Virus record (IMG/VR): IMGVR_UViG_3300046009_004257
Location: 1-34,289 of that record
Length of the DNA: 34,289 nucleotides
Origin: a virus
Direction: 5' to 3' (one strand)
Part shown: positions 1-34,289 of the stretch, one piece after another
How positions within the stretch are numbered: position 1 is the first letter of the stretch
How the letters are laid out: each line of letters opens with the position of its first letter
The notes under the pieces: generated by a model
What the model was told of the DNA's origin: nothing
Database searches by the model: none
The model's input: the letters and a program-made list of their open reading frames with translations, nothing else
Made by a program: the position numbers and the translations under genes

Positions 1-1
1 T

Positions 2-1048
2 AAGTGGGAGTCGCTACATCGCGCTCTCCGTCGCTCTGGAACGCCCTTCCGCGTGCTTGTAGGCGACTGTAACCCAGAAGACGAGTACCATTGGGCAAAC
101 CAGCGTTGCTTGCAGGGAAAGGCCCGCAGGATCGTTGGGCGCTTCTGGGATAACCCGAAATGGTACAACCACAAAAGTGGTACATGGACGGTGGATGGTA
201 CTGAGTACCTCAACCGCCTCAAGAACAGCTTGTCCGGCGTGCGCTTGCAGCGTCTGTACTACGGCAAGTGGGTTAGCGCCGAAGGTCAAGTGTGGGAGAA
301 CTACGACCAGCATCACCACGTGATCGACGGACAGATGGAAAAACAAAACGGGGAGTGGTTCCTCGTTTCGCCAAATCTCGACAAGCCAGTCCACATCAAG
401 TGGTTCCTTGGCGCTCAGGATATTGGGTTTGATGCCCCTGGCGTCTTCCAATGCTGGGGCGTGGACGGCGAGAACCGCATGTACCGCTTAGTCGAGATCT
501 ACAAGCGCCATTGGGATCACGACCAATGGGCTAAAGCCATCGTTGAGGTCAACCAAGAGTTTGAGATGGCCGCTATCGTGACCGACCACGATCCGGCGTT
601 CATCTCTAACCTCAACCGTTGGCTAGATCGTCATGGTATGACTCGCATTGTGCGCGAGTGGGACAAGCACCGTGGGCCTGGCGGCGAGAAAGCCGGCATT
701 GACCAAGTGCGCGTGCGCATGAAGCGGCGCGGTGACGGCACGTTTGGCTTGTACCTTCTGCGCAACGCCACCAAGTACAAGGATGTGCGTTTGGAAAGCG
801 AAGGCAAGCCGTGGTGTACCGAGATGGAAATCCCTGCTTATGTCTATCCGCTAGTGGAAGACGGCAAGCTCAATCGCGATACTCCTGACCCTGGCTGCAT
901 CGACCACGGCTGTGACGCTATGCGCGGGGCTTGCACCTTCTCGTGGGAACGCGACCTCGGCAAAGAAGTTGAGTACAAGGCCAAGTATGACGGTGGAACG
1001 CTAGGACACATCTTGGATCACGAAAAATGGGAAGTGAGCAATGCTTAA
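2..1048 (+). CDS. terL: Terminase large subunit, C-terminal part (5' truncated by window edge)
   Basis: The frame is open from base 2 and continues upstream of the window. The GTG at 53 is therefore an internal codon, not the start. The visible 348 residues are the end of the ATPase domain (an NP-containing strand, GDCNPEDEYHW) followed by the RNase H-like nuclease. Acidic residues that fit the metal site are the Asp codons at 419 and 431 (QDIGFD), 584 and 590 (TDHD) and 914 (CDAMRGA). The Walker A and B motifs would lie outside the window. The protein powers DNA packaging into the prohead and cuts the concatemer. The stop overlaps the portal start by 8 bases, the usual terminase-portal order. 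The family is clear from the nuclease motifs and the position; the packaging mode (pac or cos) cannot be told. Confidence 0.88.
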   Translation, partial: KWESLHRALRRSGTPFRVLVGDCNPEDEYHWANQRCLQGKARRIVGRFWDNPKWYNHKSGTWTVDGTEYLNRLKNSLSGVRLQRLYYGKWVSAEGQVWENYDQHHHVIDGQMEKQNGEWFLVSPNLDKPVHIKWFLGAQDIGFDAPGVFQCWGVDGENRMYRLVEIYKRHWDHDQWAKAIVEVNQEFEMAAIVTDHDPAFISNLNRWLDRHGMTRIVREWDKHRGPGGEKAGIDQVRVRMKRRGDGTFGLYLLRNATKYKDVRLESEGKPWCTEMEIPAYVYPLVEDGKLNRDTPDPGCIDHGCDAMRGACTFSWERDLGKEVEYKAKYDGGTLGHILDHEKWEVSNA

Positions 1049-2960
1049 AGTAACTGCACAAAACTTGTACGACGAAGTGCAGGCCGCTCAACGGTATTGC
1101 GAGAAGCATCGTGAATGGTTCGGGCGGCAGGTGCAACGCTACGCTTCGCCGTTTTATGGTCGGTTTTCAGGCAAAGAGGAATACTTTCCTGAAAACTACT
1201 ACTACTCGTATGTCGCGCATACTGTCGCCCGTCTTACTGCTATTGAGCCTAAGATTCGTTTGTCTACCGCACGCGACCAGGCTCGAGTGCAAGCGTTGGA
1301 AGATGCAGGAAACCGCTGGATCCTAGACACCAACTACCAACGCGAGCGCGAAAAGCTCGGTACTGACTTCTGCTTTGCATGGTCTGTCGCCATTGTCACG
1401 CAAGGCGCACGCACGGGCTTTGAGCAAGCCGAAGACCCCGTGATGACCCCGAAGGCGATCCGTTTGTCGCCGCGTCGATTTGGTTGGGATCCGTTGTCGT
1501 TGTCTATTGAAGAAGCGCGGTACATGTACCACGTAATGATTCGCGACAAGGACGATATCTTAGAAGACGCAAAAGACGAAAAGTCGGGGTGGATCAAAGA
1601 AAACATCGAGTCTGTTCCTACGGACATTGATGCAAAAGGGCTTCGTAACAAGTACGAGTACGGTGAAACGCCCTCTCGTAACGAAGTTATTTACTACGAA
1701 ATTTGGGTTCCTGAGTACACGTTGCCGGAAGACGATGACTTCTGGAGCGGTATGTCCAAGGAAGAAAAGACGCGCTACCACGGCACGATCTTCACCGTTG
1801 CGTGGGCCAGCGAAGACGGCAAAGGCCAAGCAGCGTACCTGCGTGACCCCAGGCCGTTCTTTGGGCCGCGTTGGGGGCCGTACATCGTTGGCGGTCAGTA
1901 CACCGTGCCTGACGAGTCTGCGCCGCTGTCTGCGCTAACGGCTAACGAAGGCCAGATCCAAGAGCTAAACAACCAAGCTCGTGCTAACAACAACGCTGCG
2001 CAACGCCGCAAGACCCTTGCGTTGGTCGATGGCCTGAAGCCCGCAATGATCAACAAGCTGGCCGCTGCGCCAGACGGTGACATTGTTGCAGTTAGCGGCA
2101 TTGAGAAAAACAAGGTTATCGAGATTGAAGTTGGCGGCGCATCTCAGGACGCTCAAATGCGCGAGTTTGAGCTTCGCGGGCGCGTAGACCGCAACCTTGC
2201 CATGGGCGATGCTGTCCGTGGTCAAGTCAGCGGTGCAGGCACGGCCACGGAAAACGCCATTGCTGCCCAAGCTAGCTCGGCGCTGACAGGCTTCGTGGAC
2301 ATGAAGTTCGTGGAGTTTGAGAAACGCTTGTTCCGCAGCGTGCTGTGGTACTTCGACCAAGACGAGCGCAGCGTGCTGCCGCTAGGCCGCGAGTACGGCG
2401 TGTTCGTTGGCGGTCAATCGCCTGAGCAAATGTCCGAAGGCATTCGCCGCGCCGTCAAGGCGGGTTATATGCCGCGTGACCAAGGCGACGCGATGATCCA
2501 AATGCTGGGGCAGATGACCGATACCGACGAAGAAGGTTCGGGCATGAGCTTTGACGATTTGGAGATCCACATCGACGCTGTCCGCAACGACGGCAGCGAA
2601 GTGCAGAAGATGATTGCGGCTAGCAACGCAGTCATGCAGATGTTGCCTGCTGTCATGTCCATTCCTTTCTGGGATTGGAAGTCGTGGCTTAAGCGTTGGG
2701 GCGAAGCCTTCAACATGCCTGACCTCGATCAGTACCTGAACCTTGACGCTGCCGCTGAGATGGCTTCCATGAATATGGAAATGCAGATGATGTCGGGCGG
2801 CGGTGCTGGTCAAATGGGTGGTCGCCCCGGCGGCGGTCAACCTGAACCAGTACGCAACGCTCCGAAGCTCGCTCAAAACCAAGGCTTTGGTAAGGCGATT
2901 GGTGCAGGTGTGAATCCAACCAAGTCTAAAACCCAAGGAAAGCCTAGCAGCGGTTCATAA
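1041..2960 (+). CDS. Portal protein
   Basis: This 639-residue protein directly follows the terminase and overlaps it by 8 bases. It has the usual podoviral portal size and character: an N-terminal helical region with several Tyr/Trp residues, a long mixed stem/wing region, and a C-terminal Gln/Met/Gly-rich low-complexity tail (about residues 575-639). That tail would sit at the barrel or crown end facing the capsid interior. The portal forms the dodecameric ring at one capsid vertex, binds terminase during packaging and later the tail adaptor. The call rests on length, position between terminase and scaffold/capsid genes, and overall character; no short diagnostic motif exists. The start is the ATG at 1041. 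Its upstream stretch (GGGAAGTGAG) is only a weak ribosome site, so translational coupling to terminase is likely. Confidence 0.85.
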   Translation: MLKVTAQNLYDEVQAAQRYCEKHREWFGRQVQRYASPFYGRFSGKEEYFPENYYYSYVAHTVARLTAIEPKIRLSTARDQARVQALEDAGNRWILDTNYQREREKLGTDFCFAWSVAIVTQGARTGFEQAEDPVMTPKAIRLSPRRFGWDPLSLSIEEARYMYHVMIRDKDDILEDAKDEKSGWIKENIESVPTDIDAKGLRNKYEYGETPSRNEVIYYEIWVPEYTLPEDDDFWSGMSKEEKTRYHGTIFTVAWASEDGKGQAAYLRDPRPFFGPRWGPYIVGGQYTVPDESAPLSALTANEGQIQELNNQARANNNAAQRRKTLALVDGLKPAMINKLAAAPDGDIVAVSGIEKNKVIEIEVGGASQDAQMREFELRGRVDRNLAMGDAVRGQVSGAGTATENAIAAQASSALTGFVDMKFVEFEKRLFRSVLWYFDQDERSVLPLGREYGVFVGGQSPEQMSEGIRRAVKAGYMPRDQGDAMIQMLGQMTDTDEEGSGMSFDDLEIHIDAVRNDGSEVQKMIAASNAVMQMLPAVMSIPFWDWKSWLKRWGEAFNMPDLDQYLNLDAAAEMASMNMEMQMMSGGGAGQMGGRPGGGQPEPVRNAPKLAQNQGFGKAIGAGVNPTKSKTQGKPSSGS

Positions 2961-2962
2961 TC

Positions 2963-3268
2963 ATGGCCCAGTACGAATTCCAAGCTGATGACGGCGAGAT
3001 CATTATTCGGGAATACCCGATGACAAAAGCGCCGAAGATTGGCAAAACTATCACGCACAAGGGCAAGAAGTATTCGCGGATCATCTCGACATCCAAAACA
3101 GAGGTGCGTTTGTTTGAGCCTAATTTTGTGTCGCACTCGTTGCCACGGTGGCATCCAGATGCGCCACATCACGAACCTGGCACAGGCAAGCCGTGTTTCC
3201 AAAACATGAGGGAAGTCCGCGAGTTTTCAGCTAAAACAGGATACAAGTATGAATACGGAAACGGCTGA
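2963..3268 (+). CDS. Small FmdB-like protein lacking the zinc cysteines
   Basis: A 101-residue protein between portal and scaffold. The N-terminus (MAQYEFQADDGE, then PMTKAPKIG and a GKKYSRI strand) has the layout of FmdB-type small zinc-ribbon proteins, which often sit here in phage head operons. The CxxC pairs that bind zinc are absent from this part; the only cysteine is at about residue 75. The C-terminal half is rich in His and Pro (WHPDAPHHEPG) and may be a separate small fold. It begins 2 bases after the portal stop and its end overlaps the next gene by 20 bases, so it is part of the head operon. Function is unknown. A head-assembly accessory role is inferred from position only. Confidence 0.6.
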   Translation: MAQYEFQADDGEIIIREYPMTKAPKIGKTITHKGKKYSRIISTSKTEVRLFEPNFVSHSLPRWHPDAPHHEPGTGKPCFQNMREVREFSAKTGYKYEYGNG

Positions 3269-4352
3269 TACAACGCAAACGACTACGCAACAAGAACCCA
3301 GCGCTGAACAACAAGCGCGTGCCGTCTATGATCGCCTTGCTGGCGAGCTTGCGGAAAAGGAATCCGTAAAAGCAGAAGCGCTCGAACGCGCTAAGAAAGA
3401 CGCTGCACCTAAAGAGCAATCCGAATCGCGCAAAGAGCGTGGTGAGGATGGCAAGTTTGTCAAACCGAAGGCAGCGCCAGAGCCTAATCTGGTTAAGCCT
3501 ACAAGTTCCGAATCCGAAGACGACGAGGGGCCGGAAGTTGACGGCACAGATGCGAAGGCGCAAGAACGCGCCCTAACCGCTCTGCGCCGCGCCAAGGTTC
3601 CTAAGGACATCATGGAAGGGCTTCCCGAAGAGGTGAAGCTCAAGTGGGGTCGCCAGCTATCCAAAATGCAAAGCGAAACCGACCGGATGGCGCAGGAGTT
3701 TGCCGCTCTCAAGAAGAACGGTCAGGCAGAACCGAAGGAAGCAAAGAAACCGGATAACCAGTCGGAGTCTACGCGGGCCACGCAGGCTGTAGAACAACCC
3801 GAACAGGCTTACATCCGCTCTGCTGCCAAGAAGCTCGCTGACACCTTCATGTTGGGCGACGAAGCTGAGGAGGCTTTTGCAGACGCATTGCAAAACGCTA
3901 CCAAACCGCTTGCCGAGCGCTACGGCGCACTCGAGCAGCAGTTGCAGGTAGCGGCTGGTCTTAGCACTCAGATGCTATTGGCTAATGCACGCAATACGTT
4001 GTCAGCCGACTTCCCTGAGCTACGGGACAAGGAAGGGTTTGTGCAAGTGACGCAAGCTATGCAACGACTTGCGGAAAGCGGCGCATACGCAGACATCGAC
4101 GATCTCAATGAGAGAGCCGAAGCTGCTATGCGCGATGCTGCCCAAGTTGTGTTTAGGGAGCAGATCAACGCACGACTCAAGGCGCAAAGAACTTCAATCG
4201 ACCAAAAACGCAACGCAGGGCAATCCAGCGTCCCCAAAAGGAGCGGTTCAACCGAAGTTAACGGTATGAGCCGTGATCGCGCCATCTTCCACCTTATGTC
4301 GAATGAGAATTTGACAGGTGCTGAGGCCCGTCGTCGCGTAGATGGTTACTAA
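3249..4352 (+). CDS. Scaffolding / head-assembly protein
   Basis: A 367-residue, highly charged protein directly upstream of the major capsid gene, where phage scaffolds lie. The first 120 or so residues are Gln/Glu/Lys-rich and look disordered (including RGEDGKFVKPKA). From about residue 130 on it is predicted helical and coiled-coil-like, with many Ala, Glu, Gln and Arg. It ends in a compact basic helical piece (GAEARRRVDGY), which in scaffolds often contacts the coat protein. No protease motif is visible. Scaffolds guide prohead assembly and are lost or degraded afterwards. The start ATG at 3249 overlaps the preceding gene by 20 bases. The assignment rests on composition and position. Confidence 0.72.
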   Translation: MNTETADTTQTTTQQEPSAEQQARAVYDRLAGELAEKESVKAEALERAKKDAAPKEQSESRKERGEDGKFVKPKAAPEPNLVKPTSSESEDDEGPEVDGTDAKAQERALTALRRAKVPKDIMEGLPEEVKLKWGRQLSKMQSETDRMAQEFAALKKNGQAEPKEAKKPDNQSESTRATQAVEQPEQAYIRSAAKKLADTFMLGDEAEEAFADALQNATKPLAERYGALEQQLQVAAGLSTQMLLANARNTLSADFPELRDKEGFVQVTQAMQRLAESGAYADIDDLNERAEAAMRDAAQVVFREQINARLKAQRTSIDQKRNAGQSSVPKRSGSTEVNGMSRDRAIFHLMSNENLTGAEARRRVDGY

Positions 4353-4374
4353 CAAAATCACAAGAGACTGAAAA

Positions 4375-5610
4375 ATGCCTGCAATCGTATCTTTTGCCGA
4401 CTGGGCAGAAGCGACTGGCCCGCTGCTCCTTACGGGGCCGGAAAAGTTCGTTAACGCTGCTCAACTCCAAAACTATTCATGGGCGCGCTTCGTGCGCGGT
4501 AAGGAATACTCTGAGATCGTTCAGGGTGGTTCCGAAATCCGCGACGAGTTGATGTTCGACGAAGCTAACACCTTCTCGATGTATCAGCCCAACGACCCCC
4601 AGACCCCGACGATGCCCCAGGTGCTTACGCGCTGGTCGTCGCCGTGGCGCTTCGCCGTTGACAGCTATAGCTGGACGGAAGAAGAAGAAGCGTTGAACGC
4701 TGGCTCTTCGTACACCGAAGACGCTCGCTTCATGCAATACAAGTCGCTCCTCACCAAGCTGGAAATGCGCGTGCAGACCTCGATCTGCAACGGCATGGAA
4801 ACCAAGTGGTGGGCGGTTCCCGATGCAAGCACGATGGAAGCTGCGGCTGGCAAAGAGCCGTACTCCATCCCGGCGTTCATCAACGAACAAGCTAACGGCT
4901 TGTTTAATGATGTTGGCGGTGCAGGTGCGTTTACGACTGTTGAAACCATCAACCCGACCGCCGTTGGCAAAACCAAGTGGCGCAACCGAGTGATCGGCTA
5001 CGACAGCCCCGCCGTGAAGCCGACTGCCGGCGCTCGCAACGTCATCAATGCGATGGACGATGCGTTCTTGCAGTTGAACTTCCGTCCGCCCGCTGGCAAG
5101 GAAGCCTACTTCGAGCCGAACACGTGGAACAGCATTGCGTCGTTCACCACGAAGAAGGGTCTTCTCGTGATGACCGACCTGCTGCGTCAAGGTCAAGACT
5201 GGTACACCAACCGTACTAGCCCTGACTCGGCCTTCAACGGCCCGATGTACGCCGGTATGGAAATCGTGTACGTGCCGCAGTTGGATGCAGCTCCGCTGTA
5301 TCTCAACACTACTGCTGGTGGCAATGATATGGTGTCCGAAGGCGACTCCCTTGCTGCCGGTCGCGGCCCGCGCTACTACTTGCTCAACGCCAAGTACCTG
5401 AAGACTGTGTTCCACAAGGACAAGTACTTCGTTCGCAAGCCGCCGATGTCGCCGTTCAACCAGCCGTTCACGAAGACTGTTTACATCAACAGCTACTTCA
5501 ACAACGTCTGCACGGCGCGTCACACGCACGCGATCATCACTCCTGGCACGGTTACGGGTTCGTTCCCGTCGACCACGTTGACTCCGGCTCAGGTCTACTC
5601 GGCCTACTGA
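4375..5610 (+). CDS. Major capsid protein (HK97-type expected)
   Basis: A 411-residue protein downstream of the scaffold. Length, position and strong use of frequent codons point to the major coat protein. Features typical of podoviral coat proteins include an N-terminal segment with many aromatic residues, a middle region rich in Trp/Tyr, and a C-terminal domain with a FHKDKYF strand and a final beta-rich piece (TARHTHAIITPG). No proteolysed N-terminal domain is obvious, which fits a separate scaffold. It forms the hexamers and pentamers of the icosahedral shell. The ATG at 4375 has only a weak purine-rich site upstream (CAAGAGACTGAAAA). A 405-codon open frame on the opposite strand across this gene is a codon-bias shadow. 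Confidence 0.88.
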   Translation: MPAIVSFADWAEATGPLLLTGPEKFVNAAQLQNYSWARFVRGKEYSEIVQGGSEIRDELMFDEANTFSMYQPNDPQTPTMPQVLTRWSSPWRFAVDSYSWTEEEEALNAGSSYTEDARFMQYKSLLTKLEMRVQTSICNGMETKWWAVPDASTMEAAAGKEPYSIPAFINEQANGLFNDVGGAGAFTTVETINPTAVGKTKWRNRVIGYDSPAVKPTAGARNVINAMDDAFLQLNFRPPAGKEAYFEPNTWNSIASFTTKKGLLVMTDLLRQGQDWYTNRTSPDSAFNGPMYAGMEIVYVPQLDAAPLYLNTTAGGNDMVSEGDSLAAGRGPRYYLLNAKYLKTVFHKDKYFVRKPPMSPFNQPFTKTVYINSYFNNVCTARHTHAIITPGTVTGSFPSTTLTPAQVYSAY

Positions 5611-5628
5611 TAGGAAAGGAATAAGACT

Positions 5629-6333
5629 ATGTACACAGACAAGCACTTTTACTTTCCGTTTGTAGGTTTGCCTACCGGAGTTGGCCTTGACCAACCGTTG
5701 TCCTTGACTGGTGGCGCTACTCCCGCCATTTCGTTCTGGGATGACTTTGTGTCTGGCTCAATTACTCTTGCACAGGCTTACAGCACGGCAACAACCGGTT
5801 CTACCAACACGGTTGCAGCGGTAACGTCTGGTGAACCTGGCGGTGCTATTACTATTACCGGTAGCGCAGCTAACGGTAATGCCGGTATTCGCACGAATAT
5901 GCCGGTTCGTATTTCGGCTGGCAAGGCGTTTACTTACTCGGTGCGCCTAAAATCGGCTTCTATTACTGACGGTATCTACGTTGGTATGGAAGCCGGTAAC
6001 GCTAACCCGTTTACTAGCACTAACTGCAAGGGAGCGCTGTTCTTCATTACCTCCGCCGACATTAAGTACGGCGCTATTGGTACGGCAGGTGCATCGCTGG
6101 CTACTGCTGGCACAACGATTTCCACAGGATTGTCGTTGGTTGCCAACACCTACGTTGACTTGGCGATCTGCTGGACGGGATCCGAAACCTGTTTCTTTGT
6201 CAACGGCGCATTGGTAGCCAAGTCTACGGTCAGCCTCGCTGGCTTGGACTTGTACCCTGTGCTGGGTGTGCAAAGAACGACCGCAGACAAGGTTTTGACC
6301 GTGGATTACCACGGCTTCCAAATGCAACGCTGA
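5629..6333 (+). CDS. Probable capsid decoration or head-fibre protein (lectin-like beta-sandwich)
   Basis: A 234-residue protein just after the capsid gene, with the best ribosome site of the head block (AAAGGAATAAGACT before ATG), implying high expression. The sequence is Thr/Ser/Ala/Gly-rich and alternates short beta strands. The second half has the layout of a concanavalin/laminin-G-like sandwich: a FTYSVRLKSAS strand, an NTYVDLAICWTGSE segment, then CFFVNGALVAKS and a final DYHGFQ strand. Position next to the coat gene and a single jelly-roll-like domain fit a decoration protein on the capsid surface, perhaps one that binds carbohydrate. An alternative is a minor head protein without surface role. 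The fold is inferred from strand pattern, not from a recognised motif. Confidence 0.55.
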   Translation: MYTDKHFYFPFVGLPTGVGLDQPLSLTGGATPAISFWDDFVSGSITLAQAYSTATTGSTNTVAAVTSGEPGGAITITGSAANGNAGIRTNMPVRISAGKAFTYSVRLKSASITDGIYVGMEAGNANPFTSTNCKGALFFITSADIKYGAIGTAGASLATAGTTISTGLSLVANTYVDLAICWTGSETCFFVNGALVAKSTVSLAGLDLYPVLGVQRTTADKVLTVDYHGFQMQR

Positions 6334-6348
6334 GACATAGCTAAGTTG

Positions 6349-6373
6349 GGGGAGGCGGCGCGTCCGTCTCCCC
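6349..6373 (+). terminator. Strong GC-rich hairpin after the capsid/decoration genes
   Basis: GGGGAGGCGG at 6349-6358 pairs with CCGTCTCCCC at 6364-6373 around a 5-base loop, giving a 10-bp stem with one G-U pair. No T-run follows. It lies in the 62-base gap after the decoration-like gene. It could be a partial terminator or a 3' RNA-stabilising hairpin that separates highly expressed capsid genes from the low-copy tail genes. Confidence 0.5.
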
Positions 6374-6395
6374 TACAACCCGAACACACACGACT

Positions 6396-7139
6396 ATGAC
6401 CCTAACCGCCGCACGCTGCGTTGATCACATCCGCCACACGCTAGGCAACGCTCTGCCTTCGCAGACGATTGACCCCATGACGGTCATCAACCAAGCGGGC
6501 CAGTTCCTCTGCACCATGCACGAGTGGAAGTGGCTAGAGCGCCAATCGGCGTATATCGGCTTTACAGGCGGTCAGTCGTGGTCAACCTGCCCCTCCGACC
6601 TGCGCGACCTTATTTCTATCCAGTTCACCCAGGGGCTTGTTAATCGCGTCAGGATTACCTCTATCAACGAGATCTCGCGCCTGCGCTCGCACAACATCGG
6701 CGTAGGCTTGGCGATGACTTGGGTTTCGCTTGTTTCTCGCGCTAACCCCACGGGCGGCGCTCCTCTGCCGATCTTGGAGCTATACCCCACGCCCGTCACG
6801 ACCGACAACCAAGCGCTGACGGTGTACTACCGCGCTGGCTGGACTCCTCCCGCAAACCTCGACGAGTCCTCTTTCATCAACATCCCTGAGTACATTGAGC
6901 CGCTGTACATCCAAATCCTGCGTGCCTTTGCTCGAGGCTACGAGGAGGAAGATCAAGGCTCGTTAGACGCTCGCCTGCAAGCGCTATACACGGGCGTTTT
7001 GTTCCTTACTGCTGCCGAACGAGATGGTATGATCCAGCACCAGTACGGGCCTCCGCTGCAAACAGGTCTGAGTGCCGTGGGAACCTACCTCCCTGGCGTT
7101 CCGGCTTCTCCCTACACCGTCGCAAACCCCGCACCCTGA
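6396..7139 (+). CDS. Head-tail adaptor (tail tubular protein A / gp4-like)
   Basis: A 247-residue protein placed between capsid and nozzle genes, where podoviruses carry the dodecameric adaptor that joins portal to tail nozzle. The N-terminal helices (VINQAGQFLCTMHEWKWLER) resemble the start of gp4/gp11-type adaptors: a helix with an Asn-Gln-Ala pattern, then Trp-rich residues leading into a beta stretch. A middle beta domain ends with ALTVYYRAGW, and the C-terminal helices (EPLYIQILRAFARGYEEE) are typical for this group. A Pro-rich tail follows. The ATG at 6396 has no evident Shine-Dalgarno sequence and lies 22 bases after a strong hairpin, so expression may be low by design. Family assignment is from position and helix/strand layout. 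Confidence 0.68.
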   Translation: MTLTAARCVDHIRHTLGNALPSQTIDPMTVINQAGQFLCTMHEWKWLERQSAYIGFTGGQSWSTCPSDLRDLISIQFTQGLVNRVRITSINEISRLRSHNIGVGLAMTWVSLVSRANPTGGAPLPILELYPTPVTTDNQALTVYYRAGWTPPANLDESSFINIPEYIEPLYIQILRAFARGYEEEDQGSLDARLQALYTGVLFLTAAERDGMIQHQYGPPLQTGLSAVGTYLPGVPASPYTVANPAP

Positions 7140-7149
7140 AATCTGAGCC

Positions 7150-7515
7150 ATGGCCGAAAACATTCACGACAACCAACCGTGTAACTGGGTAACGCAAACA
7201 ACCGCCGGTACCGATGCATATCCAACAGATGGAGTTGGTGGAAGTACAACTACATATGCAGACTCTGTTTTTAAAACAAGTTACCGCAATGCAATTCTTC
7301 AGACCGTAAAATTTAACGCAACAGCAACAGGAAATACTTGTTCAGTCCACCTAGCTAACGGTGCAGCTGTCTTTAGCTTTGCGGCTCCAAGTCAAGGGAC
7401 TCATTCGTTTGACCTTGGTGGCGATGCAGGTGTATTTATGCCTGGGGGGTTTCACATTCGATTTGCAGGCGGAGGTGCTATTACTTCAATGACAGCGTTC
7501 TACCGCCCGCAGTAA
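7150..7515 (+). CDS. Small beta-rich virion-type protein of unknown function
   Basis: A 121-residue protein between the adaptor and the nozzle gene. It is rich in Thr, Gly, Ala and Phe and alternates short strands (SVHLANGAAVFSFAAP, then GTHSFDLGG and GGFHIRFAGGGAI), the look of a small beta-sandwich. It has one Cys in each half but no metal motif. No ribosome site is clear before the ATG. Codon use turns visibly AT-richer here than in the adaptor gene, a change that continues into the first half of the next gene. A structural role at the neck or tail is inferred from its place only. I do not recognise the family. Confidence 0.6.
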   Translation: MAENIHDNQPCNWVTQTTAGTDAYPTDGVGGSTTTYADSVFKTSYRNAILQTVKFNATATGNTCSVHLANGAAVFSFAAPSQGTHSFDLGGDAGVFMPGGFHIRFAGGGAITSMTAFYRPQ

Positions 7516-7518
7516 CCC

Positions 7519-10500
7519 ATGGCAAACTTTGAGCTACAGTTTCCGCTTGGTGGACTAAACGACAATGTCGCGCAGTCCAAGCAGCCTAGCGGAACTACAA
7601 ACGAAGCAATCAATGTGCGGGGGCAAGACCCCATCACAGGACGCATCCGTGGTGCTCAAAGAAGTGGGCTTACAAAGTATGTAGTTGAGTCGATGGAGGC
7701 ACGTGTCAAGCGGTTTGAGAAGGTTGTGTACGACAACCGTCAACTGCGGTATGTGCCTTTAGACTCATCCAATATTAAGTTGATTTGGGAGAAGGCTAAC
7801 AACAACTCAAACGCCAGCACCTATTGCGTTGTGGACTACAAAGAAAATGTTTATGTAGTTGACGCTGGCCGCACGGTGCAAAAGTTTAACAAGAACGGCG
7901 TGCTTGTGTACACATTTGCACCAGCAGGCTTAGAAGATGTCAATTTGTACATCCGTGGTTTAGCTGTAGATGATGCAGGCGGTGTATGGATTGGAACAGG
8001 TCACAAAAACGCTGCTGACCTAGCAATTAGCCCATCGCAGCTTGCAAATTTGACATCTTTAAGTAAAACACGAATCTGGAAATATAAAGAATCTGAATCA
8101 GATGTTCCTCCTGTTTTGGATTATGCATTTGAACCAAAGTTGACAATTGAAAAATTGGTTTTACAGCAAGGAATGCTGTATGCAGCAGCTAATGATCCAT
8201 TGCTAGAGGTGGGCTATGTTGTAGCTTACGATGAAATTTACAGTACAGGCATGGAAGAAGCGGCTCGTAGAAAAATGCCGTATCCATTGTGCGATATTGA
8301 TGTGTTAGCTGACGGAAAAGTTTGCTTTACTTCTCCAGTTAACCTAAATCGTTACGAAAAACATTCACAACAATATCCAAATTACAGACCAACTGCGGTC
8401 GATTGGACTCCAGCTCAGATTCCTAATGACAAACTTTGGTCTTGGTATGACGCTTCTCAAATGGAAGGCGTAACTGACAATGAACGAGTTACGGCTTGGT
8501 TTGATGTAAGCGGTGCAGGACGCAACTTAGGCTGCACGCTTACCGAAACGGGGCCAAAGTACTTAGCAACTGGCTGGGCTGGTCAGCCATGTTTTGATTT
8601 TGATGGTGCTTCGCAACTGTATACCGTTGGAGGACAGCCGACAACACCTCAGTCTAGCGATGGTTCTGCTTCAGCGTTTCCTAATTATGCAAACGCCAAA
8701 TGGGCTATGCACATTGTGTTTAGGCCACAAGTAGCAGAAGATGAAAATCCGATTACAGCTCCAACTTATTTGTGTGGGGTTGATACATCGTTGCCAGAAA
8801 AACATGATTTGCATGTAGCTGTACACAAATTACAAAACCTTATGTTTCCTGGGCAAGTCAACCCAAATAAGGTTTTATTGTATGCTACACCAGATAGTGC
8901 GCTTTCTTGGAGTAAATTGTCTCAAGGTTACAATGGGACTAACGTACAAGAAAATCCCAATCCACCGTTTGCGACAAGTGGAAATCAAATGTCATACATT
9001 GGCGCTGGAGCTTACAAATTTCCCGCGCCAGCAACTTTGTCAACAGTTAACAATGCTAGTGTTTTAACTATTATTTATGCAGTTGGATCAGGCGATGGCA
9101 CTACTGAACTTGAATGCCATTATCGTTTTAATGGACAGCCTATTGACCGTTGGCGTGGAGTGCAAATTAGTGCTTCTGCTGGTTTTTATTTGGGTCGTCA
9201 AGCGCCTGGCCTGTCTGCATCAACAACTAACTGGTTTAAAGGTCAAGTTGCAGAAATCATCACGCTGCACAATTTAGACCAATCATATGTTCCACAATAT
9301 CCGCGCACATTAGGTTTAGCGTGCAAAGCGCTAACTCAAACATTTACAGCTACTAAAGACACATATTCCAACAACGGATTAGGCCAAGGAGAAGAGCCAA
9401 ATTTAATTTCGCCTTACTATACTAGTACTACGGGAAATACATTCCCATATTTGTATTTTAATTATATTTTGCTTTGCGATCCAGTTAATGGAGTTGATTT
9501 GTTAAGAGGTGATGTAGTAGAAATTTACGGGCAAATTCGTGGCGTTTTAGGGCCAAGACGAGAATACACTTATCCCGATCAAGGTGATTCATTTGATACA
9601 TATTATACTGGAATGCCAATTACCTATCCATTTACGTGGGGCGGCAGTTCAACTACTGCTATTGTAAATCCTGCAAGCCTACATAGCGCCGCAGCAACAT
9701 TTGCTCCTAACATTACTAACGCAAATGCAACGCTGTGCGAAAAAATTGAAGGCTATTTAGCGTGGAAGTGGGGCATTTGGCATTTGCTGCCTAAGGGCAA
9801 TCATACGCCGCCGCAACTTGCCATGAACACGACCTACGTTTTTGGCAACTGGCCGCATCCGTATCGCAATGCGCCGCCGAGTTCTGTGGACACGGACACC
9901 GTTAGCAAAGCCGCTGTGATTGCTAGTCCGCTAGCAGTTGCTGGATGCCTTGAGTCAATTGACGGCCCGTATCGCTGGGTTGTAGACGGTTTAAGTGGTT
10001 TTGGCGCAGGCGTTGGTTTGCGTATTATGGCAACCGAAGCTGCGTTTTATACTATGGGTGATCCGCAGTTTACGGGTTCTACAAACGATGGCACGTACAG
10101 TTGGCCGAATGTTAACGGCAACGGTCGCAAGTTGGTTTACAACGCGGCTACTCAAGTTGTTTCTGATGCGTGGTCTGGAACGTTAGCTAGTTCTAGTACA
10201 ACTGCTATTAGCGCAACATCCGACTACATTCCGCACTTGTCTAAAGATGCGTTTGATAATGTGTACTACCCGTTCACCTTTGCAGGTGGCGCATACGGTG
10301 TCGGCTGGTCAATCGTAGGCAAAGATGCAGGTAACACGCCGATTGCCCTGTTGTCTAAGGACACCAATGGCGACGTTGTTTTACAGGCTGCGCCTGAGTT
10401 TGTGTCGCCAGAATATCGCATTGGAAATAGCATTTCCGCTGATTTTCCAAGTATTCCTGACCCATTAGATCCCGACACTTATCCGCGTGCAGAAAATGTC

Positions 10501-11883
10501 TACGTGTTAAAAGACGGCACAGGTGACGAGCAGACAATTGAACGATATGAAATTGTTGCTAGTGTTTCTGATTCAAACAATCCATCACCACGAGCGCAGG
10601 TATTGCTTGCTGTATCTAACGGCAAAATCAAAAAGATTACGCCAAGCGGTGTAAGTTCGCCTGTTGGCGTTGATACTTTGCCGCAACCGGAACTAGATGC
10701 TAATGCGCCGTATGTTGACTGCGCGGTGCTGTTTGGCAAAGTGTATTTTACTGATGGTTTGGCATACCGCGTGTTTGACCCGCGCAACGACACGGTGCTG
10801 GAGTGGAGAGCGCTTGATGCTGGAACGCTGCCTAACCGGTGCAAACTTGTAACAAACTGGCGTGGCCGTGCGGTTTTAGCTCGTGGTGCTGACGATCCGC
10901 ACAACTGGCACATGAGCGAGCAAGGCAATCCTACCGGTTGGGACACTTTCCCAGCTGTTCAAACAGCTACGCAAGCTATCAGCGGTAACAACGCTCGCGC
11001 TGGCTTGTGTCCTGACTTGATCAACAGCCTCATTCCTTACAACGACGACTTGCTGTTGTTTGGCTGCGATTCGTCGCTGTGGATGATGCGCGGTGACCCG
11101 ATGGCCGGCGGTGTGTTTGATCTTGTATCGGATGTCACCGGCGTTGCGTTTGGACGCTCGTGGGCTAAGGATCCAGAAGGCACGCTGTACTTCTTCGGAT
11201 CGCGTGGCGGCGTGTACATCATGAAGCCAGGCAGCGTGCCTGTGTCCATGACGCAGTCCACGATTGAGCGGCGGTTGAACAATGTCAACTTGTCGCAGTT
11301 CTACGTCGAGATGTTCTGGAACACCTACGATGACGGCCTACACGTCTTCCTAATGCCGTTTACCGACACGGCTAGCCGCACTAAGCACTACTTCTGGGAA
11401 CGCAAGTCTGGTGCGTGGTACGAAGACACCTTTGCGCTAACGAAGCAGCCCTCTGCCGCAGTTGTCATTGACGGTGACGCTGCTGATGACCGCTGCTTGC
11501 TGATCGGAACTTACGACAGCAGCGTTGTGCGCTGGGACAAGCTTGCTACAAGCGACGACGGCCAGCTTATCGACGGCAAGGTGCTTATTGGCCCCATTGC
11601 GCCCGACGATAGCGAGTTTGACGCACGCATCACCAACCTTGCAGCCGTGATGGCAAACCAAGGTGCGGTCAACTACAAGCTCTACGCTAGCACTACGCCG
11701 GATGACAAAGGCCAGCCAGTTGCAAGCGGGCAGTTTGTCCCTGGGCGCAACCCAATCCACCTTGTACGCGCCCGAGGGGCATTTGTGTGGATGGAGCTAC
11801 AGCAAGCCAATGCGTTTACGCGGTGGTCGCTAGAGTCTATTCGCCTAGATGCGTACCCCGCAGGAAGGAAGCGTAATGGCTGA
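7519..11883 (+). CDS. Tail nozzle (gp12/TTPB-type) protein with inserted lectin-like domain
   Basis: A 1454-residue protein; podoviral nozzle proteins are usually about 600-1000 residues. The start (residues 1-60, FPLGGLNDNVA then GGARS-like INVRG and GRIRGAQRSGL) and the C-terminal half (about 790-1454, with HNWHMSEQGNPTGWDTF, LIPYNDDLLLFG, GTLYFFGSRGGVYIM) are the repeated beta-propeller strands of such nozzles. Between about residues 300 and 785 lies extra sequence with hallmarks of a LamG/concanavalin-like domain: WYDAS at 309, WFDVSGAGRN, CFDFDGASQLY, and the terminal EGYLAWKWG (744-752) plus HPY (780). That part is coded in AT-richer DNA than the rest. The protein closes the DNA channel and presents the appendages; the insert would lie outside and may bind glycans. 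It overlaps the fibre gene by 8 bases. Confidence 0.75.
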   Translation: MANFELQFPLGGLNDNVAQSKQPSGTTNEAINVRGQDPITGRIRGAQRSGLTKYVVESMEARVKRFEKVVYDNRQLRYVPLDSSNIKLIWEKANNNSNASTYCVVDYKENVYVVDAGRTVQKFNKNGVLVYTFAPAGLEDVNLYIRGLAVDDAGGVWIGTGHKNAADLAISPSQLANLTSLSKTRIWKYKESESDVPPVLDYAFEPKLTIEKLVLQQGMLYAAANDPLLEVGYVVAYDEIYSTGMEEAARRKMPYPLCDIDVLADGKVCFTSPVNLNRYEKHSQQYPNYRPTAVDWTPAQIPNDKLWSWYDASQMEGVTDNERVTAWFDVSGAGRNLGCTLTETGPKYLATGWAGQPCFDFDGASQLYTVGGQPTTPQSSDGSASAFPNYANAKWAMHIVFRPQVAEDENPITAPTYLCGVDTSLPEKHDLHVAVHKLQNLMFPGQVNPNKVLLYATPDSALSWSKLSQGYNGTNVQENPNPPFATSGNQMSYIGAGAYKFPAPATLSTVNNASVLTIIYAVGSGDGTTELECHYRFNGQPIDRWRGVQISASAGFYLGRQAPGLSASTTNWFKGQVAEIITLHNLDQSYVPQYPRTLGLACKALTQTFTATKDTYSNNGLGQGEEPNLISPYYTSTTGNTFPYLYFNYILLCDPVNGVDLLRGDVVEIYGQIRGVLGPRREYTYPDQGDSFDTYYTGMPITYPFTWGGSSTTAIVNPASLHSAAATFAPNITNANATLCEKIEGYLAWKWGIWHLLPKGNHTPPQLAMNTTYVFGNWPHPYRNAPPSSVDTDTVSKAAVIASPLAVAGCLESIDGPYRWVVDGLSGFGAGVGLRIMATEAAFYTMGDPQFTGSTNDGTYSWPNVNGNGRKLVYNAATQVVSDAWSGTLASSSTTAISATSDYIPHLSKDAFDNVYYPFTFAGGAYGVGWSIVGKDAGNTPIALLSKDTNGDVVLQAAPEFVSPEYRIGNSISADFPSIPDPLDPDTYPRAENVYVLKDGTGDEQTIERYEIVASVSDSNNPSPRAQVLLAVSNGKIKKITPSGVSSPVGVDTLPQPELDANAPYVDCAVLFGKVYFTDGLAYRVFDPRNDTVLEWRALDAGTLPNRCKLVTNWRGRAVLARGADDPHNWHMSEQGNPTGWDTFPAVQTATQAISGNNARAGLCPDLINSLIPYNDDLLLFGCDSSLWMMRGDPMAGGVFDLVSDVTGVAFGRSWAKDPEGTLYFFGSRGGVYIMKPGSVPVSMTQSTIERRLNNVNLSQFYVEMFWNTYDDGLHVFLMPFTDTASRTKHYFWERKSGAWYEDTFALTKQPSAAVVIDGDAADDRCLLIGTYDSSVVRWDKLATSDDGQLIDGKVLIGPIAPDDSEFDARITNLAAVMANQGAVNYKLYASTTPDDKGQPVASGQFVPGRNPIHLVRARGAFVWMELQQANAFTRWSLESIRLDAYPAGRKRNG

Positions 11884-12886
11884 CCCCAAGCGTATTGGCT
11901 TATCTGGGCAAGCACGCGGTATCGACCCTCAACGCCAACGGCGCAACTCGCTGACAACAGACGAGACGATTGCCGCGCCGCTGACGCTAAACGAACGAGG
12001 GCAGATTACGCTTGCGCTGACGGGGCCGTTTACGCTGGACAAAGAAGGTGCGCTGGTACTGAACATCGCGCCGCCGTTGACGGTAACCAACAATAGCCCG
12101 TTGACCTTGTCGTTGCAGACGGACACAACGCTCAAGACCGCAAACGGCAAGCTGACGACAAATATTTCTACGGCCACACCGCGTGCGCCAGGCTTGATGC
12201 CCGCGCTAGACGGCGATACTTCTAAGTTTTTGTCGGGCGACGGCGTATATCGTGCGCCAAGTTACCCGCTTCCGCGCTTAGACGAGTGCGCACCACCGAC
12301 AGACACTACAAACTTAGATAGTTCAACTACTGCACATGGACTGCTTCCAAAGCTCTCTGGTGTCGCTACTGAAGTTTTGCTTGGCGATGGCACTTGGGCA
12401 ACGCCGCCAGGTCCTAGTGGCACAGTAACAAGCGTATCTTTGTCTGCGCCAACGGGGTTAATCGTTAGCGGTTCGCCTGTTACAAGTTCAGGATCCTTAG
12501 ATTTAACTTTTGATGTTGGATATTCAATTCCAACAACGAGCAGCCAAGCAAATTGGGATAGCGCATATGCAGCTACATCCAGTCTTGGAAATTCAGCTAA
12601 TTTAAATGTTGGAACAACTGCTGGAACTGTAGCGGCTGGCGATGACTCGCGCTTCGTTACCGACCTCGGCTACACGGCGGCGACACGCGACCTCACGAGC
12701 AGCACGGGCACAGCGGTAAATTTACCGCTGTTTACCGACACAGAAGACGGCCTAACTCCTGCGTCTGGCGGCGGCACAACCAACTTCCTACGCGCAGACG
12801 GCACTTGGGCAGCTCCCGGCGGCGGCGGTGGTAGCGGACTAGACCAGCCTGCGGTCATGGCCCGTATGGCGTTCGGAGGATTCTAA
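11876..12886 (+). CDS. Tail fibre with adenovirus-shaft-like repeats
   Basis: A 336-residue protein. I start it at 11876, where AGGAAGGAAGCGTA gives a good ribosome site and an 8-base overlap with the nozzle gene; an in-frame ATG at 11849 lacks one. After a basic N-terminus, residues 35-99 form four 15-17-residue repeats (PLTLNERGQITLALTG, PFTLDKEGALVLNIAP, PLTVTNNSPLTLSLQTD, TTLKTANGKLTTNIST), the pattern of the triple beta-spiral of adenovirus fibre shafts. Three later modules carry the phage-fibre motif FLxGDGxWxxP (118-128, 168-177, 304-314), with a GTVTSVSLS segment between. It ends in a Gly run and VMARMAFGGF, a tail that may serve as an attachment peptide. Its role is host recognition or carrying a receptor-binding protein. 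Confidence 0.75.
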   Translation: MADPKRIGLSGQARGIDPQRQRRNSLTTDETIAAPLTLNERGQITLALTGPFTLDKEGALVLNIAPPLTVTNNSPLTLSLQTDTTLKTANGKLTTNISTATPRAPGLMPALDGDTSKFLSGDGVYRAPSYPLPRLDECAPPTDTTNLDSSTTAHGLLPKLSGVATEVLLGDGTWATPPGPSGTVTSVSLSAPTGLIVSGSPVTSSGSLDLTFDVGYSIPTTSSQANWDSAYAATSSLGNSANLNVGTTAGTVAAGDDSRFVTDLGYTAATRDLTSSTGTAVNLPLFTDTEDGLTPASGGGTTNFLRADGTWAAPGGGGGSGLDQPAVMARMAFGGF

Positions 12887-14073
12887 TGGCAATTACACTT
12901 GACGCTACGACCAAGACACTAGACCTCACGACTAGCTCGACCGCTGACATTGACTGGGCCGTGTCGTATGTGGACATGACAACCAGCGCGTTCACGCCTG
13001 CTGACAGTCAGGGCACGATCAACACAGTCGGTACGACCCAGATTGTCGCTGCTCCCGCATCGTCAACCCAGCGCGGAGTAAAGTCAATCTCGGTCTTCAA
13101 TCGTCACGCCAGCACGGACAACACCGTGACGGTCAAGAAGGATGTCAGCGGCACAGAGTACTGCTTGTTCAAGGCCGTGCTCATGGCAGGTGAGTCGCTG
13201 CAATGGACTGACGGCTGCGAGTGGTCGGTGTATGACGCAACGGGCGACAAGAAGGTCAACAGTCCTGTCAACGTAGGCATTACTGGTCGCGTCATCCCGA
13301 TCAACAAGGTCGGCACAGCGACCGAAGGTACGGCCTACTGGTACAGCTTTGGCAAGGACGCTGGCTTCACGGGCGCGTGGTCGCCTGGCACACCTGGTAT
13401 CAACGGTCGAGCGACTAACGGCACGACCGCTGCGGACAACGGAAGCTTGACGCTGTGGACACCGACAGGCTCGCTCTACATCACCGAGACGGCGGCGGCT
13501 ACGACCACGCTCTGCACGATCATGCTGGCCGATGTCGTGTGGACTAATACAGGCATCGTGGTGACGACCACCACGGCTCAGGCGATCACCACACCAACCT
13601 TTCCTGCGCGTGACCTGAACGGCAGCACGGACGGCGAGGGCTATGTCATCGGCCTGTGTACTACCACGGCCAACACCAACGCCGCTGCGATTAGCGGAAG
13701 CACGGTTAGCTACACCAACTCGGCTGGTACGGCTGGTCGCACGGCAACGCTGCTGGCCGTAGCTGGCGACCAGATTCCGCCGACTCCTGTGATCGGTAAT
13801 GTGGTGTGGTTCCAGCTCGCGGCAGGCGACAAGGGCGTGCGCTCAATCCAGAGCGTGACGCTGGGCACATCCCTTGGCGGCGGCGCGGTGTCGCTGTGCG
13901 TAGCCCGACCGCTGACCGTACTGTCTTGCACGCAGGTCAATGTTGCTACGCTTAGTAAGTACAGCGACCCTGGCATCCGCATCTACACGGGGTCAGTCAT
14001 CATCCCCTTTATCAAGAACACTAGCTCCTCGGCGGTCACGCTGACGGGCCATGTGGTGGTGGCAGAACGATGA
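12886..14073 (+). CDS. Tail appendage / fibre-associated structural protein
   Basis: A 395-residue Thr/Ser/Ala/Gly-rich protein whose ATG overlaps the fibre stop by one base (TAATG), preceded by a good GGAGG site. The N-terminal 115 or so residues form a beta domain with DIDWAVSYVDMT and a SISVFNRHAS strand, then KDVSGTEYCLFKAVLMAGE and a WSVYDATGD strand, a layout common in small head-tail or fibre-linked phage proteins. Residues from 130 on repeat low-complexity beta strands and end with VTLTGHVVVAER. It is translated together with the fibre and the next gene (ATGA overlap), so a shared appendage is likely. No enzymatic motif (depolymerase, peptidase) is visible. An alternative is a minor virion protein that decorates the nozzle. 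Confidence 0.6.
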   Translation: MAITLDATTKTLDLTTSSTADIDWAVSYVDMTTSAFTPADSQGTINTVGTTQIVAAPASSTQRGVKSISVFNRHASTDNTVTVKKDVSGTEYCLFKAVLMAGESLQWTDGCEWSVYDATGDKKVNSPVNVGITGRVIPINKVGTATEGTAYWYSFGKDAGFTGAWSPGTPGINGRATNGTTAADNGSLTLWTPTGSLYITETAAATTTLCTIMLADVVWTNTGIVVTTTTAQAITTPTFPARDLNGSTDGEGYVIGLCTTTANTNAAAISGSTVSYTNSAGTAGRTATLLAVAGDQIPPTPVIGNVVWFQLAAGDKGVRSIQSVTLGTSLGGGAVSLCVARPLTVLSCTQVNVATLSKYSDPGIRIYTGSVIIPFIKNTSSSAVTLTGHVVVAER

Positions 14074-14450
14074 CAACCTATGACTTTGGTGACGGCAATG
14101 GCCCTGTAGCGGCGCACCAGCACGCCAATGGCGGGGGCTGGGTAGCTGACACCGCAGTCGTGGATGACTCGGTCTGGATCGACTCGACCGCCAAGGTCTA
14201 CGGCAACGCTTGGGTCTGCGACGATGCGTGGATCTACGAGCAGGCACAGATCCGTGGGGACTGCTTTGTGGGCCACGAAACCCAATGCTTTGGCAACTGT
14301 GTTGTCGAGGGCACATCCCGCGTAGAATTCGAGTCTCGCGTCTACGGCAATGCTATTATCCGTGGGGCTTCAAAACTCTACGGATGCACGTTTATCGGCG
14401 GCAATCAGGTCGTCGAAGATGAAATCCTAACAGACGAAAAGAGGGCATAA
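14070..14450 (+). CDS. Beta-helix-like hexapeptide-repeat protein
   Basis: A 126-residue protein with an ATGA overlap to the preceding gene. From about residue 25 to 115 it is built of six-residue steps with small or aliphatic residues inward, such as VVDDSVWIDSTAKVYGNAW, AWIYEQAQIRG and RVYGNAIIRGASKLYG. This is the pattern of left-handed beta-helix (hexapeptide) or related polymer-forming proteins, seen in YdcK-like proteins encoded by enterobacteria and phages. No acetyltransferase active-site His or cofactor motif is obvious. Coupled translation with two fibre-region genes suggests a small trimeric appendage or cap. It could also be a chaperone-like accessory. The fold is fairly clear from the repeat; the role is inferred. 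Confidence 0.62.
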   Translation: MTTYDFGDGNGPVAAHQHANGGGWVADTAVVDDSVWIDSTAKVYGNAWVCDDAWIYEQAQIRGDCFVGHETQCFGNCVVEGTSRVEFESRVYGNAIIRGASKLYGCTFIGGNQVVEDEILTDEKRA

Positions 14451-14452
14451 AA

Positions 14453-15133
14453 ATGTTTGATCCGATCACATGGGGCGGAGTTGCTGCTGCTGGTGGCATT
14501 TTAGGTGGTTTGTTTGGCAAGAAAGACCCTGCTAAAAAACAATACAAAGATCTACAAAAGCTGTTTGCTCAAGGAAAAAAAGACCAAGACTGGATGTACG
14601 GTCAGGCACGGCAACAGCAAGAAATGATTTTGCCCACGCTGCAAAAGGGCTTTGCCTCGGCTAATAAGTTCGCTGACATGTACGGTCGTTCGGCGCGGCA
14701 AGGCGCATACGATCAGTCTAAGCAGCTTTCGGGGCAGATGCAGCAGTCAATGACCCAGCGCGGGTTGTACAACACGACTGCGTTTGACAACGCTTCACGA
14801 GGCATTAGCAGCGACCTTAGCCGCACGTTGATTGGTATTGACGAATCAGTTGCTGGCATGAGAGGTCAACTAGCACAAGCGCAAGCATCAGCAGAAGCTG
14901 GCGCGTATGGTGCAATGTCTGGTTTTTATCAAAACTGGGCTTCTGCTAATACTGGTTTATTGGCAGCACAAGCGGGGACGCAAGCTAATGTTCAGTTCCA
15001 AGATCCAAATGCATGGGCAGGTAGCTTAACTCAACTTGGCGGTACGCTATTGGGTTACGGAATTAAATACGGCGGCGGTGGCGGCTATGACAACGGCACT
15101 AGCGCATTTGGCAACAGCCCAACAATTTTCTGA
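14453..15133 (+). CDS. Internal virion / DNA-ejection protein (small, gp14- or gp7-like)
   Basis: A 226-residue protein. It begins with a short hydrophobic Gly-rich segment (WGGVAAAGGILGGLFG, residues 7-22), followed by a long Gln/Ala-rich helical region with several QQQ clusters, and ends in Gly-rich low complexity (YGGGGGYDN). This matches the first, smallest ejection protein of podoviruses, which is packed in the head and inserts into the outer membrane to extend the DNA channel. A GAGGG site precedes the ATG. It starts the run of three virion-internal genes that ends with the giant protein. Motifs such as RGLYNTTAFDNASRGISS recur in phage proteins of this position. The assignment is by composition and gene order. 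Confidence 0.65.
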   Translation: MFDPITWGGVAAAGGILGGLFGKKDPAKKQYKDLQKLFAQGKKDQDWMYGQARQQQEMILPTLQKGFASANKFADMYGRSARQGAYDQSKQLSGQMQQSMTQRGLYNTTAFDNASRGISSDLSRTLIGIDESVAGMRGQLAQAQASAEAGAYGAMSGFYQNWASANTGLLAAQAGTQANVQFQDPNAWAGSLTQLGGTLLGYGIKYGGGGGYDNGTSAFGNSPTIF

Positions 15134-15155
15134 ACATCTAGCACACAAAAACGCT

Positions 15156-17495
15156 ATGGCACTAATTATTCGTCCTAACGGTGGCATTAACAACGCAATG
15201 GCTGGCCTTGCTGCGGGCTTTGCTCAAGGCATGCAGCTTGGCATGGAAGCTGAAAAGCTGGATTTAGCGCGGCAGCGTCAAGCCAAAGAGCTACAGCTTG
15301 CCGAACAGCGTGCAGCGTTGGAGCTAGCGGCAGAAGAACGTGCCAAAACACAGTTTAGTCAGCAGCAAGAGCTATTTGCTCAAGCGCAAGAAGAGCGTGC
15401 AGCTGGCAAAGAAGGCATGGCCCTGCTAGGTCAAGCTGCTGATTTGCGAGGACAGATTCAAGGTGGCGCAGCCAATATGCCAGGTGTGCCGCAGTTTCCT
15501 ACGCAACCGGGTCAGCCTAAAAACATCATGGGTGCATTTAACAACATGATGGGTGGATTAATTAAAAAAGGCCAATACGCTGGTGTACAACAAAATTACG
15601 AAAAAGCTATGCAGCAGGCAAGTGCGCTTGCTGGCAAGATGAATCCTGATGTAGCCGACAGATATTTGAAAGAGGTAGAACGCCGTAATTTGCTTGTCGC
15701 TGACGATCAAGCGCGACAACAATTTGTGTCTAGCCTTTCGGATATTAAGGCTTTTGGAGGGTTGACGGTTCTTGATCCAGCAGGCAATCCTGTGCAAGAT
15801 CCGCAATTGGAAGCAACTCTTCGGTCGCTTGTAGAACAGGCCGATAACCGCAATGTTCCTCTTTCTAAACTACAAGACCAGCTTGACATTATTTTAGGCA
15901 AGGTTAACGCAAATAATACTCGTGCGCGAACAACGCAGTTTGAACTAGGAACTATTGATCAAAGTATTGCAACAGCAATGCAGGCGAACAACGGCGGTGC
16001 TGTTGCAGCCTTGCAAACAGCGCGTGGTGAATTCACCTCTAATATGCTGTTGACTCCTCAAGAAAAATCGGAGTTGTTGTCTAACGCGCAAAACGGTCTA
16101 GTGCCTGTATTAATTGGCGACAAGAAAAAGTGGGTCAGCGCGATCAACAAAGAAGAAGAAGTCAAAAAACTGCAAGCTGAATACGACGAAAACAAAGCGT
16201 TACAAAATCGTCTTACAAGAGCAGAAGCTGAGTTAAGAGAAGCACAGTCTAGTTATTACGGTCGTCGCGACACGGGCATGACTTTAGAAAACGCCCAACG
16301 CAATGCAATTCGCTTGTACAACGAACTGACTGATGATGAACGTTTTGAATTGCAACAACAAGGCATTACTGCGGAAGATTATGTAAACCGCGTAACGCAG
16401 AATTTTATGTCTCAAGGTGGCAACGCTGAACAGCGCGGTGCAACAGCTATGGGACAAACAACAGGGCAAGTGCCGCAGCAGGCTCCATTGCCAGGACAAC
16501 GCAAGGTTACGATTGGCAGCAAGGACTTTGTTGTAACCGAGGAAATTGTAAATCAATTGCAACGCGAAGCTGATGCTATTGGTCTTCCTAAAGGCGATGC
16601 TCGCCGTGAGTATGCTCAATGGCGTTTCCAAAATCAGCAGGCAGATCCCAACGACTTTGGCAAGGCAATGAACAGGGAGCCTGTTGTTAAGCCTAAGGAC
16701 AACGCACCATCTACCGAAGCACCTGTTGTTCCAACAGATAAAATTGTAAACACCGATGAGGCTCAAGCGGCACTTGCTCGAATCAAAGAGCTAGGTTCTA
16801 AAAAACAAAAAACGCTACAAGAAGAAGTTGAGTATTTGCGTTTAAAGAAAAAAGAAACTGAATATACAACGCAAATTGAGCAAGCCAGTAAGCAGGCGCA
16901 AGCAGTTAAAGCTGAGTGGACTCAGGAAAAAACTCGCACAGAAATTAAAGATGCAGTTTGGTTTATGAAAGAAAAACGGTATGGAAATTACTCCCATGCC
17001 AGAACTGAACTGTTAAATATTCCTCAGTCGCAAGAGGAATTTGACCAAATGATGGAGTATGGCCTAAGTACACCAGGCGGACGAGCCTATGCCATGCGAA
17101 TTGGATTGTTAGGGCAGGCAAAAGGTTTTGACGCTAGCAAATGGAAAAACGACATTACAATTTTGTCTGGAAGACAGCTTGATGCTGCAAAAGAAGAATT
17201 CGGCAAAATTGAAAAAGTAGAAAACGAGAAGCGTCTTAACGCGGCGCAGCCTAAAAAAGACGCAGAAGATAGAAAGTTAGAACAACAAAGGCTTGCGGAA
17301 GAATCTAAGCGCATGATGTCAATGGATGATTATCGAGTTGAGCTTGCTAAAAAGTTTAATCTAGACATTAAAACTGTACGCCAATTAGAGGACAAATATA
17401 GCGAAAAAGAAGTGCGCTTGGCGTTTGCTGCTTTAGGCAACAAGGGCGGCACGCTTACTGATTTGCAGAATTATTTGCGTAGGTCGCAGCGGTAA
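15156..17495 (+). CDS. Internal virion / ejection protein (middle, coiled-coil)
   Basis: I place the start at the ATG at 15156 (779 residues, MALIIRPNGG), 22 bases after the preceding stop; the frame is open further up to 15036 but overlaps the previous gene. No ribosome site precedes 15156. An N-terminal Gly/Ala/Met segment (GGINNAMAGLAAGFAQGMQLG) is followed by a coiled coil of Gln/Glu/Ala/Arg repeats (about residues 30-95), then mainly helical sequence. A second charged coil lies around 560-600. The end (LRRSQR) is basic. No lytic transglycosylase motif is seen. This is the layout of the middle ejection protein of podoviruses (gp15 or P22 gp20-like). The DNA is AT-richer than in the capsid genes. 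Function is inferred from position between the small ejection protein and the giant protein. Confidence 0.6.
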   Translation: MALIIRPNGGINNAMAGLAAGFAQGMQLGMEAEKLDLARQRQAKELQLAEQRAALELAAEERAKTQFSQQQELFAQAQEERAAGKEGMALLGQAADLRGQIQGGAANMPGVPQFPTQPGQPKNIMGAFNNMMGGLIKKGQYAGVQQNYEKAMQQASALAGKMNPDVADRYLKEVERRNLLVADDQARQQFVSSLSDIKAFGGLTVLDPAGNPVQDPQLEATLRSLVEQADNRNVPLSKLQDQLDIILGKVNANNTRARTTQFELGTIDQSIATAMQANNGGAVAALQTARGEFTSNMLLTPQEKSELLSNAQNGLVPVLIGDKKKWVSAINKEEEVKKLQAEYDENKALQNRLTRAEAELREAQSSYYGRRDTGMTLENAQRNAIRLYNELTDDERFELQQQGITAEDYVNRVTQNFMSQGGNAEQRGATAMGQTTGQVPQQAPLPGQRKVTIGSKDFVVTEEIVNQLQREADAIGLPKGDARREYAQWRFQNQQADPNDFGKAMNREPVVKPKDNAPSTEAPVVPTDKIVNTDEAQAALARIKELGSKKQKTLQEEVEYLRLKKKETEYTTQIEQASKQAQAVKAEWTQEKTRTEIKDAVWFMKEKRYGNYSHARTELLNIPQSQEEFDQMMEYGLSTPGGRAYAMRIGLLGQAKGFDASKWKNDITILSGRQLDAAKEEFGKIEKVENEKRLNAAQPKKDAEDRKLEQQRLAEESKRMMSMDDYRVELAKKFNLDIKTVRQLEDKYSEKEVRLAFAALGNKGGTLTDLQNYLRRSQR

Positions 17496-17514
17496 TCTGT
17501 AAGGTTTCAAAGCA

Positions 17515-20500
17515 ATGAACGAACTCGACCAATTCTCCTTCATGGACGAACCGAGCCAAGCGGTGGCATCACCGGCACAGCTTGGCGCAAACGCTTTGGA
17601 TCAGTTTGCCTTCATGGATGAGGAGGCCGACTACACGATTGGCGAGTATTTTCAGCAAGCAGGTAGCAGCTTTGTTAGCGGGTTAAGTGGCACTTTTACT
17701 AGTGCTATTGAAGGCTTGGGCATTGCTATTGAGGGCATGACGGGCGAGTCCAGCATTGATGACTGGGCGCGTGAAACACAGGAATCCATTAACAACGCTG
17801 TCCCTGGCGTAATGGGCTTGCAGAACTCGTGGACGGCCAAGGTGTCTGGCGCGTTTGGTTCGGCAGGCGGCTTTGTGCTTGCATCTGCTGCTACAGGTGG
17901 TTTGGGCGGCGCAGTAGGCAAAGGCTTGTCGGGCGTAAGTATGTTTGGCCGTACTGCGCTGACAGGCGCGGAGGCGGTTGCCGCCGGTGCAAAGGTGGCG
18001 CAGGCAACGCAATTGGTAACCGCTGGTTCTTTGGGTGCGCTTGGCAACGCTGCTGCGCGGTACGACGAAGCACTCATGCTTGGGAAGTCAGAGGAAGACG
18101 CATGGAAGTCTTACTTTGTCGGCATGGGCATTGGTTCGCTGGAAGCCATGCCTGTCGGTCTAAACCGCGCCGCTATGCGTTTGGGGCGCGTTAATAAGGC
18201 ATCTGGCGGTGCGCTGCGCAACTTGACTGTCGGCCAAGTCATGCTGGCTGAGGGCTTAGAAGAAGCTGGTCAAGAGATGCTGTCGGAAGGCTTAAATCAG
18301 CTATCCGACTACGCACTAAGCATTAAGTCAGCCGAAGAAGCGTTTGACTTCCAACAGCTTCTTGAATCGGGCGTGCTTGGCTTCTTGCCTGGTAGCGCAA
18401 TCGGTGGCCTGACGGCGCGGTCTACTATTGCTGCTAACCTTGCGGAAGAGCGCAAGAAGGTCGAGGCCGAAGAGGAAGCCAAGCTCACGGCAGACATTGC
18501 CAAGCAGCGCGAGGAGTTTGAGGCGCAAAAAATTGGCGTGGTCGAGGAGTCGGCCAAGCAAGCACAAGAGTTGGTTGCTGCCGGTGAAGCGGAGTTGGCG
18601 CGACTGCAAGGGCCAGCAGAGGCAGTTGCGGGAACAGAGCCTACACCGATTGGAACGCCAGAGGAAATTGCGGTTGTTGAACAGCAGTTAGAACAAGCCC
18701 GCAAAAACCGCGATGTGCTAGTCGAGCAGCTTCGCGCTGTGACGGCAGCACCTACGCAGGAAGAAAAGCTGTTGCAGGCTGGCGCATACGGTCAAGCTCA
18801 AGCGCGTGCAGAGCAGGCTGGCATGGGCGAGCAGTTCCGTGCTGCCACAAAGCCAGGTGCTGAACGAGTTTTGGCCGCAGAGGAACAAGCAGCTTGGGAT
18901 GAAAGAAAAACCAAATGGGCTAAAGCTCCGATCTTCAAAGAAAAGTACAACTCGCTAAAAGATGCGAAGTTGGTTGTTGCCGCAACAACAGAACAGCAAA
19001 ACGCAGAAAAGATTTTGACCGACCTTGGTGTCAAGGTTGAGTTTATTGATCTAGGCAATGACGATACGGCATTTGAGGGGATTGAGTCTGGCAACACTAT
19101 TTTCTTAAATGCTCGGTTATCTGGCGATGCAATGTTGCGCAAGGTTGCGCGGCACGAGGCATTCCACACTATTTTCCGTAGCAAAGAAGGCCGACAAGCA
19201 TGGAATGCAACCATGCAACGACTCTCGGCTGCTGCGCCTAATGTGTGGGCCGCTGCAAGACAAAAAGCACTTGGCGAGCTTGTTGACACCAAAGGCAGCG
19301 CAGAAGCATTAAAAACAGCCCTGAAAACGCCTGAGGGCGTAGAAGAATTGTTGACCGAGCAAGGCTCGTCTGCCGCAGACATTTTCAGCGCGACCATTGA
19401 CGCGCTTGAGGCAAACCCTGCACTTGCCGAAGAGGTCATGCAGGCTGATCCGACCTTCTTCCAGAAGTTATTGGATTGGGTCAAGACTAAACTGAACAGG
19501 CTAGGGTTTAAGTACGAGACACTAGCTGACGCTGATCGCAAGGCTATTGAGAAGCTCCCCAAGCTGCTGTACCTAACGCAGGCCGGCGAGGTTGAGGTCG
19601 AAGCTGGAGCCAACGAACGCATTGCAGGCGCACAGGTGCTTATGCGCCTGCTTAAGGCCGCAGAGGAAGGCACGGTAGCCGCTGCCTCTGGTCGCGAACG
19701 GCAAGCTCGTGTGTTTGCTACGCGCACGCTAGGTGAACTAGAAGCGGGTAGCGTAATTGATGCCAAGCGGCGCGAACTATTAGAAAAAGAAGAAGCCGAG
19801 GTACGCGCTAAGTACGAAGAGCGTCGCCAGCGCGTTGTAGAAGCTGCACGCAAACGCTTGGCTCGCATTAAACCATCTGACGAAGAGTGGCAAGTAATCG
19901 ACGCTGTAGGCGCGGCAAATACAGAAGAAGCGCAGTTAGCCGCTATTCAGTCGTTGCCTGACTTACCTGACGGGATTACAGACGAAGAACTGCGCAGCTA
20001 TGTGCAGGTGGCTAACGAGGTCTATGACCGCAACCAAGAAAAAGAAGCTCGTCAAGCCGAAATTGCTGAGAATCGCAGGCAAGCCAAAGAACGCCAAGAA
20101 ACTGCCGCAGAAAAATTGCGTGTAGCGCAAGAAGCTACATACAAAAACAAGCTAACTGACCTGCGTGCAGCAGATCCTAAAGGTAATGCGCTAAACCAAA
20201 TTCGGCGTTTGATTAATGCGGGTAGTACCGAAGAGGCAGCGCGTAGCATTGCTCGCGAGTATGTAGGCAAGAACGCAACCGCAGATCAAGTAGACGAAAC
20301 AACGGTTGCGTTGCTAACTGCTGCTGAAAATTTGCAACGCAAAGAAAAAGAAGCGGCAGAAGCAAAAGCGGCAGCAGCGCAAAAGCGTAAAGATGAGGCG
20401 GAACAGCGCAAGGCAACAGAGGAAGCTAATCGCACCCGTCGCCAAGAAGCTCGCGCTCGGCAACAGCGTGAGTTGCTAGAACGCCGCATTGAGGCTGACA

Positions 20501-23500
20501 AAGCTCGCCGTGCAGAAATTGCTGCCAAGCAAGATGAAATGATGGCGCAGGCTTATGCGTTGACGCAGGACAAGCTAGAGCAGCAGCGGCTAGAATTGGC
20601 TGAAAAGACCCGTGTGCAGGAAGCTGCATTACAAGTACAGCGGGAAAAGGTCGAAACGCTAAAACGCCAAATTGCCCAGCGCGAAGAACTAGCAGCCAAG
20701 GCGACGGAGGAGGCTGATAAACGTGCAAAGGAACAAGCTGTGGAGCGTGCGCGGCGAGAAAAGATTGCTGCCGACAACCAGCAAGCGTTGCTGCAAGCTC
20801 GCGTAAAAGCCGCTGAGGCCGCAGAAGCTCGTCATCGCGAATCTATGGCGATGCGGCAGACCGAATTAGCTGAGTACACCCGCTTGCGCGAAGCTGACAT
20901 TGCAGCGCGTCAGGCATTGCTAACAGAGCGCACGGCAGCGCGTGCAGCCGCCGAACAACGCTTGGCTGAGGCTAAGACGGAAGCTGAACGCAAGCAGGCC
21001 GCAAAGGATGCAGAAGCCGCCAAAGCTGCACAGGAAGCCACAGAACGCGATGCGCAGCTTGCTGAAGAGGAAGCTAAAAAAGCCGAAGAGCGCGAAGAAC
21101 GCAAACGACAAAAGCTGCCTACGGTTGTCGCTGGGCGTACCGTGCCAGGGCAATTGCGCGTGGGTGACATTGTCATGTTCCGCAACCGCGCCGCCAAGGT
21201 CGTGGAGGCTACTGGTAGCGGTTTGGATCAGCGCGTCAAATTGCGCCCCATTACAGACGCTGAAAACCAAATTGCGATGGAGGCCGAAGAAGCTGGAACA
21301 AAGGATTGGTGGAACACCATCTCGTTCCTAGGCGAGTGGGTAAAGGTGATGATGAACGATTCACGCATCACCGCACGCATTGCTCGACGCAGCGATGTTG
21401 AGGTGCTAACCGAAGACGGCAAGAAGATGTTTGAACGCCGTCTGGAAGCTGATGTTGCCCGTCGCGAGGGCGACGCGCCGCTGTTCTCAGCTAAAGGACA
21501 AGCCATCACTCCAGAGATGGAAGCCGAGTACATGGCTGCGGCAGAGGCTGGCGATCTGGCAACTGCGCAGCGGATGGTGGATGAAGCGGCACAAGCTGCT
21601 GGGTACACAATTGGCCCGGTTTATCACGCTGGAGAAAAATCGTTTAATGAATTTAAAACATTAGCTGAGCAAGCAGAGGAAACTGGAGAATATTACGAGC
21701 CAGAAGGTTATGACGGTGGAAATCTAGGCATTGGATTCTATTTTACTCCAGACCTAGCTTATGCGGCTAAATATGGAAAAGCGCGCAAGTTTTATTTGAA
21801 GATTGAAAAGCTTTTAGACACAAAAAACACAAAGGTTCAAAAGCGATTTAGTCAGCTGCTAGATGAAATGAACGAAGACTTAGGTGACGTTGCGCAAGGC
21901 GAAGTTATTGATGCTTTGCTAGATGAAACTAATTCAACAGGTGTTGTTGGCTATGGCGTTGGCGGTTTTTCAAATGGCTCTACGGAATACATGGTGCGCC
22001 GTAGCAAGCAAGCTAAATTAGCCGATCCTGTCGCTTACGACAATAACAACAACATCATCCCGCTGTCGCAGCGGTTTAACGAGCAAGTTGACGACATCCG
22101 TTTTTCCGTTAAAGGTCAAGCGATTACACCAGAGATGGAAGCTGAATACATGGCCGCTGTTGAAAGCGGTGACATGAACACAGCCCAGCAGATGGTTAAC
22201 AAAGCAATGGATATTGCTGGAATTGTTATGCCAACTGTGGTTCAACGTCAAACTAATTATGCGGCAGATGTAACAGTTCAAAACAATAGAGCCTATTCGC
22301 CAATTGTACGAGATTTGCTTCGTAGGCGAGCTGAAGGTGAAAATATTACGCAGGCAATGATTAATGAAGCAATTGTCAATAATTTCCCTTCAAGTCTGGT
22401 AAAAGTACCTAATACGGTGGCAGATTTGCCATCTGAAGCTGAGGTTATCAATGCGCTAGACGAAAGACAAAAAGTGCAGCGCATTGAAAAACAATCTATT
22501 CCTATTAACAGTCAAGTAACGCTGCGCCAAGACGTTCCATCGTGGACTCGTAACAAAGTTGGCGTGGTTACTATTCAAACTAAAAACGGCAAAGCCTATT
22601 CGCAGGCAGCAAGAATTTTAAACCCAGATTTTGTTGTAAATGAAAAAGAGTCATTGAAAATTGCTATGGGGGAAAGCAAAAAACCTCATATTGCAATTCG
22701 AGGTACATGGTCGCCTGATCAATCAATGCCGTTTAATTTAAAAAAATGGACGCAGGTTGGTTACAACCCAGATAGACATAGTTTTTATTACGACAGAGCC
22801 ACAATGATTGAGGTTGTTGGCGGATCAGAGGCATATCAAATTGGAAATACTGTTTTTGTTAAAGATGCCAAATACATTAATGACCCTGTGCTTTATGACG
22901 CGCAAGGCAACGTAATCCCGCTGTCACAACGCTTCCAAGATACGATTGACGACATTCGTTACTCGGTAAGAGCTAAAGTTCCTGCTGCCGTTGGCTTTGC
23001 TGGTGGAGGCACGTTTGAGATCGCGTTGAGCGATGTACTTGACACGCAGTTAGCCGTTGAGATGAAACCTGACATTGCCGAAGCGTACAACCGCAACGCG
23101 CAGCGTCCTGCCACGGTTGCCAAGATTGGCGATGTTGATGCCGAAGACTTCAAAGGCAAGGTGCTAGCTCACTTCAGCCCGCCGTGCGTTGACTCGTCGT
23201 TGCTGCGTAGCGGCCAAGGTGTGAACAAGGCCGAGGAAACTGAGCGCGGGCGTGAAGTAGCCAACATTATCCGCGTGGCTCAGAACCCGATTGTCGTTAT
23301 TGAAAACGTTAGGGAATACGGCAAATCGGAAGCGTACAAGCTGATCACAGACGCGCTTACGGAATCGGGCTACACCTGGGACGCGCACGTGTACAAGGCG
23401 CAGGACTACGGTTCGCCCAGCAAGCGTCAGCGGCTGTTTGTTCGCGCTGTAAAAGAAGGCGAGTTGCCGCCGCGTCCTGAGCCTACTCACTCCAACAAGC

Positions 23501-26500
23501 CCACCTTGTTTGAAGCCCCGTATGCTTCGTGGGGCGATGCCATTGCCGATTTGCTGCCCACGCTGCCTGAGTTTGAAGGCCCGCTACCGCCGTATGTGTT
23601 GAAGTCGTTGGCCGCGCAAAGCATCAACCCGAAGTCACCCAGCAAGGCGTACTACATCAGCGGCACGCAAGTACACGGGCTAGCACCTTTGTCGCCGTTT
23701 GATAAGCCCTCGCCTGGCATGGTTGCAAGCGGCGCAGAAACCCCGCGCATCCTTATGCCTGATGGCCGCGTCCTGCGCGTCACGCCTGAGGCGATGAAGC
23801 GTCTTATGGGCTTTGGCGCAGAAATGCAGCTGCCAAGCGATCCGAAGCTAGCCAAGCGCATTGTGGGCAACGGTATCCCCAAGCCGCTGACCCGTGCGGT
23901 TGTACTGCCGCTGCTAGAGTCGCAAGGCGTGCTAGACACGCAAAGTCCGTTGTTTTCGGTAAAAGGCAAGGGCGGCGAAAAGCCTGGCAAACCTGCCAAG
24001 CAAAAACCTGCTACTCGCGTTTCGGCAACTGAAGTTAAGCGTGCTGCGGCGGAATTAAAAAAAGCTCAAGCGCGAGCAGAACGCAGTCGATTAAAAACGC
24101 TACGCGAAAGTATGCGTCGCGTTGAAGGCTTGGCCGCAATTGCAGAAAAAGGCGGCGAGGGCACAGACATCGGTGAGGCACCTGGCACAGCCATCGCTGG
24201 AGCAACTGAGGAAGGTCGAGCCTACACGCGAGCATTGCGCGAAGATATGGCCGACATCCGCGATCAAATCTTGCCTGATCTAAAAGCGGACGACGAAGCG
24301 CGTGCTGAAGCTGTTGCCAAACTTGACGCAGACTACGAAGGCACAAAGCGTCAGCTATACGAAGAGATTACCGAGACTGGCAATGTAAGTGAGCCGTGGA
24401 AGGTGTACGCCACTATGGTTATTGCTGCTCGCGAAGCTGAAGCGGCAACGACAGGTCGCATGACCGTTGACAAATACTTGGCTGCATATGAGGCCGAGGC
24501 GTATGACGCGATTGTCAAACGTGCTGCTTCTGCTGGCCTGCGCGTGCGCAAAGACTCAGTAATGAGCGCACGGAAGCGCAACAAGGCGCATTTGTTTGCT
24601 GAAACCTCGTCGCTACGTCGAGAAATGCGCAAGCTGCGCAAAGCCATCGACACCGGCAATAAAAAGCAACGCGATTCAGCTGAGAAGAAAATTGCCAAAA
24701 TGCGGCAACAGCACGCAGAGGCAGTCGTGGAGTTCTTTGACTCCATGCAGCAGCAAGGCTACGACATTGACGATATGTACTCGTACCTTGCCAAGGGCGA
24801 TGTTGTCAGCTTCTCGCGGTTAGCACGCGGCGCGGCTGACGCTCGCGTGCGTACAGACTTGGCTTCTGGCCGTGTGCAGTCTGCTTGGGATGGCCTGATG
24901 GAAATCCGCTTGGCTTCCATGCTGTCAGGCATGGGAACCCATGTGGCAAACATCACCGGCAACGCCGCCATGCAAACGCTGCGCACTACGCGCCAGCTAG
25001 CTGAAGTCTTGACTAACATGGTCTACCGCGATCCCAATAGCGCGGATTACGGTGACTTCAAAGCCTACATGACAGGTTGGCTGCGGTCGCTGTCGCGAGC
25101 TACGCGCAACTTTGTAATGGCTTATCGCACCGATATGCCGGTGTTTGAGGTCGAGCTTAGTGCAGAGGCCGCGAGTGAGTTTGCTAACCAAACAAACGCC
25201 ATCCCTGGCATCATTGGCCGCATCCTGCGTTTCCCTTCGTTAACTACGCTGCGTGCGTTCGACGAGTTCTTTAAGACAATGGCGGCGTACACGGAAACAG
25301 CCAGCTTGGCGTACCGTGATGGTCGTTCTAAGGGCATCAGCGGGCCTGCGCTAGAGAACTACATCGACGGCGTGCTGGTCAACTACAACGACCCGCTGTG
25401 GCAAGAAGGTTTGGATCGCGCTTTGGAAACCGTGTTCCAAGGCAAGGGCGACAGCCTGACCCGCATCTTGCTGTCAACTCGCGAGTATTTGAACAACAAC
25501 CCAACAACGGTTCCTATCGGCACATACTTGCTGCCGTTCATTAAAACGCCGTTGCAGATTTTCAAAGTCGGCCTGAGTATGCCGATTCACCCTGTGATTC
25601 CGTTGATGCGTTGGATCAATACCTTGCGCGGTATTGAGTACACAAAGGCCCAGCAAGTTACCGATAGTGCAAACGCTTTGATTTCCGCCGGCATGATGAT
25701 GCTTGCCTACGGCCTGCTTGGCGACGATGACGACGACGAAGTGGCGGCTACAGGTGCTGCGCCTGACGAGTACACGGAGCGTGAGCTTATGGCCCGTGTC
25801 GCTCCAGCCTACAGCATTAAAGGCCCTGGCGGTGATTGGTACAGCTATGCACGCATTGAGCCGTTTGCTACGGCCTTCTCGGCTATGGTTGACCTGTCAC
25901 GCGCCCAGCAGCGTTTAATGCGCGACGATGTTCCGGATAAATGGTCACAGTCCTTTGGCATCGTGCTAAACAACGCGCTAGGCCAAATTGAGGATAAGAC
26001 CTTCCTGCGCACAGTTGGCGATGTTGCCAAGATGGTTCGCGACCGCGAGCAGATCAATGTGGCGCGATTTACCAAGGATCTGTTTGTCACGCCGATGATT
26101 CCAAACTTAGTGCGGCAACAAGTTGGCGCAAGCGATCCCTATGTGCGTAACACCTCCGTGCGGGAATACGAGGATGTTTCGGCGTGGGAAGCAGCAATGC
26201 AGGTTGTGTCGTTCCAAGTCTATCCTGACGCTAACCGTCCAGACGCGCCGCCGATCAAGTACGACCTGTGGGGGCGGTCTATCGAGAAGCCAGGGCGCAG
26301 CGAGTTTGCCCGCAACTTCTCGCCCGCCAAACTGGAGTACCAAGAAGAAGACATTCACAAGCTCGACCGTCTCATCGTCACTTTTAACGACAAGGTCGAG
26401 GACGGAAAATTTGGCGGCGATGTCCAAAAGTACCTGCCGCGTGCGGTGGAATACCGCATTAAACGAAACGACAAAGAGTATTTGCTGACCAAAGAAGAGT

Positions 26501-26694
26501 ACGCCCGCGTGTCTAAAGAGGCAGGCGAAAAGGCAGCTCAGAGGCTACAATACCGCCGCTTAAACTACGATGACCCTACCGAACGGGACATCGAAGTTAT
26601 CAAGGAGCAAATCAGCAAGTCGCGCAAGCTGATTATTGATAAAGTCCTGCGCGAAAGACGGCTCACACAAAACCAAACGCCACAAAACCCATGA
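17515..26694 (+). CDS. Giant polyvalent virion protein: zincin, ART-like, C5-methyltransferase, LPD38-like
   Basis: A 3059-residue protein. Residues 4-12 and 28-36 repeat the motif LDQF(S/A)FMDE. Residues 60-310 are Gly/Ala-rich and partly hydrophobic. HEAFH at 547-551 is a zincin-type motif. Residues 843-1200 are a coiled coil, followed by a small beta-barrel-like piece (1206-1245). Residues 1325-1531 are an ART-like module: YH at 1370, GFYFTPD around Tyr1409, Glu1491. Residues 1531-1817 are a second module with the same borders but another core. Residues 1820-2142 are a cytosine-C5 methyltransferase: FAGGG 1828, PPC at 1889-1891, ENV 1930, RQR 1971, GNGIP 2118. Residues 2463 to about 2900 resemble LPD38 (LASMLSG, THVANITGN, RAFDEFF). 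Polyvalent proteins are thought to enter the host with phage DNA. The gene follows two ejection genes, so virion location is likely. Confidence 0.82.
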   Translation: MNELDQFSFMDEPSQAVASPAQLGANALDQFAFMDEEADYTIGEYFQQAGSSFVSGLSGTFTSAIEGLGIAIEGMTGESSIDDWARETQESINNAVPGVMGLQNSWTAKVSGAFGSAGGFVLASAATGGLGGAVGKGLSGVSMFGRTALTGAEAVAAGAKVAQATQLVTAGSLGALGNAAARYDEALMLGKSEEDAWKSYFVGMGIGSLEAMPVGLNRAAMRLGRVNKASGGALRNLTVGQVMLAEGLEEAGQEMLSEGLNQLSDYALSIKSAEEAFDFQQLLESGVLGFLPGSAIGGLTARSTIAANLAEERKKVEAEEEAKLTADIAKQREEFEAQKIGVVEESAKQAQELVAAGEAELARLQGPAEAVAGTEPTPIGTPEEIAVVEQQLEQARKNRDVLVEQLRAVTAAPTQEEKLLQAGAYGQAQARAEQAGMGEQFRAATKPGAERVLAAEEQAAWDERKTKWAKAPIFKEKYNSLKDAKLVVAATTEQQNAEKILTDLGVKVEFIDLGNDDTAFEGIESGNTIFLNARLSGDAMLRKVARHEAFHTIFRSKEGRQAWNATMQRLSAAAPNVWAAARQKALGELVDTKGSAEALKTALKTPEGVEELLTEQGSSAADIFSATIDALEANPALAEEVMQADPTFFQKLLDWVKTKLNRLGFKYETLADADRKAIEKLPKLLYLTQAGEVEVEAGANERIAGAQVLMRLLKAAEEGTVAAASGRERQARVFATRTLGELEAGSVIDAKRRELLEKEEAEVRAKYEERRQRVVEAARKRLARIKPSDEEWQVIDAVGAANTEEAQLAAIQSLPDLPDGITDEELRSYVQVANEVYDRNQEKEARQAEIAENRRQAKERQETAAEKLRVAQEATYKNKLTDLRAADPKGNALNQIRRLINAGSTEEAARSIAREYVGKNATADQVDETTVALLTAAENLQRKEKEAAEAKAAAAQKRKDEAEQRKATEEANRTRRQEARARQQRELLERRIEADKARRAEIAAKQDEMMAQAYALTQDKLEQQRLELAEKTRVQEAALQVQREKVETLKRQIAQREELAAKATEEADKRAKEQAVERARREKIAADNQQALLQARVKAAEAAEARHRESMAMRQTELAEYTRLREADIAARQALLTERTAARAAAEQRLAEAKTEAERKQAAKDAEAAKAAQEATERDAQLAEEEAKKAEEREERKRQKLPTVVAGRTVPGQLRVGDIVMFRNRAAKVVEATGSGLDQRVKLRPITDAENQIAMEAEEAGTKDWWNTISFLGEWVKVMMNDSRITARIARRSDVEVLTEDGKKMFERRLEADVARREGDAPLFSAKGQAITPEMEAEYMAAAEAGDLATAQRMVDEAAQAAGYTIGPVYHAGEKSFNEFKTLAEQAEETGEYYEPEGYDGGNLGIGFYFTPDLAYAAKYGKARKFYLKIEKLLDTKNTKVQKRFSQLLDEMNEDLGDVAQGEVIDALLDETNSTGVVGYGVGGFSNGSTEYMVRRSKQAKLADPVAYDNNNNIIPLSQRFNEQVDDIRFSVKGQAITPEMEAEYMAAVESGDMNTAQQMVNKAMDIAGIVMPTVVQRQTNYAADVTVQNNRAYSPIVRDLLRRRAEGENITQAMINEAIVNNFPSSLVKVPNTVADLPSEAEVINALDERQKVQRIEKQSIPINSQVTLRQDVPSWTRNKVGVVTIQTKNGKAYSQAARILNPDFVVNEKESLKIAMGESKKPHIAIRGTWSPDQSMPFNLKKWTQVGYNPDRHSFYYDRATMIEVVGGSEAYQIGNTVFVKDAKYINDPVLYDAQGNVIPLSQRFQDTIDDIRYSVRAKVPAAVGFAGGGTFEIALSDVLDTQLAVEMKPDIAEAYNRNAQRPATVAKIGDVDAEDFKGKVLAHFSPPCVDSSLLRSGQGVNKAEETERGREVANIIRVAQNPIVVIENVREYGKSEAYKLITDALTESGYTWDAHVYKAQDYGSPSKRQRLFVRAVKEGELPPRPEPTHSNKPTLFEAPYASWGDAIADLLPTLPEFEGPLPPYVLKSLAAQSINPKSPSKAYYISGTQVHGLAPLSPFDKPSPGMVASGAETPRILMPDGRVLRVTPEAMKRLMGFGAEMQLPSDPKLAKRIVGNGIPKPLTRAVVLPLLESQGVLDTQSPLFSVKGKGGEKPGKPAKQKPATRVSATEVKRAAAELKKAQARAERSRLKTLRESMRRVEGLAAIAEKGGEGTDIGEAPGTAIAGATEEGRAYTRALREDMADIRDQILPDLKADDEARAEAVAKLDADYEGTKRQLYEEITETGNVSEPWKVYATMVIAAREAEAATTGRMTVDKYLAAYEAEAYDAIVKRAASAGLRVRKDSVMSARKRNKAHLFAETSSLRREMRKLRKAIDTGNKKQRDSAEKKIAKMRQQHAEAVVEFFDSMQQQGYDIDDMYSYLAKGDVVSFSRLARGAADARVRTDLASGRVQSAWDGLMEIRLASMLSGMGTHVANITGNAAMQTLRTTRQLAEVLTNMVYRDPNSADYGDFKAYMTGWLRSLSRATRNFVMAYRTDMPVFEVELSAEAASEFANQTNAIPGIIGRILRFPSLTTLRAFDEFFKTMAAYTETASLAYRDGRSKGISGPALENYIDGVLVNYNDPLWQEGLDRALETVFQGKGDSLTRILLSTREYLNNNPTTVPIGTYLLPFIKTPLQIFKVGLSMPIHPVIPLMRWINTLRGIEYTKAQQVTDSANALISAGMMMLAYGLLGDDDDDEVAATGAAPDEYTERELMARVAPAYSIKGPGGDWYSYARIEPFATAFSAMVDLSRAQQRLMRDDVPDKWSQSFGIVLNNALGQIEDKTFLRTVGDVAKMVRDREQINVARFTKDLFVTPMIPNLVRQQVGASDPYVRNTSVREYEDVSAWEAAMQVVSFQVYPDANRPDAPPIKYDLWGRSIEKPGRSEFARNFSPAKLEYQEEDIHKLDRLIVTFNDKVEDGKFGGDVQKYLPRAVEYRIKRNDKEYLLTKEEYARVSKEAGEKAAQRLQYRRLNYDDPTERDIEVIKEQISKSRKLIIDKVLRERRLTQNQTPQNP
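21487..21588 (+). repeat. Module-entry repeat, copy A (inside the giant gene)
   Basis: Codes for residues 1325-1358 of the giant protein (SAKGQAITPEMEAEYMAA and on to MVDEA). It is the entry of the ART-like module. Copy B, 618 bases downstream, codes for nearly the same residues, with synonymous changes at many third positions, so the duplication is not recent. Confidence 0.85.
22024..22107 (+). repeat. Module-exit repeat, copy A
   Basis: Codes for 28 residues, 1504-1531 (DPVAYD..., IPLSQRFN, DDIRFS), that close the ART-like module. The same 28-residue exit sequence with moderate change closes the second module at 22882-22965. Confidence 0.85.
22105..22206 (+). repeat. Module-entry repeat, copy B
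   Basis: Codes for residues 1531-1564 (SVKGQAITPEMEAEYMAA and on to MVNKA), matching copy A at most positions. It opens a second module whose core is not ART-like; that core contains LRQDVPSW, LKIAMGESK and a GYNPDRHSFYYDRAT stretch. Confidence 0.85.
22882..22965 (+). repeat. Module-exit repeat, copy B
   Basis: Codes for residues 1790-1817 (DPVLYD..., IPLSQRFQ, DDIRYS), immediately before the methyltransferase domain. It aligns without gaps with copy A at 22024-22107. Confidence 0.85.
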
Positions 26695-26909
26695 GTGCAA
26701 TTCTCGTTCTTATCCAAAAAATCGCCGGTTCGTCTACCTTCTGGGTCAGCGTGTTGCTGCCTATTCTGAAGGTGTTGTTGGAGAAAATCGGCATCAGCAT
26801 TCCTTGGGAAGCCATCATGGCCGGCCAAGGTGCGTATGGCGTGAAGGAAGCCGCCAGCAAGCTCCAGCCGCTCGTCGCGGCCAAAGTCGCAGCCAAGCAG
26901 CCGGAGTAG
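26691..26909 (+). CDS. Small hydrophobic protein, possible holin
   Basis: A 72-residue protein whose ATG overlaps the giant gene's stop (ATGA). The N-terminal half is hydrophobic (residues 3-34, with FWVSVLLPILKVLLEKIGI), enough for one membrane helix or an amphipathic hairpin. The C-terminal half is Ala/Lys-rich (VKEAASKLQPLVAAK). Small single-helix proteins at the end of the late operon, next to a second small membrane protein, are often holins or pinholins. There is no sequence signature that proves this. The endolysin-like gene of this phage is in the opposite operon (33314-33739), so a lysis role would mean a split cassette. An alternative is a membrane or virion accessory protein. Confidence 0.5.
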   Translation: MSAILVLIQKIAGSSTFWVSVLLPILKVLLEKIGISIPWEAIMAGQGAYGVKEAASKLQPLVAAKVAAKQPE

Positions 26910-26917
26910 CTTAAATA

Positions 26918-27169
26918 ATGCAGGGCCAAATGGAACGCGATGTAACAAAAGCCGTGGTTCCTATCACGGCCCTGTCGGTCATCGCCGGTGCGACATGGTG
27001 GTTGGCTTCTAGCCTGCATGGCGTGGATAGCCAACTCCAGTCGCTGCGGCATGAGCTTGCACAGATTCGCGCTCATAACGAGCAGAACTTGCGCCGAGAC
27101 GAGTTCCGTGCCTGGGTGTATCAACTCAAGGCTAATAACGCGATCATCGTCATCCCTGACCCTAAGTAG
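26918..27169 (+). CDS. Small membrane protein with coiled-coil tail (i-spanin- or holin-like)
   Basis: An 83-residue protein and the last gene of the late operon. A short charged N-terminus is followed by one membrane helix (about residues 12-31, VVPITALSVIAGATWWLASS), then a predicted coiled coil (GVDSQLQSLRHELAQIRAH) and a basic/aromatic end. The N-in single helix with a periplasmic coil resembles inner-membrane spanin subunits, but no outer-membrane lipoprotein partner is seen in any frame here, so this remains a guess. ATG at 26918 is taken as start (GGAG 12 bases upstream); ATG at 26930 with an AGGG site 6 bases upstream is a credible alternative. Confidence 0.55.
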   Translation: MQGQMERDVTKAVVPITALSVIAGATWWLASSLHGVDSQLQSLRHELAQIRAHNEQNLRRDEFRAWVYQLKANNAIIVIPDPK

Positions 27170-27182
27170 ACACAGAGGACGA

Positions 27183-27206
27183 CAACCGCCCATGTCGTTG
27201 CGGTTG
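27183..27206. terminator. Inverted repeat 1 in the convergent gap
   Basis: CAACCGC (27183-27189) pairs with GCGGTTG (27200-27206), 10-base loop. It lies between the stop of the last + gene and the stop of the last - gene. No T-run follows on either strand, so termination is inferred from place. Confidence 0.4.
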
Positions 27207-27218
27207 CCGCCCCCTGCC

Positions 27219-27237
27219 GACAGTCACGATGACTGTC
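27219..27237. terminator. Inverted repeat 2, perfect 8-bp stem in the convergent gap
   Basis: GACAGTCA (27219-27226) and TGACTGTC (27230-27237) pair perfectly around a 3-base loop, 5 bases from the stop of the - strand gene. The palindrome would fold in both transcripts and is the best candidate for a bidirectional stop between the two converging operons, although it lacks a T-run. Confidence 0.45.
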
Positions 27238-27241
27238 TACC

Positions 27242-27841
27242 TTAGCGGTCTACGCTCCAAACTTTCGTTTGGGCGCGGATGTTCTTTGGCCAAGATTCGA
27301 GCTTGGTTGAGACGCTTTGGTCTAGCACTAATACCGAGTTCGTTGGCCTGATTGCAAGGCGACCATTGCAGCCGCGCATGAAAAGATATTCTTTCTGCTG
27401 CTCCGGCTCGCGACTCCAGCCGTCACCAACGGGAATCGCGGTAAACAAGTACCAACCGTAAAGCTGGTCGTCGTTGGCAAACGGATCTGTGTGATACACG
27501 CACTCCATGTTCTGGAGGTAGGTGTACTCGTGCAGCGAGAACTGGTAGCCGGTGCAGTCCCAGAACTGCGCCTCGTGCAAGTCCCAACTGCGATTGCACC
27601 AGATGTCGTCTTTGTCCGTAAACGGCCTAAACGCAATCTCGTGCGGCGGGATGTTGCGCACCACGGCGTTGTCTTCTGTGCGTACATGGCATCCCCAAGC
27701 GCGTGACGGCGTGGAGGACAACCCGAACCATACTACAGGCTCATACGCGCTCGTATCCGCGATGTCGCTGCGCAGGAAGGCCGACCGTACCCAGACATAC
27801 AAGTGTTGCGGCAACGAGCCGCTGTGCGTGTATAAAGTCAT
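27242..27841 (-). CDS. Protein of unknown function, Trp/Tyr/Cys-rich
   Basis: A 199-residue protein at the end of the - strand operon. I start it at the ATG at 27841 (MTLYTHSG). An ATG at 27868 in the same frame would overlap the preceding gene and has no better site; an AGGAGG lies 15 bases upstream of 27841, inside the previous gene's end. The protein is rich in Trp, Tyr, Phe, His and Cys (WDLHEAQFWDCTGYQF, CVYHTDPFAN), without CxxC pairs, signal peptide or membrane helix. It looks like a soluble globular domain. Its place at the operon's distal end suggests an accessory or host-takeover role, which is inference only. I do not recognise the family. Confidence 0.65.
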   Translation of the reverse strand: MTLYTHSGSLPQHLYVWVRSAFLRSDIADTSAYEPVVWFGLSSTPSRAWGCHVRTEDNAVVRNIPPHEIAFRPFTDKDDIWCNRSWDLHEAQFWDCTGYQFSLHEYTYLQNMECVYHTDPFANDDQLYGWYLFTAIPVGDGWSREPEQQKEYLFMRGCNGRLAIRPTNSVLVLDQSVSTKLESWPKNIRAQTKVWSVDR

Positions 27842-27845
27842 GTTG

Positions 27846-28076
27846 TTACTTCGCCACCTCCTTCGCATCCATCACGGCGTTGAAGGCCGCTACGGCTGCT
27901 ACCAAACGAGGCCAATCAGGATGGTTTGCTTGAAGCAAGATCGTCACATTTGGGCAGTCTTGTAGTTCAAATACGCCAATCCCGCCTAGCGACTCGAAAT
28001 TAACCGGGGGGGCGTACAGCCGACATGGTTGCTGCGGTTTAAGAACCACAGTATATTGAGTAGAAAAGTTGCTCAT
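27846..28076 (-). CDS. Small unknown protein, paralogue of its upstream neighbour
   Basis: A 76-residue protein with an ATGA overlap to the preceding gene. Its last 20 residues (RLVAAVAAFNAVMDAKEVAK) match those of the neighbour at 28073-28288 at 16 of 20 positions, and the strand before them (ILLQANHPDW) also corresponds. The N-terminal parts are much less alike. So the two genes are a tandem duplication that has diverged at the N-terminus. The layout is beta strands followed by one C-terminal amphipathic helix, suitable for a small binding protein or a homo- or heterodimer. No function known. Confidence 0.65.
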   Translation of the reverse strand: MSNFSTQYTVVLKPQQPCRLYAPPVNFESLGGIGVFELQDCPNVTILLQANHPDWPRLVAAVAAFNAVMDAKEVAK

Positions 28077-28288
28077 TTGCTTTCCTCCTTTGCATCCATT
28101 GCAGCGTTAAAAGCCGCAACTGCTGCTTCTAGCCGGTGCGCTTCGGGATGACCTTGGTTGGCAAAGACCGCCAACTCTAAAGGGTGTCCTTGGATGTGGA
28201 ACCAATGCGTTCCGTTGCCGGAACAAGACTCCAATCGGAACGGGTAATCTGCGGAAACGGACACCATAACGGTAGCCCTAACACTCAC
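28073..28288 (-). CDS. Small unknown protein, GTG start, paralogue of its downstream neighbour
   Basis: A 71-residue protein. I start it at GTG 28288, which overlaps the previous stop (GTGA) and has AAGGAG 8 bases upstream; an ATG seven codons later lacks such a site. A longer open frame to 28339 would run into the nuclease gene. It has short strands (YPFRLESCSGNGTHWFHIQG), then a C-terminal helix (RLEAAVAAFNAAMDAKEESK) shared with the next gene. The pair is a tandem duplication. The two stops and starts are fused, so they are made from one message in about equal amounts. Confidence 0.6.
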   Translation of the reverse strand: MSVRATVMVSVSADYPFRLESCSGNGTHWFHIQGHPLELAVFANQGHPEAHRLEAAVAAFNAAMDAKEESK

Positions 28289-28698
28289 TTGCTCATCTCC
28301 TTCTTGCTGGTAACGCCTTCCAACTCTTTCTCCACCCACATAGCTTCATACCTGTCGTACTGCATCTCGCAAACCTTGACCGTCCAGCGCGGGCCTACCT
28401 TCTGCCAACCATGAACTTCTACTTGATTGTGCGTTGCCCAATACTTTGCTCCTAAGCTCTCGCGCACCTTTGCGCGGCGCGAACTGATGTTGCCGCGTGT
28501 CGTCACCTGGATGCCAAGCAAATCGCCTTGCTCGTTCACAGCGACGATGTCGATGACCTGAAACAGGTCTTGCCGCACCTTGGCAAACGGATTCCACCGC
28601 TCGACGATTTGCGCAATGAAGCCCCGCCGCTTCATCCACGCCATCGTTAGCTGTGTGGGGCTAATCTTCGTTTTCTTTTTCGTCGTCTTCGTCGTCAT
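28285..28698 (-). CDS. PD-(D/E)XK-like nuclease fold protein with a variant active site
   Basis: A 137-residue basic protein. After a Lys/Thr-rich N-terminus comes a helix, then RWNPFAKVRQDLFQVIDIVAV and GDLLGIQVTTRGNISSR, then VEVHGWQKVG. The order (helix, strand with Asp in IDIVAV, strand with a polar pair) is that of the restriction-endonuclease-like core seen in Holliday-junction resolvases and VRR-type nucleases. The usual E-x-K is replaced by Q-V-T, a variant I know from many similar phage proteins, so activity is uncertain. The 5' end overlaps the preceding gene by 38 bases. It may resolve or trim recombination intermediates along with the annealing protein and Fe-S nuclease of this operon. 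Confidence 0.6.
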   Translation of the reverse strand: MTTKTTKKKTKISPTQLTMAWMKRRGFIAQIVERWNPFAKVRQDLFQVIDIVAVNEQGDLLGIQVTTRGNISSRRAKVRESLGAKYWATHNQVEVHGWQKVGPRWTVKVCEMQYDRYEAMWVEKELEGVTSKKEMSK

Positions 28699-28849
28699 CT
28701 TCGTACCTGTACCTCATTTGGCTATGCGCCGCGACACACATCATCAAAACGCCGACTACCTCGGCTCGCGTTAGATGATATTTTTCTGTTGTCTTGCCAA
28801 TTGCCGTTGTAACGGCATCAGCCAGTTTGTTTCGTCCTACGCTTGTCAT
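28661..28849 (-). CDS. Small protein with acidic tail, unknown function
   Basis: A 62-residue protein starting at ATG 28849 (MTSVGRNKLADAVTTAIG), inside the end of the zinc-ribbon gene. The first 45 residues are helical (RAEVVGVLMMCVAAHSQM); the last dozen residues are almost only Asp and Glu. That acidic tail is coded by the same bases that code in another frame for the basic start of the next protein. Acidic tails of this kind can mimic DNA or bind basic partners. A longer reading from 28987 would overlap the zinc-ribbon gene almost fully and is unlikely. No clear Shine-Dalgarno sequence, so coupling to the preceding gene is probable. Confidence 0.55.
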   Translation of the reverse strand: MTSVGRNKLADAVTTAIGKTTEKYHLTRAEVVGVLMMCVAAHSQMRYRYEDDDEDDEKENED

Positions 28850-29009
28850 CAGCAGCTTTCTTTTGGCGCAATCTGTACGCCGCTCGCGGATCCATGAAAT
28901 TCCAATTCTTCGCATTGTGCTTGGTAGAGCAAGCAATCGAACAAAGTTTTTGACGCTTACCGCTGCGAGGGGTGAATTCTGCGCCACAAAAAATGCAGGT
29001 TCTTGTCAT
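28818..29009 (-). CDS. Small zinc-ribbon / treble-clef-like protein
   Basis: A 63-residue protein with four cysteines in two pairs: C5-x2-C8 and C23-x3-C27 (TCIFCGAEF and KLCSIACS), a zinc-knuckle arrangement common in small phage DNA-binding proteins. The C-terminus is strongly basic (RLRQKKAADDKRRTK) and suits nucleic-acid binding. The ATG at 29009 lacks a ribosome site. A G-rich stretch lies about 25 bases upstream, so translation may depend on the preceding gene. Similar Cys patterns occur in HNH endonuclease zinc fingers, but no HNH motif is present. A regulatory or nucleic-acid-binding role is inferred. Confidence 0.6.
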   Translation of the reverse strand: MTRTCIFCGAEFTPRSGKRQKLCSIACSTKHNAKNWNFMDPRAAYRLRQKKAADDKRRTKQTG

Positions 29010-29067
29010 GGTATTGGTTGAGGGAGCGAGTTCATCACCCGCCCCCTCCGTATAGCCCCCCTAGGGC

Positions 29068-29343
29068 TTACGCCTTGATCTCTTTAACAAGCTCCAGCAG
29101 GCGTTGCAAGAGTTCGACTTGCCCTGGTGACATCTGGTGCGTGTCCAGATGCGCCTTTGGGGCCATCAGGCGTTCGTACCGCGCTTGACGCTCGATAAGC
29201 TCGCACTCCAACTCCTTCAATTCTTCGCGGCGACGATGGATGCGCTCCTTCAACGCTGCGATTTGCTTTGAGCCAGCACGCACCTCGGGGGTACAAGCTG
29301 CACGCATTGCGGCCATGTGTTCAGGACTGTTGTTTTTCGTCAT
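29068..29343 (-). CDS. Small coiled-coil protein, unknown function
   Basis: A 91-residue protein with a good site (GAGG 8 bases upstream of the ATG at 29343). Residues 25-60 are a charged heptad-like helix (KQIAALKERIHRRREELKELE), and the C-terminus is a second amphipathic helix (VELLQRLLELVKEI). No catalytic or metal motif. It sits between the replisome-type protein and the zinc-ribbon gene. It may be an adaptor or a structural partner in the replication operon. I do not recognise the family. Confidence 0.6.
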   Translation of the reverse strand: MTKNNSPEHMAAMRAACTPEVRAGSKQIAALKERIHRRREELKELECELIERQARYERLMAPKAHLDTHQMSPGQVELLQRLLELVKEIKA

Positions 29344-29370
29344 AAAACTACCTCGTTTCGATTGTCAGGA

Positions 29371-29390
29371 GTGCTTGACCCATCAAGCAC
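29371..29390. other. Hairpin overlapping the stop codon of the 243-residue gene
   Basis: GTGCTTGA (29371-29378) and TCAAGCAC (29383-29390) pair perfectly around a 4-base loop. The stem contains the TGA stop (29385-29383) of the - strand gene. No T-run follows on the - strand. It may slow ribosomes or protect the message 3' end rather than stop transcription. Confidence 0.45.
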
Positions 29391-30114
29391 TTTGTTGCTG
29401 GTCACTATCCTTGCTAGCAGCACGCTTTGCTTCCAACATTTTTTTCAGTTTTTCGATGTCGGCTTTTGCCGCCTCTGTTCCCGGCCACTTAGGGATGTAG
29501 CCAAACGCCCGCGAATTAAGTTTGAACCACTCGTCGCGTACATCGTCGTCACCGCTACGCTGCGGCGGCTTCATCACGCTCGGCTGCGACTTCCCTGGCT
29601 TCACTTCGGCGTTCAGCGGGAATAAGCCCTGCCATTGCTTTGCGATGCTCTGGCGGATGACGGCAATGAACCCAGCAGGCCCATGCGCTTGGTAGTCCTC
29701 CAAGTTCATGCGCAGGGTACGCTGCTGCCACTTGGCAAGGTTGCGCTCGCGTCGATATGCGTACCACTCGGTCAGAGCAGCAGCGACCTCGGGGGTGTTC
29801 AGTTCGGGAAATTCCGGCAAAGTTTCCTCGAAACCAACTCCCACGGTTTTCCCCCCCTTCTTGGATCTACCCTCCCTTTCCGGAGTGCGTTTTTCAGAAG
29901 GTTCAGAAGGAAGAGAAACCTCGCCCCCTCCGTAGGTTCCCCCTTCTACACTTTCACTCTGCAAGCCGCAAAAGACAATTTGCGGTTTTTCTTTAACTTC
30001 TTGCTGAGATTCATTTTTGACACCACGGTTGAGTTCCAAGACCTGCGCTTCCAAAGCGGTCACGCGGCTCTCAGTCTCAATTAGTTCACGGAGCAGTTGC
30101 TTCCACAGTTGCAT
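29383..30114 (-). CDS. Replisome-type accessory protein with coiled-coil N-terminus
   Basis: A 243-residue protein. Residues 1-32 are a heptad-like coil (LIETESRVTALEAQVLELN). A low-complexity, Glu/Pro/Gly-rich linker follows (about 33-95). Residues 105-170 resemble the C-terminal helical domain often attached to phage replication initiators: a start (ALTEWYAYRRE), a middle helix, and SIAKQWQGLFPLN, where the known consensus is SIxxGWQGLF. A further basic linker and helix follow. No winged helix, helicase or primase motif is seen, so it may be a truncated or partner form, such as a helicase loader-like factor. The start ATG at 30114 has AAGGA 10 bases upstream. It follows the SSB-like gene after a 159-base gap with two hairpins. 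Confidence 0.5.
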   Translation of the reverse strand: MQLWKQLLRELIETESRVTALEAQVLELNRGVKNESQQEVKEKPQIVFCGLQSESVEGGTYGGGEVSLPSEPSEKRTPEREGRSKKGGKTVGVGFEETLPEFPELNTPEVAAALTEWYAYRRERNLAKWQQRTLRMNLEDYQAHGPAGFIAVIRQSIAKQWQGLFPLNAEVKPGKSQPSVMKPPQRSGDDDVRDEWFKLNSRAFGYIPKWPGTEAAKADIEKLKKMLEAKRAASKDSDQQQSA

Positions 30115-30156
30115 TTCGGTTCGTCCTTGCTAGGTTGTGAGCGTTGCTGTTGCTTG

Positions 30157-30182
30157 CCGGTTGTGGCCCACCACGCAACCGG
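30157..30182. other. Inverted repeat in the SSB downstream gap
   Basis: CCGGTTG (30157-30163) and CAACCGG (30176-30182) pair, with a 12-base loop that holds a further TGG/CCA pairing. It lies in the 159-base gene-free gap 30115-30273 between the SSB-like gene and the 243-residue gene. Confidence 0.45.
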
Positions 30183-30212
30183 AAGTTCGCCTAAACGGCT
30201 TGAGCGGAGTTT

Positions 30213-30246
30213 GGAGGCCAGCGGAGTTACCTCGCCGCTGGCCTCC
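30213..30246. terminator. Perfect 12-bp hairpin downstream of the SSB-like gene
   Basis: GGAGGCCAGCGG (30213-30224) and CCGCTGGCCTCC (30235-30246) pair perfectly around a 10-base loop, the strongest stem in the window. It lies 27 bases after the SSB stop on the - strand. The - strand side lacks a T-run, while the + strand side is followed by CTCTTTGT. Partial termination, RNA stability, or an origin-type structure are all possible. Confidence 0.55.
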
Positions 30247-30273
30247 CTCTTTGTCTACACGATCTACAGCGCG

Positions 30274-30747
30274 TCAGAACGGCGTGAGATCTTCGTCATC
30301 CGCAGGTTTCGGCTCCGTGCGGTCAGGCAGCGTGCGAGGCCGTCCAGCGGGCTTCTGAGGGTTCTTGTGGATCGGAGCGTGCGGCGGCTCGTCACCGGCG
30401 TAGGTCGCAGGCAGCAAGTACCCGCCAGTTCTCGTAGCGCGTGTGTCTACCTTTAGCCATTGTTCCCCCTGCCATTCCTCGTACTTGAGATGAGCTTGCA
30501 CCTCGCGGTCAACAAACTCGTGCGGCTCAGGATCAATACCAGCTTTAAAGCCCCATCCCATCAGCTTGCTTTGGCCCATGCCCTTGCCCTTGCCTTCAAG
30601 CATGATTGTCTCCCAGACCTTTGCATCGCGACCCTGCACCTTGCACTCGACGCTGATGTAGCGGTCGCCGCTCGCTTTCGCGTGCTTCAACTGCGCCTTC
30701 AGGCACACCAAGGTGTACAAACCAGGTTCAATCGTTTCGCGGGGCAT
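30274..30747 (-). CDS. Single-stranded DNA-binding-like protein (acidic C-terminal tip)
   Basis: A 157-residue protein. The N-terminal 105 or so residues form beta strands in an OB-like order: PGLYTLVCLKAQLKHAK, RYISVECKVQGRDAKVWETIML, then a Gly-rich helix region and EVQAHLKYEEW with VDTRATRTGGYLL. A disordered Pro/Arg-rich linker (110-145) leads to the tip DDEDLTPF, very like the DDDIPF tip by which bacterial SSB recruits partners. It resembles the phage DUF669-type SSB-like proteins placed next to recombination genes. Start and previous stop overlap (TGATG). Role: coat single-stranded DNA and recruit the annealing protein or nuclease. The fold is inferred; the tip is clear. Confidence 0.72.
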   Translation of the reverse strand: MPRETIEPGLYTLVCLKAQLKHAKASGDRYISVECKVQGRDAKVWETIMLEGKGKGMGQSKLMGWGFKAGIDPEPHEFVDREVQAHLKYEEWQGEQWLKVDTRATRTGGYLLPATYAGDEPPHAPIHKNPQKPAGRPRTLPDRTEPKPADDEDLTPF

Positions 30748-31070
30748 CAGACCTCACCTACTTTCTCACCAGCCCAGCGTGCAACGGTCTTAGCATCGCC
30801 ATGACAGTTACCTGGCAGGAGGTTCCATACGCACTCCATGATCTCGACAATCGCAGCGCGGTTCTCCTCGTCAGCACGCGAAATCGCGCCGTGGAAATCG
30901 TTTTGCAGCACAGCCGTCACAAAGCCACCAGGGGGATTGGCAAGCACCACATAGCGTGCAAGGCTCCACATGGTTTGCTCAGGAATCTTGTACTGCGATT
31001 CCATTTCCTCGACCCATTTCTCCATGCGCCTCTCACCGAGTTCGTAGTCAGCGTCTCTGTAGTAAGTCAT
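30747..31070 (-). CDS. Small conserved phage protein, unknown function
   Basis: A 107-residue protein. I start it at ATG 31070 (MTYYRDADYELG), with GGAG 8 bases upstream and an ATGA overlap with the 57-residue gene; the longer open frame up to 31151 lies inside that gene. The core (IPEQTMWSLARYVV, NPPGGFVTAVLQNDFHGAISRADEEN, then NLLPGNCHGDAKTVARWAG) matches a small helical protein that I know from many phage early operons, where a G-F-xx-AVLxND-x4-A pattern recurs. Its function is unknown. It has no metal or catalytic motif. Its place between annealing protein and SSB suggests a replication or recombination accessory role. Confidence 0.68.
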   Translation of the reverse strand: MTYYRDADYELGERRMEKWVEEMESQYKIPEQTMWSLARYVVLANPPGGFVTAVLQNDFHGAISRADEENRAAIVEIMECVWNLLPGNCHGDAKTVARWAGEKVGEV

Positions 31071-31240
31071 AGGTTTTTCTCCAAGGTTGCGTTTTGTTGC
31101 TTCAGTTCTGTGTGGATCCCATCGAGCTTCACGAAAAAGGCCAGCGACCACCAGTAAATCAGGACTGCTGGCGCACCGCCAAAAGAGGACGCTGCGATAG
31201 TTCCAAGGACTGATAAGACCGCCAACACCAACGATTTCAT
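31067..31240 (-). CDS. 57-residue membrane protein
   Basis: A small gene joined by ATGA overlaps on both sides: its start (ATG 31240) overlaps the annealing gene's stop, and its stop (31067) overlaps the next start. The protein has two hydrophobic segments, LVLAVLSVLGTIAASS (residues 4-19) and APAVLIYWWSLAFFV (23-37), parted by a short Gly turn, then a charged C-terminal helix (KLDGIHTELKQQNATLEK). A helical hairpin in the inner membrane with a cytoplasmic tail is likely. It could be a holin, a membrane anchor for replication proteins, or a superinfection-exclusion factor. The tight double overlap argues strongly that it is a real gene, although it is under the length cutoff of common gene callers. 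Confidence 0.72.
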   Translation of the reverse strand: MKSLVLAVLSVLGTIAASSFGGAPAVLIYWWSLAFFVKLDGIHTELKQQNATLEKNL

Positions 31241-32100
31241 TGCGCTTCCTCCGACAGCGGAGTCGGCTTCATGTCAGCCAAGTTCAGCACCATCTTCGGG
31301 CGCGGCTCAAAGAACTCGTCGCGGCTCGCGCTGCCGTCCTTGATGCTGGTGTAGATCTGGCGCAATTCAGCGATCTCCTCCGCGCTTGCATCATCCAGAC
31401 GATGACCCAAGCGATCCTCGATCATGTCCTTGCTGACACCATAGCCGCTGTAAGCCGTCACCAGCTTCTTGAGCGTGCCATTGCGGTCGTTCTTGATCTC
31501 GCCGCTCGCGGTCTTCGTCTCGGCCTGCGTGCAAGCACCCATCGCATCCTCGATCAGATCAGCAGGCAGCAAGCGCAGCAACGCATTGCGCTCAAGGAAT
31601 GACGCACGACGGCTCACAAGCTCACGCAAATCGCGCTCATCCGGCGTGACCCATTGCGTCTCCTCGACACCATCCATCGTGCGCATCTTGCGCTGAATCT
31701 TCGCGTTGAAGCGGTCTTCAAGCACAACGCGACGATTGCTTTGTTGATCCCATGCGTAACCTTGCAGGTGGATCTGGTCGTCCTCGTTGGACAGTACGCG
31801 ATAGCCGCTGACGATGTTGCCAAAGCAGCGTGCAATCTCGCGGGCCAGCACAACGCTCGCGCCAGATACGGTCGTCTTACCGCGAGGGTAGCGGTACACC
31901 GCCTTAGCCGCGAAGCTCGGGCGAGAGCAAGCCGTCATAATGCTCTGGTAAGTTGCCAGCTCGTCACGCGGGAATTGCTTTGCGAGCATCACCGCTGCTT
32001 GAGCCTCACCAAGCTCGCGTGCTACCAAAGCGTTGCTGTTTGTGTTGTTTGAAGTCATAAGTGTGTTTGTTGCTGTTTGCGTAGTCATGTGATCAGTCAT
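31237..32100 (-). CDS. Probable single-strand annealing protein (RecT/Erf-type)
   Basis: I take ATG 32100 (287 residues, MTDHMTTQTATN), which overlaps the nuclease stop by 8 bases. ATG at 32088 and 32058 are alternatives and none has a ribosome site. A Thr/Asn-rich N-terminus is followed by SRPSFAAKAVYRYPRG, GASVVLAREIARCFGN, IHLQGYAWDQQSNRR, VTPDERDLRELVSRRASFLERNALLRLLP and a C-terminal helix set (LKKLVTAYSGYGVSKDMIEDRLG). This is a phage family I recognise as lying next to nucleases and SSB and as a likely annealing protein, but short motifs do not prove it. Role: pair homologous single strands in recombination-dependent replication or repair. Context with the Cas4-like nuclease and SSB supports it. 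Confidence 0.58.
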   Translation of the reverse strand: MTDHMTTQTATNTLMTSNNTNSNALVARELGEAQAAVMLAKQFPRDELATYQSIMTACSRPSFAAKAVYRYPRGKTTVSGASVVLAREIARCFGNIVSGYRVLSNEDDQIHLQGYAWDQQSNRRVVLEDRFNAKIQRKMRTMDGVEETQWVTPDERDLRELVSRRASFLERNALLRLLPADLIEDAMGACTQAETKTASGEIKNDRNGTLKKLVTAYSGYGVSKDMIEDRLGHRLDDASAEEIAELRQIYTSIKDGSASRDEFFEPRPKMVLNLADMKPTPLSEEAQ

Positions 32101-32929
32101 TGTTGTTGTTGTTGTCAGTCGCCACAGAGAACTGCTTCCGACGGCGTTCGCCGTAGGGGCAGCGTGACCAGTAACCGCACCACTTTGGATTGCAGCACCA
32201 GTCAGTCGGGTCAGCGGGCATGAACGCCCCGCTGTCGAACACCCGCACAGCGGAGTCAATCCGCCGCAGCAAAGGTTCGTGGTCGGTCGGTGTCTGGCTC
32301 GACACCTCTTGGTAGCTGGACTTCTTGCCGCTGTTCACCAACACATCCAGGGTGAAGGTGTGAACCTTCATGCCGTGCTTCTCGGCCATCAGGCTGTAGA
32401 AGTCCTTCTGCACCGAGTTCGCCGCAGCGTCAGCCGCATACGACTTGCCGGTGGTCTTTGTGTCGCGCAGCACGCCTTTGCCGCCCTCCACGACATCCAC
32501 CGTGCCTTCAAGGGCAATGCGCCCGCCCGTCTCCAAGCGGAACACCTGCTCGACGGCTGTAGGCTCGATGCGCGGGGCCGCGTTCACCGCGTGCAGTTCC
32601 GCTAGCTTGACTACGCGGTCTACCGTCTGGCCGATCAGGTTCTCCCTGGCGACAGTCGATTCCTCGGCTGTCAGCAGAACTTCTTGGTCGAAGCCGGTGA
32701 CCGCTGCACTTGCTGCCTCCTCGCGGATCGCGTCCAAGGGCATAAGCTGCCCTGTGCGGATCTTTGAGCGTAAGTTGGCTTCGACGGCCTTATGCACCGC
32801 CGTACCCGCCACAGCGGCAACTCCAGGTGCCGAGCGAATACCCTCGACATAGCGGTAGTAGGCTTGCATTCCGCACCGCGAAAGCGTGCCCAACGTGGAT
32901 TGGTGGATTGTCAGTTTCTTGTCACTCAC
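32093..32929 (-). CDS. Cas4/AddB-like PD-(D/E)XK exonuclease with Fe-S cysteines
   Basis: A 278-residue protein that starts with GTG 32929 (MSDKKLTIHQS). Motifs in order: LSRCGMQAYYRYV (first Cys), GTAVHKAVE (motif I His), LEGTVDVVEGGKG and LRDTKTTGKS (Asp and D-x-K active-site core), SVQKDFYSLM (Gln motif), then a Cys cluster WCCNPKWCGYWSRCP. One Cys at the N-terminus and three near the C-terminus is the Fe-S cluster arrangement of Cas4 and AddB nucleases. It probably resects double-stranded DNA ends to give single strands for the neighbouring annealing protein. It ends in a short Asn run coded by an AAC repeat that abuts the next start. The GTG lies 2 bases after the previous stop. Confidence 0.82.
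   Translation of the reverse strand: MSDKKLTIHQSTLGTLSRCGMQAYYRYVEGIRSAPGVAAVAGTAVHKAVEANLRSKIRTGQLMPLDAIREEAASAAVTGFDQEVLLTAEESTVARENLIGQTVDRVVKLAELHAVNAAPRIEPTAVEQVFRLETGGRIALEGTVDVVEGGKGVLRDTKTTGKSYAADAAANSVQKDFYSLMAEKHGMKVHTFTLDVLVNSGKKSSYQEVSSQTPTDHEPLLRRIDSAVRVFDSGAFMPADPTDWCCNPKWCGYWSRCPYGERRRKQFSVATDNNNNND
32099..32114 (-). repeat. AAC trinucleotide run at the nuclease / annealing-protein junction
   Basis: A short (AAC)n run on the - strand codes for the Asn-rich end of the nuclease and lies directly before the ATG of the annealing protein. It replaces a Shine-Dalgarno sequence there. Such runs leave mRNA unfolded and may help re-initiation. A change in repeat number would only alter the Asn count. 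Confidence 0.6.
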
Positions 32930-32931
32930 GA

Positions 32932-33159
32932 TTAGTTCTTTCTGCGCGTCCAGTCTTGTTTTGCTTCCTGAAGCACTTGGTCGTAGAGGGCATCAAACGC
33001 CGCCTCCAGAGCGTTGGCGCGACGAGGCACGCCGATATTTTTTAGCTTGCCCCTAGCCTCTAGCCCTGCGATGAGCCGTTCGATGAAGGGGGCAAGCCGC
33101 TCGATGCTGTCTCGACGACTGGAGTGGTAGGAACGCTGGCGGTAGAAACTTTCGGCCAT
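32932..33159 (-). CDS. Small basic helical protein, unknown function
   Basis: A 75-residue, Arg/Lys-rich, mainly helical protein. The ATG at 33159 has a good GAGAGG site about 6 bases upstream. It overlaps the end of the HTH gene by 100 bases in another frame; the overlapped HTH part is Ser/Pro-rich and low in complexity, so both are plausible. Middle residues (IERLAPFIERLIAGLEARGK, then ANALEAAFDALYDQVLQEAKQDW) suggest two long amphipathic helices. No motif is recognised. Place before the nuclease suggests an accessory protein of the recombination group. Confidence 0.55.
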   Translation of the reverse strand: MAESFYRQRSYHSSRRDSIERLAPFIERLIAGLEARGKLKNIGVPRRANALEAAFDALYDQVLQEAKQDWTRRKN

Positions 33160-33317
33160 TTGAAGCCTCTCAAGATTTTGCTGACATGGGGCTGTGAAAC
33201 CCCAAACCTAGCCGCCAAGTCCATTTGCCTCCAACCTTTTTTATAAAGTTCCCGCATCAGCAGAACTTCGGTGACGGTCAGGTGCGGCTTGCTTTCTACT
33301 TGCTTTGTTTCGGTCAT
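33060..33317 (-). CDS. Helix-turn-helix DNA-binding protein
   Basis: An 85-residue protein started at ATG 33317, which overlaps the lysozyme stop (ATGA). The open frame continues upstream to 33533 but runs through the lysozyme gene. Residues 13-45 form a helix-turn-helix: a first helix (EVLLMRELYKKG), then QMDLAARFGVSQPHVSKILRG, the classical AxxFGVSxxxVSxIL pattern of HTH_23/Cro-like domains. A Pro/Ser/Thr-rich tail follows. The size fits a phage transcription regulator or a small terminase-like DNA binder; as it is within the early-type operon, a regulator of this operon is the simplest guess. The lysozyme and HTH pair share one message. Confidence 0.72.
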   Translation of the reverse strand: MTETKQVESKPHLTVTEVLLMRELYKKGWRQMDLAARFGVSQPHVSKILRGFKWPKVSTASVPTTPVVETASSGLPPSSNGSSQG

Positions 33318-33739
33318 TTCATCGCCTTTTGGACTTTTGCCCAATATTTCACGGTTGCGGATTTGGTGTGCCCCTTTGGCCCACCGTTGTGGATTCGCGC
33401 CAGCTTTTCCCAATCCCCAGCTTCCAGGGACTTGGGCGCATAACGCCTCATGTATGCCAGCACAACGCGCTCGCTGTACTCGCGACTCGTCAGGCAATCG
33501 GCGTGCGACCCCGGCACTCGACTGTCCTGCCAATACCCCCTGTGGATTTGCAGGGGGCCATACGCTTTGCCGCCATCCCCGATAGCCCCTAGCCCGCCAT
33601 TAGGCGTGCCGCCTGTCTCGACGGCCCGTAGCGCGTCTAAGAAGCAACGTTCCGTGTGCGCGTGCGCATCAGGCTTGCCGCCCGCCCCCGTCAGCGCGAC
33701 GAGGGCGAGGGCCAATCCTACGGTTTGGCAGAGCTTCAT
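33314..33739 (-). CDS. Signal-peptide lysozyme of the invertebrate (i-type, destabilase) family
   Basis: A 141-residue protein. Residues 1-28 are a Sec signal: basic N-end, hydrophobic core (VGLALALVALTGAGG) and AHA before a probable cut. The mature part follows the i-type lysozyme order: ALRAVETGG with Glu41, GAIGDGGKAYGPLQIH with Asp55, YW at 69-70, VVLAYMRRY (92-100), LARIHNGGPKG (113-123) and TVKYWAKVQK (129-138). The last two match animal i-type lysozymes (ARIHNGGPxG, TxxYWxxVQ) closely. Most of the disulphide cysteines of the animal enzymes are missing; only Cys32 and Cys82 remain in the mature part. Predicted to cleave peptidoglycan in the periplasm as a secreted endolysin. ATGA overlaps on both sides. 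Confidence 0.78.
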   Translation of the reverse strand: MKLCQTVGLALALVALTGAGGKPDAHAHTERCFLDALRAVETGGTPNGGLGAIGDGGKAYGPLQIHRGYWQDSRVPGSHADCLTSREYSERVVLAYMRRYAPKSLEAGDWEKLARIHNGGPKGHTKSATVKYWAKVQKAMK

Positions 33740-33981
33740 CGGATGTAGCCCATCAACTCCTCTACGCTGACCGAAGCAATTATCTCGTCGCCCTGCCAGA
33801 TGTAATAGATCGGGTTGCCATGCCGATCCCAGCGGTTCAGGATGCCGATGCGCGGGTGCAAATTAGTATCGTGCGGCTTCTTAGCGTGCTTTGCGGCGGC
33901 TTTGCCGACACGAGCCTCGCGATTAGCATCGGCCAGCAGCTTTTCCAGACGGGCATCGCGAACGGTGAAAATCTTTCTCAT
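33736..33981 (-). CDS. Small unknown protein
   Basis: An 81-residue protein with AAGGAATTAAGACC before the ATG at 33981 and an ATGA overlap with the lysozyme. The N-terminal half is basic and helical (RLEKLLADANREARVGKAAAKH); the C-terminal half has strands (IGILNRWDRHGNPIYYIWQGDEIIAS). No motif recognised. A link to lysis is possible only because it is coupled to the lysozyme. The leader sequence (CCTAAGGAA) resembles that of the upstream gene. Confidence 0.6.
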   Translation of the reverse strand: MRKIFTVRDARLEKLLADANREARVGKAAAKHAKKPHDTNLHPRIGILNRWDRHGNPIYYIWQGDEIIASVSVEELMGYIR

Positions 33982-33998
33982 GGTCTTAATTCCTTAGG

Positions 33999-34229
33999 TC
34001 AGAGGTTGTGGGTTTCGGCAATCTGCTCGACCCACTCCCATTGTGCTGTAGTCAACTTGACTTCCTCGCATCCGTACTTCGTATCGTAAACCTCGCCCCG
34101 TTGGTTCGCGAAATTCACCGATGAGTGGTACTGCTTTCCGTGCCGAATGAGATGCACGGTGGAGTCAGAGCCGTCGAGCGTGACACAGAGACGACCGAGA
34201 TTGGCAGGTGCTTTGATAGTGCGTTGCAT
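33999..34229 (-). CDS. Small unknown protein
   Basis: A 76-residue protein with AAGGAACTACC before the ATG at 34229. It is beta-rich (LGRLCVTLDGSDSTVHLIRHG) followed by a C-terminal helix (TTAQWEWVEQIAETHNL). The layout of a small two-layer fold fits a DNA- or protein-binding factor. No motif recognised. Its C-terminal residues and the stop/leader sequence resemble the end of the truncated gene upstream. Confidence 0.58.
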   Translation of the reverse strand: MQRTIKAPANLGRLCVTLDGSDSTVHLIRHGKQYHSSVNFANQRGEVYDTKYGCEEVKLTTAQWEWVEQIAETHNL

Positions 34230-34258
34230 GGTAGTTCCTTAGGTTGGTTTGGGTGGAG

Positions 34259-34289
34259 TCAGAGGTTTTCGGCAGGGGTGTAGCCCAAC
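34259..34289 (-). CDS. C-terminus of a truncated upstream gene
   Basis: The - strand is open from the window edge to a TGA at 34261-34259 and would code for the ending LGYTPAENL. It is followed by CCTAAGGAA and the next start, as in the neighbouring gene junction. The reading is too short to be sure; it fits a tightly packed operon that continues beyond the window. Confidence 0.35.
   Translation of the reverse strand, partial: LGYTPAENL

Follow-up and report, generated by a model that had tools for sequence, protein, structure and literature searches.

The window analyzed here is the complete IMG/VR record IMGVR_UViG_3300046009_004257 (34,289 nt, classed as linear), probably a fragment of a phage genome. 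By profile matches and gene order, a giant open reading frame is preceded by genes for the portal, scaffold, capsid, SU10-type adaptor, and tail and by two genes of ejection type; the matches include an SU10 adaptor, an SU10 portal (weak), a major head protein, and tail components. The two genes directly upstream of the giant have no family match in the profile scan and are called ejection-type by position only. As originally predicted, the giant gene is a single frame of 3059 residues, beginning with ATG and free of internal stops. Since homologous giant genes are present in several other viral contigs, 99.9% identical in one of them, chance cannot explain this frame. No DNA near-identical to the window was found in the phage collection searched. 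Loci with related giant genes, or with giants bearing the tail adaptor described below, are designated by L-numbers.

From the N- to the C-terminus, the protein comprises a zincin-like domain with the motif HEAFH, a coiled coil, an ART-PolyVal module, a module of unassigned family, a C5-cytosine DNA methyltransferase, and a C-terminal domain with a match to a family of internal virion proteins (Table 1). At least two unrelated activities in one polypeptide, the hallmark of polyvalent proteins (Iyer et al., 2017), are represented by the profile matches of the methyltransferase and the ART and by the zincin motif; the setting of the phage-type proteins, near the structural genes of a portal-terminase phage, is represented by the SU10 matches, the head protein, and the gene order. 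These features make the giant a polyvalent protein as Iyer and colleagues define it, and the profile matches together with HEAFH support the original prediction of an ejection-type polyvalent protein with zincin-like, ART-like, and C5 methyltransferase modules at these boundaries.

Table 1. Features of the giant gene and its upstream neighbors, in window positions.
Feature	Position	Strand	Evidence
Upstream small ejection-type gene	14453..15133	+	position; L002 orthologue
Upstream ejection-type gene, likely start MALIIRPNGG	15156..17495	+	position; L002 orthologue
Polyvalent protein, whole gene	17515..26694	+	ORF; orthologues L002, L015, partial in L003, L005, L008
N-terminal short repeat LDQFSFMDE / LDQFAFMDE	17518..17621	+	repeat comparison; copies at 17518-17549 and 17590-17621
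Conserved N-terminal domain, aa 40-330	17632..18504	+	75% identity in L002; kept in six loci
Zincin-like metallopeptidase domain, aa 475-705	18937..19629	+	HEAFH at 19153-19167; AF2 model; structural matches; weak Peptidase_M78
Charged coiled-coil spacer, aa 850-1200	20062..21114	+	sequence; most diverged section of backbone
Border peptide 1, LFSAK	21481..21495	+	motif scan
Head adaptor 1 (ITPEMEAEYMAAAEAGDLATAQRMVDEAAQAAGY)	21505..21606	+	repeat and multi-locus comparison
Cargo 1, ART-PolyVal-type ADP-ribosyltransferase	21607..22023	+	profile match; active-site residues
Tail adaptor 1 (DPVAYDNNNNIIPLSQRFNEQVDDIRFS)	22024..22107	+	multi-locus comparison
Border peptide 2, RFSVK	22099..22113	+	motif scan
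Head adaptor 2	22123..22212	+	repeat and multi-locus comparison
Cargo 2, domain with weak Phage_L5_gp82 match	22213..22881	+	94-97% DNA identity to L008
Tail adaptor 2 (DPVLYDAQGNVIPLSQRFQDTIDDIRYS)	22882..22965	+	multi-locus comparison
Border peptide 3, RYSVR	22957..22971	+	motif scan
Cargo 3, C5-cytosine DNA methyltransferase, aa 1822-2141	22978..23937	+	profile; motifs; L002 comparison
Border peptide 4, LFSVK	23950..23964	+	motif scan
C-terminal domain	24022..26691	+	aa 2551-2863 match PHROG 6651 internal virion protein

In the predicted zincin, HEAFH occupies aa 547-551, and HExxH is kept in three orthologues; the Peptidase_M78 match is weak (E = 0.003, below the cut-off), and the AF2 model, of low confidence (pLDDT 60), places a helix and three strands before the HExxH helix. 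A fold search with this model returned a weak mixed list (Z 3-4.6), in which several entries of zincin type appear alongside the N4 virion RNA polymerase, none of them decisive. Sequence-profile searches of the PDB with the zincin and with the C-terminus gave nothing useful. Among the 81 giants considered below, 67 contain HExxH or HExxxH, vs. 5.6 in shuffled sequences. The coiled coil predicted to follow the zincin corresponds to the charged spacer.

The short repeat at the extreme N-terminus could be a packaging signal, by analogy with P1 DarB. Giants often start with a short motif present in two to three copies within the first 90 residues (33% vs. 11% of random windows score above 30, P = 5e-7), e.g., in L052, L021, L085, L047, L061, L087, and L071 besides the window; such a motif might serve for targeting to the capsid, as in the DarB N-terminus.

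At the other end, PHROG 6651, annotated as "internal virion protein", is matched by the C-termini of all three orthologues (window E = 7e-11, best E = 1e-17), an indirect sign only that the protein may be packaged. The search gave no support to the LPD38-like end originally proposed, with no Pfam profile match at E up to 10 in the three orthologues under HMMER filters that drop weak matches.

The methyltransferase assignment is firm: DNA_methylase (PF00145) matches aa 1828-2129 with E = 2.1e-20 (73.9 bits, gathering cut-off 22), and motifs I (FAGGG), IV (SPPC1891), VI (ENV), VIII (RQR), and X (GNG) are intact, the codon of the catalytic Cys1891 lying at 23185-23187. The Cys, ENV, and GNG are invariant across five embedded C5 enzymes. 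Compared with its L002 counterpart, the enzyme has dN/dS = 0.13, and in most of its length 7-14% of four-fold sites differ, vs. 44-70% in the backbone. The stretch at 23536-23661 (aa 2008-2049), on the target-recognition side, has about 76% amino acid identity to L002, with 38-42% of four-fold sites differing, as if it had been swapped separately. C5 methyltransferases are also embedded in L025 (4236-5177) and L064 (7034-8092), in giants with unrelated backbones; the L064 enzyme comes immediately after a tail adaptor and is flanked by the border peptide on both sides. No helicase was found among Pfam matches of the window giant at E up to 1, so that the adenine methylase and SWI2/SNF2 helicase dyad of the DarB type is replaced here by a C5 match only.

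Two sequences recur around both the ART module and the second module: a head with the consensus ITPEMEAEYMAA.E.GD..TAQ.MV..A and a tail with the consensus D....N.IPLSQRF....DDIR[YF]S. The window copies have 71% identity over 104 nt, and the longest exact repeat within the whole giant gene is 14 nt. The predicted ART matches ART-PolyVal (PF18760) at aa 1369-1504 with E = 5e-4 in the whole protein and E = 1.7e-6 when excised (29.3 bits, slightly below the gathering cut-off of 31.2). For the active-site H, Y, and acidic residue, YH and FYF are present, and the last strand carries a nearly conserved Glu (STEYMV) in place of the Asp of Iyer et al. (2017). The second module had been predicted to have paralogous borders, and its head and tail are indeed similar to the ART module's, although what they enclose is no ART. 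For this cargo 2, dN/dS is 0.16; a chorismate-type fold was considered and rejected (best structural matches Z 2.7, model pLDDT 56).

These borders are general cassette adaptors, judging by their distribution. Of 85 cargoes occupying this slot, 65 match ART-PolyVal at E up to 0.01, and non-ART cargoes between adaptors include window cargo 2, the L002 and L008 cargoes, and several others. The L002 cargo (L002:9524-9958), a region without a Pfam match in the L002 giant, has a GGICDRI ... DHAW ... VDIAP pattern and, by eye, could be a papain-like or transglutaminase-like Cys-His-Asp enzyme. Profile searches with the N- and C-terminal parts yielded few relatives, a tblastn search with the C-terminus found nothing, and the head adaptor retrieved the L002 contig only; the tail adaptor retrieved a wide set. 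Across 81 loci, its occurrences are confined to ORFs of 1300 residues or more (3532 ORFs of at least 100 residues examined), with 95 tails in 81 giants and a head within 350 residues upstream in 88 cases. A search of bacterial assemblies added 53 tail copies, mostly from Clostridia, the others being from Bacteroidota, Verrucomicrobiota, Kiritimatiellae, Armatimonadota, and others (taxa by record title). In L019, L023, L062, L063, and L070, the tail is followed by a second recurrent module start, DSDGN.LS..Q..FFK.SK.RD, which suggests another type of head.

Five pairs of related phages retain the backbone and carry unrelated cargo in the same slot, with breakpoints inside the head and tail adaptors. 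The 8.6 kb that lead up to the slot are 99.8% identical between L008 and L015, but no relationship is seen between the first cargoes of these two phages, whose identity of about 20% amounts to alignment noise. At the same time, the L008 cargo has 95-97% DNA identity per 50-codon bin to window cargo 2 (94.5% over 836 nt), vs. only about 45% between the two giant backbones. In L044 and L055, two consecutive cargoes are replaced, the DNA identity being 97% before and 94% after them, and only the 105-nt tail-head junction between the cargoes is conserved. The pairs L046/L053 and L049/L076 repeat this pattern at greater distance. Finally, the window and L002 differ in cargo and have the methyltransferase in common, which by the divergence given above has been exchanged too.

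Assembly chimeras joined at conserved adaptors could mimic such swaps, the more so as the key contigs are all metagenomic and L008 ends inside an adaptor. This explanation is highly improbable: L044 and L045 come from different samples and are identical over 3344 aa, the window adaptor copies have at most 14 nt exactly in common, the L008 cargo differs from that of the window by 3-5%, and the pattern recurs in five independent pairs. High identity is not restricted to cassettes, a possibility we considered and ruled out. Window positions 7504-12398 are 94% identical to the L002 phage and positions 26684-28090 are 93-98% identical to the L015 phage, the giant gene being far more diverged in both cases. 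Mosaicism in these other blocks means that the cargo bay is not the only place of exchange; the point within the giant gene, on the sequence comparison, is that exchange is cut at the adaptors, not exchange as such.

A further element lies just outside the head and tail, namely a border peptide of about five residues. In the window, the motif [LR][FY]S[AV][KR] has four matches in 3059 residues, all at the four module borders (0.03 expected). L015 has RFSYN three times and RMSYT once at its four borders, and L064 has nine copies of RFALDV; the peptide is thus alike at the borders within one protein and different between phages. When residues following the tail and preceding the head of the same protein were compared against permuted proteins, z was 14.3 (72 viral proteins) and 6.2 (39 from bacterial assemblies), with control regions farther out giving 1.7 and 0.1. 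This lineage-specific peptide at every module border, the general role of the adaptors, and the swapping of cargo between phages all had escaped the original prediction.

The common borders might be recombination tracts without any role in the protein, i.e., short DNA homologies that guide swaps and are homogenized by gene conversion. The location of the breakpoints in the adaptors agrees with this, as do the copies in L015 and L064, which agree in codons above expectation and are partly homogenized, so that gene conversion contributes to the likeness there. However, codons are near random in the window (10 differing vs. 11.4 expected), L031, L074, L026, and L012, and hence in most cases it is the peptide itself that is kept; the 14-nt limit on exact repeats in the window's giant gene also speaks against DNA tracts, and we consider this explanation improbable. 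The conservation of the peptide suggests that it is recognized by something. We give about even odds that a protease of the phage itself cleaves at this peptide.

The domains, the adaptors, the repeated border peptide, and the exchange of cassettes between phages with breakpoints in the adaptors can be read directly from the sequences, and of the domain content and the exchange, taken alone, we are highly confident. A composite explanation, to which we assign a probability of roughly 0.5, would join them as follows. The giant would be a late-made protein of an SU10-like podovirus, probably packaged in the head through the conserved domains at its ends and then ejected along with the DNA. It would act as a carrier with a cargo bay, in which interchangeable enzyme cassettes are held between a constant N-terminal part with the zincin and a constant C-terminal virion part. 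The ART and cargo 2 cassettes have the structure border peptide, head, enzyme, tail, and the methyltransferase lies between border peptides only. Cutting at the border peptides by a protease of the phage itself, in the simplest case the embedded zincin, would free the enzymes. The freed ART may then modify host proteins, as T4 Alt does, and the freed methyltransferase may shield the entering phage DNA from restriction in the manner of P1 DarB. By swapping cassettes, a lineage would change its first-strike tools with the virion unchanged.

Alternatively, the giant may stay whole, with border peptides that serve as flexible linkers or as caps for folding and with adaptors that simply belong to the ART domain. 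A precedent is the N4 virion RNA polymerase, which according to the available text of the polyvalent protein survey (PMC5512222) is packaged unprocessed despite its metallopeptidase domain, and the prevalence of ART-PolyVal cargoes (65 of 85) means that the adaptors could originally have been flanks of ART domains. Yet a generic linker need not match the other borders of the same protein while differing between phages, the border peptide also marks the far side of the methyltransferase, and the adaptors enclose non-ART cargo in the window, L008, and L002. We regard an unprocessed giant as a rather unlikely alternative to cleavage.

Delivery of the methyltransferase, for its part, faces the objection that an ejected enzyme would have to outrun restriction. 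It could instead act in the producing cell, on progeny DNA prior to packaging: the giant belongs to a late structural gene block, and an intact C5 enzyme would act wherever it is made. On the other hand, L002 and L015 additionally have a free-standing C5 methyltransferase, so the embedded enzyme is not required merely for C5 activity, which argues for a special, delivered role; moreover, delivery is the role for which fusion to a domain of internal-virion type is most easily understood. Action in the producing cell seems to us doubtful, at about the level of an unprocessed giant.

Head-packed effectors with ADP-ribosylation activity and diversity between phages are familiar from the internal proteins and Alt of T4. 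Those are encoded by separate small genes, whereas the effectors of the window are cassettes in one reading frame. Among the polyvalent proteins as covered in the available text of Iyer et al. (2017; PMC5512222), the closest counterparts are likewise giant multidomain proteins from terminase-portal genomes with zincin, ART, and methyltransferase domains. In that text, processing by the zincin is already proposed, cassette exchange is raised only as a possibility (for Verrucomicrobium kinase loci), and neither adaptors nor border peptides are described; its methylases are adenine-specific and nearly always fused to SWI2/SNF2 helicases, unlike the helicase-free C5 enzyme of the window. P1 DarB is a very large virion-packaged methyltransferase protein with an N-terminal packaging signal, thought to protect entering DNA (PMC9024508). 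The window giant resembles it in size and in bearing a methyltransferase, and is probably packaged as well; DarB is an adenine methylase-helicase without an ART, whereas the window combines an ART, cargo 2, and a C5 enzyme. Giants of the N4 virion RNA polymerase type are ejected and contain a metallopeptidase-like part, to which the putative zincin of the window may correspond (its model matches the fold of N4 gp50 2129-2363 weakly, Z 3.9), but no RNA polymerase was found in the window giant by profile scans. MuF and other polymorphic toxins (PMC5576092) also are phage-borne and combine a constant carrier with a variable effector. Their variable part is C-terminal, whereas here several variable cassettes per protein are internal and bounded on both sides, with conserved N- and C-terminal parts. 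Adaptors and border peptides are not described in the open-access journal papers searched; the grammar of head, tail, and border, together with the demonstrated exchange, is new relative to these searchable texts, and unseen literature may hold parts of it.

Polyvalent proteins have been known as mixtures of domains, whereas their cutting into active enzymes and their diversification had been open questions. Using the grammar described here, effector modules in giant phage proteins can be found, delimited, and predicted, and their processing and exchange become directly testable. With a C5 methyltransferase occurring in a polyvalent protein, the DarB idea now also covers helicase-free cytosine methylation. 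More tentatively, and with somewhat less confidence than we place in cleavage within the window itself, ejection giants of many lineages may be polyproteins with a cleavage-site code, in which each lineage has its own border peptide and its own protease, and exchanged cassettes keep the border peptide of the recipient.

Follow-up and report, generated by a model that had tools for sequence, protein, structure and literature searches.

We report a C5-cytosine DNA methyltransferase (MTase) domain embedded in a 3059-aa protein encoded by an uncultivated phage, in a stretch of 34,289 nucleotides (IMG/VR record IMGVR_UViG_3300046009_004257; hereafter the window). Sequence and structural modeling confirm that the domain is complete, with a match far beyond chance. 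Our main reading, to which we give a probability of about 0.58, is that this enzyme is an ejected module of a phage polyvalent protein and would protect the incoming genome against restriction, in the manner of DarB. The features on which the analysis rests are listed in Table 1.

Table 1. Features of the window (nucleotide positions).
Feature	Position	Strand	Evidence
Terminase large subunit, opens the structural run	2..1048	+	
Major head protein	4375..5610	+	E 5.8e-6
Virion structural protein	7519..11883	+	E 2.6e-13
3059-aa ORF, polyvalent-type giant protein with MTase; ATG start	17515..26694	+	
Duplicated short N-terminal motif LDQFSFMDE ... LDQFAFMDEE	17515..17622	+	By-eye reading
Putative zincin metallopeptidase region; HEAFH at 19153-19167	18835..19629	+	HExxH site
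Boundary tag LFSAKG and linker ITPEMEAEYMAAAEAGDLATAQRMVD, first copy	21481..21597	+	
ADP-ribosyltransferase-like module (ART-PolyVal)	21619..22026	+	Profile match below cut-off
Boundary tag DDIRFS and second linker copy	22090..22215	+	
L5 gp82-like module	22516..22869	+	PF25735 below cut-off; homology to relatives
Segment recently exchanged with the G001 lineage, ends approximate	22903..24003	+	
Boundary tag DDIRYS, abutting the MTase on the 5' side	22948..22965	+	
C5-cytosine DNA methyltransferase module	22966..23940	+	Motifs, PF00145, alignment of relatives, AlphaFold model, structure match
Catalytic cysteine codon (residue 1891 of the ORF)	23185..23187	+	Translation, alignment with relatives
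Boundary tag LFSVK, just past the MTase	23950..23964	+	
C-terminal region, collinear with the 'internal virion protein' family PHROG 6651	24658..26103	+	

The MTase module covers residues 1818–2142 of the giant protein (325 aa), and its reading frame is open throughout. The initial annotation had recognized a C5-cytosine MTase by motifs I, IV, VI, VIII and X, and translation, profile and fold all agree with this assignment. The translation carries GFAGGGTFE (I), SPPC (IV), ENV (VI), KRQR (VIII) and GNGIP (X). The PF00145 match (E 9.5e-24) scores 84.8 bits (cut-off 22) and covers profile positions 7–318 of 324; PHROG 116 also matches (E 2e-28), as does TIGR00675 (E 2e-20), but the latter at 73.7 bits, below the model cut-off of 100.65. 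The AlphaFold model (mean pLDDT 89.3) shows a complete fold, including the target-recognition region, and aligns over its whole length with M.HaeIII (1dct; Z 27.7, 2.7 Å, 281 residues) and with M.HhaI (Z 27.2). Residue 1891, named earlier as the catalytic cysteine, is indeed Cys74 of the domain; this residue is invariant across 16 aligned relatives together with F11, G13, E32, E113, N114, R154, R156 and G301–G303. Motif I is variant, as had been pointed out (F-A-G-G-G-T-F-E), and a related, FSGxGTVE-like form is usual in the MTase's own clade, where it occurs in many rows of the alignment. The target-recognition region, by contrast, had been described as short and is not: it is M.HhaI-sized, with a domain of 325 aa against 327 for M.HhaI and with motif IX and X positions shifted by only 2. 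The module is apparently active as an enzyme, judging from these residues and the model.

The CFT motif is the mark of DNMT2, a tRNA methyltransferase; it is absent from the 325-aa translation, and DNMT2-type chemistry was rejected. A case for a decayed or catalytically inactive remnant that binds DNA could be made from the domain's non-canonical motif I and from motif IV, which reads PVC or PSC in many relatives, but the catalytic residues are all invariant, the fold is complete and modeled with high confidence, and dN/dS is 0.13 (dN 0.032, dS 0.243), which indicates purifying selection; we regard a remnant as very unlikely. A C5-carboxymethyltransferase like CmoX, with carboxy-SAM starting DNA hypermodification, seems extremely improbable. 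Among PDB sequences the best match is a CmoX structure, 8yf3, level with M.HhaI (E 6.9e-6 and 7.3e-6, respectively). In the accessible part of its description, CmoX specificity needs an Arg in place of HhaI Asn304 (PMC12783734). The window has Asn302 at this position, within a GNG that is invariant in the 16 relatives, and carboxymethyl chemistry of this kind was rejected.

The gene for the giant protein closes a series of same-strand genes that starts at the terminase and continues through the capsid. The protein resembles the “polyvalent” ejection proteins of phages and is probably injected together with the phage DNA. The initial annotation had placed the MTase within a large protein with ejection-type features, a view supported by the C-terminus collinear with PHROG 6651. 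This collinearity extends to relatives G001 and G011; PHROG 6651 was not found in 14 of the 17 records searched, so the other giant proteins may not have a C-terminus of this type. The window C-terminus gave no match by tblastn against 50,697 phage records and no relatives in a peptide-pattern search of viral contigs. LPD38 was considered for this region and rejected (no Pfam match; hhalign probability 0.2 against the L044 C-terminus), and Pfam matched no LPD domain anywhere in the window giant protein.

Upstream of the MTase, the zincin-type site reads HEAFH in the window and G001 and HETFH in G011, and of 12 distinct giant proteins longer than 1400 aa, 11 contain HExxH (chance expectation 0.003–0.087 each). 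A Pfam search of the region gave no peptidase match, and the zincin fold is unconfirmed because the AF2 model, built from 3 input sequences, has a pLDDT of only 58.8. The ART-PolyVal match in the window (28.1 bits) falls below the 31.2 cut-off, whereas the homologous module of G011 passes (48.1 bits) and that of G023 is also above. The L5 gp82-like module has a homolog immediately upstream of the MTase in three relatives (L047, L061 and L062; E 1.6e-15 to 2.5e-13). Boundary tags of the DDIR[FY]S / LFSxK pattern, counted in the same sequences from which the pattern was defined, are present in 4 of the 15 proteins listed (window, G001, G011 and L050). At the N-terminus, doublets resembling the LDQFSFMDE motif were also seen in G001 and Bbp10, and a triplet in G015.

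Comparison of two phages gave a dS of 0.24 inside the MTase segment versus about 1.9 in both flanks, and the upstream neighbors of the MTase are non-homologous. By these sequence comparisons, the MTase is an exchanged cassette. Its viral relatives lie in multidomain ORFs in 20 of 22 cases, and in L053 the MTase sits inside a central stretch (675–2341) unmatched in BPP-1 Bbp10, both ends of which align. In the tree, the fused MTases split from stand-alone phage C5-MTases (branch support 99/96). Phage C5-MTases are normally separate genes, as previously stated: among isolate records with an MTase match, 9 of the 15 found were examined and 8 of these 9 have a separate annotated gene, the remaining one, H7, being without annotation and having a matching ORF of 463 aa. 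One scan of genome contigs with a single short pattern, a weak probe, found no prophage relatives of the MTase. The fusion is not an isolated case: the cassettes form a clade, are exchangeable, and occur in giant phage proteins of several unrelated types. Besides the fused enzyme, 9 of 13 relatives encode a stand-alone C5 enzyme, located at profile-match coordinates; among random contigs, 3 of 33 had any such enzyme. A wider scheme is possible, and we put it forward tentatively: a C5-MTase clade specialized for virion delivery would have spread by cassette among unrelated giant proteins (PHROG 6651 type, BPP-1/Bbp10 type in L053, and others), the ejected enzyme guarding the entering genome while the unrelated stand-alone C5 enzyme marks the copies.

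For the window itself, we infer the virion location, processing and target of the MTase as follows. Synthesized late, alongside the virion proteins, the giant protein would be packaged and then ejected together with the DNA. Cleavage by its zincin-like part, at the repeated DDIR[FY]S / LFSxK tags that flank the modules, may release the MTase; such processing cannot be general, because the tags occur in so few of the proteins. Using AdoMet, the MTase would then modify cytosines within host recognition sites, both on the entering genome and on its first copies, and by analogy with DarB this would confer protection from restriction ahead of early gene expression. Cassette exchange between phages, which involves the MTase, the ART-like module and others, is observed, and it probably proceeds via recombination within the conserved tags.

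The enzyme could instead act in the producing cell, where, made late, it would methylate progeny DNA ahead of packaging or while this is under way; virions would then leave already protected, and the enzyme would be in the particle only incidentally. The position of the gene in the late structural run agrees with this, and the frequent stand-alone C5-MTase of the relatives points to a need for C5 methylation in these phages; yet where that second enzyme is present it could take care of progeny DNA by itself, and fusion to a multi-module, delivery-type protein would be hard to explain if activity in the producing cell were all that mattered. We consider this role unlikely. Action of the ejected MTase on the host chromosome, altering transcription or disturbing methylation-dependent defenses beside an ART-like module that works on host proteins, appears quite improbable. 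ART-type partner modules are predicted host-directed effectors in the available text of Iyer et al. (PMC5512222), and at an E-value limit of 0.01 ART-PolyVal was matched in 4 of 14 records, 2 of them over the cut-off. DarB, however, the best-studied virion-borne methyltransferase protein, protects phage DNA in cis according to the same text (PMC5512222).

If protection of the incoming genome by an ejected C5-MTase is correct, virion-delivered anti-restriction extends beyond adenine methylation to C5-cytosine, in a fused form that occurs in many uncultivated phages. C5 marks are read directly by bisulfite or nanopore sequencing, so that the role of injected phage enzymes in the first minutes becomes testable. 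Giant proteins of this type emerge as chassis with exchangeable cargo, whose clear cassette borders allow dissection.

Phage polyvalent proteins, as far as the available text describes them (Iyer et al. 2017, PMC5512222), share with the window protein a giant multi-module chain, structural context, an HExxH site, a putative ART-like module and, apparently, enzymes of unrelated chemistry; LPD38, LPD22 and ART-PolyVal lie beside the MTase in its relatives, above Pfam cut-offs (an LPD14 match is below). In the portion of that main text available, polyvalent methylases are mostly of the adenine N6, EcoKI/TaqI type, and 'cytosine' occurs in the reference list only (PMC5512222). The literature searched, largely the main text of open-access journal papers, contained no case of a C5 enzyme in a polyvalent or virion protein. 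DarB of phage P1 and the DarB-like proteins of Bcep22-like podophages are likewise large and late with a DNA methyltransferase role, but their chemistry is adenine and that of the window enzyme C5-cytosine. A Pfam scan of all 3059 aa found neither an EcoKI-type adenine methyltransferase nor a SWI2/SNF2 ATPase (the helicase paired with DarB), and with this fusion absent the protein is not placed in the DarB family. In podophage JC1, whose report is cited here from its accessible part, the 4515-aa DarB-like gp69 closes the morphogenesis module, likewise as the final gene of its run, and purified virions yielded 51 unique peptides from it (PMC9144972).

M.HhaI and M.HaeIII have fold, size and motif order in common with the window MTase, but are unfused restriction-modification enzymes with 17–18% identity to it in structural alignments. 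Stand-alone phage C5-MTases (PaV-LD, CL131, Acica and others) belong to the same PF00145 family (23–31% identity, tblastn) but are separate genes, and those in the tree, from which Acica was left out, lie across the 99/96 branch. BPP-1 Bbp10 (2052 aa) is homologous in its N- and C-terminal parts to the giant protein of L053; the stretch of about 1665 aa that includes the methyltransferase in L053 corresponds to about 190 aa in Bbp10.

The C5-cytosine methyltransferase that the initial annotation placed inside the giant protein of the window is present, as supported by a stop-free 325-aa translation, family profile matches and a predicted fold. The domain matches Pfam DNA_methylase (PF00145; E 9.5e-24), PHROG 116 (E 2e-28) and, with a score under the curated cut-off, TIGR00675 (E 2e-20). 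Its AlphaFold model, based on 16 relatives (mean pLDDT 89.3), matches M.HaeIII (Z 27.7) and M.HhaI (Z about 27) over the full length. The target-recognition region, which had been described as short, was misread, because it is the size of that of M.HhaI.

Features of the giant protein and second methyltransferase genes in related records
Feature	Nucleotides	Residues of giant protein	Details
Giant ORF	17515-26694 (+)	1-3059	3059 aa
C5-cytosine methyltransferase	22966-23940	1818-2142
HEAFH site		547
ART-like module		1369-1504	ART-PolyVal 28.1 bits, under cut-off 31.2
L5 gp82-like module		about 1668-1785
Second PF00145 gene			G001, G011, G023, G024, G025, G027, G028, G029, G030

An alignment of 16 sequences, including the window, revealed invariant F11, G13, E32, C74, E113, N114, R154, R156 and G301-N302-G303, and comparison of the domain with its nearest relative yielded a dN of 0.032 and a dS of 0.243 (ratio 0.13). 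These residues and this ratio argue for an enzyme that has been kept active. At motif IV the window reads SPPC; most relatives have SPVC there, and one has SPSC. The Asn whose replacement by Arg in CmoX leads to carboxy-SAM use (PMC12783734) is retained in the window domain, so AdoMet would be the expected methyl donor.

The methyltransferase is a cassette exchanged between phages. Over the first 900 and the last 880 residues, the window's giant protein is 63–64% identical to that of the related record G001 (2823 aa), and dS is about 1.9, near saturation; the two methyltransferases share 94.8%, with a dS of 0.24. Identity at four-fold sites is 80–92% over residues 1801–2175; elsewhere it is mostly 17–61%, but it reaches 83% in 1276–1350 and, in one stretch with 4 sites, 75%. 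The high-identity segment starts within the sequence preceding DDIRYS and stops just past LFSVKGKGGEKPGKP. Upstream of it the proteins are outright different: the window carries ART-like and L5 gp82-like modules, G001 has a different module, and the related record G011, whose own methyltransferase shows 34% identity, has two of ART type.

Module borders of the giant protein are marked by the short tags LFSAK, DDIRFS, DDIRYS and LFSVK (4 observed vs 0.058 expected from shuffles, for a pattern defined on these same sequences), where cleavage may take place. The linker ITPEMEAEYMAA...TAQ.MV stands after two tags. Tags of this pattern were found in 4 of the 15 proteins listed (window, G001, G011 and locus L050). 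Of 12 distinct giant proteins above 1400 aa, a count that omits the near-copies L048 and L063, 11 carry an HExxH motif and L045 lacks it; structure prediction gave no confirmation of a zincin fold around that of the window. By eye, short aromatic motifs repeated in near-duplicate form were seen at the N-terminus of the giant proteins of the window (LDQFSFMDE/LDQFAFMDEE; 17515–17622) and G001 (YDLSWV/PDLSWAEE), of a 1451-aa ORF of record G015 (DPWAGF, three times) and of Bbp10 (EFDAAVAG/DPFDAAVAG; L158, 4293–4400); G011 and most of the other listed giants showed none. They are possibly a packaging or ejection signal. Separately, putative tail genes of the window (14070–14450 and 11849–12886) gave weak hexapeptide-repeat-like and adenovirus-shaft-like matches, both under Pfam cut-offs.

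Fusion recurs in several giant proteins. A search of viral contigs with a six-sequence alignment recovered 22 loci, which are not a fair sample of all C5 methyltransferases because the search began from mostly fused queries. In 20 of them the enzyme is joined to further sequence within an ORF of 439 aa or more, the exceptions being L060, which is stand-alone, and L043, with a stop just before motif I; the ORF reaches 1448 aa or more in 13 of the 22. A Pfam scan of seven ORFs gave matches above cut-offs to LPD38 (L044, L050), LPD22 (L053, L055) and ART-PolyVal (L050); for L045, L047 and L052 the methylase was the sole match. The L5 gp82-like module is directly upstream of the methyltransferase in L047, L061 and L062, likewise in the window. 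In a maximum-likelihood tree of 24 rows, which counts L043 as fused, leaves out L059 and has no bacterial restriction-modification enzymes among its rows, one branch (99/96) parts 15 fused from 9 stand-alone enzymes. As judged by alignment, L053 shows the chassis logic in a giant protein unrelated to the window's: BPP-1 Bbp10 aligns to residues 119–675 and 2341–3615, and the methyltransferase (1747–2049) lies within the unmatched middle.

Some loci depart from this layout. The apparent in-frame stop of L043 (position 4089; real or a sequencing error) parts the methyltransferase from upstream sequence that is ART-like by eye. The methyltransferase of L059 (record G027; residues about 2130–2600 of the giant ORF) is split between motifs VIII and IX by a long insertion holding, by eye, two GNAT-like repeats; the PF00145 match resumes 1 kb downstream, frame unchanged. 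L051, L052 and L054 are shorter ORFs (439–732 aa) with the same methyltransferase at the end, followed in L054 by a gene matching the terminase large subunit, and would represent a second genomic setting of the clade.

A further PF00145 gene was detected outside the giant or fused ORF in 9 of the 13 related records searched, window excluded (broken across two frames in G030); none was found in the 34,289 bases of the window, itself a fragment. The second enzymes read belong to other C5 subtypes, for the most part have long variable regions, and resemble the window domain weakly or not at all. Any PF00145 gene occurred in 3 of 33 arbitrary viral contigs (20–55 kb, chosen by length from 75), giving Fisher p values of 1e-4 over records and 1e-3 by lineage (9 lineages grouped by eye, 6 positive). 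Seven capsid-related records without the fused enzyme, most of them fragments, had no PF00145 gene. Since the random contigs were unmatched for polyvalent proteins, the link may be with phages carrying such proteins in general. The stand-alone genes of G001 and G011 (L149, L150) also seem to move on their own, because they share 95.6% identity over 495 aa, against about 38% over the C-terminal part of the giants. The G011 contig (44028 bases) has a direct terminal repeat of 127 bases, a sign that the genome may be complete. The G015 contig, a capsid relative (75% identity), has no C5 methyltransferase anywhere; its unrelated 1451-aa protein (26180–30535), with a GGDEF-like stretch by eye, maybe occupies the giant-gene position.

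In the window, an uncultivated virus record, the main genes run on the + strand from the terminase via the major head protein and a structural protein to the giant gene, the last before minus-strand ORFs. Three pieces of the giant protein's C-terminal part match PHROG 6651, annotated "internal virion protein", in collinear order; among 17 records searched, G001 and G011 also matched and the other 14 did not. In the Bcep22-like podophage JC1, a 4515-aa DarB-like protein was detected in purified virions (51 unique peptides), and its gene is placed as in the window, in the same layout (PMC9144972). For phage N4, ejection of a protein about 3,500 residues long has been described (PMC12633501). Given the late gene position, the PHROG 6651 match and these precedents, the window protein is probably carried in the virion and its ejection is plausible.

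In the best-supported reading, whose substrate is putative, the fused methyltransferase would be delivered along with the phage genome and counter restriction. Polyvalent methylases are described as mostly adenine enzymes in PMC5512222, where the main text names cytosine only within a reference, whereas the window module is a cytosine enzyme. The text available from a later survey (PMC7824862) lists C5 enzymes of jumbo phages and places none in polyvalent proteins. Compared with DarB, the virion-borne protein of phage P1 that protects phage DNA, the window enzyme would be alike in function but differs in chemistry.

What the first reader, a model, noticed from the sequence alone, without database searches (positions are those of the whole stretch)
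21475..23970. Recurring junction motif (F/Y-S-A/V-K/R) at every module border: possible self-processing sites
The same short motif occurs at four borders: LFSAKG (1323-1328), RFSVKG (1529-1534), RYSVRA (1815-1820) and LFSVKG (2146-2151). It brackets the ART-like, second and methyltransferase modules exactly. The protein also has an upstream HEAFH zincin motif (547-551). One reading is that the zincin cuts at these sites after entry and releases each effector. The alternative is that the motif is only a recombination scar or linker.
Basis: inference. Interest (0 to 1): 0.72.

Follow-up and report, generated by a model that had tools for sequence, protein, structure and literature searches.

The report
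Protease-site code in giant phage polyprotein
A giant phage protein carries the same short motif at each border between its effector domains, and in relatives these motifs match each other within a protein and track its built-in metalloprotease, so they look like cut sites that free the effectors, much as animal RNA viruses cut their polyproteins; no cleavage has yet been shown by experiment.

Summary
[FY]-S-[AV]-[KR] occurs exactly four times in the 3,059-aa protein (17515-26694 +; about 0.25 expected), always at a module border. AlphaFold2 places the two modelled junctions in low-confidence linkers beside a well-folded ART domain.

About 165 non-redundant relatives show that it is not a simple scar. 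The element is about six residues: a fixed aromatic, then five residues that differ between phages but match within a protein. Anchored only on [FYW]S, matching is confined to offsets +2 to +5 (p about 0.001 or less). Non-S variants match too (YHPG/YHPG, FQRFD/YQRFD, FRVT/FRVD). Codons and flanks differ, so selection acts on the protein.

A zincin (HExxH) lies in 68 of 76 complete relatives, upstream of the first border in 67. Extra sites lie only downstream of it. Site similarity follows zincin similarity more than the rest of the protein. Best explanation: the embedded zincin, or less likely another cognate protease, cuts at these sites.

Iyer et al. 2017 predicted zincin autoprocessing; their text mentions no such site motif. 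Eight relatives keep the motif without an intact zincin. Modules are swapped at these borders. Cleavage, its timing and the scissile bond remain unshown.

The parts
17515..26694 (+). 3,059-aa polyvalent (injected-type) phage protein carrying the motif series
   Evidence: ORF, translation; C-terminal part matches an internal virion protein family, PHROG 6651, E 1.8e-9
18781..19692 (+). zincin-like metallopeptidase domain, aa 423-726
   Evidence: profile of zincins from relatives, window left out, hits aa 423-726 at E 9.4e-7; hhalign probability 96%; AF2 core pLDDT 75-86; VIA-align best matches mostly HExxH metallopeptidases, Z only 4-5
19153..19167 (+). HEAFH catalytic motif, aa 547-551
   Evidence: sequence; H, E and H invariant in A7
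19342..19344 (+). candidate third zinc ligand, E610 (EELL, aligned with EEIIAD of relatives)
   Evidence: column 90% or more conserved in alignment A7; inferred
21481..21498 (+). junction site 1, LFSAKG
   Evidence: AF2 pLDDT under 50 for most of the surrounding stretch (model residues 23-29, 31-35; site = 31-36)
21499..21588 (+). head element of module 1 (QAITPEMEAEYMAAAEAGD..)
   Evidence: repeat found by blastn of the window against itself at 87% and in relatives
21619..22026 (+). ART-PolyVal domain, aa 1369-1504 (weak match)
   Evidence: Pfam PF18760 E 4.9e-4, below the gathering score; AF2 mean pLDDT 83 for the module
22024..22101 (+). tail element 1, DPVAYDNNNNIIPLSQRFNEQVDDIR
   Evidence: alignment of tails A2
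22099..22116 (+). junction site 2, RFSVKG
   Evidence: AF2 pLDDT under 50 at model residues 239-244 (site = 237-242)
22117..22206 (+). head element of module 2
22207..22881 (+). second module, function unknown
   Evidence: tblastn matches in proteins near the portal and terminase genes of Roseobacter phages; weak PF25735 match
22882..22959 (+). tail element 2, DPVLYDAQGNVIPLSQRFQDTIDDIR
22957..22974 (+). junction site 3, RYSVRA
22996..23901 (+). C5 cytosine DNA methyltransferase module
   Evidence: PF00145 E 2.1e-20, phrog_116 E 2e-28
23950..23967 (+). junction site 4, LFSVKG
   Evidence: no head or tail element beside it
22903..24001 (+). segment 92.7% identical to L002 against about 71-80% in most of the rest of the gene: methyltransferase cassette exchanged with its two flanking sites
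   Evidence: blastn

Best explanation
The protein works like a viral polyprotein. An N-terminal zincin-like metallopeptidase (HEAFH 547-551, probable third ligand E610) recognises a six-residue site, aromatic-S-[VA]-[KR]-[GA]-x, in the flexible linker at each border, and cuts there. That would release the ART, the second module and the methyltransferase from the N-terminal part and from the C-terminal virion-type part. Each phage lineage has its own version of the site, matched to its own zincin; a captured module must carry or acquire the local version. Shown by computation: motif, position, linker setting, within-protein matching, co-variation with the zincin, position downstream of the zincin. 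Inferred: that recognition means cutting, that the zincin does it, and the fragments. If the cut is just after the aromatic residue, the fragments are about 144, 23, 32, 36 and 102 kDa. Open: assembly or post-entry timing, exact bond, cis or trans.
For: (1) Within-protein matching: in 93 proteins, the tail site against the tail-free region before a head shares 1.56 of 3 residues, permuted 0.78 (sd 0.055, p=5e-5); 28 proteins with non-S sites give 1.46 against 0.60. Anchored only on [FYW]S, matching is confined to +2 to +5, with none at -5 to 0 or +6, +7; it persists when tails followed by a head are excluded. (2) Own tetramers recur elsewhere 66 times against 16.2 (sd 4.3) for permuted ones. 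(3) Protein-level: identical codons at 100 of 206 matched residues (78 expected), flanks unrelated. (4) HExxH in 68 of 76 complete relatives of 2,000 aa or more, upstream of the first tail in 67 of 68 (an earlier set gave 65 of 72 where shuffles predict 5); control ORFs 6 of 117 (7.4 expected). Own sites upstream of the zincin 3 (2.3 expected), downstream 32 (5.0) and 13 (2.8). (5) Site similarity follows zincin similarity after control for the C-terminus or N-terminus (r about 0.20, p=3e-4), while those regions add nothing once the zincin is controlled for. It rises with zincin similarity: 1.4, 3.3, 5.2, 8.9. (6) Both modelled junctions lie in low-pLDDT linkers. (7) The window protein has a detectable zincin domain.
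Against: No experimental evidence of cleavage was found. Eight of 76 complete relatives lack HExxH (L082, L061, L100, L071, L089, L222, L144, L103) and several still have matched sites; the zincin profile does not find a domain there. N4 virion RNA polymerase, with an MPTase domain, is packaged unprocessed (PMC5512222). Site similarity also depends somewhat on similarity of the rest of the protein (p=0.005). The fold search for the zincin model was weak (Foldseek E above 1; Z 4-5). A motif that binds the zincin, or another partner, without being cut would give the same statistics.
Confidence: 0.66

Rival explanations
1. The sites are cut, but by another protease (phage head-maturation protease or host protease) acting in trans; the zincin is itself an effector or has another role.
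For: Eight relatives have sites without a recognisable zincin. Head proteases cut other virion and ejection proteins: P1 Pro on DarA (PMC12810830), SPN3US gp245 (PMC10052503).
Against: No other protease was recognised by Pfam among the structural genes of the window. Site sequence follows the zincin rather than the N- or C-terminal regions. A host protease would not predict private codes that match within one protein.
Confidence: 0.14
2. The motif is a recognition element that is bound, not cut: for example a docking or packaging signal at each border that loads the giant protein into the head or guides its ejection.
For: The statistics of recognition do not tell binding from cutting; the protein has a virion-type C-terminal region.
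Against: It sits in linkers between modules rather than in one packaging region, and extra sites are absent upstream of the zincin. Co-variation with a peptidase domain is unexplained unless the zincin is the binder.
Confidence: 0.12
3. Recombination scar or homology cassette: the motif is kept because modules are swapped at these borders, or because sites are copied from one border to another.
For: The methyltransferase cassette with sites 3 and 4 was exchanged with the L002 lineage (92.7% against about 71-80%), and L002 has another module between sites 1 and 3. Head and tail elements are shared among unrelated modules.
Against: Matched sites use different codons about half of the time and their flanks are unrelated. 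Matching stops sharply at +5 and does not extend upstream. Junction 4 has no head or tail.
Confidence: 0.05
4. Chance, or the ordinary C-terminal end of the ART fold with no function of its own.
For: The tail element is a conserved end of ART modules.
Against: The motif occurs without the tail at junctions 1 and 4 and at many sites in relatives; expected number 0.25; private variants match across unrelated contexts.
Confidence: 0.03

Closest known systems
Phage polyvalent proteins with embedded zincin-like MPTase (Iyer et al. 2017, PMC5512222)
   Same: Giant multidomain virion-type protein with zincin, ART and DNA methyltransferase; autoprocessing by the zincin was predicted there, with the analogy to RNA-virus polyproteins.
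   Different: My text searches of the main text found no junction motif, site code or zincin-site matching; these are added here. The methyltransferase here is a C5 enzyme; they describe mostly adenine methyltransferases fused to helicases.
Polyproteins of eukaryotic RNA viruses (established knowledge)
   Same: Embedded protease, repeated cognate sites between mature units, within-virus site consensus that changes with the protease.
   Different: dsDNA tailed phage, zincin rather than cysteine or serine protease; cleavage unproven.
Phage P1 DdrB and DarA processing
   Same: Virion-destined defence proteins that are cut; DdrB has a C-terminal MPTase (PMC5512222).
   Different: DarA is cut by the head protease Pro near its N-terminus (PMC12810830); no series of sites between effector modules is described there.
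Prohead-protease processing of head proteins in SPN3US (gp245)
   Same: Sequence-specific cleavage of proteins inside a phage head (PMC10052503).
   Different: A separate protease that mostly removes N-terminal propeptides, not module release from one polypeptide.
N4 virion RNA polymerase
   Same: Giant injected protein with a zincin.
   Different: Packaged unprocessed according to PMC5512222; presence of such sites was not tested here.

Membership tests
Phage-type polyvalent protein (Iyer et al. 2017) | several unrelated enzymatic domains in one large polypeptide | tested here: met
   C5 methylase, ART-PolyVal (weak), zincin
Phage-type polyvalent protein (Iyer et al. 2017) | linkage to phage structural or packaging genes, virion-type domain | tested here: met
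   PHROG 6651 internal virion protein match; SU10-like adaptor, weak portal match and terminase match in the window
Phage-type polyvalent protein (Iyer et al. 2017) | delivered into the host with the DNA | not testable with these tools
   no virion or infection data
Zincin-like MPTase of polyvalent proteins | HExxH plus downstream acidic ligand on the second helix | tested here: met
   HEAFH and E610 aligned to the conserved EE column; profile E 9.4e-7
Zincin-like MPTase of polyvalent proteins | zincin fold | tested here: inconclusive
   AF2 helix and strand order fits; pLDDT 64 overall; VIA best matches mostly metallopeptidases but Z only 4-5, Foldseek E above 1
Self-cleaving polyprotein (works-like claim) | repeated cognate sites in linkers between modules | tested here: met
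Self-cleaving polyprotein (works-like claim) | site code co-varies with the embedded protease | tested here: met
   (correlation; descent only partly controlled)
Self-cleaving polyprotein (works-like claim) | every member with sites has a protease in cis | tested here: not met
   8 of 76 complete relatives lack HExxH
Self-cleaving polyprotein (works-like claim) | actual cleavage at the sites | not testable with these tools
   needs mass spectrometry or an in vitro assay

The most novel reading that the evidence does not exclude
Tailed phages, including many uncultured phages and prophages, use a true polyprotein strategy for injected effectors: each lineage has a private six-residue cleavage code read by its own embedded zincin, and effector cassettes must match the local code when they move between phages.
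Probability: 0.55. Interest if true: 0.88.

Novelty: new variant of a known kind. Interest (0 to 1): 0.78.

Why it matters
Whether and where the zincins of polyvalent proteins cut has been a prediction without sites since 2017. The motif gives predicted sites in each protein, a matching protease, and a ready test by mass spectrometry or with short peptides. If right, it would offer a way to find module borders, and so unknown effectors, by reading the private code of each protein, and a natural set of sequence-specific peptidases with differing specificities.

Tried and rejected
Searching named phages for the tail or a whole module gave almost nothing, and plasmids gave nothing, so no phage with a published virion proteome could be tied to the motif; Bcep22 was not in the collection. 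JC1 has a 4,515-aa virion protein (PMC9144972), but its sequence was not tested for the motif. Asking whether a module that ends the protein loses its site was inconclusive: most such ORFs are short or fragmentary. L071 and L089 have EEIVH where a zincin might lie, but a profile comparison did not support homology. Two variant-tail alignments had no searchable stretch. YSIK at 2766 was rejected as a fifth site. The DNA-scar reading was rejected on codon evidence. The bait was a generic consensus module written from memory and used only to fetch loci; the test statistics come from fetched DNA. Tails were fetched with a pattern that does not include the site, but hits were ranked by a query ending in FSLRG, so the share of S-type tails may be overestimated; the within-protein permutation tests are not affected by this.
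Full report
What is there. The window is an SU10-like phage contig (adaptor PF24175 E 8.4e-9, weak SU10 portal match). Its largest gene, 17515-26694 +, encodes 3,059 aa. The motif [FY]S[AV][KR] occurs four times and only at aa 1324, 1530, 1816 and 2147; expected by chance about 0.25. The borders enclose an ART-PolyVal-like domain (1369-1504, weak), a second module, and a C5 cytosine methyltransferase (1828-2129, E 2e-20). The C-terminal part resembles an internal virion protein family.

Anatomy of a border. Junctions 2 and 3 follow a conserved tail (DPV.YD..N.IPLSQRF....DDIR). Junctions 1 and 2 precede a repeated head (QAITPEMEAEYMAA.E.GD..TAQ.MV; DNA 87% alike). Junction 4 has neither. So the motif does not depend on tail or head. 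AlphaFold2 on the ART module with both junctions gives mean pLDDT 83, with a core above 90; both junctions fall in low-confidence linkers (model residues 23-35 and 239-244).

Relatives. L002, a close relative from another contig, has the same sites 1, 3 and 4, but one different module between sites 1 and 3; the methyltransferase with sites 3 and 4 is 92.7% identical in DNA against about 71-80% in most of the gene. Modules are therefore exchanged at these borders. With the tail as bait, 530 places in viral contigs and 108 in the one-per-species genome contigs encode the tail; 80 of each were fetched, and a head query gave 40 more. After removal of near-duplicates about 165 proteins remained.

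The site code. In tails the spacing is fixed and the last conserved residues are DIR-[YFW]-S in most; the residue after the aromatic is Q, H, A, R, M or others in some. These variants are matched within a protein at borders that lack the tail: L101 YHPG and YHPG; L180 YQRFD and FQRFD; L079 FQLV and FQLA; L074 FRVD and FRVT; L148 FRRV and FRRA; L099 YAIR and FAVR. The permutation test is decisive: own 1.56 of 3 residues against 0.78 permuted (sd 0.055), and 1.46 against 0.60 in the 28 proteins with non-S sites. Anchored on [FYW]S alone, matching appears at +2, +3, +4 and +5 (identity 0.47, 0.55, 0.37, 0.24 against about 0.1) and nowhere at -5 to 0 or at +6 and +7. It holds when tails followed directly by a head are left out. 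The own tetramer recurs in other parts of the proteins 66 times against 16.

Protein or DNA. At matched residues the same codon is used in 100 of 206 cases; codon usage alone predicts 78. The 11 residues upstream are unrelated. In the window the four serine codons are TCA, TCC, TCG and TCG. Selection is mainly on the protein; a DNA scar or copying of sites is not the explanation, although exchange of cassettes does happen.

Who reads the code. Of 76 complete relatives of 2,000 aa or more, 68 have HExxH, and in 67 the first one lies upstream of the first tail. Shuffles of an earlier set of 72 predict about 5, where 65 were found. Large ORFs without tail or head in the same loci have it in 6 of 117, as expected by chance. 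Extra own sites are absent upstream of the zincin (3, expected 2.3) and frequent downstream (32 against 5.0; 13 against 2.8 in the last 700 residues). Site similarity correlates with zincin similarity (r 0.22, p 2e-4), not with tail similarity (r 0.06, p 0.15). With the C-terminus or the N-terminus held constant the zincin effect remains (r about 0.20); with the zincin held constant theirs vanishes (r about -0.01). In a stricter test, site similarity rises from 1.4 (unrelated zincins) to 3.3, 5.2 and 8.9 with zincin similarity; the rest of the protein also has a significant effect (p 0.005), so common descent is not fully excluded.

The zincin of the window. A profile built from relatives without the window finds aa 423-726 (E 9.4e-7), and hhalign gives 96%. 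HEAFH is aligned with the invariant HExxH and E610 with a nearly invariant glutamate. The AF2 model is of moderate quality (pLDDT 64, core 75-86); the best structural matches are mostly HExxH metallopeptidases, but only at Z 4-5, so the fold is not proven.

Mechanism. Most likely the zincin cuts at the sites and frees the effector modules. Shown by computation: motif, linker setting, private code, co-variation. Inferred: cutting, agent, timing, bond. My judgement is about 90% for a sequence-specific recognised element and about 66% for cleavage by the embedded zincin.

What speaks against. Eight relatives keep the motif without HExxH, some with matched sites (L100, L071, L089, L222). In L144 an HExxH lies in an overlapping downstream ORF. 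N4 virion RNA polymerase is packaged unprocessed (PMC5512222).

What was known. Iyer et al. 2017 predicted processing of polyvalent proteins by zincins and drew the analogy to polyproteins; their main text has no site motif. No paper in the library holds the motif strings, which is weak evidence, since papers seldom print such strings and most subscription journals are missing.

Noticed in passing
window 22207-22881: The second module resembles parts of proteins encoded beside the portal and terminase genes in Roseobacter phages CRP-9 and CRP-207 and phage MW202701, which lack the head, tail and zincin.
   Followed up: partly
L071, L089, L100, L222, L061, L082: Polyvalent proteins with tail elements, several with matched sites, but no recognisable zincin or other Pfam protease in the part searched (L089 was not in the Pfam scan).
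   Followed up: partly
L144:5405-14350: A MuF-C domain protein with tail sites, followed by an overlapping ORF in another frame that holds an HExxH: a possible split or frameshifted gene.
   Followed up: no
window 12710-12731: A perfect 22-base inverted repeat (self-match on the opposite strand) within the ORF 11849-12886.
   Followed up: no
L082 around aa 3019 and 3170: An odd private site without an aromatic at the tail: NNAASL at the tail and NFAASL before the head, still matched.
   Followed up: no
window 20120-21000 against L002: The charged coiled-coil-like region (about aa 870-1160) has diverged strongly from L002, while N-terminal parts (18079-18389, 19356-19745) stay about 80% identical in DNA.
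   Followed up: no
L002:13951-15441 (-): The relative carries a second, separate C5-methyltransferase-like gene near the polyvalent gene (identified by eye).
   Followed up: no
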